Source: an uncultured Desulfobacteraceae bacterium
GTDB taxonomy: Bacteria; Desulfobacterota; Desulfobacteria; Desulfobacterales; Desulfobacteraceae
Direction: 5' to 3'
Assembly (NCBI GenBank): GCA_913041495.1
Contig: CAJWHT010000028.1
Coordinates: 1 to 40,352, forward strand
Length of the DNA stretch: 40,352 bases
Both the position numbers and the translations under genes were made by a program. Below are positions 1 through 40,352 of this stretch, one piece after another (within the stretch, counting starts at the first letter, position 1; each line of letters starts with the position of its first letter). The notes under the pieces were generated by a model. It made no database searches and was not told the DNA's origin. It saw only the letters and a list, made by a program, of their open reading frames with translations.

Positions 1-598
1 TGAGACCGGGGTGGACAACCTTCTGGTCTTCACCGAAGACTACCGGATTTCAGGTGCGACCCTCCAGGAAGACATGTTTTTCCACGTGGATTCAGGCAAG
101 CTTGGGTCAGTGCTGGATCATCTGAAGCAGGGGGTGACCATTGAAGGCAACGAGCTGCCGGAGAAGCTGGACTTTACCGTGGGCTCCGGCGTTGAAACGC
201 CCTGGGGCAGGAACATGCCCAAACGGGGTATGGAGGAGATGGAGGATATGATCAATGTGGGTGCGGGCTATTTTCTGACCACCCCCATCTTTGATGTGGA
301 TCAATTCGAAAAGTTCATGAAGCAGGTCAACCCCTTCAGGGTGCCTGTCATCGCCGAGGTGATGATCCTGAGAACCGCCGGCATGGGTAAATTTTTGAAC
401 CGTCATTTTAAATCCGGACTGGTGCCAGAATGGGTGATCCAGAAACTGATGACAGCACCGGATAAACAAAAGGCAAGTATCGAGCTGTTTGCAGATACGG
501 TGGCAAGTTTAAAGGACATCTGCCAGGGGGTGCACATCATCACCATCGGCGGAGAAGACAAACTGGCCGACTATCTGAACGCGGCTAAACTAAGGTAA
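1..598 (+). CDS. MetF-like methylene-tetrahydrofolate reductase family protein (5' end outside window)
   Basis: The reading frame is open from the first bases of the window to a TAA at 596-598, so the gene starts upstream; the GTG at position 11 is probably an internal Val codon. About 198 residues of the C-terminal part are visible. The stretch GYFLTTPIFDVDQFEKFM aligns by eye with FIQTQCIFNMEKFRDFM of the complete MetF at 7758-8693, and the following MILRTAGMGKFLN matches that protein's GVTPMKNAGMANFM. This is the beta/alpha-barrel pattern of the MetF family. It is the first visible gene of the C1/Hdr operon and is separated from hdrCB by 158 bp. Two MetF-type proteins in one locus suggests either a second isozyme or a specialised subunit; which one is catalytic cannot be decided here. 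Confidence 0.8.
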   Translation, partial: ETGVDNLLVFTEDYRISGATLQEDMFFHVDSGKLGSVLDHLKQGVTIEGNELPEKLDFTVGSGVETPWGRNMPKRGMEEMEDMINVGAGYFLTTPIFDVDQFEKFMKQVNPFRVPVIAEVMILRTAGMGKFLNRHFKSGLVPEWVIQKLMTAPDKQKASIELFADTVASLKDICQGVHIITIGGEDKLADYLNAAKLR

Positions 599-756
599 AC
601 CAAGGATGCCGGGAATTGCGCTTAGGCGAACCTTCGGATACGGCTTACACGCGTAACTCATTCTGGAACAATTCTGATCTGATCTGCTCTCTTTTTGACC
701 TGATTTAATCTCAATAAAAGACAATTCGTTGCGGCAACCGTGAAGGAGACACTTTT

Positions 757-2043
757 ATGGTTGAGGCAATCAAAATCGACAGGCTGGACGTCGAACTCAA
801 AGACGAGGTCCTGGACAAGATACCGGATGCGAACTTCGATCTCTGTCTGACCTGCGGCACGTGTACGGGGGGATGCCCCGCCACCGAGCAGTTCGGAATG
901 GATCCCAGAAAGCTGATTCGCATGCTCAACTTCGGGATGGATGATGAAATCATCAAATCCGACTGGAAATGGGTCTGCTCCATGTGCGGCCGCTGTCAAC
1001 TGGCCTGCCCCATGAACATCAACATCCCCAAACTCATCTTCAACATCAGAAATAAAGTTCCCAGAGATAAACGGCCCAGGGGTATTTTGGGCTCCTGTGA
1101 CCAGCACATCAGGACGGGCAGCGCCATGGGCGCAGCCAAGGAAGATTTTGAATTCACCGTTCTGGACGTGGCCGAGGAAATCCGCGAAGACCACGCAGGG
1201 TTTGAAGACCTGGAAGTCACCGTGGACCGGGTCGGTGCCCAAATGGTGCTCAACCAGAACTCCAGGGAACCGGTTACCGAGCCCGAGGAAATGGGACCCC
1301 TGTGGAAGGTACTTCACACCGTGGGTGCCGACTGGACTTATCCGTCCGTCATGTGGGCCGGAGAAAATTACTGCATGTTCCTGGCCGACGATGAAGGCTG
1401 GAAATATATCATCGAGGAGTTTGTCCTTCACGTGGACAATAACCTGAAAAGTCCCCTGGTGGTCAACACCGAGTGAGGGCACTCATACTTCGCGATCCTG
1501 GAAGGATTGCGCAAATTCAACATCCCTCACAAGTTCGAACTCATCACCATTATCGAGCTTTACGCCCAGTGGATCAGGGAGGGCAAACTGAAGGTCAACA
1601 GTGACTGGAATAAGGAAATAGGTGCCAAGTTCACGGTTCAGGATCCCTGCAATATCGCCCGGAAGAGCGGCTCCAACAAGATCGTTGATGATCTTCGGTT
1701 TGTGGTCAAAACCGTGGTGGGCGAGGAAAACTTCATCGACACCGTGCCCAACCGCATCAACAATTTTTGCTGCGGCGGTGGCGGCGGCGCGCTCCAGGCA
1801 GGTTTCCCGGAACAGCGCCGGGCATACGGCAAAATTAAGTACGATCAGATCATGGCAACCGGTGCGGATTACGTGATCGCGCCCTGCCATAACTGTCACG
1901 GCCAGATCGAGGATATCGGTCATCACTATGGCGGCAATTACCACGTGGTCCATCTCTGGACCATCCTTTGTCTTGCCATGGGATGTCTGGCAGATACGGA
2001 ACGTACCTATCTCGGGCCTGACCTGGCCGAGGTCGGTTTATAA
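757..2043 (+). CDS. hdrCB: HdrC-HdrB fusion protein (HdrD/DsrK-like), selenocysteine-containing
   Basis: Ferredoxin-like and cysteine-rich-domain subunit of a heterodisulfide-reductase-type complex, 428 residues if the in-frame TGA at 1474-1476 is read as selenocysteine (residue 240). The N-terminal half has two 4Fe-4S motifs, CLTCGTCTGGCP (about residues 29-40) and CSMCGRCQLACP (about 75-86), as in HdrC. The C-terminal half carries one CCG domain: DPC, FCCGGGGG and PCHNCH. The TGA falls in NTE-U-GHSY, where DsrK/HdrD-like proteins have ECGH, and the frame continues without a shift to the TAA at 2041-2043. A SECIS-like hairpin follows. The start has a GAAGGAG ribosome site. Without recoding, the first part would lack the whole catalytic CCG domain and the second would lack a good start. 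It probably passes electrons between HdrA and the MetF/MetV module. Confidence 0.9.
1489..1514 (+). promoter_or_regulatory. SECIS-like hairpin in hdrCB
   Basis: Just downstream of the TGA at 1474-1476, GCGATCC (1492-1498) pairs with GGATTGC (1504-1510) around the loop TGGAA; outer pairs C1491-G1511 and TT-AA lengthen the stem past a one-base bulge. The loop GG lies about 23 nt after the TGA. This fits the bacterial SECIS pattern of a short stem with G in the first two loop bases 16-37 nt from the UGA. Function is inferred from position and shape. Confidence 0.75.
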
Positions 2044-2057
2044 CAAGGAGGGATGCA

Positions 2058-5000
2058 ATGGCAAAAAACGGTAACGGGTCGGTAATGGTTGTCGGTGCCG
2101 GCATTGCCGGTATCCAGGCATCCCTGGATCTGGCGGATTCAGGATATCTGGTATACCTGGTGGACAAAAATACGGCCATCGGCGGAACCATGGCCCAACT
2201 GGATAAAACCTTTCCCACAAACGACTGCTCCATGTGTATTATTTCCCCCAAGCTGGTGGAGGCAGGAAGGCATCTGAACATCGAGCTGCTCACCATGTCG
2301 CAGATCGAAAGTGTGGACGGAGAGGAAGGGGATTTCACGGTGAAAGTCCGGGAAAACCCAAGATTCATAGATACGGAAAAATGTACGGCCTGCGGTGAAT
2401 GCTCAAATGTCTGCCCGGTGGAACTGCCCAGCCAGTTCGATGAGGAGTTGCGGGACAGAAAAGCGGCCTTCAAACTCTATCCCCAGGCCATGCCCAGCGC
2501 CTATTCCATCGAGAAAAAAGACAAGGCCCCCTGCCGGCTGACGTGTCCGGCCGGACTCAACGTCCAGGGCTACGTCCAGATGGTGAAAGAGGGTAAGTTC
2601 AAGGAGTCCCTTGAAATCATCATGGAGCAGCTGCCGCTGCCGGGTGTTCTCGGCAGGGTCTGCCCCCATGAATGCGAGGACGCCTGCCGCAGATGCCAGG
2701 TGGATCAGCCCGTGGCCATCCGTGATCTGAAACGGCTGGCGGCGGACAACTTCGACCCCAGGGAGGTCGCAATACCCTGCGCGGAAAAAATCGGCAAGAA
2801 AGTGGCTGTCATCGGCTCGGGCCCCGCAGGGCTCTCTGCCGCCTACCACCTGGCCCGCCAGGGGGTGGACGCCACCATCTTCGAGGCGTTGCCAAAAGCC
2901 GGCGGTATGCTCAGGGTCGGTATTCCGGACCATCGGCTGCCACCGGAAGTCCTGGATAAAGACATCGAGGTGGTCACCAACCTCGGAGTGGATATTCAAT
3001 TCAACACCCGTTTGGGCAAGGATTTTACCGTAGACAGCCTTCTGGCCGACGGATTTGAGGCTGTTTTCCTCGGGTTGGGTGCCCACAAGGGCATTGAGCT
3101 GGGGATCCCCGGAGAGGATCTTTCCGGCGTTCGCCAGGGGGTGAAATTTTTGAAAGAACTCAACCTTAAAGGCGCCACCGAAGTGGGAAAAAAGGTGGGG
3201 ATTGTCGGCGGCGGCAATGTCGCCATTGACGTGGCAAGGTCCGCCGTGCGTCTGGGAGCCGAAGAAGTGACCATCCTATACCGCCGGACCCGCAAGGAAA
3301 TGCCGGCCTGGGAGGAGGAGATCTGCGCGGCCGAAGACGAAGGGGTTAAAATTACCTATCTTGCGGCACCCCAGGAGATTCTCGAAGACGACGGCCGGGT
3401 TTGCGGCGTGCGGGTGATCAAAATGGAACTGGGGGAACCCGATGCCTCGGGGCGTCGGCGTCCAGTCCCGGTCCCGGGCTCCGAATACGACATCGAGATA
3501 GACCAGCTTATCCCTGCCATCGGACAGCGGCCGGACATCTCGGTTCTCGAAGACCTGGCAGATATTAAAATCACCCGGTGGGATACCACCGAGGTCAACC
3601 CCCTGACCCTGGAAACCGACCGGCCCGGCGTATTTGCCGGCGGCGATCTCCAGACAGGGCCTGGTGTGGCCATTTCCGCCATTGCCGCCGGTATGGAGGC
3701 CGCCGAGTCTATCACCCGCTATCTCAAGGGTGAGGACATGGAAACGGGCAGGGAACTGCCGGTGGTGGAAGAACCTGTGTACCGGCCGGTGGAAGAGAGC
3801 TGGCCCATTGAAAACCGCTATAAGATGCCGGAACTGCCTGTGGCGGAACGGGCCGGCAATTTCAGCGAGGTGGAACTGGGCTATGCCGTGGAAGAGGGGC
3901 AAAAGGAAGCGGCCCGCTGTATCAACTGCGGATACTGCTCCGAGTGTATGCAGTGTGTGGACGCCTGTCTGGCCGATGCGGTCAGTCATAACATGCTGGG
4001 CAAGGTCCACGATATCAACGTGGGTGCCATTATTATGGCCCCTGGCTTTGCCCCCTTTGAGCCGGAAAAGCTGGTGACGTATTGTTACGGCCACAGTCCC
4101 AATATCATGACCTCCTTGGAGTTCGAGCGGGTGCTCTCGGCTTCCGGTCCCTATGCCGGCCACCTGGTCCGGCCTTCGGACAACAAGGAACCCAAGAAGA
4201 TTGCCTGGCTCCAGTGTGTGGGCTCCAGGGACATCAACAAAGGTGACAATGCCTACTGCTCAGGTGTCTGCTGCATGTATGCCAACAAGCAGGCGGTCAT
4301 TGCCAAGGAGCATGCGGACTACGATCTGGACTGTGCCATATTCTTCATGGATATGAGAACCCACGGCAAAGAGTTCGACAAGTACAACATCCGGGCCCAG
4401 GATGACAACGGGGTCCGCTTTGTCAGATCCCGCATCCACTCGGTATTCCCGGAACCCGGGGATAAGTACCGTCTGGTGTACTCCTCCGAGGCCGGAAGCA
4501 CCGTGGAAGAGATCTTCGACATGGTGGTCCTTTCCATCGGCCTGGCCCCCAACAAGGACGCCCAGATGCTGGCGGACAAGATGGGGATAGAGCTGAACAG
4601 CCACGGGTTTGCCGACACCGGAAACCTCCAGCCCGTGACCACCAGCCGGAAGGGGATTTACGTCTGCGGTACCTTCCAGGAACCCAAGGACATCCCCGGT
4701 TCTGTCATGGAAGCCTCGGCCGCAGCCGCCACGGCTGTGATGAACATGAAAGATGCCCGCTGGTCACGAACCCGTACCAAGGAATTGCCGCCGGAAAGGG
4801 ATTTTTCCGGCATGGCCCCCAGGATCGGGGTGTTTGTCTGCAACTGCGGCATCAACATCGGCGGGGTGGCGGATGTCCCGGCGGTCCGGGATTATGCCAA
4901 GACACTGCCTTACGTGGTCCATGTGGAGGACAATCTTTTCACCTGTTCCCAGGATTCCCAGGATCATATGAAAGAGGTCATCCAGGAAAACGATATCAAC

Positions 5001-6569
5001 CGGGTGGTGGTGGCATCCTGCTCACCGCGGACCCATGAACCCCTGTTCCAGGAAACCATCCGGGATGCCGGCCTGAACAAGTATCTCTTTGAGATGGCCA
5101 ATATCAGGGATCAGAATACCTGGGTCCACATGAACGAACCGGAAAAGGCCACGGAAAAGGCCAAAGACCTGGTCCGCATGGCTGTAGCCAAGGCGGCTTT
5201 TGTGGAGCCGTTGCACCAGGTGGATCTGCCCATCAAGAAGTCGTTGCTTATCGTTGGTGGCGGTGTCTCCGGCATGGAAGCGGCGCTGAACGCGGCTTCC
5301 CAGGGAGTGGATGTCCATCTGGTGGAAAAGGCACCGGTGCTGGGCGGCATTGCTAACCATCTTAACTCCACATGGAAGGGGGAACCCATCCGGGACTATC
5401 TGGCGCATATGATCGACGCCACACGCTCTTCGGATGCCATTACCGTTCATATGGAATCAGAGGTGACGGGCACCACAGGTTCCATGGGTAACTTCATCAC
5501 CACCGTTGCCCCGATTAATAAGGGAGGCGGAAATGAATTTTCCATTGAACACGGTGCCGCCATCATCGCCACGGGCGGCATGGAGTTTAAACCCGAAGAG
5601 TATATGTACGGTGATCATCCGGATGTCCTTACCCACCTGGATATGGACGCGGCTTTCCGGGAAGAAGACCCGCGGGTGGAGGCGGCCAAAAAAATTGTCT
5701 TCGTCCAGTGTGTGGGTTCCCGGAACGAGCAGAATCCATACTGTTCCAAGGTCTGCTGTACCCACAGCCTGAAGTCGGCGATCGCCCTCAAGGAGATGGA
5801 CCCCCGCAAACGGGTTTATGTGGTGTACAGGGATATAAGGTCCTACGGGTTCCGTGAGGATCTTTACCAGAAGGCCCGCAGCTTAGGTGTTCTTTTTATT
5901 CGGTACGACCTGGAGAAGATGCCGGAATTGAAACTGGACGCTGAAGGCAACCTGGCCTTTACGGTCCTGGACCATGTCCTCCAGATTCCGGTGCTTATCA
6001 ATCCGGATCTGGTGGTGCTGGCCACAGGGATTGCCCCGGGAGACAACAAGTCTCTGTTCGAGAAGTTCAAGATTCCGGTCAATGCCGAAGGCTTCCTGGT
6101 GGAGGCCCACGCCAAGCTGCGGCCGGTGGATTTCGCCTCGGACGGCCTTTTTGTGGCAGGGCTGGCCCATTATCCCAAACCCCTGGAGGAAAGTATTGCC
6201 CAGTCAAGGGCGGCAGTGGCCCGGGCCATGACCATCCTCTCCAGGGATTCCCTCAAGGTCGGGGGCGTGGTGGCGGATGTCACCAAGGAGAAGTGTGCGG
6301 TCTGCCTGACCTGCGTTCGGACCTGCCCTTACTCCATCCCCTTCATCCACGAGGATGGCTATGCCAAGATCGATGCCAGCGAGTGCCACGGATGCGGTGC
6401 CTGTGTGGCGGAATGTCCGGGCAAGGCCATAAAACTGAACCATTTTACAGACCAGCAGCTGATTGCCAAAACCGATGCCCTGTTTCAAGACGGTGCAGAA
6501 GAAGAGGCGGAAGGCGGCATCATGAAACCCGATAAACAGGAGGAAGTAAGCTATGACGGTAGGATTTGA
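2058..6569 (+). CDS. hdrA: Double HdrA with inserted GltD-like NAD(P)H-binding module
   Basis: FAD/Fe-S core of the complex, 1503 residues against roughly 650 for a single HdrA. Order: HdrA FAD fold (VVGAGIAGIQASLDLADSG, about 10-28) with CSMC; 4Fe-4S motif CTACGECSNVCP (about 109-120); a GltD/NfnB-like block with N-terminal cysteines (CRLTCP to CEDACRRC, about 155-215), FAD site GSGPAG (about 251) and nucleotide site GGGNVA (about 382); CINCGYCSECMQC (about 622); remainder of the first HdrA with CVGSRD and CSGVCC; a second complete HdrA from about residue 920 (VCNCG, GGGVSG at about 1066, CVGSRNEQNPYC); and two C-terminal 4Fe-4S motifs (KCAVCLTCVRTCP, ECHGCGACVAECP). The start has AAGGAGG, 14 bp after hdrCB. 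In known Hdr systems HdrA bifurcates electrons at its FAD; the GltD block suggests NAD(P)H as donor or acceptor. No frameshift is seen at the module joins. Confidence 0.93.
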   Translation: MAKNGNGSVMVVGAGIAGIQASLDLADSGYLVYLVDKNTAIGGTMAQLDKTFPTNDCSMCIISPKLVEAGRHLNIELLTMSQIESVDGEEGDFTVKVRENPRFIDTEKCTACGECSNVCPVELPSQFDEELRDRKAAFKLYPQAMPSAYSIEKKDKAPCRLTCPAGLNVQGYVQMVKEGKFKESLEIIMEQLPLPGVLGRVCPHECEDACRRCQVDQPVAIRDLKRLAADNFDPREVAIPCAEKIGKKVAVIGSGPAGLSAAYHLARQGVDATIFEALPKAGGMLRVGIPDHRLPPEVLDKDIEVVTNLGVDIQFNTRLGKDFTVDSLLADGFEAVFLGLGAHKGIELGIPGEDLSGVRQGVKFLKELNLKGATEVGKKVGIVGGGNVAIDVARSAVRLGAEEVTILYRRTRKEMPAWEEEICAAEDEGVKITYLAAPQEILEDDGRVCGVRVIKMELGEPDASGRRRPVPVPGSEYDIEIDQLIPAIGQRPDISVLEDLADIKITRWDTTEVNPLTLETDRPGVFAGGDLQTGPGVAISAIAAGMEAAESITRYLKGEDMETGRELPVVEEPVYRPVEESWPIENRYKMPELPVAERAGNFSEVELGYAVEEGQKEAARCINCGYCSECMQCVDACLADAVSHNMLGKVHDINVGAIIMAPGFAPFEPEKLVTYCYGHSPNIMTSLEFERVLSASGPYAGHLVRPSDNKEPKKIAWLQCVGSRDINKGDNAYCSGVCCMYANKQAVIAKEHADYDLDCAIFFMDMRTHGKEFDKYNIRAQDDNGVRFVRSRIHSVFPEPGDKYRLVYSSEAGSTVEEIFDMVVLSIGLAPNKDAQMLADKMGIELNSHGFADTGNLQPVTTSRKGIYVCGTFQEPKDIPGSVMEASAAAATAVMNMKDARWSRTRTKELPPERDFSGMAPRIGVFVCNCGINIGGVADVPAVRDYAKTLPYVVHVEDNLFTCSQDSQDHMKEVIQENDINRVVVASCSPRTHEPLFQETIRDAGLNKYLFEMANIRDQNTWVHMNEPEKATEKAKDLVRMAVAKAAFVEPLHQVDLPIKKSLLIVGGGVSGMEAALNAASQGVDVHLVEKAPVLGGIANHLNSTWKGEPIRDYLAHMIDATRSSDAITVHMESEVTGTTGSMGNFITTVAPINKGGGNEFSIEHGAAIIATGGMEFKPEEYMYGDHPDVLTHLDMDAAFREEDPRVEAAKKIVFVQCVGSRNEQNPYCSKVCCTHSLKSAIALKEMDPRKRVYVVYRDIRSYGFREDLYQKARSLGVLFIRYDLEKMPELKLDAEGNLAFTVLDHVLQIPVLINPDLVVLATGIAPGDNKSLFEKFKIPVNAEGFLVEAHAKLRPVDFASDGLFVAGLAHYPKPLEESIAQSRAAVARAMTILSRDSLKVGGVVADVTKEKCAVCLTCVRTCPYSIPFIHEDGYAKIDASECHGCGACVAECPGKAIKLNHFTDQQLIAKTDALFQDGAEEEAEGGIMKPDKQEEVSYDGRI

Positions 6570-6978
6570 ACCGAAAGTAGTCGCATTCTGCTGCCAGTAC
6601 TGAGCGTACGCAGCAGGGGACCTGGCAGGTTCCATGAGACTTTCCTATCCTGCGGACATCAAGGTGATCCAGGTGCCGTGTACCGGCAGGGTGGACATCA
6701 TCCATCTGCTCAACGCCATCGAAGACGGTGCTGACGGGGTGTATGTCGCCGGCTGCCTCGAAGGGGAGTGCCATTACCGGGAAGGCAATCTCAAGGCCAG
6801 AAGAAAGGTGACCTATGTGAAAAAGGTGCTCACCGATCTTGGAATCGAGCCCGAACGGGTGGAGATGTACAACCTCTCCTCGGCCCAGGGCGCACGGTTT
6901 GCAGAGATTGCCAACGAGATGGCGGAAAAAATAAAGACTCTCGGTCCAACGCCCCTGGCAAAGGATTCCGCAGCATAA
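6553..6978 (+). CDS. mvhD: MvhD/FrhD-type electron-transfer subunit, selenocysteine-containing
   Basis: Small [2Fe-2S] subunit that links HdrA to a redox partner, 141 residues with TGA at 6601-6603 read as selenocysteine (residue 17). The ATG at 6553 follows AGGAGG and overlaps the end of hdrA by 17 bp, so the gene is translationally coupled. The N-terminus reads FCCQY-U-AYAAGDLAGS, matching the family pattern FxCxWCxYxGADLAG; the second Cys of the CxxC is replaced by Sec. Downstream come the other family cysteines, QVPCTGRVD and GCLEGECHYREGN, which shows that the frame after the TGA is authentic. A start at ATG 6634 would remove the first metal-binding motif. In methanogens MvhD bridges hydrogenase and HdrA; here no hydrogenase gene is next to it, so the partner is probably MetFV or a formate dehydrogenase or hydrogenase encoded elsewhere. 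Confidence 0.95.
6617..6633 (+). promoter_or_regulatory. SECIS-like hairpin in mvhD
   Basis: GGGACCT (6617-6623) pairs with AGGTTCC (6627-6633), seven pairs including one G-U, closing the loop GGC at 6624-6626. The first loop G is about 20 nt after the TGA at 6601-6603. Placement and loop base agree with bacterial SECIS elements read by SelB. It lies in coding sequence and is independent evidence for recoding. Confidence 0.75.
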
Positions 6979-6996
6979 CAGATACGAATGATTCAG

Positions 6997-7024
6997 GACC
7001 GGCCGGAAACGTTTTTGGCCGGTC
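6997..7024 (+). other. Intercistronic hairpin between mvhD and metV
   Basis: GACCGGCC (6997-7004) and GGCCGGTC (7017-7024) form a perfect eight-pair stem with a 12-nt loop, in the 89-bp gap between mvhD and metV. There is no T-run after the 3' arm; the five Ts lie in the loop. A full terminator is therefore unlikely. It may stabilise or process the operon mRNA and separate expression of the Hdr part from the MetVF part. Confidence 0.6.
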
Positions 7025-7067
7025 TCGAACCCCAAAAATCTGAACCCAAATAAACGGAAGGTGACCT

Positions 7068-7745
7068 ATGATAGTTGCTGATCGTAAACCCATAGAAGAA
7101 CTTTTAGGGATGGTGGAAGACTGTAAAAAGATCCTTGTGGTCGGGTGCAAGGGCTGCGTGACGGTCTGTAATGTCGGCGGCCTCAAAGAGGTCGAAGTTC
7201 TGGCCGCCACCATGAAAATCGCAAGGAAGAAAGCGGGGAATCCCCTGGAGATTGCCGAGCATGTACTGGAACGCCAGTGCGACCGGGAATACGTCTCCCA
7301 GCTGGGTGAAGAAGTGAACGACTATGACGCCGTTCTCTCCATGGCCTGCGGTGTCGGCCCCCAGTTCCTCTCTGAAATGTACAAGGAGCAGTCCTTTTTC
7401 CCGGCGGTGAACACCACCTTTTTCGGAGGGGCCACCCAGCACGGTGTCTGGGAGGAGCGTTGTGCCGGCTGTGGCACCTGCGGCATCCACATGTTCGGCG
7501 GGTTATGCCCCATTGCCCGCTGTGCCAAAAGCCTTCTCCACGGCCCCTGCGGCGGCTCATCCAACGGGATTTGCGAGGTGAACAAGGAAACCGAGTGCAT
7601 CTGGGATTCCATCGTCAAGAAAAAGATGGAGGCAGGCCAGTTGGAAGATCTCCTTGGGGTGAAAAACTTCAAGAGCTGGAAAACGGCAAGGGACGGCGGA
7701 CCGAGACGGTCCATCAGGGAAGAACTGGTACAGGGGAACATATAA
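7068..7745 (+). CDS. metV: MetV, zinc/Fe-S-type partner subunit of methylene-tetrahydrofolate reductase
   Basis: 225 residues. The N-terminus, ILVVGCKGCVTVCNVGG (about 21-38), is the conserved Cys region of MetV-like proteins; the C-terminal part has CAGCGTC, GGLCPIARCAKSLLHGPCGG and GICEV (about 133-175), the family's cluster of cysteine ligands. In acetogens MetV forms a complex with MetF and is needed for reduction of methylene-THF with Hdr-type subunits. The start ATG follows GGAAGGTGACCT; metF begins 12 bp after the stop. The context, directly after Sec-MvhD and before MetF, supports a MetFV-Hdr-MvhD complex. Confidence 0.9.
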   Translation: MIVADRKPIEELLGMVEDCKKILVVGCKGCVTVCNVGGLKEVEVLAATMKIARKKAGNPLEIAEHVLERQCDREYVSQLGEEVNDYDAVLSMACGVGPQFLSEMYKEQSFFPAVNTTFFGGATQHGVWEERCAGCGTCGIHMFGGLCPIARCAKSLLHGPCGGSSNGICEVNKETECIWDSIVKKKMEAGQLEDLLGVKNFKSWKTARDGGPRRSIREELVQGNI

Positions 7746-7757
7746 GGAGGTGATGAG

Positions 7758-8693
7758 ATGAGTGAGTTAAAATCAGGCAGTAACCTTGAAAAAGTACTTG
7801 CGGCCGGCCACTTCGCCTTCACCGGGGAATGCGGCCCCCCCAAAGGCGCCAATGTTGAACACCTTGTGGAAAAGTTCCAGCACCTCAAGGGGAATGTGGA
7901 CTGCGTCAACATGACTGACAACCAGACCGCCGTGGTCCGGATGTCCTCCATGGCCGGTTCCGCCCTCATGGTGAACGAAGGTCTGGAGCCCAATTTCCAG
8001 ATGGTCTGCCGGGACCGGAACCGCCTGGCCATGATGTCCGATATCCTGGGGGCCTATGCCCTGGGGGTGCGGAACATGCTCTGCCTTTCCGGAGATCATC
8101 AGACCTTTGGCAACCACCCGGAGGCCAAGAACGTCCACTGCATCGATTCCATGCAGCTCATCGCCATGGTCAAAAAGATGCGGGACGAGGGCAAGTTCCT
8201 CAATGACGAAGACATTGATGTCCCGCCCAAGATGTTCATCGGTGCGGCCTGCAATCCCTTTGCAGACCCCTATGAGTTCCGCCCCTACCGCCTGGCCAAC
8301 AAGATTGAGGCAGGTGCGGACTTCATCCAGACCCAGTGCATCTTCAACATGGAAAAATTCCGGGACTTCATGTCAAAAGTGGTGGACATGGGCCTTCATG
8401 AGAAGTGCTATATCCTGGCCGGCGTCACCCCCATGAAGAATGCGGGTATGGCCAATTTCATGAAGAAGTTTGTCCCGGGCATGGATATTCCGGATGAACT
8501 CATCAAACGCCTCAAAGGCGTGGAGAAAAAAGACCAGGCCGAAGAGGGCATCAAATTCGCCCTGGAGCAGGTGGAGGAGTTCAAGGAGATGGAAGGGGTG
8601 GCCGGCGTCCATATGATGGCCATCGAGTGGGAGCACAAGGTGCCCGAGATCGCGGAGCGGGCCGGTGTCCTGCCCCGGCCGGTGATTGATTAA
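7758..8693 (+). CDS. metF: 5,10-methylenetetrahydrofolate reductase
   Basis: 311 residues, a normal length for MetF. It reduces methylene-THF to methyl-THF using FAD, the last reductive step of the methyl branch of the Wood-Ljungdahl pathway; in acetyl-CoA-oxidising sulfate reducers it can run in reverse. Recognisable stretches are FTGECGPPKGAN near the N-terminus (the catalytic-Glu region), GVRNMLCLSGDH (about 98-109), FIGAACNP, and GADFIQTQCIFNMEKF (about 191-206). The start has the strong ribosome site AAGGAGGTGATGAG. It is the last gene of the operon before a terminator. The first partial gene of the window is a paralogue. Confidence 0.93.
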   Translation: MSELKSGSNLEKVLAAGHFAFTGECGPPKGANVEHLVEKFQHLKGNVDCVNMTDNQTAVVRMSSMAGSALMVNEGLEPNFQMVCRDRNRLAMMSDILGAYALGVRNMLCLSGDHQTFGNHPEAKNVHCIDSMQLIAMVKKMRDEGKFLNDEDIDVPPKMFIGAACNPFADPYEFRPYRLANKIEAGADFIQTQCIFNMEKFRDFMSKVVDMGLHEKCYILAGVTPMKNAGMANFMKKFVPGMDIPDELIKRLKGVEKKDQAEEGIKFALEQVEEFKEMEGVAGVHMMAIEWEHKVPEIAERAGVLPRPVID

Positions 8694-8724
8694 ATGATAG
8701 AATTTACACTATCTTGAAAACATA

Positions 8725-8756
8725 GACGCCCGGAGTCCTTGTCTCCGGGCGTTTTT
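8725..8756 (+). terminator. Rho-independent terminator of the C1/Hdr operon
   Basis: CGCCCGGAG (8727-8735) pairs with CTCCGGGCG (8743-8751) around a 7-nt loop, followed by TTTTT at 8752-8756. It begins about 30 bp after the metF stop. This is a textbook intrinsic terminator for the + strand. Confidence 0.93.
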
Positions 8757-8854
8757 ATTTGAAAATATAATCCAGGCGGAAGGTTGCCCGTTGCGGATGT
8801 ATGGAACATTTTTCCTGGGTCCGGGCCGCTCATGCGGGGGGCATAACCGTCCGG

Positions 8855-9364
8855 TTACCAGTTCATAAACGTCTTCCAGACACCGAAAGGCTCCCAGATT
8901 TCCCTGACATCCCACTTTACTGATTCCGGATTTTCCTTGAGAATCGCAGTGCGATACCTGTAAATAAAGGCTGATGCCCTGCCGTTGGCAGCGCAGTGAA
9001 CCCATATCTTTTCATCCTGCAGCCGGTTCATCTGTGCTGCAAAGGTATTGAAGTTGTCATCCGTGGGCCTGAAAAAGGCCACGGGGATATGGATGTAATT
9101 CATGCCCAGGGATGTCACAAGGTCCGCCTCCCCGTCCAGGGCATTTTCAATGCCCTGGGGCAGAAGGTTGATAACGGTGGTGAAGCCTGCATCCCGGATG
9201 GCACAGAACTGCCGGGCTGTGGGCTGGCCCGAGGTGGACAGGGTCTCGCTGATGGGCAGGTAGTTGTATATGTCCTCCAGGTTTTCCCCGCTGAATTTAA
9301 GGGGGCTGTTTTTTTCAATGAGGGTGAGCAGAAATCCCCAGGTTGTTTTCAATGTGTTCAGCAT
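8855..9364 (-). CDS. Dual-specificity/tyrosine phosphatase-like protein (DUF442-type)
   Basis: 169 residues from the ATG at 9364; an upstream in-frame start at 9445 would run into the divergent TetR promoter region and adds nothing conserved. The fold is suggested by LSTSGQPTARQFCAIRDAGFTTVINLLP (a DSP-like N-terminal part, shown here by its motif span) and the active-site-like segment VHCAANGRASAF. Classical phosphatases have C-x5-R; here only four residues separate Cys and Arg, a variant seen in a family annotated as phosphatase-like. No signal peptide is evident. Substrate is unknown. It diverges from the TetR gene at 9504, which may regulate it. Confidence 0.7.
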   Translation of the reverse strand: MLNTLKTTWGFLLTLIEKNSPLKFSGENLEDIYNYLPISETLSTSGQPTARQFCAIRDAGFTTVINLLPQGIENALDGEADLVTSLGMNYIHIPVAFFRPTDDNFNTFAAQMNRLQDEKIWVHCAANGRASAFIYRYRTAILKENPESVKWDVREIWEPFGVWKTFMNW

Positions 9365-9466
9365 ATATGATGTCTCTGTATTTAAAGTGATTGTGTAACC
9401 TTTCGTATGAAAATACAACCCCGGTAACAGCCGGGCAAGCCACAATCAGGGCCTTGTGTTCAAGGT

Positions 9467-9490
9467 GGGACAATCCTGTGGAATTGTCCC
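9467..9490. promoter_or_regulatory. Operator-like palindrome between phosphatase-like and tetR genes
   Basis: GGGACAAT (9467-9474) and ATTGTCCC (9483-9490) are perfect inverted repeats with an 8-bp spacer, ending 13 bp before the tetR ATG at 9504. Length and location in a divergent intergenic region suit a TetR-family autoregulatory operator. No T-run follows, so it is not a terminator. Confidence 0.55.
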
Positions 9491-9503
9491 GGAAAGGAAA
9501 GGG

Positions 9504-10109
9504 ATGAAAATTTACGCCAGGGGAGAGCGCCAGTCTGAACGAACGAAGGGGGCTTTGCACCTCGCCTTCACGGAACTGCTCAAGGAAAAGGCCTATACGG
9601 ACATTTCTGTCGGGGATATCATCGCGCGGGGGAATACTGGCAGGAGTACCTTTTACAGGTATTTCAGCAGCAAGGCTTATCTGCTGGTATCCCTCCATGA
9701 AAAGCGGTTTGACAGATTACTGGCGCAGCTTGCATCCCGGTCGGCGTGGCTCTCGGATGATCCGCCTGAGGCCTTTGCATCGTTTCTATGCATGTTCCGG
9801 GATATGGGCGGTCCTGACGTCTCCCTTGCCCATATGCTGGGCAGCGACCTGGACTATGTCCTGCATCACATCAACCGGCTGTTGTCCGAAAAGGTGGAAA
9901 ATGCCCTGGGCAATGCCTTTGCCGGAGAAGCGCCGACCATTGCCCTGGATATCCTGGCTAGGTCCGTGGCAGGGGCCTGGTGCTGGGTGGTATTTTCCTG
10001 GCTGAAGCGGGACATCCGGCAGTCCCCGCAGGACCTGGCGGCGGCGGTTCAGCGACTGTCACGGGCCGCTGTGGGTGATGCATATGGTTTACGGGACTTA
10101 ATCGACTAA
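9504..10109 (+). CDS. TetR/AcrR-family transcriptional regulator
   Basis: 201 residues. The N-terminal helix-turn-helix is recognisable: RTKGALHLAFTELLKEKAYTDISVGDIIARGNTGRSTFYRYFSSK, residues about 13-57, with the signature GRSTFYRYF. The C-terminal ligand domain is helical and not recognisable. I chose ATG 9504 because GGAAAGGAAAGGG directly precedes it; the longer reading from 9456 would run through the palindrome at 9467-9490. It probably represses itself and perhaps the divergent phosphatase-like gene. It ends four bases inside the convergent EAL gene's stop region. Confidence 0.87.
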   Translation: MKIYARGERQSERTKGALHLAFTELLKEKAYTDISVGDIIARGNTGRSTFYRYFSSKAYLLVSLHEKRFDRLLAQLASRSAWLSDDPPEAFASFLCMFRDMGGPDVSLAHMLGSDLDYVLHHINRLLSEKVENALGNAFAGEAPTIALDILARSVAGAWCWVVFSWLKRDIRQSPQDLAAAVQRLSRAAVGDAYGLRDLID

Positions 10110-11356
10110 ATTTCAAGATCACAACACAAGACACTGTCCCCTGACGGACAGGTGAATTTCATGGACAGGGTGACGCACATGTGGGCGCCTGCAATGGAAA
10201 GATAGGGGCGGGTCACCTGGAGCTGGTCCGGATGGTAAATGGCCCGTTTCAGATAGTGGCGGCGGAACCAGTCCGCGCTGTTTGCATCTTCAAGGGGCCT
10301 GAACCGCTTGTCGTTTTCCGCCTTGTAATCGTCTGCCACCAGGGTGTGGCCGATCTGAATCCCGTCCGTTCCGATCCGGTAACAGCGCACCGCCTCTCTG
10401 GCAGACAGCAGTTTGCTGCAGGCCTGGTCCAAAGGCGCACCTTCTTTCAGCAAGTTGACGGTGCCGGCAAACAGGGTGCGGTACGTTTGAATATCACGCC
10501 TGAATTTCGCCTCGCTGAGGCTGGATTCTGTTTTATAGTCCGCAAGGAGAGAATCGAAGCCGTTAAAGTCCGCAGGCGGTGTGTCAAGGGTGGTAAATGG
10601 CTTGCCGAAAAAGTAGCCCTGGACAAAATCCACGTCACTTTCAATGGCCATCATGGCCTGCTCTCTGGTTTCAATCCCCTCCATCAGTACCAGGGAACCC
10701 GCCTGGTGGAGCAGGGTGACGATGCCTGGAAGAATATGCCGGATTCTGGCGCTGTGCCCTGATTTGACCATAAAAGAGCGGTCCAGTTTAACGATATCCG
10801 GCTGCAGCGTCCAGATGCGGTCGAAGTTGGAGTGGCCTGCGCCAAAATCGTCAATAGCGATCAAACACCCCAGTTCCTTATAATAAGCAATGGTTTCCAA
10901 AAGCCGTGCATTATCCTCGATGGGATGTTCCACCACCTCAACAACGATACGGTGGGCCGGGAACTCATGAAATTCCAGAAGTTCTTTGAAATAGGAGCCA
11001 TAATCTCTCCCGGTGCAGATGGTCGTGGTGGATACGTTGAGAAAGAGCCAGTTGATGGGGGTATCGATCATTTGAAAATTATGAATATGGATGAACCGGC
11101 ATAGCCTGTCCAGATGGATGATTTCGGTGGCCGAACGGTCCTGGTCAAAGAGGGTTGCCGGGGACACCGGGGTGCCGTTGGCATTATTGACCCGGGCCAG
11201 GGCTTCATGCCCTACAATTCTTTTGTGGGCCAGGCTGTATATGGGTTGGAGGGCTGTTTTCAGGGAAAGTGCGTTAAAATGTCCGGTTATATAAGGGGGG
11301 CATTTTTCCACCCATTGCCGGATAAAGGGCAGGTCCATCTTCAGTGTATGTTTCAT
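10106..11356 (-). CDS. EAL-domain cyclic-di-GMP phosphodiesterase with C-terminal YkuI-like sensor domain
   Basis: 416 residues from ATG 11356; a TTG at 11368 is an alternative start. EAL-domain residues are in place: EALAR (about residue 51), LNVS, VVEVVEH, IDDFGAGHSN, VKLDRS, LMEGIE and QGYFFGKP, so it should hydrolyse c-di-GMP. No GGDEF domain or membrane segment is visible, so it is cytoplasmic. The C-terminal ~150 residues, with W-FRRHYLKRA, RPYLSIAGAHMCVTLS and a closing CDLEI, resemble the PAS/Cache-like domain of the Bacillus YkuI type. A related pattern ends the divergent chemoreceptor at 11658. It overlaps the tetR end by 4 bp. Confidence 0.88.
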   Translation of the reverse strand: MKHTLKMDLPFIRQWVEKCPPYITGHFNALSLKTALQPIYSLAHKRIVGHEALARVNNANGTPVSPATLFDQDRSATEIIHLDRLCRFIHIHNFQMIDTPINWLFLNVSTTTICTGRDYGSYFKELLEFHEFPAHRIVVEVVEHPIEDNARLLETIAYYKELGCLIAIDDFGAGHSNFDRIWTLQPDIVKLDRSFMVKSGHSARIRHILPGIVTLLHQAGSLVLMEGIETREQAMMAIESDVDFVQGYFFGKPFTTLDTPPADFNGFDSLLADYKTESSLSEAKFRRDIQTYRTLFAGTVNLLKEGAPLDQACSKLLSAREAVRCYRIGTDGIQIGHTLVADDYKAENDKRFRPLEDANSADWFRRHYLKRAIYHPDQLQVTRPYLSIAGAHMCVTLSMKFTCPSGDSVLCCDLEI

Positions 11357-11480
11357 GTTCCGTATCAATCGTTTCAGGTTTCCAGGGTTCTGGTTTCTAT
11401 GTAAGCGTCCTTAAGGAATTAAATGCAAATTATACACCGGGATGAAAACCACTGATAATGAAGGGTGATACGGGTGTGAA

Positions 11481-11529
11481 ATTACATTTGTGTGGCTTTT
11501 GCTGGTGGATACACATTCAAAAATGTAAT
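11481..11529. other. Inverted repeat in the EAL-chemoreceptor intergenic region
   Basis: ATTACATTT (11481-11489) and AAATGTAAT (11521-11529) are perfect 9-bp inverted repeats; GTGT (11490-11493) and ACAC (11511-11514) extend them. It lies in the 301-bp divergent gap 11357-11657, which otherwise shows only AT-rich sequence and a ribosome site. It could be an operator or a cruciform; no T-run terminator shape is seen and no known riboswitch is recognised. Confidence 0.5.
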
Positions 11530-11657
11530 AAATCGGGTGTTGTTTTGTTTCTGGATGGGAGATACCCTTTGTTTTCAGTGAGTTCCTTGTGTGGCATTCA
11601 ACTTGCCTTGTTCCAATATCAAAGTTTATTGTTGACCGCGGATAAAGGAGGTATTGG

Positions 11658-13088
11658 ATGATATTCGGATTTATGAAGAACCGGCTCTCAGCGTCAGAAA
11701 CGGACCCGGTGGGTGACATCGGGGAAATGATTGAACATACCTGGGATCTGACTCTGGCCCATCCGGTGGAAGATAAGGGGGCCGTGTCAAGGGCTGTCGG
11801 GGTATTCAATACCCTGTTCGCCAAACTCAACCGCACCGTCACAGCGATCCTGAGAAATGTAGTGGCATTGGCTGCCCTGGCCCCTGAGTTGAAAGATTTT
11901 TCAAAGGCTTTTCAGGGGTTGGCCAGGGAGCAGGCGGCCAACGTAGCGGATATTGCGGCGGCCGGGGACAGAATCACCCGTGGGATTGAGGACATTTCAA
12001 CCAGTACGGCGGAGCTGAACCGGGACTTTGCAAAGATAAAAGGGGATGTGGAAACCGCCTTGAACCAGGGGGATCAAAGCATGGCGGGATTCAAGGAAAT
12101 AAAGGCCCAGGTGGGTATTCTTGTGGATACCATTGGGGTACTCCGGGAAAATTCAGCCTCCATCGGTTCCATTTCCGATACCATAAATGCCATATCCGAT
12201 GAGACGAACATTCTCTCCTTGAACGCCCGGATCGAGGCGGCCCGTGGTCAGAGCGACGGTAAAGGCTTCAAAGTGATTGCCGAGGAAGTGGGGCATCTGG
12301 CAAAGCAGTCCAAAGCGGCCACGAACGATATCCGGGAGCGCCTGGAGTTGCTGGGGGAAAAAATCTCCCAAACCGTGGCAGCCGTGGAAACCGTTGAGAA
12401 AAATGTTTCTGCCTGTGAGCGTCAGATCCTGGATTCCAACGCGGCCCTGGGCCATGTCCGCTCCCAGTTTTCAGTGCTATCTGAAGGCCTGGACAGGATC
12501 GGCAGCGCCACGGAACAGCAGGCGGAGGATGTGAAATGGGTGGCGGTGAATATCGGGGATATTGAAAATTCCGCCGGACAGCAGACCCGTGAAGTGGATA
12601 CCATCCTTGCCATTGCGGATCGGGTGAATTTAGCCTGTGACGGCATGGTGATGGATGCCGGTGTTTTCCATCTGTCCGGACATGGCAGGGCCCGGGAGGC
12701 TGCAAGGGAGATGGCCGGGGATGCCGATCTTGTTGCCGGTACCCGTGAGGTGCGGGAGAGAACATTGTTGGCATATATGGAGCGGTTTTCCTTTATTGAA
12801 CTGGCGTATATAACGGATGCCGGCGGCAAACAGGTCACATCCAATATCTATGCAACGGCCCTGGCAGAAAAAGAGGGACTCACCAGGGGGCTGGGCAGTG
12901 ACTGGACCTCCAAAGAGTGGTTCATGAAAGCTGTGGAAAACCCGGAACCTTTTGTGTCAAAGGTATACAGGTCATCTGCCACCCGGGAGTTTTGTTTTAC
13001 GGTGTCTTTGCCTCTGCGAAGCACCGGTGGCAGAATCGAAGGGGTTCTGGGGATTGATGTTAATTTCAGGGACATGTTGGATATTTAG
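11658..13088 (+). CDS. Soluble methyl-accepting chemotaxis protein with C-terminal Cache/PAS-like domain
   Basis: 476 residues. The signalling hairpin is clear: ISDETNILSLNARIEAARG followed by GKGFKVIAEEVGHLAKQS (about 180-215), flanked by long helical coiled-coil segments. No transmembrane segment is seen, so the receptor is cytoplasmic. The C-terminal ~130 residues (FIELAYITDAGGKQVTSN, W-SKEWFMKAV, FVSKVYRSSATREFCFTVS, ending GIDVNF) look like a Cache/PAS-type sensor, an unusual place for the sensor in chemoreceptors. The start follows AAAGGAGG. The C-terminus does not end in a methyltransferase-docking pentapeptide. It would signal through CheA/CheW encoded elsewhere. Confidence 0.9.
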   Translation: MIFGFMKNRLSASETDPVGDIGEMIEHTWDLTLAHPVEDKGAVSRAVGVFNTLFAKLNRTVTAILRNVVALAALAPELKDFSKAFQGLAREQAANVADIAAAGDRITRGIEDISTSTAELNRDFAKIKGDVETALNQGDQSMAGFKEIKAQVGILVDTIGVLRENSASIGSISDTINAISDETNILSLNARIEAARGQSDGKGFKVIAEEVGHLAKQSKAATNDIRERLELLGEKISQTVAAVETVEKNVSACERQILDSNAALGHVRSQFSVLSEGLDRIGSATEQQAEDVKWVAVNIGDIENSAGQQTREVDTILAIADRVNLACDGMVMDAGVFHLSGHGRAREAAREMAGDADLVAGTREVRERTLLAYMERFSFIELAYITDAGGKQVTSNIYATALAEKEGLTRGLGSDWTSKEWFMKAVENPEPFVSKVYRSSATREFCFTVSLPLRSTGGRIEGVLGIDVNFRDMLDI

Positions 13089-13151
13089 GCGGGAAAACGA
13101 TTCCGGATATTTTGTTGGCCGGAGGCTTGGAAATACAAATTAATGGCTATA

Positions 13152-13214
13152 CGGCGTCCTGATGGGTGGTTTTAGGACGCCGCACGCCTGTTCCGGGGCC
13201 GTGATGCCCCGGAA
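13152..13214. terminator. Two adjacent strong hairpins between convergent genes
   Basis: CGGCGTCCT (13152-13160) pairs with AGGACGCCG (13174-13182), and TTCCGGGGC (13191-13199) pairs with GCCCCGGAA (13206-13214); each stem is nine perfect pairs. They sit between the chemoreceptor (+) and the 66-residue gene (-). Neither has a clear T-run, so they may be bidirectional terminators or mRNA-end stabilisers rather than classical intrinsic terminators. Confidence 0.55.
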
Positions 13215-13264
13215 TACAGAAATATATGGATGGGCAGGAAAAAACTGCCTGCAACGGCATGTCA

Positions 13265-13465
13265 TTATCCGACTTTCAGATTGATGTTATGGGCTTCCAT
13301 GGTCGTGGTGACGGCACGGTTCATCTCATCCAGGTTCAGATTTGATACATATTTGCCGTTCGCTTCAGAAATTTCAACACCGTCGATACTTTTACGGGTC
13401 AGTTTCAGCAGTACACTCAAGCCAAAGGTTTTTTTCACTTCAAAGGGTCTGTCATTGGTATTCAT
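13265..13465 (-). CDS. Small protein of unknown function, 66 residues
   Basis: I do not recognise a family. The start at 13465 is preceded on its strand by GAGGAAGACAGCT, a good ribosome site, and is preferred over the ATG at 13480. The protein is soluble, mixed charge, with the segments KKTFGLSVLLKLTRKSIDGVE and LNLDEMNRAVTTTMEAHNINLKV; no cysteine, signal peptide or membrane helix. The ribosome site and spacing suggest that it is real. Confidence 0.55.
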   Translation of the reverse strand: MNTNDRPFEVKKTFGLSVLLKLTRKSIDGVEISEANGKYVSNLNLDEMNRAVTTTMEAHNINLKVG

Positions 13466-13796
13466 AGCTGTCTTCCTCATGTTTCGTTCCGGCCGGGCCG
13501 GATCTGTTTAACTTACGGAATTAAAATGCAATCCATGTGCCATGATTTTGAAATCCCTAGTTATGAATCTTCCCTCACCTGTATCGCCCTTATTGTGGGG
13601 CGGATAAAAGAAAATGATTTTTTTCCCGCCCTGATTTCCCGCCGCTAACCGTCAGGATTCCGGCAGAACCCTGACGGCAAAATTTACAATATTGTATTAA
13701 AATGAGAGATCTCTTTGCTGCCACTGGCAAAAAGACAGCCGTTCCGACTATCCGGCGGTCTCATTGCGATTTCGCCCGTGATGGCGTGGGTAGTAT
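13466..13796. other. 331-bp intergenic region upstream of a small gene and downstream of the RND operon
   Basis: No gene is seen. It contains one hairpin, CCGTCAGG (13649-13656) with CCTGACGG (13670-13677) around a 13-nt loop, without a T-run on either strand; it could end transcription of the RND operon. The stretch near 13481-13560 is the likely promoter region of the small gene, but no convincing -35/-10 pair was picked out. Confidence 0.4.
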
Positions 13797-16700
13797 TCAT
13801 TTTTCGTGAAACGTATGATTCAATATAGAGGAAGGTGCGGGCTTTGACAATCTGAAACTCAATAATTTGACGTCATCTGCGATATACAGGATCAAGGGGA
13901 TCATGATCAGGGTAACCGGCGTGGCGATTAATTCGCCGAAGGCCAGGGAAATGGCTGCCGGGATAAGGTATTGGGCGTTTTCACTGGTTTCGGACATCAG
14001 GGGTAAAAGGCCGCTCACCGTGGTGGCAGTGGTAAGAAACACCGCACGAAACCGGGAGGTGCCCGCAGCGACAAGGGCCTGGGGGACGGGCATCCCTTCC
14101 GTCCTAAGATCGTTAAACCGGGTGAGCATTACAAGGCTGTCGTTCACCACGACACCGGCCACCCCCAGCATCCCGAAGAAAGACAGGATACTTAAGGGAT
14201 AGTCCATAATACGGTGCCCGAAGGCTGCTCCCACAAATCCGAATGGAATCACCGACATGATAACCAGGGGCTGCCAATAGGACTTCAACGGGATGGCCAG
14301 CAGGGCGTAAATGGCCAGGCAGATGAATATCAGGGCCTTGATCATTCCGGATTTAATGCCGGCGATGTCTTCCAGTTCCCCGCCCTCGGTGACGGAGAGC
14401 TCCGGATAGCGTGCGGCAAGCTCCGGCATTATCGTGTTTTCGAAAGTTGCCATGACTTCTGTGGGACTGTTAAGCGTTTTGTCTATGGCCGCCCCCACAG
14501 TCGCGGTGCGCCGCCGGTTTTTACGGTGCACGGCACCCGGGGCGGTTTCCGTTCTGATTTCGGCCACGGCCGGCAGGGGTACCCGTTGGCCCTGGGGTGT
14601 CCGGATCCTGGCATTCATCAGGTCTCCCATGGTGCGGCGGACCTCTTGCCTGTACTTGACGAATACTTTTACCTCGCTGCCCCGCCGCAGGAACCGCTGG
14701 ACTTCAAGGCCGCCGAAGGCATCCCCGATCTGGCCGGCCAGATCGGAAATGGTCAGTCCCAGGTGCCGGGCATAGGGTTTGAGGATCAGGCGGATCTGGG
14801 GCATGCCCGTATCCAGGTCAGAGTGAATGTCTTTTACACCGCCAATGTCGGCAAGGGCCTCCATTATTTCATTTACCGCACCGGACAGCAGGGGCTGGTC
14901 TCGGACGGAGACGTCCAGTTCAAAACCGCCGGCCGTATCAAATGTGCCGCTGAAGGTCAGTTTTCTTACCCCTTCCAGTTCACCGGTTTTTTCGCGCCAG
15001 CGATTCAAGGTCTCCATGGTATCCATCTGCCGGACCGCCTCGGGCTGGAGTTCCGCCCAGATCTCCACGGTTGCGGCATCTTCCAGGGCAGACATGATCT
15101 TTGCGATGGGCGGCAGGACATCCGTGCCGACAGAGGCCCCTGCCTCCCGGTTGACAGACAGGGCGGCATCTTCGATGATATCCAGGTTTTTCCGGGTCAG
15201 GTGCATGGGGCTGCCTTTGATCATTTCCATGTTCACGGTGATGAACTGCCCGGGAACCTCCGGGAAAAATACGGTACGGATCTCATTGGTGTAAATCATG
15301 CCCATGGCGGTGATTGCCAGAGCGGTCAGCGCCACAAGACTGGCATATCGATGGGCCAGGGCGATTCGCAGAACCTGTGTGTATATTTTGCGGTTGGCAT
15401 GGTCAAGGCCTTTTCGGGCCGTGCGCTGCACGTTTCCCCATATCCGGGCGGCAAAATTGGATTTTCGAGTGTTGGGTGCGGTCAGGGGTATGCTGGTAAG
15501 GTGTGCGGGCAGAATCAGCTTGCTCTCCAGAAGCGATACGAAAAGCGACGTGATGACCACCACGGAAAACCCGGCAAATATGCGGGCCAGGTCGTTGTCG
15601 ATGAGGAGCAGGGGGTAAAAGGCCGCCATGGTGGTGGCGCATCCGAAAATAGTGGCCGTGGACACCTTGCCCACCCCGGCCAGGGTGCCGGCCACAGGAT
15701 CAGGTGTCTTCTGCCGTTCTTCGAATACGCTTTCCCCGACAACAACCGCATCGTCCACCAGGATACCCAGGACTATGATCAAGCCGAAGGTGGTGATATC
15801 GTTCAGCGAGTGGTCCAGAAATCCCGGGCCCATCAGGGTCAAGGCACCGCAAACGGAGATAGGGATGCCCATGGCCACCCAAAAGGCCAGGCGAAGGTTG
15901 AGGAACAGGGCCAGGAGCACGAATACGATGGCAAGTCCCTGGATGGCATTAGTCACCAGCAGGTTCAGTCGGGAGGTCATGTAGATGCTGGATTCCCCCC
16001 ATATGTCCACCTGGAGACCTGCGGGCAGGTCCGGCCGGATACGCTTTACGACCCGGTGGGCAGCCTCGCTGACTTCCAGCAGATGTCCCTTTTTGCTGGT
16101 GAATATCATCATGCCCACAGAGGGTTTTCCCTGGTAGCGTGCAAAAAAATCGTATTCTCCGAACCCGTCGGACAGATCTGCCACATCCCCGAGTCGGATC
16201 ATGCTGCCGTCGGCCCGGGCCTTGATGGGGATCTCTTTGAAATCGGCGGTTTCCATGGCTTTTCGGTCCGCCCGTATGGAGATGATGCCGTCCCGGCTTT
16301 TGAGAATACCGGTTTTGTAATCCAGGGAATTCATCCCTATGGCCTCGGAAAGACCGGAAAGGCTCAGGCCTAATGCTCCCAATTTTTCTTCATCAACACT
16401 GATAATGATCTGCCGGGGCAGGAGGCCGAAGGTGCCGATCTTGGCGATTTTCGGATCGGCCAGCAGGGCTTCTTTTACCCGCAGCGCGGTCTCCTGAAGG
16501 GCGTGGGTATCCGTCTGCCCGTATACCTGGACCAGCAGGGCTTCGATGGTCAGTTCATCCCGGGTAATGGCCGGGCGTTCTGCCCGCCCGGGCAGCGTGG
16601 TGATCCCGTCGATCCGGGTTTTGATTTCGTTTTGAAACCGGTCCATATCCATGCCGGTTACCTTTTGAACCGTAACGGTGGAATATCCTTCATAGGAAGC

Positions 16701-16949
16701 TGCGGTGATTCTTTTGATGCCCGGCATGCCTTCCAGGGCCATTTCAATCCGCCGGGATATGCCCCGGTCCACCTGTTCGGCTGTGGCACCCGGATAGGCG
16801 GTTTCAATGGTGACGGAGGAGGGCGGCAAGGGAGGGAAGCCTTCGATGCGCATGGTGGTCATGGTGAAGAGTCCGGCCACCAGGATCAGCCCCATGGCCA
16901 GGTTGGCTGCCACAGGATTTTTGATGAACCATTCGGAGAAGTTTTGCAT
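13797..16949 (-). CDS. RND-family efflux pump (AcrB-type inner-membrane transporter)
   Basis: 1050 residues, the usual length for AcrB-like pumps. It begins FSEWFIKNPVAANLAMGLILVAG, a first membrane helix, followed by a periplasmic loop, a block of helices (about 335-490), a second large loop and a final block of helices (about 860-1020), i.e. the duplicated 6+6 plan. The fourth helix reads FGLIIVLGILVDDAVVVGES, with the paired Asp residues used for proton transfer. It acts with the adaptor and outer-membrane factor encoded just upstream in the same operon; only 3 bp separate it from the adaptor stop. The substrate cannot be told from sequence. Confidence 0.95.
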   Translation of the reverse strand: MQNFSEWFIKNPVAANLAMGLILVAGLFTMTTMRIEGFPPLPPSSVTIETAYPGATAEQVDRGISRRIEMALEGMPGIKRITAASYEGYSTVTVQKVTGMDMDRFQNEIKTRIDGITTLPGRAERPAITRDELTIEALLVQVYGQTDTHALQETALRVKEALLADPKIAKIGTFGLLPRQIIISVDEEKLGALGLSLSGLSEAIGMNSLDYKTGILKSRDGIISIRADRKAMETADFKEIPIKARADGSMIRLGDVADLSDGFGEYDFFARYQGKPSVGMMIFTSKKGHLLEVSEAAHRVVKRIRPDLPAGLQVDIWGESSIYMTSRLNLLVTNAIQGLAIVFVLLALFLNLRLAFWVAMGIPISVCGALTLMGPGFLDHSLNDITTFGLIIVLGILVDDAVVVGESVFEERQKTPDPVAGTLAGVGKVSTATIFGCATTMAAFYPLLLIDNDLARIFAGFSVVVITSLFVSLLESKLILPAHLTSIPLTAPNTRKSNFAARIWGNVQRTARKGLDHANRKIYTQVLRIALAHRYASLVALTALAITAMGMIYTNEIRTVFFPEVPGQFITVNMEMIKGSPMHLTRKNLDIIEDAALSVNREAGASVGTDVLPPIAKIMSALEDAATVEIWAELQPEAVRQMDTMETLNRWREKTGELEGVRKLTFSGTFDTAGGFELDVSVRDQPLLSGAVNEIMEALADIGGVKDIHSDLDTGMPQIRLILKPYARHLGLTISDLAGQIGDAFGGLEVQRFLRRGSEVKVFVKYRQEVRRTMGDLMNARIRTPQGQRVPLPAVAEIRTETAPGAVHRKNRRRTATVGAAIDKTLNSPTEVMATFENTIMPELAARYPELSVTEGGELEDIAGIKSGMIKALIFICLAIYALLAIPLKSYWQPLVIMSVIPFGFVGAAFGHRIMDYPLSILSFFGMLGVAGVVVNDSLVMLTRFNDLRTEGMPVPQALVAAGTSRFRAVFLTTATTVSGLLPLMSETSENAQYLIPAAISLAFGELIATPVTLIMIPLILYIADDVKLLSFRLSKPAPSSILNHTFHEK

Positions 16950-16952
16950 GGG

Positions 16953-18191
16953 TTACGTCCCTTGTACCGGTGTTACTGATGCGGCCTGCGCAACGGTGTC
17001 GGCTGATGGCCGTACTTTCATCCCGGTAACAAAGGCTTCGTTGGGGGCCACCGCTATGTTGAGAGGAAAAACTTTGTCTGCCGGTGCTTCCACAAAAACA
17101 TGGTCGCCCTCGTAAAAAAGCGCAGATGCGGACATTGCGACCAGTGTATTTTCCCGGGTGACCGTCCAGACCAGTCCTTGACGGGTCAGGGCGGATACCG
17201 GGAGGCGGAGCAGGTTTGTTTTCGGCTTTCCGCTGATATCGACAGTGAGAAAGGTGCCGGGCAGCAGGGGCGGGTCAAGGGACAGGGGCGCTTCCACCGA
17301 ACAGAATATCTTTCTCAGCCGGGTTTCCGGATCAATGGTGCGGCTGTCCCTGAGTTTGCCTGCGGCATATGCCACACCGGCCGCTTCGTCCCGGAGGCTC
17401 ACCCGGGCATCCGTGAGTGTCCGCCCCAGAAGAGCCAGTTGAGCCGCATCCAGGCTTAGGGATACTTCCATGGTATGGGTTCCGGCAATGACAGCGATGG
17501 GGTCCCCGGCGGATACCGTATCCCCCGGGGATACCAGGCGGTCTGTCACCACACCGTCGAAGGGGGCGAAGATACGGCAATCGCTTAAATCCACCGCAGC
17601 AGCCTCCCGGTTGGCCCGGGCCGTTGCCACGGCTTTTTTGGCAAGTTCTATCTGGGGGCCGCGCAGCACAAGGGGGGAACCGGGGTGCCCGGAAAGGCCG
17701 GAGGCTTCCCAGTTGATTTTTGCCTGCCTGGCCTCCTGTTTTTCTTTCAGCAGGTCAAGCCCGGCTGATGAGACGGCCTGGTCGGCCTGGGCCAGGTTCG
17801 CCCGGTATTGGCTGTCGTTGATCCGGACCAGAGCGCCGCCTTTATTGATGAGCCGTCCTTTTCTGAACGCCGGGGAGATCCAGTCCACCCGGCCGTTCAC
17901 CTGGGATTTTACCGTGGTCTGCCAGAGTGCCTGGGCCTGGCCGTATACCGTTATCCGGGCAGGATAGGCAGAAGGGCTTGCCGCAACAACCGTTACCGGC
18001 ACTCCCCTTACCTTTGTTTTTACCGGTGGGGTGGGGAGGCCGGATCCGGCAGGTGGTACGCCGGACCCGGCTGTATCTTCAGGCAGGAAGTAATAGGAGG
18101 CAATGGCTGAACAGACAATGACCATGGTGAGAAATACCAGGGTCTTGAGGATGGTGGAAAATCTTTGGCGTATATCATTTAAAGGGCGCAT
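16953..18191 (-). CDS. RND periplasmic adaptor (membrane fusion protein, HlyD/AcrA type)
   Basis: 412 residues with one N-terminal membrane anchor (about 17-33, LVFLTMVIVCSAIASYY). Then a lipoyl/barrel-sandwich half (VTVYGQAQALWQTTVKSQVNG region), a helical hairpin (AQADQAVSSAGLDLLKEKQEA), the second lipoyl half (CRIFAPFDGVVTDRLVSPGD, about 210-230), and beta-barrel and membrane-proximal domains. It joins the RND pump to the outer-membrane factor across the periplasm. The gene lies 18 bp after the outer-membrane factor gene and 3 bp before the pump gene. Confidence 0.93.
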   Translation of the reverse strand: MRPLNDIRQRFSTILKTLVFLTMVIVCSAIASYYFLPEDTAGSGVPPAGSGLPTPPVKTKVRGVPVTVVAASPSAYPARITVYGQAQALWQTTVKSQVNGRVDWISPAFRKGRLINKGGALVRINDSQYRANLAQADQAVSSAGLDLLKEKQEARQAKINWEASGLSGHPGSPLVLRGPQIELAKKAVATARANREAAAVDLSDCRIFAPFDGVVTDRLVSPGDTVSAGDPIAVIAGTHTMEVSLSLDAAQLALLGRTLTDARVSLRDEAAGVAYAAGKLRDSRTIDPETRLRKIFCSVEAPLSLDPPLLPGTFLTVDISGKPKTNLLRLPVSALTRQGLVWTVTRENTLVAMSASALFYEGDHVFVEAPADKVFPLNIAVAPNEAFVTGMKVRPSADTVAQAASVTPVQGT

Positions 18192-18209
18192 CGGTATTAT
18201 CTTCCGGTG

Positions 18210-19682
18210 TTATACACCCAGCCCCATTCCTAATCCGAGGGCCAGGGCCATATCGATCCGGTTGGTTATCCGGGCGGCCCTGATGTCTGTGAGGCTGGTT
18301 TTAATATTCATTTCCTGTTCCTGGGCGATTAGAAGGGTCTGGATGTTATCCAGCCCGTTCCTGTACCGGGTGCGGAAATAGGCTGTTGTTTTTGCGGCTT
18401 CCCGGGTGGCGGTGGCCAGGGCCGACTCCTGCAGGGCCAGGGCGGTTTCGTTTTCAAGGGTGTCTTCCACCTCTTTCATGGCGGACAATACGGTCTGCGC
18501 CAGAGAATAGACTGCAGCTTCGGCCTCCGCCTCCCTGGCCATGGCTTCATCTTTCAGCCGTCCGCCCTGGAATACGGGCTGGGTGAGGCCGGCGGCCAGG
18601 CTCCAGATCCGGCTGGCCGTATCCAGGTTGGAGAATGAGGTGCTGGCTTTAGAGACTTCAGTCACCAGGCGCAGGGCCGGCAGCCGGTTTTTTTCTGCGT
18701 CCAGGGCTGTCAGGCGGCCGGCATCAACTCTGGCCAAAGCTGCCCGGATATCCGGCCGGTTTTTCAAGGCGGCCTCCGGCGGCGGCACCGGGGATGTTTT
18801 GATTTCCGGCAGGGTGTCGGAGGTCAACTGTTCCGCTCTGGGGTATCTGCCCGCCAGGACTTCCAGGGTGCGCAGGGCCCGGTGGTGGGTTTCGGTGCGG
18901 GCACTGACATTGGCCCTGGCCACCTCTGTGCGGGTCCGGGATGCGGCATAATCCTCCAGGCTTCCAAGACCCTCCCGATAGCGCAGCATCAGGGCATCTT
19001 CTATTTTTATAAGGGCGGCCAGACGTTCTTCTTCAATGCGGTGGGTCTGTAAGGTGGCAACAGCAGAAATCCATGCCTGGATCACCCGGGCCGCCAGGGC
19101 ATCGTATGCCTGGATATATTTCATCCCCAGTGCGTCATGCTCCAGAAGCTGCGCCTGGTGAAGATCGGTTATCCTCCCCCAGACGTCCAGTTCCCAGGAT
19201 ATGCTGGCAGAGATCTGATAGGCATTTCTGGCATCCGGTTTCCCGGCATCATCCAGGCTCCGGTTGTCCCGTCCCCGGTCGGCTCCTGCTGAGATCTCCG
19301 GCAACCTTCCGGAACCCGTCTGGCTGAGCAGAAAACCGGATGCTCGCAGCCGGGCGGCTGTGGCCTTGAGATCGGGATTGTTCGCCAGGGCCTCTTTCAC
19401 CAGCCCGGTTATGCTGGGATCGTTCAGGAGATCCAGGAGGGAGGCGGTCATGGTAAGGGCCGCGATTTCGATTTGTTTAGGCTTCGGCTGCAGGACCGCT
19501 TGATCGGTGGTTTGATCTGGTAATGAGGCGGCAGCCCTTTGTTGAACGGACCATCCCTCCGGAAGCGTTTCGGGAAGTTCGGCCGGTTTCGGCCGCTTGG
19601 CACACCCTGATCCCAGGATAAAAACAGCTGATAGGACTATGATCGGGATCAGGCGTCGCAAAAATGGGGTCAAATATCGCAT
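18210..19682 (-). CDS. Outer-membrane efflux factor (TolC/NodT-type lipoprotein)
   Basis: 490 residues. An N-terminal signal with lipobox-like LGSGC (Cys at about 27) indicates an outer-membrane lipoprotein of the OprM/NodT type. Internal duplication is visible as two repeats of helical sequence containing ALANNPDLKATAARLRASG (about 95-113) and LKNRPDIRAALARVDAGRL (about 310-328), the hallmark of this family. The C-terminal part ends with helices for the periplasmic tunnel. It is the first gene of the three-gene efflux operon; the upstream 120 bp should hold the promoter. Confidence 0.93.
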   Translation of the reverse strand: MRYLTPFLRRLIPIIVLSAVFILGSGCAKRPKPAELPETLPEGWSVQQRAAASLPDQTTDQAVLQPKPKQIEIAALTMTASLLDLLNDPSITGLVKEALANNPDLKATAARLRASGFLLSQTGSGRLPEISAGADRGRDNRSLDDAGKPDARNAYQISASISWELDVWGRITDLHQAQLLEHDALGMKYIQAYDALAARVIQAWISAVATLQTHRIEEERLAALIKIEDALMLRYREGLGSLEDYAASRTRTEVARANVSARTETHHRALRTLEVLAGRYPRAEQLTSDTLPEIKTSPVPPPEAALKNRPDIRAALARVDAGRLTALDAEKNRLPALRLVTEVSKASTSFSNLDTASRIWSLAAGLTQPVFQGGRLKDEAMAREAEAEAAVYSLAQTVLSAMKEVEDTLENETALALQESALATATREAAKTTAYFRTRYRNGLDNIQTLLIAQEQEMNIKTSLTDIRAARITNRIDMALALGLGMGLGV

Positions 19683-19802
19683 ACATCATCACTTCAGTTT
19701 GGGGTTGCTGATGCTCTGATTTATACGCCTGACCCGGAACGGAAACTATGGGAAAACTGTGATTGTTTGTGACAAATTGTTATTGTTGCGGATGTGAACC
19801 GA

Positions 19803-20318
19803 TTATCTCTCTTTGGCAAGCGCCGCCATCCAGACGGTAACCATGTCTTCGCCGAACAGATAAAAAGAGATGTCCAATGATTGATAGGCCGGCCGCCGGC
19901 ATACGGCCACGGCGATCTTTGCCGCTTCCTCAGGCGGATAGCCGTATACCCCGCAGGAAATGGCGGGAAATGCGATGGAGTTACATCCGTTTGCCAGCGC
20001 CAGATCCAGGCTGTTTTCATATGCCGAAGAAAGCAGCCGTTCAGGTTTCGGATCAAGCCCATACCTTGGCCCCACCGTATGGATCACAAATTGGGCTTTT
20101 AAATCCCCGGCCGCTGTCAGCCTGGCCTCACCGGCCGGGCAGCGCATACCGTCTTTTTCCGGTACTTCCCGGCATGCCGCCAGAAGCTTCGGCCCGGCGG
20201 CCCTGTGAATGGCACCGTCCACCCCGCCGCCTCCCAGCATCCGGGAGTTGGCTGCATTTACAATAGCATCAACTTCGGCTTGTGTGATATCCCCTTTGAT
20301 AATTTTAATGGTTCCCAT
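19803..20318 (-). CDS. Macro-domain protein (ADP-ribose binding, O-acetyl-ADP-ribose deacetylase-like)
   Basis: 171 residues from ATG 20318, preceded by AGGGAAAAAAAGGC; the longer reading from 20375 would cover the palindrome at 20356-20373. Macro-domain signatures: [17 protein letters not shown] (about 8-24), [15 protein letters not shown] (about 29-43), and [13 protein letters not shown] (about 119-131). Single macro domains of this YmdB-like length hydrolyse ADP-ribosyl or O-acetyl-ADP-ribose groups. It lies next to a broken toxin gene but nothing ties the two functionally. Confidence 0.92.
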
Positions 20319-20355
20319 ATGCCTTTTTTTCCCTATTCTACAACCGGTGAAAACA

Positions 20356-20373
20356 GATTCAAATATTTGAATC
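20356..20373. promoter_or_regulatory. Perfect 18-bp palindrome upstream of the macro-domain gene
   Basis: GATTCAAATATTTGAATC is fully self-complementary and lies 38 bp upstream of the macro-domain start at 20318, inside the gap to the vapC stop. It is a plausible operator; no matching regulator is identified in the window. Confidence 0.5.
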
Positions 20374-20394
20374 AAATGTCTGTATAGTGCCGAT

Positions 20395-20884
20395 TTAATT
20401 TGCCCAGTTTTCGATTCTCAACGTCGGGACCCTTTTGAATTCTTTTTCATTGTTTGTGAAGAGTGTCAGGTTTCGACTTAATGCATGAGCCGCAATCAGC
20501 AGATCAAGTGGGCCAATTATGTCACCCTGATTTTCAATTTGAGAACGAATCCCACCATAAAATTGTGATGCCTGTTCATCATATGGCAAGATTTGAAATG
20601 GGGTAAGAAATTCTTCAAGGCGTTTTGAATTTTGCTCACGGTATTTGCTCTTTGACACACCATGCTGGAGTTCGGAAACACTAATGCTTGATATCGCAAT
20701 TTGCCCGACTTCCATGTTTTTAAACTTTTGAATAACGGCCATGGGCCGCCCTTGAATGTTATTCGGTGTGCCCACAACGAACTATGAAAGATTCCGCCTG
20801 GTTGTGTGGTTCTTTCATATAAACAGCCGGGGGATGTTCGTTCATAATGTAGATACATATGTTGGTATCAATCAAAAAGCTCAT
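20395..20884 (-). pseudogene. vapC: VapC-type PIN-domain toxin, interrupted by an 88-bp insertion
   Basis: On the minus strand the ATG at 20884 opens MSFLIDTNICIYIMNEHPPAV, the typical VapC N-terminus with the first catalytic Asp, but this frame stops at 20759-20761. The rest of the toxin is in another frame ending at 20395: VIQKFKNMEVGQIAISSIS, SELQHG, GPLDLLIAAHA, LFTNNEKEF, with the remaining PIN acidic residues. Joining Val21 to the matching AV-IQKF removes 88 bp (about 20737-20824) and gives 133 residues, a normal VapC length. 88 is not divisible by three, so the gene is frameshifted and probably inactive. No VapB antitoxin gene is seen upstream; the start lies inside the end of the membrane-protein gene. 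Confidence 0.85.
20737..20824. repeat. 88-bp insertion with inverted repeats inside vapC
   Basis: The limits come from comparing the two vapC frames and are good to a few bases, because similar GC-GTT-AT sequence occurs at both junctions (possible short target duplication). Inside it TATGAAAGA (20783-20791) and TCTTTCATA (20811-20819) are perfect inverted repeats 19 bp apart. No coding capacity. It looks like a small non-autonomous repeat (MITE or REP-like), but no second copy was found in this window. Confidence 0.55.
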
Positions 20885-21497
20885 CTAAGCCAATTGATTG
20901 GATATCTTTTATTCTCAGGTCTATTATCTTTATGCCGAGTTCCAGGCGTTGGCAGACGATTTCAGGGGTGACGGTATGGTTGTCTTTCAGGGCGGTTATT
21001 TCTTTGAGGGTTCGGGTTTTGAGCTTGCTGAGTTCGTCGATGTTGTCGGCCTTATGGATGATGTCGAAGTATAGGACGGACTGTTCTGCCAGGGCGCGTT
21101 TTTCCCAGTAGGAGGTGATGCCGATGAGGACCCATTTGGCAAAGATGAGGGCGGAGCAGATGCCCACAAGGCAGCTCATGATAGTGGAAAGGTGGAGGAT
21201 GGTGCCGTCTCCGAGGATAAGGTGGTAGCGTTCCGGTATCCATGAAAAGTATTCGGCAAGGCCTTGGCAGAGGGCGTAAAGGAAAATGAGGAAGCAGACC
21301 AGGATGGAGACCAGTTCGAAGTGCTTTTTCACGGCCGAAAGAATGGAGCGGTTGAGGAAAAAGCCGGATTTTTGTTCGGACAGATAAAGGTAGGCGCCGG
21401 CGCCGTCATGGGCATAGGCCTGGTAGACCCACCAGCAAATTGAAAGAATGGAAAAAACGTAAAAGCCTGTAAAAAATATACCTGAGATGAATTCCAT
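20868..21497 (-). CDS. Membrane protein of unknown function
   Basis: 209 residues; family not recognised. Three hydrophobic segments are visible: about 7-27 (FFTGFYVFSILSICWWVYQA), 63-82 (LVSILVCFLIFLYALCQGLA) and 105-130 (STIMSCLVGICSALIFAKWVL). The C-terminal ~75 residues are charged and helical (LSKLKTRTLKEITALKDN), probably cytoplasmic. The ATG at 21497 follows AAAGGGGGCT. Its last 17 bp overlap the vapC start. A possible sigma-54 promoter and one enhancer-like palindrome lie upstream, so it may belong to the neighbouring regulator's regulon. Confidence 0.7.
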   Translation of the reverse strand: MEFISGIFFTGFYVFSILSICWWVYQAYAHDGAGAYLYLSEQKSGFFLNRSILSAVKKHFELVSILVCFLIFLYALCQGLAEYFSWIPERYHLILGDGTILHLSTIMSCLVGICSALIFAKWVLIGITSYWEKRALAEQSVLYFDIIHKADNIDELSKLKTRTLKEITALKDNHTVTPEIVCQRLELGIKIIDLRIKDIQSIGLDELFD

Positions 21498-21533
21498 GGC
21501 AGCCCCCTTTGCGTAAATGTTGCGGGTTTAAAG

Positions 21534-21549
21534 CGCAAGTACAACACCT
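21534..21549 (-). promoter_or_regulatory. Possible sigma-54 promoter of the membrane-protein gene
   Basis: On the minus strand AGGTGTTGTACTTGCG has GG (21548-21547) and GC (21536-21535) separated by exactly 10 bases, with the TTGC of the -12 element intact; the -24 element beyond GG is weak. It is 38 bp before the ATG at 21497, and the palindrome at 21662-21679 is about 120 bp upstream. Confidence 0.4.
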
Positions 21550-21661
21550 CTTTCTATGGAATAACAGTCTGAAATCAAGAGAAGAATTATCCAGCGGCGG
21601 CCCGGTGAAACGTGGTCATGGTTCGATTCAACCATAAAAAAAACTTTAGGTCAAAGAGTTT

Positions 21662-21679
21662 CTACAACAAAAGTTGTAG
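21662..21679. promoter_or_regulatory. Enhancer-like palindrome, site 1
   Basis: CTACAACAAAAGTTGTAG is a perfect 7-4-7 inverted repeat in the 363-bp divergent region 21498-21860. The same core recurs three times before the transporter gene (24807-24913). It is probably the binding site of the NtrC-type regulator encoded at 23401. The rest of this region holds no gene; TTGACA at 21795-21800 may be the -35 of a promoter for the kinase gene, with a poor -10. Confidence 0.7.
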
Positions 21680-21860
21680 TTGAATTCTTTTTGTTGATAT
21701 GTCAATGGGTTGCAAATGGTTGACCCCTTCTGTCTTAGTGTGCTTCGCGGTTATCGTGGTGTCAAATTCACGTTTGAAAGAAAAGGGGTGTTTATTGACA
21801 ACCTCTTATTCTAAAAGGTATTCAATTTAAAAACGTAACCCAATCCAAGGGAGAAGATCT

Positions 21861-23381
21861 GTGCCCGATGACAATTCCCAGTCCCTGGCAGTTCGTGCCC
21901 TGCCGGTGAGGATCATTGTTCCGGTGGCCCTGACAATCGTCTTGTTCAGCCTGACCATTTTTTTGTTGATCATCCCCATGCTTGAGCAATATATGATGGA
22001 TGGAAAGCGGGAGGGAATTCTCCATCTAACGGAGAGTGCCCTGTCCACCCTGTCGTTGTATCACGAAAAAGAGGTGCAGGGGGCGATGAGCCGGGAAATG
22101 GCCCAGGCGGAAGCTGTGGCGCATCTGGCACACCTGCGGTACGGGCCGGAGCGAAAGGATTATTTCTGGATCAACGACCTGACCCCGGTGATGATCATGC
22201 ATCCCTACCGGCCGGATCTTGTGGGAAAGAATGTCGCGGGGTTTGAAGATCCCTCCGGCAAAAAGATGTTTTCACAGATGGTGGAGACCGTGAAGACCTC
22301 CGGCGGCGGTTTTGTGGATTATCTCTGGCAGTGGCAGGAGGATTCCGAGCGGATCGTCCCCAAAATTTCATATGTCCGGGGATTTGACCCCTGGGAATGG
22401 GTGGTGGGCACAGGGATTTACGTGGAGGACGTCCGGGCCGAGATTTCGGCGGTAACCCGGAAGTTGACACTGGCCTGCCTGGGCATCATGGGTGTGGTGG
22501 TGGCCTTGTCCGGCTATATTATCTGGGCCGGGGCCATGGAGCAGCGGGCGCGGCTTGTGGCCCTTGAGCAGTCCAGGCTCCGGGAAAAACAGTTGATTCA
22601 GGCGGATAAAATGACCTCGCTGGGAATCCTGGTGGCCGGGGTGGCCCATGAAATAAACAATCCGGCCACCTATCTGATGCTCAATGCACCGAATTTGAAA
22701 AGAGCGTTTCAGGCCTTTATCCCGATTCTGGACGATCACTTTGCCGGGCAGCCGGAGGCACGGGTCTGCAATATGAAGTATCCGGATCTTAGGCAGCGTA
22801 TCGAGATGATGCTGGCGGCAATTGAAGACGGGGCGGCGCGGATCAAGGGGATCATCTCCGAACTCAAGGATTTTTCCCGGCCGCCAATAGATAAGGGAGG
22901 TGAGGGGGATATGCAGGCTGTTGACATCAATCAGGTGGTGGCCAAGTCCGTGGATCTCACCCATACGGTGATCAAGAAGATCACCCCCCACCTCAGTGTG
23001 GAATATGCAGAAGGATTGCCCCTGATCGGGGGGGACTTCCAGAAACTGCAGCAGGTGATCATCAACCTGCTGGTGAATGCGGGGCAGGCTTTGGAGAATG
23101 CCGACCAGGCCATATCGGTGTCCACCTTTAAAAATAAGGAGGGGTCCCATATCGGCATTGAAATCAGGGATACCGGCCCGGGGGTTGCCTCCGAAGACCT
23201 TAAAAAAATGAAAGATCCCTTTTTTACCACCCGCAGGGATGACGGGGGAACAGGGCTTGGGCTGTCCATATCGGAACGGATCATAAACGACCATAAGGGC
23301 ATCCTGGAATTCGAATCGAAACCGGGAGAGGGCCTGACGGCCAGGATACTCTTGCCCTGCGAAGGCAAATATTCTATATAG
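21861..23381 (+). CDS. Sensor histidine kinase with periplasmic Cache domain
   Basis: 506 residues, starting at GTG 21861 after AAGGGAGAAGATCT. Order: membrane helix (about 16-40), periplasmic single-Cache_2 domain (about 45-195, with RKDYFWINDLTPVMIMHPY and WEWVVGTGIYVEDV), second helix (about 202-226), HisKA with phospho-acceptor His263 in VAGVAHEINNPATY, and HATPase with N-box NLLVNAGQAL, G1 DTGPGV, F-box PFFTT and G2 GTGLGLSI. Cache_2 domains often bind small carboxylates. Its partner is the regulator 19 bp downstream; the downstream acs and transporter genes suggest acetate or a related acid as signal, which is inferred. Confidence 0.93.
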   Translation: MPDDNSQSLAVRALPVRIIVPVALTIVLFSLTIFLLIIPMLEQYMMDGKREGILHLTESALSTLSLYHEKEVQGAMSREMAQAEAVAHLAHLRYGPERKDYFWINDLTPVMIMHPYRPDLVGKNVAGFEDPSGKKMFSQMVETVKTSGGGFVDYLWQWQEDSERIVPKISYVRGFDPWEWVVGTGIYVEDVRAEISAVTRKLTLACLGIMGVVVALSGYIIWAGAMEQRARLVALEQSRLREKQLIQADKMTSLGILVAGVAHEINNPATYLMLNAPNLKRAFQAFIPILDDHFAGQPEARVCNMKYPDLRQRIEMMLAAIEDGAARIKGIISELKDFSRPPIDKGGEGDMQAVDINQVVAKSVDLTHTVIKKITPHLSVEYAEGLPLIGGDFQKLQQVIINLLVNAGQALENADQAISVSTFKNKEGSHIGIEIRDTGPGVASEDLKKMKDPFFTTRRDDGGTGLGLSISERIINDHKGILEFESKPGEGLTARILLPCEGKYSI

Positions 23382-23400
23382 TTGCCCAAGGAGGAGATTC

Positions 23401-24801
23401 GTGGACGCTCAGAGACTGGACAGACCCATACTGATCGTGGATGACGAGCCGGAAATCCTGATGGCGGTGGATACCACCCTGAGGATGGCCGGGTTTGAAA
23501 ACATCATCACCATTGCCGACGCAAGAGACGTGATCCGGCAGATGGAACGGCAGATCCCCGCCCTTATCCTCCTGGATCTGAACATGCCCCATATCAACGG
23601 GGGCCGCCTGTTGAAGATCATTCGCAAAACCTGGCCCAGGATTCCCGTAGTTGTCCTTACCGGCACCATTGAGGTGGATACCGCTGTGCGCTGTATGAAA
23701 GTGGGGGCCATGGACTACATCGTCAAACCGGTGGAGGAAGAACGCCTGGTGGCCGCTGTGAAAAAGGCATTGCAATGGGAAGAGGAGGCGGAAAACGGGG
23801 TCAAACCCCTTCACCAGGATCTTTTCGCCCAGATCAAAAATCCGGAAGCCTTCCGCCATATCATTACCCAGGACCGGCAGATGCATTCCATATTCCACTA
23901 TGTGGAGGCGGTGGCACCGTCTTCCCAGCCGGTGCTGATATTCGGGGAGACCGGTGTGGGCAAGGAACTCATCGGCCAGTGCATCCACGAACTGAGCGGG
24001 CGCAAGGGAAAACTGGTGGTGGTGAATGTGGCCGGGCTGGATGATAACGTTTTTTCGGACACCCTTTTCGGCCATGTGCCCGGGGCCTATACCGGTGCGG
24101 ACAAAGCCCGGCCGGGCCTCATTGAACAGGCCGCCGGCGGCACCCTGCTGCTGGATGAAATCGGGGATCTGGCCATGACCTCCCAGGTGAAGCTGCTGCG
24201 TCTTCTCCAGGAGGGGGATTACCGGCAATTGGGTTCGGACAGAACCCGGCATTCCGATGCCAGGATCATTGCCTCCACCAACCAGGACCTGTGGGCGCTG
24301 GAGAAGGAGGGCAGTTTCAGGAAAGACCTGATTTACAGGCTTTCCACCCATACTTTGACGTTGCCGCCCTTAAGAGACCGGCTGGTGGACCTGCCTTTGC
24401 TGCTGGACCGGTTTATCTGCCAGGCTGCCGATGATCTGGACAAGCCTGTTCCCGATATTCCGAAGACCCTCATCGAAACCATGGAGAGATATCCGTTCAA
24501 GGGAAATATCCGGGAACTGAAATCCATGGTGCACGATGCGCTGTCCAGGTATGAAAGCGGTGCCATCACAGCGGATCTGTTCAAGGGGCTTGATGCGGCA
24601 TCGCTCGAAGAGGAAACACCATTGTCATCAGATACCGGGGAGGATGATCCTTTGCCCACACTTAAGGAGGCCTCTGTCACCCTGGTGGAAAAAGCCATGG
24701 CACAGACCGGCGGCAACCAGTCTGCGGCCGCAAAAATCCTTGGGATTTCCCAGCAGGCCCTGAGCAAGCGCCTCCAGAAGATGAGGGAAACCAAATCATA
24801 A
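23401..24801 (+). CDS. NtrC-family sigma-54-dependent response regulator
   Basis: 466 residues, GTG start preceded by AAGGAGGAGATTC. The receiver domain has DD at 14-15, phospho-acceptor Asp59 in LLDLNMPH, and the conserved Lys in YIVKPVEEE (about 107). The AAA+ domain has Walker A GETGVGKE (about 182-189), the sigma-54-contacting GAYTGA loop (228-233; the more usual form is GAFTGA), Walker B GGTLLLDEIGD, and the arginine-finger region. The C-terminal Fis-type helix-turn-helix reads GGNQSAAAKILGISQQALSKRLQ. It should activate sigma-54 promoters from upstream sites; the palindromes at 21662 and 24807-24913 are the natural candidates. Confidence 0.95.
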   Translation: MDAQRLDRPILIVDDEPEILMAVDTTLRMAGFENIITIADARDVIRQMERQIPALILLDLNMPHINGGRLLKIIRKTWPRIPVVVLTGTIEVDTAVRCMKVGAMDYIVKPVEEERLVAAVKKALQWEEEAENGVKPLHQDLFAQIKNPEAFRHIITQDRQMHSIFHYVEAVAPSSQPVLIFGETGVGKELIGQCIHELSGRKGKLVVVNVAGLDDNVFSDTLFGHVPGAYTGADKARPGLIEQAAGGTLLLDEIGDLAMTSQVKLLRLLQEGDYRQLGSDRTRHSDARIIASTNQDLWALEKEGSFRKDLIYRLSTHTLTLPPLRDRLVDLPLLLDRFICQAADDLDKPVPDIPKTLIETMERYPFKGNIRELKSMVHDALSRYESGAITADLFKGLDAASLEEETPLSSDTGEDDPLPTLKEASVTLVEKAMAQTGGNQSAAAKILGISQQALSKRLQKMRETKS

Positions 24802-24806
24802 TTCCG

Positions 24807-24842
24807 TTACAACTTTTTTTGTATCCACAACATTTGTTGTGG
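24807..24842. promoter_or_regulatory. Enhancer-like palindromes, sites 2 and 3 (tandem)
   Basis: CCACAACATTTGTTGTGG (24825-24842) is a perfect 7-4-7 palindrome. Directly before it, TTACAACTTTTTTTGTAT (24807-24824) is a degenerate copy. The two 18-bp units abut, so regulator dimers would sit side by side on the DNA just after the regulator gene's own stop codon. Confidence 0.72.
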
Positions 24843-24895
24843 GGATGGAAAAAGTCCCTGCCGTTCCGAACAATCGCTCGGAAATCTTGCAGAAC

Positions 24896-24913
24896 CTACA
24901 ACTTTTGTTGTGG
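24896..24913. promoter_or_regulatory. Enhancer-like palindrome, site 4
   Basis: CTACAACTTTTGTTGTGG shares the core with sites 1-3. Its centre is 71 bp from site 3 and about 87 bp upstream of the GG of the sigma-54 promoter at 24990-25005, a usual distance for NtrC-type enhancers. Confidence 0.75.
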
Positions 24914-24989
24914 GTCCCGTTGATTTCAACTTTTAGAAAAATTGAGTCTATGTCTTATAAAATCAAATAGTTAATTTATTTTGTGATAC

Positions 24990-25005
24990 TGGCACATTGA
25001 TTGCT
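24990..25005 (+). promoter_or_regulatory. Sigma-54 promoter of the transporter-acs operon
   Basis: TGGCACATTGATTGCT matches the -24/-12 consensus TGGCAC-N5-TTGC, with GG (24991-24992) and GC (25003-25004) exactly 10 bases apart. It is 66 bp before the transporter ATG at 25071. Confidence 0.92.
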
Positions 25006-25070
25006 CATATAAAAACTGAACGGGAATCAGTCGTCGGGTCGCACCAACATAAATCAAAGGAGAAAGCATT

Positions 25071-26336
25071 ATGAATGAGGTTAAAAATCTTGGATGGCGG
25101 GTCACTTTTGCCGGGCTGGGTATCAATCTGGCGCTGGGTATCCTTTACACCTGGAGTATCTTCAAGATGTCCATCAAGGAGTCCATCGTCGCAGGTGACG
25201 GTGTCTTTAACTGGAGCCTGGCCTCGTTAAATGATCCTTATGCGGTCTGCTGCCTGGTTTTTGCATTTGCCATGATTTTTGCCGGCAGGGTACAGGACAA
25301 AACCAGCCCTAAGTTTACCGCGGTTATCGGCGGTGTACTCACCGGTGCCGGCCTTATTCTTATCGCGCTCTCCACGTCCTGGATCGTCTGGATATTAGGC
25401 TTTGGCGTACTGATGGGCCTGGGCTTGGGCTTTGGCTACGCCTCTGCCACACCGCCGGCAATCAAATGGTTTCCCCCGGCGAAAACCGGCATGATCGCTG
25501 GTATCGTTGTGGCAGGTTTTGGCCTGGCTTCCGTGTATATTGCGCCGTTGGGCACGTTTCTGATCAACAAGTTCGGTCTGAGCCAGTCCATGATGATCTT
25601 CGGTATTGCTTTCTTAGTCGTGGTTTCCATTCTGGCACAGTTCCTGGTCAATCCGCCTGAAGGCTATGTGCATCCCGATGCAAGGGCCACGGCCACCACA
25701 CCTGCTGCCCCAACAGGCACGGATTTCTCACCGGCCCAGATGATGAAGACAGGGGCCTTTTACAAGCTTTGGATTATGTTTTGCGTGGGGTCCGGCGCCG
25801 GTTTGATGATCATCGGCGGCGTGGCCGGTATGGCCAAGTCCGGCATGGGATCGCTTGCCTGGGTGGTTGTGGCGCTGATGGCTGTGGGCAATGCCTCCGG
25901 GCGAGTGGCTGCCGGTATGCTCTCCGACAAGATCGGCCGGGCGAATACGCTTTTCATTATGCTGCTCTTCCAGGCCATGGTGATCTTCTCCCTTATGTTT
26001 ATTACCCCGGGACAGGTCATACTCCTGGTACTGGCCGCCACCTTTATCGGGTTTAACTACGGTTCCAACCTATCTTTGTTCCCCTCTGCCACCAAAGATT
26101 ATTTCGGTATGAAGAATTTCGGTGCCAATTACGGCCTGGTCTTTTCTGCCTGGGGGGTTGGCGGATTTATTTTTCCGAGAGTATCCCAGATGATCGTGGC
26201 CTATACCAACAGTCCGAAAATGTCCTACATCCTGGCTGCCGGCCTGCTGCTCACAGGGGCCGTCCTGGCATTGCTGACCAAGGTGCCTGAAGCGGTGGAA
26301 GATGATTCCCTTGTTGCTGTTCCTGAAAAAAACTAA
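25071..26336 (+). CDS. OFA-family major facilitator transporter (monocarboxylate type)
   Basis: 421 residues with about 12 hydrophobic helices. The start NLGWRVTFAGLGINLALGILYTWSIF and the later VQDKTSP, GFGYASATPPAIKWFP and SDKIGRAN (second half, about 285) are typical for the oxalate/formate antiporter (OFA) branch of the MFS. ATG follows AAAGGAGAAAGCATT. Regulated by the sigma-54 promoter above and followed after 45 bp by acetyl-CoA synthetase, it most likely imports acetate or a similar short monocarboxylate; the substrate is an inference from context. Confidence 0.9.
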   Translation: MNEVKNLGWRVTFAGLGINLALGILYTWSIFKMSIKESIVAGDGVFNWSLASLNDPYAVCCLVFAFAMIFAGRVQDKTSPKFTAVIGGVLTGAGLILIALSTSWIVWILGFGVLMGLGLGFGYASATPPAIKWFPPAKTGMIAGIVVAGFGLASVYIAPLGTFLINKFGLSQSMMIFGIAFLVVVSILAQFLVNPPEGYVHPDARATATTPAAPTGTDFSPAQMMKTGAFYKLWIMFCVGSGAGLMIIGGVAGMAKSGMGSLAWVVVALMAVGNASGRVAAGMLSDKIGRANTLFIMLLFQAMVIFSLMFITPGQVILLVLAATFIGFNYGSNLSLFPSATKDYFGMKNFGANYGLVFSAWGVGGFIFPRVSQMIVAYTNSPKMSYILAAGLLLTGAVLALLTKVPEAVEDDSLVAVPEKN

Positions 26337-26381
26337 GCTGCTGAACCTGTAAATCTAAAAATAGAAGAAAAGGAGATCCTT

Positions 26382-28346
26382 ATGAGCGAGTACAAATTTC
26401 ATGCACCGGACGAGTTTCGCAAGAATGCCTGGATTCAGAACATCGATCAGTACAAGGAAATGTATCAGCAGTCCATAGATGATCCCGAGGCTTTTTGGGC
26501 AAAGATCGCGGACGAGTTCTACTGGGAAAAGAAGTGGGATAAGGTCAGGGACTTTAATTATAGTATCTCCAAGGGGCCGGTGTTCATCGAATGGTTCAAA
26601 AACGCCAAGACCAATATTACCTATAACTGCCTGGACCGTCATTTGGCCACCCGGGGGGATCAGACTGCCCTGATCTGGGAGGGAAATAATGTGGGCGAAG
26701 ACCTGGAGATCTCCTACAGCCAGCTCCATGAAAAAGTCTGCCAGTTTGCCAATGCCTTGAAGGAACGGGGGGTCGGCAAGGGAGACCGGGTGGCCATCTA
26801 TATGCCCATGGTGCCCGAACTGGCCGTCACCATGCTGGCCTGTGCCAGAATCGGCGCCATCCATTCCATCGTTTTCGGCGGTTTTTCCTCCGAAGCGCTT
26901 GCCAATCGGATCCTGGATTCCTTCTGCAAGGTCCTGGTCACCACCGACGGGGTCATGCGCGGCGCCAAGGCGGTTCCCCTGAAGGGCAACGCGGATGCGG
27001 CCCTGGCCATGTGCGAGGAAAAGGGCCATAAAGTGCAGACCTGCTTTGTGGTCAAACGGACGGGTTCCGAAGTGGAAATGTACCCGGACCGGGATGTCTG
27101 GTGGCATGAAGCGGCTTCGGCACAGCCCAAGGACTGCCCGGTGGAATGGATGGATGCGGAAGATCCCCTTTTCATCCTATATACCTCCGGTTCCACCGGC
27201 ACCCCCAAAGGGGTTCAGCACAATGTGGGCGGCTATATGGTCTACACCGGCACGACCTTCAAATATATATTTGATTACCATGACGGTGACATTTACTGGT
27301 GTACGGCGGATATCGGCTGGGTAACGGGCCATTCCTACATCATTTACGGTCCCCTGTCCCAGGGTGCCACCAGCCTCATGTTTGAGGGCATCCCGACCTA
27401 TCCGGACCCCGGCAGGTTCTGGGCCGTTGTGGACAAATGGAAGGTTAACCAGTTTTACACCGCTCCCACAGCGATCCGGGCGTTGATGGCCCAGGGGGAG
27501 GAGTGGGTACAAAAGTATGATCTGTCATCGCTCCGGCTGCTCGGCTCCGTGGGGGAACCCATCAACCCCGAAGCCTGGCGCTGGTATCATACGAATGTGG
27601 GCAAGGAACGCTGCCCCATCGTGGACACCTGGTGGCAGACGGAAACCGGCGGCATCATGATTTCCCCGATTCCATACGCCATTGACCAGAAACCGGGATC
27701 TGCCACCCTGCCGTTCTTTTCCGTCAAACCGGTACTTCTCAACGAAGAGGGGCAGGAGATTGATGGGGCCTGCGACGGCATTTTGGCCTTGAAAGAGCCG
27801 TGGCCCGGCCAGATGCGAACCGTTTACAACAACCATGACCGGTTTGAGAAAGTCTACTTCCAGATGTTCGACGGTTACTACTTTGCCGGTGACGGGTGCC
27901 GCAGGGACGAGGACGGGTACCATTGGATCACCGGACGGGTGGATGATGTCATCAACGTTTCCGGCCATCGCATGGGGACTGCGGAGGTGGAATCCGCCCT
28001 GGTCAGTCATCCCGACGTGGCGGAAGCGGCGGTTATCGGCTATCCCCACGACATCAAGGGGCAGGGCATCTATGCCTTTGTGACCCTGATCGTGAGTTCA
28101 ACGCCTTCCGATGAGCTGATGGCCGATCTCAAGGCCCATGTCCGCAAAGAGATCGGACCCATTGCCACTCCGGATATTCTTAATTTCGCCCCGGCATTGC
28201 CCAAGACCCGGTCCGGAAAGATCATGCGCCGGATCCTAAGAAAAATTGCCACGGACGAGTTCGATCAGCTCGGCGATATCTCCACCCTGGCTGATCCCGA
28301 CGTGGTGGGCAACCTCATCAACAGCCACAAGGAGTTGACAAAATAA
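26382..28346 (+). CDS. acs: Acetyl-CoA synthetase (AMP-forming)
   Basis: 654 residues, the normal length. It converts acetate, ATP and CoA to acetyl-CoA, AMP and PPi in the cytoplasm. Motifs: [26 protein letters not shown] (shown by span, about 141-166), AMP-binding loop [11 protein letters not shown] (about 266-276), WWQTETGG (about 416-423), [13 protein letters not shown] (hinge region), and [10 protein letters not shown] with the catalytic, acetylation-regulated Lys at about 613. ATG follows AAAAGGAGATCCTT. In operon with the OFA transporter; in acetate-oxidising sulfate reducers it feeds acetate to the oxidative acetyl-CoA pathway that the operon at 757-8693 serves. It could also accept propionate. 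Confidence 0.95.
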
Positions 28347-28421
28347 CATAATACAAGCCAAATCATTTAAACCTGACAAGGTCTGCGCATGATTGGATCC
28401 ATACGATGACCTTTTCCTCCG

Positions 28422-28453
28422 AAGGCCGGAAGACCAACATCTTCCGGCCTTTT
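28422..28453 (+). terminator. Terminator after acs
   Basis: AAGGCCGGAAGA (28422-28433) pairs perfectly with TCTTCCGGCCTT (28440-28451), twelve pairs around the 6-nt loop CCAACA, ending in a short TTTT. It is 75 bp after the acs stop. Confidence 0.85.
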
Positions 28454-28588
28454 GCTTTGGGATGGGAATCGGCCGATGTGATTTACGGATGAAACGCAGG
28501 GACGGTCTTTTGCTTGACAGGCTTTGTGCTTTACGGTTATTAGGGGCTATCGCTTCTTACCAGATAACGTCAACTTCGAAGGATTGTT

Positions 28589-29434
28589 ATGAATGAACAA
28601 GTAGGCAGGTTCCAGGAGCTGGGCCGGCTGATGCAGAATCACGGCCTGGAGATGATCACTGCGCTTGTGATCTTGATTGTGGGGTTGTTTCTCACGAAGT
28701 GGACCGTCAAAAAGCTGCGGGAGATTCTGGGCAAATTCATAAATAATACCGCCACCGTGTCTATGGTGGTCAACAGTGTCGGGGTGTTGCTGCTGGGGGT
28801 GGTGATTACGGCATCCGCCATGGAAGTCGGTGCCAGGCCGGGGCCTATGGTGGCCGCCATGATGATCGTGGTACTATCCACCATAGGAATCATCGTCATC
28901 TTCCGGCCGCTTATTCCAACCCTGCCGTTCAAGGTGGGCAATACTGTAAAAGCAGGTAATCTGCTGGGAAAGGTGGAGGCAACGACTGTTTTGAATACCC
29001 GCCTGAGAACCTTTGACGGCAAAACCTTTTTCGTTCCAAACCGGCAGATCCTCGATGATATCGTCATCAACTACCATTTTACCAAAACCCGGCGGATAAA
29101 AATCGACGTCATTATCAGGTACGACCAGGATCTGATCAAAGCCAAACGGGTGTTGGAAGCATTGATGATTGAGGATGCAAGGATTCTGCCCAAGCCGAAT
29201 CCCCAGGTGTATGTCTTGGAACTCGGACTCAACGGTGTGCGGTTGGGCGGCAGGTGCTGGGTAAACAATCTCAAATTCTGGGTGACCCAGTGCGAAATGC
29301 TGGAAAAAACAAAGCTTAGGTTTGATGCGGAAGGCATTAAATTTGCCTACAGCCAGTTGGAGGTAAGCTACAGAAAAGAAGAAGATGACTGGACCGAAGA
29401 TTTAAGCCCAGACACTGAAATGCCGGAGAACTGA
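28589..29434 (+). CDS. MscS-family mechanosensitive channel
   Basis: 281 residues, close to the E. coli MscS length. Three helices in the first ~110 residues (LEMITALVILIVGLFLTKW, VVNSVGVLLLGVVITASAM, MVAAMMIVVLSTIGIIVIF), then the MscS beta domain with FKVGNTVKAGNLLGKVEATTVLNTRLRTFDGKTFFVPN (span about 113-150; the DG-x-x-x-x-x-PN pattern is typical) and an alpha/beta C-terminal domain. It releases solutes on osmotic downshock. The next gene starts one base after its stop. Confidence 0.88.
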   Translation: MNEQVGRFQELGRLMQNHGLEMITALVILIVGLFLTKWTVKKLREILGKFINNTATVSMVVNSVGVLLLGVVITASAMEVGARPGPMVAAMMIVVLSTIGIIVIFRPLIPTLPFKVGNTVKAGNLLGKVEATTVLNTRLRTFDGKTFFVPNRQILDDIVINYHFTKTRRIKIDVIIRYDQDLIKAKRVLEALMIEDARILPKPNPQVYVLELGLNGVRLGGRCWVNNLKFWVTQCEMLEKTKLRFDAEGIKFAYSQLEVSYRKEEDDWTEDLSPDTEMPEN

Positions 29435-29435
29435 T

Positions 29436-29750
29436 ATGAAACTTACCGAGGGAATGCAGCTGATTGCCGAAGGCTGGATCGTGAAACCCGAAGGTTTTCG
29501 TGTGAAATTTCAGCAGATGACCAACGGAGAGCTTGTGACGGGGTATTCTCCACCAGAGACTGACACCCCCCTGGATTCGGATGTCACCACCTGGCGGTAC
29601 GCCTGGAAACTGGCCATGGCAGCTTCGCCAGAAGGGGATGAACTGCATGATGGCTGTCTGGTTAATGTGACGGTGGTGGATGAAAAAGGTTCCCCGATCC
29701 GGTATTATGCCACGGGCAAGCCTGAGATATTTAATCCGTCTGACATTTAA
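29436..29750 (+). CDS. Conserved-looking small protein of unknown function, 104 residues
   Basis: Starts at ATG 29436, one base after the MscS stop, so it is probably translationally coupled. No family recognised. The protein is soluble and acidic, with VTTWRYAWKLAMAA and LVNVTVVDEKGSPIRYYATGK; no cysteine cluster, signal peptide or helix long enough to cross the membrane. A role linked to the channel is only a guess from position. Confidence 0.65.
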   Translation: MKLTEGMQLIAEGWIVKPEGFRVKFQQMTNGELVTGYSPPETDTPLDSDVTTWRYAWKLAMAASPEGDELHDGCLVNVTVVDEKGSPIRYYATGKPEIFNPSDI

Positions 29751-29860
29751 TTCAGCCGATTTTCGTGATATACAAAATGGTTCGCTGCATAAATTGCAAA
29801 ATTGGCAGTTGACCCCTGGTTTTATAAACTAAATTGAGGAAAGAAACGAATAATAATCCA

Positions 29861-31561
29861 ATGAACTCAAATGCCTCAACTCAAATCGTCAATTTGCTGG
29901 TGGATGAAGATCAGCACCAGGTTCTAAAATCCCTTTTATCTGCACTGCCGGATATCACGCTAAATACACGGCAAATCTGTGATTTTGAACTTTTATCCAC
30001 AGGTGTCTTTTCTCCCTTGCAAGGGTTTATGACCCAGATTGAATACGCATCTGTGCTGGACCGGATGCGGCTGCCATCCGGGGAGATATGGCCGATTCCC
30101 GTCTGCCTGGATATTAACGAAATGACCGCACAAAGTCTGGAAGTCGGCCAGTCCGCAGTGCTCAGGGATCCGGAGGGATTCCCCCTGGGCGTATTGGCCA
30201 TTGAGGATGTTTGGCCGGTGGATGCGGAGAAGGAAGCGCAAGCGGTTTATGGCACCACAGACAAAGATCACTTCGGTGTTGATTATTTATACAATAAAAC
30301 CGGCCGCTATTATGTGGGGGGCACAATTCAGGCCATGAATCTGCCGATTCATTCCGATTTCAGGCAAATCCGGATGACGCCGGAGGAAATCAGGGCCAAA
30401 TACAAGAAACTGGGGTGGAAACGCATTGTCGGTTTCCAGACACGCCAGCCGATTCACCGCCCCCAGTTTGAAATGACAATTCAGGCCATGAGGGAATCCA
30501 AGGCCAATCTGCTGCTGCTGCCCATTGCTGGCATACCCAGACCGGGAGATTTTGACCACTATACCCGGATGCGGTGCTACCAGAAAGTGGCGGCCCATTA
30601 TCCGCCGGATACGTATATGCTGAACCTTTTACCTCTTTCCATGCGTATGGCCGGCCCCAGGGATGCGGTTCTTCACCTGATCATCGGTAAAAATTACGGG
30701 TGCACCCACTTTGTCATCGGCCACAACCACTCAAGCCCGGGGCAAGGCCGCAACGGGGAAGCCTTTTATGATTACGGGCAGAGTGCCGAGCTGGCCCGGG
30801 AGGCTGCACAAGAATTGGGTATTACGCCTGTATTTTTTGAAGAAATGGTTTATTTGCCCTTTGAAGATGAGTTTAAGCTGGCCACGGAGGTTAACGTTAA
30901 TCAGGAAACCATCTCTTTTTCCAACGACGATATCAGAGAGCGGGTAAGAAAGGGGAAAAAGGTGCCGGAATGGGCCAGTTTCCCGGAGGTTGTTGAGGAG
31001 TTGAACCGGTCGTATCCGTCACCGTCAAAACAGGGATTCACTGTTTTTCTTACGGGATTATCCGGGGCCGGTAAATCCACCATCGCAAAGGTGCTGTATT
31101 CAAAATTCATGGAGATGGGTTCCAGGCCGGTGACGCTCCTGGACGGCGACATTGTCCGTCGCAATCTTTCCTCGGAACTGAATTTTTCCAGGGAGCACCG
31201 GGATATCAACGTCAAGCGGATCGGATTTGTGGCCTCTGAAATCACAAAGAACAGAGGCATAGCTATCTGTGCCCCCATTGCCCCATACGAAAGAACCCGG
31301 TCCGATATCCGGAAGGCCATCGAGGCCCACGGCGGATTTTTTGAAATTCATGTGGCAACGCCCATTTCCATCTGTGAAAAGAGGGATCGAAAAGGAATGT
31401 ATGCCAAGGCCAAGGCCGGGCTTTTAAAAGGGTTTACCGGGGTGGATGATCCCTATGAAGTGCCGGAAAACCCGGAACTTTCCATTGATACCTCCAATTT
31501 AACCCCGGATGAGGCGGTGCAGGAGATACTGCTTTTGCTCAATGAAAAAGGATACGTGTAA
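29861..31561 (+). CDS. Two-domain APS kinase with degenerate ATP-sulfurylase domain (Sat-CysC fusion)
   Basis: 566 residues. N-terminal ATP-sulfurylase fold (about 1-380): [10 protein letters not shown] is conserved, but the catalytic motif reads [12 protein letters not shown] (about 192-203) instead of QTRNPxHxAHE, and the second signature reads [12 protein letters not shown] (about 286) instead of GRDHAGPG. The APS-kinase domain (about 395-566) is intact: GLSGAGKST (P-loop, about 398-406), [23 protein letters not shown], and [23 protein letters not shown]. It should phosphorylate APS to PAPS, while sulfurylase activity is doubtful; a two-domain APS kinase without sulfurylase activity is known from Thiobacillus denitrificans. 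The start is uncertain: ATG 29861 or TTG 29834 (GAGGA lies between). Neighbours make nucleotide sugars, so PAPS for glycan sulfation is likely. Confidence 0.88.
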
Positions 31562-31617
31562 TTCCAAGGTTTGAGCAGGCGGAACCGCAGAAAAAGGCTA
31601 CGGGAAAGTTAAAAAGC

Positions 31618-32493
31618 ATGGAAAAAAAAAGAAAGGGGATAATACTTGCCGGCGGATCAGGTACCCGGCTTTATCCGTTGACATACGCCGTCAGCAAGCA
31701 ATTGATGCCGATATATGATAAACCCATGATTTATTATCCCCTGTCCACCCTTATGCTGGCCGGCATCAGGGATATCATGGTGATCACGACGCCTGAGGAT
31801 AAGGCTCGCTTCAAGCACCTGTTGGGGAACGGTTCCCAATGGGGGGTCAATCTGTCATATGAGGTTCAACCATCACCGGACGGACTGGCACAGGCTTTTC
31901 TCATAGGAGAGAGTTTTATTGGAAATGACCCTGTTTCTCTTGTTCTCGGCGACAATATTTTTTATGGAGGTGGATTGGGAGGGCAGTTGCAAAAAATATG
32001 CTCCCAAGACGAAGGGGCTGTTGTTTTTGGTTATTATGTTAAAGATCCGGAACGCTACGGGGTGATTGAGTTTGATAAACAAGGTAATGTTCTATCCATC
32101 GAAGAAAAACCTGAAAATCCAAAGTCAAAGTATGCCGTTACTGGATTATACTTTTATGATAACGATGTGGTGGAAATCGCAAAACAAGTCCGGCCTTCTA
32201 CACGGGGGGAACTGGAAATCACCGATGTTAACAATGCCTACTTGAAAAAAAACGCTTTAAGTGTAGAAATCTTGAGCCGTGGAACTGCCTGGCTGGACAC
32301 GGGAACCCACGAGGCATTAATGGATGCAGGCACTTTTATCAAAGTGGTTGAAGACCGCCAGGGACTTAAAATTGCGTGTCTGGAAGAAATCGCATTTCGC
32401 AGCGGATGGATTACCCCGGATCAGTTGGAAAAACGGGCCAGACTTCTGGCGAAAAGCGGCTATGGGCAATATCTTTTAACGCTCATGGCATAA
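31618..32493 (+). CDS. rfbA: Glucose-1-phosphate thymidylyltransferase
   Basis: 291 residues, normal for RfbA/RmlA. Makes dTDP-glucose from dTTP and glucose-1-phosphate, the first step of dTDP-L-rhamnose synthesis. Nucleotidyltransferase motif [18 protein letters not shown] (about 13-30), [10 protein letters not shown] (about 108-117) with the metal-binding Asp, [20 protein letters not shown], and [13 protein letters not shown]. Start follows GGGAAAGTT weakly. First of four rhamnose genes in order A-C-D-B. Confidence 0.95.
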
Positions 32494-32502
32494 GTGACGG
32501 TT

Positions 32503-33051
32503 ATGGAATATACCTCTCTGGATATTAAAGATGTTGTGTTGATGACCCCGAAAGTGTTTGAGGACGACCGGGGGTTTTTCATGGAAATCTTCAGGGCAGA
32601 CGGTTTTAGCACCCGTGTTGCCCAATACCCTTTTGTACAGGACAATCACAGCAGTTCTGTAAAAGGGACGTTGCGGGGACTCCACTATCAGATCCGCCAT
32701 ACCCAGGGAAAGCTTGTCAGGGTAACTCAAGGGGAGGTTTTTGATGTGGCGGTTGACCTGAGGCGTTCTTCCCCAGATTTTGGAAGATGGGTAGGTGTTG
32801 CACTCAGCGCTGAAAACAAACAGATGCTATGGATCCCCCCGGGGTTTGCCCATGGATTTTATGTGCTCAGTGAACAGGCCGAGTTTACTTATAAATGTAC
32901 GGATTATTACGCGCCTGAGCATGAACGGGTAATTCTGTGGAATGATCCGGATATCAGTATTGACTGGCCGGTGATCCCGGGGGTTGAGTTGCTGCTGTCG
33001 CAAAAGGATCAGGCAGGCGTTGATTTGAAGGCGGCAGAGGTATTTGCGTGA
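32503..33051 (+). CDS. rfbC: dTDP-4-dehydrorhamnose 3,5-epimerase
   Basis: 182 residues. Cupin-fold epimerase: PKVFEDDRGFFMEIF (about 12-26), DNHSSSVKGTLRGLHYQ with the catalytic His (about 46-62), VAVDLRRSSPDFGRWVGV, WIPPGFAHGF and YKCTDYYAPEHE with the catalytic Tyr region. ATG 32503 matches the family's usual N-terminus; a GTG at 32494 right after the rfbA stop is also possible. Its stop overlaps the rfbD start (GTGA at 33048-33051). Confidence 0.94.
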   Translation: MEYTSLDIKDVVLMTPKVFEDDRGFFMEIFRADGFSTRVAQYPFVQDNHSSSVKGTLRGLHYQIRHTQGKLVRVTQGEVFDVAVDLRRSSPDFGRWVGVALSAENKQMLWIPPGFAHGFYVLSEQAEFTYKCTDYYAPEHERVILWNDPDISIDWPVIPGVELLLSQKDQAGVDLKAAEVFA

Positions 33052-33911
33052 GGGTGCTTATTTGGGGTGCCACCGGGCAACTGGGCTGGGAATTATCCAG
33101 GACGTGCCCTAAGGATAGTCGTATCTATACCTGTGACTTTCCCAAGGTTGATTTTAATTCTGAGGCAAGCATACGGCATTGCCTGTCAGAGTGTCATGTT
33201 GACTGGGTTATCAATGCTGCTGCCTATACGGCGGTGGATGAGGCTGAAAAGGAAAAGGCACTGGCCTATCAGATCAATGATACTGCTGTAGAGATAATAG
33301 CCCGGTTCTGTTCGGAAAAAGGCATTCGATTGGCACACGTATCCACTGATTTCGTATTCAATGGGGTGAATCATAAACCTTATCTGCCGGGGGATAGCCC
33401 TGATCCTAAGAGTATCTACGGCCATTCCAAACTGGCAGGGGAAAAGGCTGTTGGGCGGATTATGGGAAATGATGGTCTCATCATCCGGACTGCCTGGCTG
33501 TATTCCGCGCATGGGGCAAACTTTGTAAAAAATATGATTCAGTTGTTGGAAACCAGGCCGCAATTAAACGTGGTGGATGATCAGATCGGGACGCCTACCT
33601 GGGCAAATGGGCTGGCAAAGGCGGTGTGGGCCGCAATTCAAAACCAATTGTCGGGCATTCATCATTGGACGGATGCCGGGGTGGCATCCTGGTATGATTT
33701 TGCCGTAGCCATCCAGGAAGAGGCGTTGGCCTTGGGACTGCTGGAGCGGCAGATCCCCATCTCGCCGGTGGGAAGCGCGTCTTTTCCACGGCCTGCCGAA
33801 CGGCCGCACTACAGCGTCCTGAATAAAACCGGGTTTTGGAACGTCACAGGTATCAGGCCCATACATTGGCGGAAACAACTCCGGTCAATGCTGAAGGAGA
33901 TGATTGCGTGA
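33048..33911 (+). CDS. rfbD: dTDP-4-dehydrorhamnose reductase
   Basis: 287 residues. Reduces dTDP-4-keto-rhamnose to dTDP-L-rhamnose. NAD(P)-binding GATGQLGWEL (about 7-16), VINAAAYTAVDEAE (about 55-68), STDFVFNG, and the active-site YGHSKLAGEKA (Tyr-x3-Lys, about 125-135). GTG start overlapping the rfbC stop by four bases, and the gene ends in the same GTGA overlap with rfbB. Confidence 0.94.
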   Translation: MRVLIWGATGQLGWELSRTCPKDSRIYTCDFPKVDFNSEASIRHCLSECHVDWVINAAAYTAVDEAEKEKALAYQINDTAVEIIARFCSEKGIRLAHVSTDFVFNGVNHKPYLPGDSPDPKSIYGHSKLAGEKAVGRIMGNDGLIIRTAWLYSAHGANFVKNMIQLLETRPQLNVVDDQIGTPTWANGLAKAVWAAIQNQLSGIHHWTDAGVASWYDFAVAIQEEALALGLLERQIPISPVGSASFPRPAERPHYSVLNKTGFWNVTGIRPIHWRKQLRSMLKEMIA

Positions 33912-35023
33912 AACGGCTTCTCGTTACGGGCGGAGCCGGTTTTATCGGTTCCAATTTTGTACATCACTGGATGAATAATTTTCCTGATGACCGACTGATT
34001 ATTTTGGACGCCCTGACCTATGCCGGAAATATTCAAAATCTGGATGGGATAAAGAACGACCATGGGTTAACATTTGTTCACGGGAACATTTTGGACCTTG
34101 ATCTTGTGGAACGCCTTTTTGAAGATCAAAATATCGATACCATCGTTCATTTTGCGGCTGAATCCCATGTGGACCGTTCGATCCTCGGGCCTGACGAATT
34201 TATCCGGACCAATATTGTCGGCACGCATACGCTGTTGAAAGCGGCAAAAAATTGCTGGTTGGATAAAGGCACCGGCATACCCCATAGGTTTCATCATGTC
34301 TCCACCGACGAGGTATACGGCTCTTTGCTCCCGGATGACCCAGCTTTTCTTGAAACCACTCCATATGCGCCCAACAGCCCCTATGCGGCCAGCAAGGCCT
34401 CTTCAGACCATCTGGTCCGTGCCTATCATGAAACCTACGGACTGGAAGTGACAACCAGCAACTGTTCTAATAATTATGGCCCGTACCAATTCCCTGAAAA
34501 GCTTATTCCACTTTGCATTGCCAATATTCTGGATGGCAAACCTCTGCCGATTTACGGTGACGGCAAACAGATCAGAGATTGGCTTTACGTGGAGGACCAC
34601 AACAGAGGCGTACGGGTTATTCTTAAAGAGGGCCGCCCCGGAGAAACATACAATATCGGCGGATTGAACGAATGGAAAAATATTGATATTGTCCGGTTGA
34701 TCTGCAAACTTATTGATGAGAAATTAAAAAGGAATGATAGCTATCTTAGAAGATTTCCCAAGACGCCGGTATCTAAAGGAGAGTCTTCGGAAACGCTCAT
34801 CACACATGTTGCGGACCGTGCCGGCCATGACCGGCGGTATGCCATTGATCCGGGAAAGATTTCATCTGAATTGGGATTTTCCCCTGAAACGACTTTTGAA
34901 TCGGGTGTCAGAAAAACCATCGACTGGTATTTCGATAATGAAGCCTGGTGGCGAAGTATCATGGATAAAAGCTATCTTGATTGGGTGAACAAAAATTACC
35001 GCGAGAAAGGCGAAACCGATTAA
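33908..35023 (+). CDS. rfbB: dTDP-glucose 4,6-dehydratase
   Basis: 371 residues from GTG 33908, which overlaps the rfbD TGA; a longer frame from ATG 33836 only adds rfbD-overlapping sequence. Converts dTDP-glucose to the 4-keto-6-deoxy sugar. Motifs: VTGGAGFIGSNFVHHW (about 6-21), HFAAESHVDRSI, STDEVYG (catalytic Asp-Glu), NSPYAASKASSDHLVRAYH (Tyr-x3-Lys), and SNNYGPYQFPEKLIP. Enzymatically second in the pathway although encoded fourth. Confidence 0.94.
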   Translation: MKRLLVTGGAGFIGSNFVHHWMNNFPDDRLIILDALTYAGNIQNLDGIKNDHGLTFVHGNILDLDLVERLFEDQNIDTIVHFAAESHVDRSILGPDEFIRTNIVGTHTLLKAAKNCWLDKGTGIPHRFHHVSTDEVYGSLLPDDPAFLETTPYAPNSPYAASKASSDHLVRAYHETYGLEVTTSNCSNNYGPYQFPEKLIPLCIANILDGKPLPIYGDGKQIRDWLYVEDHNRGVRVILKEGRPGETYNIGGLNEWKNIDIVRLICKLIDEKLKRNDSYLRRFPKTPVSKGESSETLITHVADRAGHDRRYAIDPGKISSELGFSPETTFESGVRKTIDWYFDNEAWWRSIMDKSYLDWVNKNYREKGETD

Positions 35024-35039
35024 TTTCGGTATATAGAAA

Positions 35040-36125
35040 ATGAAACGTGCATTGATTACAGGGATCACCGGTCAGGATGGGGCTTATCTGGCGGAGTTTT
35101 TGCTCCGAAAAGGATATGAAGTTCACGGAATCAAACGCCGGACATCATTGTTCAACACAGACCGGATCGATCATCTCTACCAGGACCCCCATGAGGAAAA
35201 CCGGAATTTAATTCTTCACTACGGTGATTTGACGGATTCGACGAATTTAATTCGGGTCTTGCAAGAGGTGCGGCCCCATGAGGTTTACAACCTGGCGGCC
35301 CAGAGTCATGTGGCCGTGTCTTTTGAATCCCCTGAATATACGGCAGACACCGATGCCCTGGGAACGCTTAGGCTTCTTGAAGGGATTCGATTGCTTGGCC
35401 TGGAAAAGCAAACCCGATTTTATCAGGCGTCAACCTCGGAACTCTACGGCAAAGTTTTGGAAACACCCCAGACAGAGGACACTGCCTTTCATCCCAGAAG
35501 CCCTTACGGTGTTGCCAAATTGTACGCCTACTGGATAACGGTGAATTACAGAGAGGCTTATGGCATGTATGCCTGTAACGGTATCTTGTTTAACCATGAA
35601 TCGCCGTTACGGGGAGAGACATTTGTCACACGCAAGATAACTCGCGGGTTGGCACGGATCAGCCTTGGTCTTCAGGCCTGTCTTTACCTTGGCAATCTGG
35701 ATGCAAAACGGGATTGGGGCCATGCCGGGGATTATGTCCGTGCACAATGGTTGATGCTTCAGCAGGATATCCCCGAAGATTACGTTATCGCAACCGGAGC
35801 GCAGCATTCGGTAAGAGAATTTGTTGACGCGGCGGCCAAATGCCTGAAAATGAGGATTCAATGGCAGGGGAGCGGTGTTGACGAGCAGGGTGTGGATCAA
35901 GATACCGGCAACGTCATCGTCGCAGTGGATCCCAGGTATTTCAGGCCGGCGGAAGTAGAAAGCCTGCTGGGTGATCCGGCTAAGGCTGAAAGCAAACTTG
36001 GTTGGAAGCCGGAAATTTCATTTGAGATGCTTGTGGCGGAAATGGTGAAGCAGGATCTGAACATGGCGGAAAAGGATCAGCTGTGCCGAGCGCATGGTTA
36101 TGATGTGCTGCGTTATGATGAATAG
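35040..36125 (+). CDS. gmd: GDP-mannose 4,6-dehydratase
   Basis: 361 residues, typical for Gmd. Makes GDP-4-keto-6-deoxymannose. [15 protein letters not shown] (about 8-22), [35 protein letters not shown] (about 86-105), [31 protein letters not shown], and the C-terminal [11 protein letters not shown]. It starts 16 bp after rfbB and its end overlaps the fcl start. Confidence 0.95.
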
Positions 36126-37083
36126 GCTTGTTGATAAAAATGCGCGTATCTTCGTTGCTGGCGGAAACGGTTTGGTAGGATCTGCCGTGATAAGGCAATT
36201 GGAGAAACAGGGATATACGAATATTTTGTCTCCTTCCCATGGTAAGCTGGAATTGATGGACCGTGTTGCCGTGGAAAAATTTTTCCGAACCCATTGCCCT
36301 GAATATGTGGTTTTGGCGGCTGCCAGAGTTGGCGGTATCCATGCCAACAATACATATCCTGCAGAGTTTATTTATCAGAATCTGATGATTCAGAATCATG
36401 TCATCCACGAAAGCTGGCGCCACAATGTCTCTCGGCTGATTTTTTTGGGGTCCTCCTGCATGTACCCAAAACTGTGCCCCCAGCCCATGCGGGAGGAAGA
36501 TTTGATGACCGGCCTGCTTGAGCCGACCAATTCTCCTTATGCCATGGCAAAAATCACCGGGGTGGAGATGTGCCGGTCATATAACCGGCAATACGGCACC
36601 TCGTATATTTCGGTCATTCCCACCAACTTATACGGCCCCAACGATAATTTTGACCTGGAAACATCACATGTCCTGCCGGCGCTGATTCGAAAGTTCCATG
36701 AAGCGAAAATGTCGGATAGCCCCTCCGTTGTTGTCTGGGGCACAGGTTCTCCCAAAAGGGAGTTCCTGCATGTGAATGATCTTGCCGATGCATGTATTTT
36801 GTTATTGAACTCAGGGCTAAAAGCAATACATAAGGATTCGATGATTTTTAACATTGGTTCCGGAATGGAGATTTCCATAGGTGAGCTGGCTGGACTGATC
36901 AAATCTATTGTCGGGTACGAGGGGACAATCATTTTTGATCCGTCAAAACCGGATGGAACACCAAGAAAACTTGTGGATAGTTCACGGGTGAATGCAATGG
37001 GATGGCATTCAAAAATTCAATTGGCGGATGGTATCATAAAAACATATGAGTGGTTTCTCAACAATAACATAGGGAAAAGATGA
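36115..37083 (+). CDS. fcl: GDP-L-fucose synthase
   Basis: 322 residues. Epimerises and reduces the Gmd product to GDP-L-fucose. [19 protein letters not shown] (about 13-31), [37 protein letters not shown], and [15 protein letters not shown] (Tyr-x3-Lys). Start is the ATG-ATG pair at 36115/36118 within the gmd end; either is possible. The TGA at 37081-37083 overlaps the next gene's ATG. Confidence 0.94.
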
Positions 37084-38369
37084 ACGTTTCGGAAAAAATA
37101 GCAGTCGTCGGATTAGGATATGTCGGTTTACCCCTGGCTGTCCATTTTGCAGAAAAATTTAATACAGTCGGTTTCGATTTAAAACAGGCAATTGTGGAGA
37201 ATTGCAAAATCCACCAAGATCCCACCGGCGAGGTCAGCAAGGAAGAGTTTGAACGGGCCGTTCACTTTACCCCCACCACAGATCCTGAAATGATGTCGGA
37301 TGCTGACTTCATTATTGTTGCTGTCCCCACCCCGATCGATAAAGCCCGGCGTCCGGATCTGACCCCTGTGGAAGCGGCATCCAGAACCGTTGGCAAGGTG
37401 ATGAAAAAAGGCGTGACAGTTATCTTTGAATCCACGGTGTATCCCGGGGTGACTGAAGATATATGTGTTCCCATTCTGGAGGCGGAGTCCGGCATGTCCT
37501 GGAAAAAGGATTTCCATGTCGGATATTCTCCGGAGCGGATCAATCCGGGCGACAAGGAGCATACCCTGACCAAGATCGTTAAGGTGGTTTCAGGGGATGA
37601 TGAAGATACACTGGAAAAGGTTGCGGCGCTGTATGAGTCGATCATTACTGCCGGTGTCCACAGAACCCAGACGATCAAGGAAGCGGAAGCCGCGAAGGTT
37701 ATTGAAAATACCCAGCGGGACTTGAACATTGCCCTGATGAACGAACTTGCCCTGATTTTTGACCGGCTGGGCATTGATACGAAGAATGTATTGGAAGCTG
37801 CCGGATCTAAATGGAATTTTCTTAAATTTTTCCCGGGCCTTGTGGGCGGGCATTGCATCGGAGTGGATCCCTATTACCTGACATATAAGGCTCAATCCGA
37901 AGGGTATCATCCCGAGATCATTCTGGCAGGCCGTAGAATCAACGATAACATGGGGCATTTCGTGGTCCAGAAGGCCGTTAAGATGATGATTGCCCAGGGG
38001 CATCCCATCAAGGGAACCCGGGTCGGGGTTTTGGGGTTGACCTTCAAAGAAGATTGTCCGGATCTGAGAAATACCCGGGTGGTTGATATTGTGGAGGAAC
38101 TAGACTCCTTTGGCTGCAAGGTCCTGGTGCATGATCCCCTTGCGGATTCGTCCGAGGCCAAGGAATACTACGGCATTGAGTTGTGTGAGTGGGGTGATAT
38201 GAGTGACCTTGCCGGTATCATTCTCGCTGTTCCTCATAAATTTTACAAGGATGTGCCGGTGGCTGAGCTGGTTGATCGCCTGGCCGGATCAGGGTGTTTG
38301 ATCGATGTTAAAAGTATCCTGGATACGCAGGAGGTTTCTGATACGGGGGTGTCTTTCTGGCGTCTCTGA
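37080..38369 (+). CDS. tviB: UDP-sugar 6-dehydrogenase (TviB/WbpO-like)
   Basis: 429 residues, UDP-glucose/GDP-mannose dehydrogenase superfamily, oxidising an amino sugar such as UDP-GlcNAc or UDP-GalNAc to the uronate. NAD site VVGLGYVGLPLAVHF (about 9-23), ESTVYPGVTEDI, ENTQRDLNIALMNELA, catalytic Cys259 in VGGHCIGVDPYYL, and GLTFKEDCPDLRNTRV near the C-terminal domain. The TviB/WbpO assignment rests on the KEAEAAKVIENTQRD and FLKFFPGLVGGHCIG stretches; a ManNAc dehydrogenase is the alternative. ATG overlaps the fcl TGA (ATGA). Last visible gene of the sugar cluster; no glycosyltransferase follows. Confidence 0.9.
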   Translation: MNVSEKIAVVGLGYVGLPLAVHFAEKFNTVGFDLKQAIVENCKIHQDPTGEVSKEEFERAVHFTPTTDPEMMSDADFIIVAVPTPIDKARRPDLTPVEAASRTVGKVMKKGVTVIFESTVYPGVTEDICVPILEAESGMSWKKDFHVGYSPERINPGDKEHTLTKIVKVVSGDDEDTLEKVAALYESIITAGVHRTQTIKEAEAAKVIENTQRDLNIALMNELALIFDRLGIDTKNVLEAAGSKWNFLKFFPGLVGGHCIGVDPYYLTYKAQSEGYHPEIILAGRRINDNMGHFVVQKAVKMMIAQGHPIKGTRVGVLGLTFKEDCPDLRNTRVVDIVEELDSFGCKVLVHDPLADSSEAKEYYGIELCEWGDMSDLAGIILAVPHKFYKDVPVAELVDRLAGSGCLIDVKSILDTQEVSDTGVSFWRL

Positions 38370-38380
38370 TCCGGAGTGTT

Positions 38381-38899
38381 TTATCGGGTTAAAGTGATGG
38401 CATCAAGGGCTGCAACCACGTGATCGGCATCAAAGCTGGGCGGTAAAAAATCACGGGTTTCTTGAATAATCATACGTGCCTTTTGGGCTGAAGAGCCGGC
38501 CGCAGGATGCCGTCCCGCCTCGTTCAGGACAAAGGCACCGGCTGCCCGGATGAGTCCTTGCAACGCTTTTTTTTCCATTCCTGATGCGTTTTGCCACAAG
38601 GCTTCCAGCCATTCGTGGCATTCAAAGAACAGCGCCTTCTCCCAAAGACACCGGGCGGTGTCAAATGGATCAGAGGGGTTGCGTTCATCCCGAGGGAAAA
38701 GATAATCAAAAACGTTTCCGTAGCGCCTGACCCTGTCGTCAATAAAGATGATATGATCAGTTTCAGGCGCTTTTGTTCGAAGCCCGTCCGCTGCCTTTTC
38801 CAGTTCATGAAGCTTTCCTGTTTTCAAAGTCGAAAGAAAGGCTTCCGACAATTGATTGCGGATATCCCGGCTGGATCGATTTTTAAAGGGATCAAACAT
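38381..38899 (-). CDS. DUF309-domain protein
   Basis: 172 residues from ATG 38899. The middle segment FFECHEWLEALWQNASGMEKKALQGLIRAAGAFVL (about 92-126, shown by span) has the HExxE and QGLI-AA pattern of DUF309. The His and Glu residues may bind a metal, but function is unknown. The start overlaps the stop of the methyltransferase gene by one base (TGATG at 38901-38897), so it is coupled to it. Confidence 0.75.
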   Translation of the reverse strand: MFDPFKNRSSRDIRNQLSEAFLSTLKTGKLHELEKAADGLRTKAPETDHIIFIDDRVRRYGNVFDYLFPRDERNPSDPFDTARCLWEKALFFECHEWLEALWQNASGMEKKALQGLIRAAGAFVLNEAGRHPAAGSSAQKARMIIQETRDFLPPSFDADHVVAALDAITLTR

Positions 38900-39855
38900 C
38901 AGAATCTGATCTCCCAGCACCGGTGGATTTTTTTGCGTTTGCTCTGGTAATCCTCCGGAATGGTCTGGTCGGTGATTTCCGTGATATTTTCCGCATTCAG
39001 TCGGTGGGTTTTCAAGTCAAAGTTCTGATGGTTGGTGGAAAAAAACAGGGTACCCCCTGGGCGCATCAGGGAAAACACCTGGTTGAGCATCAGAGGATGA
39101 TCCCGGGCAATGTCAAAATGCTTTTCCGTTGATCTTGTGGTGGAATAGGACGGGGGATCTACCACCGCCAAGTCAAAGGAGAGCCCCTTTTTATTTGCTT
39201 TTTGGAGGAAATCCAGGGTGTCTAGCTGGACCTGGGTATGGCCGGGGCCGTCAAGGCCGTTGAGGGCCAGATTCTCCTTGACCCAGGTGATGGCGGTTTC
39301 CGACCGGTCAACGGAGAGGGTTGAGGCGGCACCACCCTTGGCGGCGTAGCATGTGAAGGCACCGGTGTAGCAGTAAAGGTTGAGAAAGTCTTTGCCCTCT
39401 GCCATTTCCCTGACCCGCTGGCGCGTATCCCTGTGATCTGAAAAAAGGCCGGTATCCACATAGTCGCTGGGATTGACCAGGAACTGGAGGTCCCGCTCCC
39501 ACATGGGGATTTTCAGGTTTGTGTTATTGATCCGGCGGTACCGGGTTCCCTCTTTTATACCGGCCCGGCGGATTTTCAGGTGGAGATTTTCATCAGGGAC
39601 ATCCAATGCCTTTGCCACCGCCTTGCCCATCAGGGGAAGCCAGTCAGGCGTGGACTGCTTTCTGCTGTATTCCCCAACCACCAAGTGACCTGCATACCAA
39701 TCCACAACAGCTCTGATTTCAGGGATATCCCAGTCGTAAAGCCTGAAAACGTCGAGATTTTGCTTTTTGTACCGTTTTTTCAAATGGTTGTATCGTTTTT
39801 TGACCCTGTTGGCCAGCATCCTGGCCTGGTCGCCGTATTTTTCATTTGATTCCAT
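38899..39855 (-). CDS. RlmK-like 23S rRNA guanine-N7 methyltransferase (C-terminal half of RlmKL)
   Basis: 318 residues. It resembles the C-terminal half of E. coli RlmKL: MLANRVKKRYNHLKKRYKKQ, FRLYDWDIPEIRAVVDWYAGH (spans about 13-57), NPSDYVDTGLFSDHRDTRQ (about 132-150), SAM-binding DFLNLYCYTGAFTCYAA (about 159-175), VDPPSYSTTRSTEKHFDIARDHPL (span), and FSTNHQNF. E. coli has it fused to the RlmL half; here it is a stand-alone gene. The expected product is m7G in 23S rRNA (position 2069 in E. coli). It is followed by the overlapping DUF309 gene. Confidence 0.85.
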   Translation of the reverse strand: MESNEKYGDQARMLANRVKKRYNHLKKRYKKQNLDVFRLYDWDIPEIRAVVDWYAGHLVVGEYSRKQSTPDWLPLMGKAVAKALDVPDENLHLKIRRAGIKEGTRYRRINNTNLKIPMWERDLQFLVNPSDYVDTGLFSDHRDTRQRVREMAEGKDFLNLYCYTGAFTCYAAKGGAASTLSVDRSETAITWVKENLALNGLDGPGHTQVQLDTLDFLQKANKKGLSFDLAVVDPPSYSTTRSTEKHFDIARDHPLMLNQVFSLMRPGGTLFFSTNHQNFDLKTHRLNAENITEITDQTIPEDYQSKRKKIHRCWEIRF

Positions 39856-40024
39856 GAGAAGATGTTTACATCATCAGCCTTTGGAAGGCAAGCGGGCAGG
39901 GCGGGCCATTGACATCTTCTGTGATCAATATTACAACCCTCCAAGGTCTTGGCGCAAAGCCTATTTTAAACGGGTGCAAGCCGGGCCGGAACAAACGTAC
40001 ACCGAGCAAAACAAGGAGTCAGCA

Positions 40025-40352
40025 ATGCTCAAAGACGGAGATAGAGGGGTTATCCGCCAGCGTGGCAAAGAGAATGTACGATATGCAGTGGCACCCCATG
40101 TTCCCTGCGGCGTCGTTAAGCCGGATCAGCTTCGGAACCTGGCCGACGTGGCAGACAAGTATCAGGTGGATGAATTGAAAATTACCAGTGCGGCGCGGAT
40201 TGCACTGATCGGTATTAAAGAAGAGGATGTGGACGGTGTATGGCATGATCTGGGCATGGATCCGGGGCACGCCGTCGGGCTGTGCGTGAGGAGCATCAAG
40301 GTCTGTCCCGGCATCCAGTACTGCCGATTGGCAAACCAGGACAGCCTGGAAA
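40025..40352 (+). CDS. Sirohaem/4Fe-4S nitrite-sulfite reductase-like protein (3' end outside window)
   Basis: An open frame runs from ATG 40025, preceded by AAGGAG, to the end of the window (109 codons), so it is a gene cut by the window edge. The visible part, GVIRQRGKENVRYAVAPHVP, ITSAARIALIGIKEEDV and CPGIQYCRLANQDS (about 96-109), is the ferredoxin-like half domain and the beginning of the C-x5-C motif that binds the 4Fe-4S/sirohaem in small assimilatory-type sulfite reductases. Full length and remaining Cys ligands are not visible, so the enzyme type stays open. Confidence 0.8.
   Translation, partial: MLKDGDRGVIRQRGKENVRYAVAPHVPCGVVKPDQLRNLADVADKYQVDELKITSAARIALIGIKEEDVDGVWHDLGMDPGHAVGLCVRSIKVCPGIQYCRLANQDSLE

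Follow-up and report, generated by a model that had tools for sequence, protein, structure and literature searches.

A probable Hdr-type methylene-THF reductase operon with two putative selenocysteine codons in an uncultured Desulfobacteraceae bacterium

How anaerobes oxidize methyl-THF with NAD(P)+ as the acceptor is an unsettled point in the oxidation of acetate and fatty acids by sulfate-reducing bacteria, and likewise in syntrophic acetate oxidation. Redox potentials are about −200 mV for methyl-THF oxidation and about −320 mV for NAD(P)+, and the operon analysed here may encode the enzyme for the hardest redox step of acetate oxidation. It lies within the window, the 40,352-nucleotide stretch of DNA from an uncultured Desulfobacteraceae bacterium that was analysed, and raises the question of which enzyme it encodes and in which direction that enzyme runs. 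We propose that the product is probably a type IV (Hdr-type) methylene-THF reductase (MTHFR) of the Wood–Ljungdahl pathway, which would operate mainly backwards and confurcate the electrons of methyl-THF oxidation and of reduced ferredoxin onto NAD(P)+.

Operon layout and selenocysteine codons

The start of the window is a contig end of the Desulfobacteraceae genome, and all the named operon parts are encoded on the + strand in the order MetF2 (cut), HdrCB, HdrA fusion, MvhD, MetV and MetF, with the start of the MvhD gene overlapping the 3′ end of the HdrA fusion gene (Table 1). Profile matches were obtained for every part of the Moorella-type MetFV–Hdr–MvhD operon that an earlier note on this DNA had described. 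An acetate--CoA ligase gene is located on the operon's own contig. Further HdrA/L–MvhD–MetV–MetF clusters are present elsewhere in the genome, which counts against the proposal in that this operon may account for only part of the activity. The idea that contigs C198 and C129 together carry a Cys version of the complete operon was rejected, as the end sequences are not shared and the genes differ. Tetranucleotide correlations of the window were 0.92–0.98 with its own contigs and 0.92–0.94 with two loci of other genera, values that do not discriminate the binning. An Rfam search of the window gave 0 matches.

Table 1. Features of the operon, with positions in the window
Feature	Position	Strand	Evidence
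MetF2, MetF-like subunit of divergent sequence, last 198 aa	2–598	+	PF02219, 1.7e-10
HdrCB, one-piece HdrC + HdrB-like (DsrK/TmcB/HmcF-like) protein, 428 aa, probable Sec at 240 (NTEUGHSYF)	757–2043	+	Fer4_17 and CCG domains
HdrCB codon 240, TGA, probable Sec	1474–1476	+	57 TGA and 8 TGC in 65 aligned sequences, window included
SECIS-like hairpin, HdrCB: 9-bp stem around CCTGGAAGG, start 17 nt from first base of TGA	1491–1511	+	
HdrA fusion (HdrL-type), 1503 aa	2058–6569	+	Domain matches; two HdrA copies and GltD-type module
MvhD (FlpD family), 141 aa, probable Sec at 17 (CCQYU)	6553–6978	+	PF02662, 9.5e-50
MvhD codon 17, TGA, probable Sec	6601–6603	+	30 TGA, 8 TGC and 1 TGT in 39 aligned sequences, window included
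SECIS-like hairpin, MvhD: 7-bp stem around CCTGGCAGG, start 16 nt from first base of TGA	6617–6633	+	
MetV	7068–7745	+	PF12225, 3.3e-31
MetF, TQ motif kept	7758–8693	+	PF02219, 2e-43; alignments including solved MTHFRs

The HdrCB frame is open only when its TGA is read through. From the sequence we infer that both in-frame TGA codons most likely direct Sec insertion, because the aligned codons are exclusively TGA or Cys codons (65/65 for HdrCB and 39/39 for MvhD), the hairpins are linked to TGA and the genome encodes Sec machinery. A hairpin with a stem of at least 7 bp followed the HdrCB codon in 56/57 TGA sequences against 2/8 Cys sequences (control windows, 77/587), and the MvhD hairpin was detected in 28/30 TGA sequences against 0/9 Cys sequences (control windows, 74/518). 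Within the Sec machinery, selB matched the first 268 of 581 profile positions above the cut-off, and a second contig covers positions 306–580 with a score below it. Thus, in-frame TGA with Cys homologues, SECIS-like hairpins and Sec machinery were all found, and the two selenocysteines of the earlier note stand as probable. That the codons are instead true stops, arising from gene decay or assembly errors, is highly improbable: apart from the codons themselves nothing supports it, and the TGA/Cys alignments, the downstream hairpins with Sec machinery, and a protein identity of up to 94% that continues across the TGA in relatives all oppose it. Gene decay in particular was ruled out by the aligned codons and the hairpin counts. 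The HdrA fusion gene contains no internal TGA, and its terminal TGA is a stop.

Architecture of HdrCB and the HdrA fusion

The best NCBIfam matches of HdrCB were HmcF (score of 167.7 against a cut-off of 750), TmcB (166.2 against 735) and DsrK (117.4 against 400), all below the levels that would indicate equivalog membership. Pfam assigned a single CCG domain to HdrCB. One CCG site is complete (C298, C338–C339, C377 and C380) and the other retains invariant C206 and U/C240; two complete CCG motifs, as in an HdrB with two noncubane cluster sites, were not found in HdrCB. The predicted structure (model pLDDT 82.5) resembles EtfD and HdrB in fold, the level to which the model is informative, cluster and residue distances lying outside it. 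HdrCB would form the HdrC/HdrB arm of the enzyme, with Sec at or near its Fe–S site.

In the HdrA fusion, the first HdrA copy is interrupted by a GltD/NfnB-like FAD and NAD(P)H module (residues about 150–640), in agreement with the NAD(P)H module claimed in the earlier note, and the second copy spans residues about 920–1473. As regards the choice between NAD and NADP, the GltD motif YRRxxxEMPA is present in 46/46 insert-bearing sequences, but Moorella HdrA reportedly oxidizes NADH. Copy 1 carries the E/K pair of a bifurcating HdrA flavin, E690 and K744 being kept in 51/51 sequences. In copy 2, D1197 replaces E in 50/51 sequences and K1239 is kept in 48/51; this replacement counts against the confurcation proposal. 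Moorella HdrA is a protein of 162.8 kDa with two TrxR-like domains, one of which is split by a GltD domain, and E and K are published for its second copy, where D occurs here (PMC9430772). The HdrA fusion shares this architecture, including the second TrxR-like domain and the GltD NAD(P)H insert of the Moorella form, as matched to the published description (PMC9430772) and not to an aligned Moorella sequence. The metV, metF, hdrA, mvhD and hdrB/C functions of a type IV enzyme are likewise clustered, with HdrB/C as one protein.

On this basis, MetF with MetV would oxidize methyl-THF and pass the electrons through MvhD to the HdrA fusion, whose flavin would combine them with the low-potential electrons that reduced ferredoxin supplies; the GltD domain would then hand electron pairs to NAD(P)+ (confurcation). 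In the forward direction, the same enzyme would use NAD(P)H to reduce both methylene-THF and ferredoxin by bifurcation. We infer complex formation, direction, electron route, acceptors and the roles of Sec and MetF2 from gene content and published homologues. In pull-downs of Sporomusa ovata proteins, MetF and MetV contacted HdrA, MetF contacted HdrB, and MvhD was recovered with HdrA, HdrB and MetF (available text of PMC9430772). Counting against the proposal, NADH oxidation dependent on methylene-THF was not catalysed by the complex from Moorella, for which an involvement of ferredoxin could not be confirmed either (available text of PMC8760232).

Conservation of gene order and the MetF2 partner

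The conservation of gene order in relatives, named in the earlier note as a check, was observed: the whole order MetF2–HdrCB–HdrA fusion–MvhD–MetV–MetF recurs in 24/38 loci with enough flank; locus L056 of Desulfospira joergensenii is one that has it. MetV–MetF was not recognized behind MetF2–HdrCB–HdrA in 12/38 loci with room for it, which counts against the proposal. An alternative, quite unlikely in our view, is that HdrCB–HdrA–MvhD serves as a general ferredoxin/NAD(P)/thiol module that shares no more than a transcript with MetVF, and that MetVF is fed by ferredoxin alone as in type II enzymes. Reduced ferredoxin supports the activity of purified type II MetVF enzymes, and MetVF of S. ovata was purified without Hdr/MvhD, a result that also counts against confurcation (available text of PMC9430772 and PMC8760232); moreover, the paralogous HdrCB–HdrA–MvhD sets L131 and L137 have no MetF/MetV match in the stretch read. 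Such independence is opposed by the conserved gene order, by the S. ovata pull-downs (available text of PMC9430772) and by the location of MetVF beside HdrA/L- or Nuo-type modules in several clusters, both in this genome and in relatives from the phylum. Two more paralogous sets, L127 and L128, do not exemplify it, because another HdrA/L set with MetV follows each within a few kb.

CODH/ACS (PF03598) was detected in 37/38 family genomes with an HdrCB orthologue against 9/21 without one (Fisher's test, 2.8e-6, uncorrected for kinship), the sets being compiled by hand and several genomes being incomplete. The 38 genomes comprise 36 with full and two with contig-cut HdrCB, and with the 36 full orthologues only, the value was 1.2e-5. 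The exceptions are nine genomes with CODH/ACS and no orthologue, and one with the opposite combination. Within the genus, CODH/ACS is present in 2/12 genomes, and the HdrCB orthologue in the same two.

The second MetF-type gene proposed in the earlier note is indeed present at the 5′ end; it is incomplete, divergent and lacks the TQ glutamine. The fragment is 89% identical to residues 96–292 of MetF2 from L045. The gene is cut by the assembly, because codons 1–81 are matched at an end of contig C59 (C59:1–243, residues 1–81, 85%); the N-terminus is thus on C59, with 14 codons unsampled between the contigs. At the TQ-motif glutamine, which we take to be the folate-binding Gln183 of E. coli, the alignment has T in 13/13 MetF2 rows and Q in 8/8 MetF rows. 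MetF2 is therefore probably not a second reductase, judged by this loss of a residue of canonical MTHFRs that MetF keeps, and the case for a second MTHFR is weakened. MetF2 may rather be an accessory subunit that accompanies MetVF, whichever bifurcating module sits between them.

MetF2 has 42 matches in the phylum, of which 30 were read with 1.5-kb flanks and 13 with long flanks. In 20/30, a NuoG/FdhA-like gene follows MetF2 instead, ruling out that MetF2 is exclusive to the Hdr complex. MetF2 of phylum relatives often precedes this other GltD-bearing module, followed by MetV–MetF in 9/13 long stretches, so that the wider pattern is a response regulator, MetF2, an Hdr-type or NuoG/E/F–GltD-type module and, often, MetV–MetF. 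The large subunit of the alternative module matched TIGR01591 with 462.5 bits, below the cut-off of 666.25. The formate dehydrogenase motif is NVDHCARxCH, and the 10-residue stretch aligned to it contains neither Cys nor TGA in 9/9 copies (Cys is nearby in 3/9). A formate dehydrogenase, with formate as the low-potential partner, was rejected on this ground, and the subunit is named NuoG/FdhA-like for the same reason.

No HdrCB match was found in the nine stretches with a Nuo-type module. This argues against a link to sulfite reduction, an unlikely alternative in which HdrA would split methyl-THF electrons between NAD(P)+ (uphill) and a DsrC trisulfide reached through Sec-HdrCB (downhill). Such a link was proposed earlier for HdrL, DsrC and the Wood–Ljungdahl pathway of Desulfurivibrio (available text of PMC12142623), and is consistent with the HmcF, TmcB and DsrK matches of HdrCB, its single complete CCG site beside invariant C206 and U/C240, and three DsrC-family matches in the genome. 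However, the HdrCB scores are far below the family cut-offs, and the homologous Moorella cluster functions in an acetogen. A broader and similarly speculative idea, to which we assign a low probability, is that MetF2 and the response regulator mark an undescribed family of methyl-THF-oxidizing machines, with MetF2/MetVF ends on two unrelated bifurcating modules (Hdr/GltD or NuoG/E/F–GltD); the Sec-HdrCB arm of the Hdr version would send half of the electrons to DsrC, joining acetate oxidation and sulfite reduction in the cytoplasm without a membrane.

Comparison with known systems

Enzymes of this core type have been described in acetogens; the probable Sec parts, the additional MetF2 and the swappable electron module together give the present operon a variant form of its own. 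HdrC, HdrB, HdrA, MvhD, MetV and MetF are similarly clustered for the type IV MTHFR of Moorella thermoacetica and S. ovata (available text of PMC9430772 and PMC6085437), whereas here HdrC and HdrB form one DsrK/TmcB-like protein, Sec is predicted in HdrCB and MvhD, and MetF2 and a response regulator stand in front. The suggestion of an undescribed enzyme form thus held in part: the fused HdrA is not undescribed, because Moorella HdrA (PMC9430772) and Desulfobacterium autotrophicum HdrL (available text of PMC2702500) are published, and the one-piece Sec-HdrCB, Sec-MvhD and MetF2 do differ. Sec-MvhD has been published before, as have a selenoprotein with the UGH motif and HdrL-type fusions of HdrA and GltD. 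In the open-access PMC literature, we found neither MetF2 as a conserved partner, nor response regulator–MetF2 before Hdr-type or NuoG/E/F–GltD-type modules, nor the combination of Sec-HdrCB, HdrA fusion, Sec-MvhD, MetVF and MetF2.

A conserved operon, in which MetVF is joined to NAD(P)H-linked flavin modules whose make varies from relative to relative, opens the idea of confurcation to testing, and the two Sec residues, if true, would link selenium to the carbon metabolism of marine sediment bacteria. In the Sporomusa-type Nfn (StnABC), NuoE, NuoF and GltD/NuoG parts adjoin metVF and GltD is fused to a NuoG-like part (available text of PMC7483475). The replacement module of phylum relatives, which is absent from the window, is similar, except that GltD is fused to NuoF in L187. 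HdrL1–3 of D. autotrophicum are HdrA/glutamate synthase fusions followed by mvhD, like the HdrA fusion and MvhD here, and several Hdr and MvhD proteins of that organism, including one HdrD, contain Sec; HdrL1 and HdrL3 also contain Sec, unlike the HdrA fusion, and the available text of PMC2702500 shows no tie of HdrL to metF. The metF–HdrABC of Seep-SRB1g, also a sulfate reducer, is a predicted MetF–Hdr complex (available text of PMC10553843), and the words selenoprotein and selenocysteine are absent from the main text of that paper (PMC10553843). No MetF/MetV link was found in the available text of PMC13188914 for two further systems: an Fe–S oxidoreductase-like selenoprotein, which has the UGH motif in common with HdrCB, and the frhA–frhD–hdrA–glpC operon of Deltaproteobacteria, which encodes several selenoproteins, as the present operon probably does.

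Layout and conservation of the operon

The operon in the window, a variant of type IV methylene-tetrahydrofolate (THF) reductase, is real and conserved. Its genes are listed in the table. The genome (5.77 Mb, 328 contigs, of which the window is contig C28; named relatives, Desulfobacteraceae) carries the absent MetF2 start on another contig, C59, where 81 codons match the copy at locus L045 at 85%. A response regulator that includes a helix-turn-helix region precedes it; the regulator domains PF12728 and PF00072 were named on the homologue at locus L187.

Coordinates of the operon genes in the window and of the related arrangement at locus L187
Feature	Sequence	Position	Strand	Remark
MetF2	window	2-598	+	truncated by contig end
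HdrCB	window	757-2043	+	open only through TGA at 1474
HdrA fusion	window	2058-6569	+	1503 aa
MvhD	window	6553-6978	+	needs TGA at 6601
MetV	window	7068-7745	+	
MetF	window	7758-8693	+	
Regulator, MetF2, NuoG/FdhA-like, GltD-bearing gene, MetV, MetF	L187	1857-11633		

The gene order described in the earlier note was found again in relatives: among the 38 of 65 loci with enough flank to show the whole operon, 24 contained it complete; the GltD insert is present in 23 of these and missing from L088. Twelve others showed MetF2, HdrCB and the HdrA fusion with no MetV-MetF recognised behind (five of them with MvhD), and two contained HdrCB alone. Where at least 1.6 kb precedes HdrCB (59 loci), MetF2 lay directly upstream in 54; the five lacking it, 61-67% identical, are probably paralogues.

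In the HdrA fusion, copy 1 carries a GltD-like insert some 490 residues long and is followed by copy 2; the GxGxx[GA] and CxxCxxCxxxC motifs each occur four times overall. The GltD insert was absent from five loci (L088, L091, L094, L097 and L098); L092 was also listed as short, yet is cut by a contig end and has a GltD match. The E/K pair, used as a mark of bifurcating HdrA flavins in published work (PMC9430772), was mapped by alignment, with the offset between PDB chains derived by hand. In 51 sequences (the window and loci matched at both ends, excluding L051 and L067, which have a stop or frame break), the copy 1 pair, E690/K744, was kept throughout, while the copy 2 pair, D1197/K1239, showed D in 50 and K in 48. 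Since Moorella HdrA has the same make-up, judged by its published description (PMC9430772), the architecture of the fusion is not new. The proposal of an undescribed form of the enzyme therefore fails for the HdrA fusion and may hold for the whole combination. The individual parts are already known; what looks new, as far as the literature search reaches, is their combination, the occurrence of selenocysteine next to MetVF and the pattern of MetF2 modules.

Probable selenocysteine codons and their hairpins

Of 65 aligned HdrCB sequences (window included; L106, which stops short of the codon, left out), 57 have TGA at the probable selenocysteine codon and 8 have TGC. For MvhD the corresponding codon was TGA in 30, TGC in 8 and TGT in 1 of 39 (window included; counting loci in which MvhD matched at the chosen thresholds). 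L102 and L103 have TGC in HdrCB and TGA in MvhD, and the opposite pattern occurs in L076, L082, L083, L084, L093 and L104, indicating that the two sites vary independently. A hairpin around CCTGGnAGG starts 17 nt from the first TGA base in HdrCB and 16 nt in MvhD. Stems of at least 7 bp were detected in 56/57 TGA versus 2/8 Cys sequences for HdrCB (control windows, 77/587) and in 28/30 versus 0/9 for MvhD (control windows, 74/518), although these hairpin and codon counts are not independent events, because the sequences are related. The apex motif alone separated the HdrCB sequences well (56/57 versus 0/8) but those of MvhD poorly (30/30 versus 5/9). The genome contains complete matches to tRNA-Sec (74.6 bits against a gathering score of 47) and to selA (605.3 bits). 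For selB, positions 1-268 of the 581 scored above the cut-off at 294 bits, and positions 306-580 were matched on a second contig at 42.6 bits.

MetF2, its changing partners and other Met operons

MetF2 aligned with MetF at 22-25% identity. The glutamine of the TQ motif, a folate-binding residue according to E. coli work, was Q in 8/8 MetF rows and T in 13/13 MetF2 rows, and alignments to solved reductases agreed on this replacement. MetF2 was found in 39 of 395 phylum genomes (42 matches, E <=1e-70), and 30 matches were examined as loci with 1.5-kb flanks, and 13 in long stretches. A response regulator lay upstream in 28 of the 30, and the next gene 3' was NuoG/FdhA-like in 20, the HdrA fusion in 8, HdrC-like in 1 and none recognised in 1. 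The order of L187 was shared by L186, L188-L191, L195, L196 and L198, giving 9 of the 13 long stretches; three ran from regulator and MetF2 into the HdrA fusion up to the stretch end, and one, L185, held regulator, MetF2, HdrC-like gene, HdrA fusion and MvhD, with an HdrB-like frame seen by eye in between. The middle genes of L187, the locus in which their domains were named, are NuoG/FdhA-like, NuoE and NuoF fused to GltD, an arrangement resembling a Stn-type (Sporomusa-type Nfn) module joined to MetVF. Given this variation between MetF2 and MetVF, both ends can persist while the middle module changes; no description of such a swap was found in the open-access papers searched.

Several Met operons occur in the window's genome: besides the one described here, HdrA/L-MvhD-MetV-MetF clusters lie on C18, C142 and C129, those on C18 and C129 truncated by contig ends. 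The congeneric genome G028 appears to carry an intact counterpart of the C129 cluster, with another MetF-like gene in front. Further MetF-like genes before HdrA were observed at L155 (13843-14712) and L152 (6743-7612), also without the TQ glutamine, and at L155 HdrA-MvhD-MetV-MetF follows; these are a second case of MetF-like genes flanking an Hdr module on both sides. At L151 (3406-4932), in the window's genome, MetF and MetV matches fall within a single 508-aa open frame.

HdrCB, CODH/ACS and candidate electron routes

Across 27 HdrCB sequences, paralogues included, the HdrC-like part has eight invariant cysteines; C206 likewise never varies, and position 240 is always U or C. The HdrB-like part contains one complete CCG site (C298, C338-C339, C377 and C380). 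Paralogues in the window's genome have TGA on C4 and C88 and Cys on C198. The predicted model (pLDDT 82.5) matched EtfD from M. smegmatis at E 3.5e-9 and HdrB from a methanogen at E 3.8e-6. The nearest NCBIfam profiles were HmcF, TmcB and DsrK, all scoring far under cut-off. In the boldest alternative, HdrCB would be a candidate electron exit to DsrC, and DsrC-family genes are present in the genome.

The methyl-THF/methylene-THF couple (-200 mV) cannot reduce NAD+ (-320 mV) unaided under standard conditions. Electrons from methyl-THF might reach NAD+ if merged with those of reduced ferredoxin, and the operon architecture fits this confurcation, which was proposed earlier for an acetate-oxidising syntroph that has metF and Hdr genes (PMC6295475). 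Activity measurements made with the enzymes of Moorella and Sporomusa count against it (PMC8760232, PMC9430772).

The operon co-occurs with CODH/ACS (PF03598). Orthologue sets in 59 family genomes were read by hand from the match listing; among the matches listed, a close HdrCB orthologue was full in 36 and cut by a contig end in 2. With these sets, CODH/ACS was detected in 37/38 genomes with an orthologue versus 9/21 others (Fisher, 2.8e-6), or in 35/36 versus 11/23 with full orthologues only (Fisher, 1.2e-5). Of the 12 genomes in the genus, two carry both, namely the window's own genome and G028, and the other 10 carry neither, among the matches listed.

Elsewhere on the window, an MFS transporter (lactate/oxalate-formate group) adjoins an acetate--CoA ligase (25053-28346), a pair consistent with acetate use. 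A bifunctional sulfate adenylyltransferase/APS kinase lies at 29828-31561, and a frame resembling it was seen by eye behind the operon at L045 (18756-20531). The window also encodes an RND efflux permease at 13797-16952 and, at 19803-20417, a protein of the O-acetyl-ADP-ribose deacetylase type.
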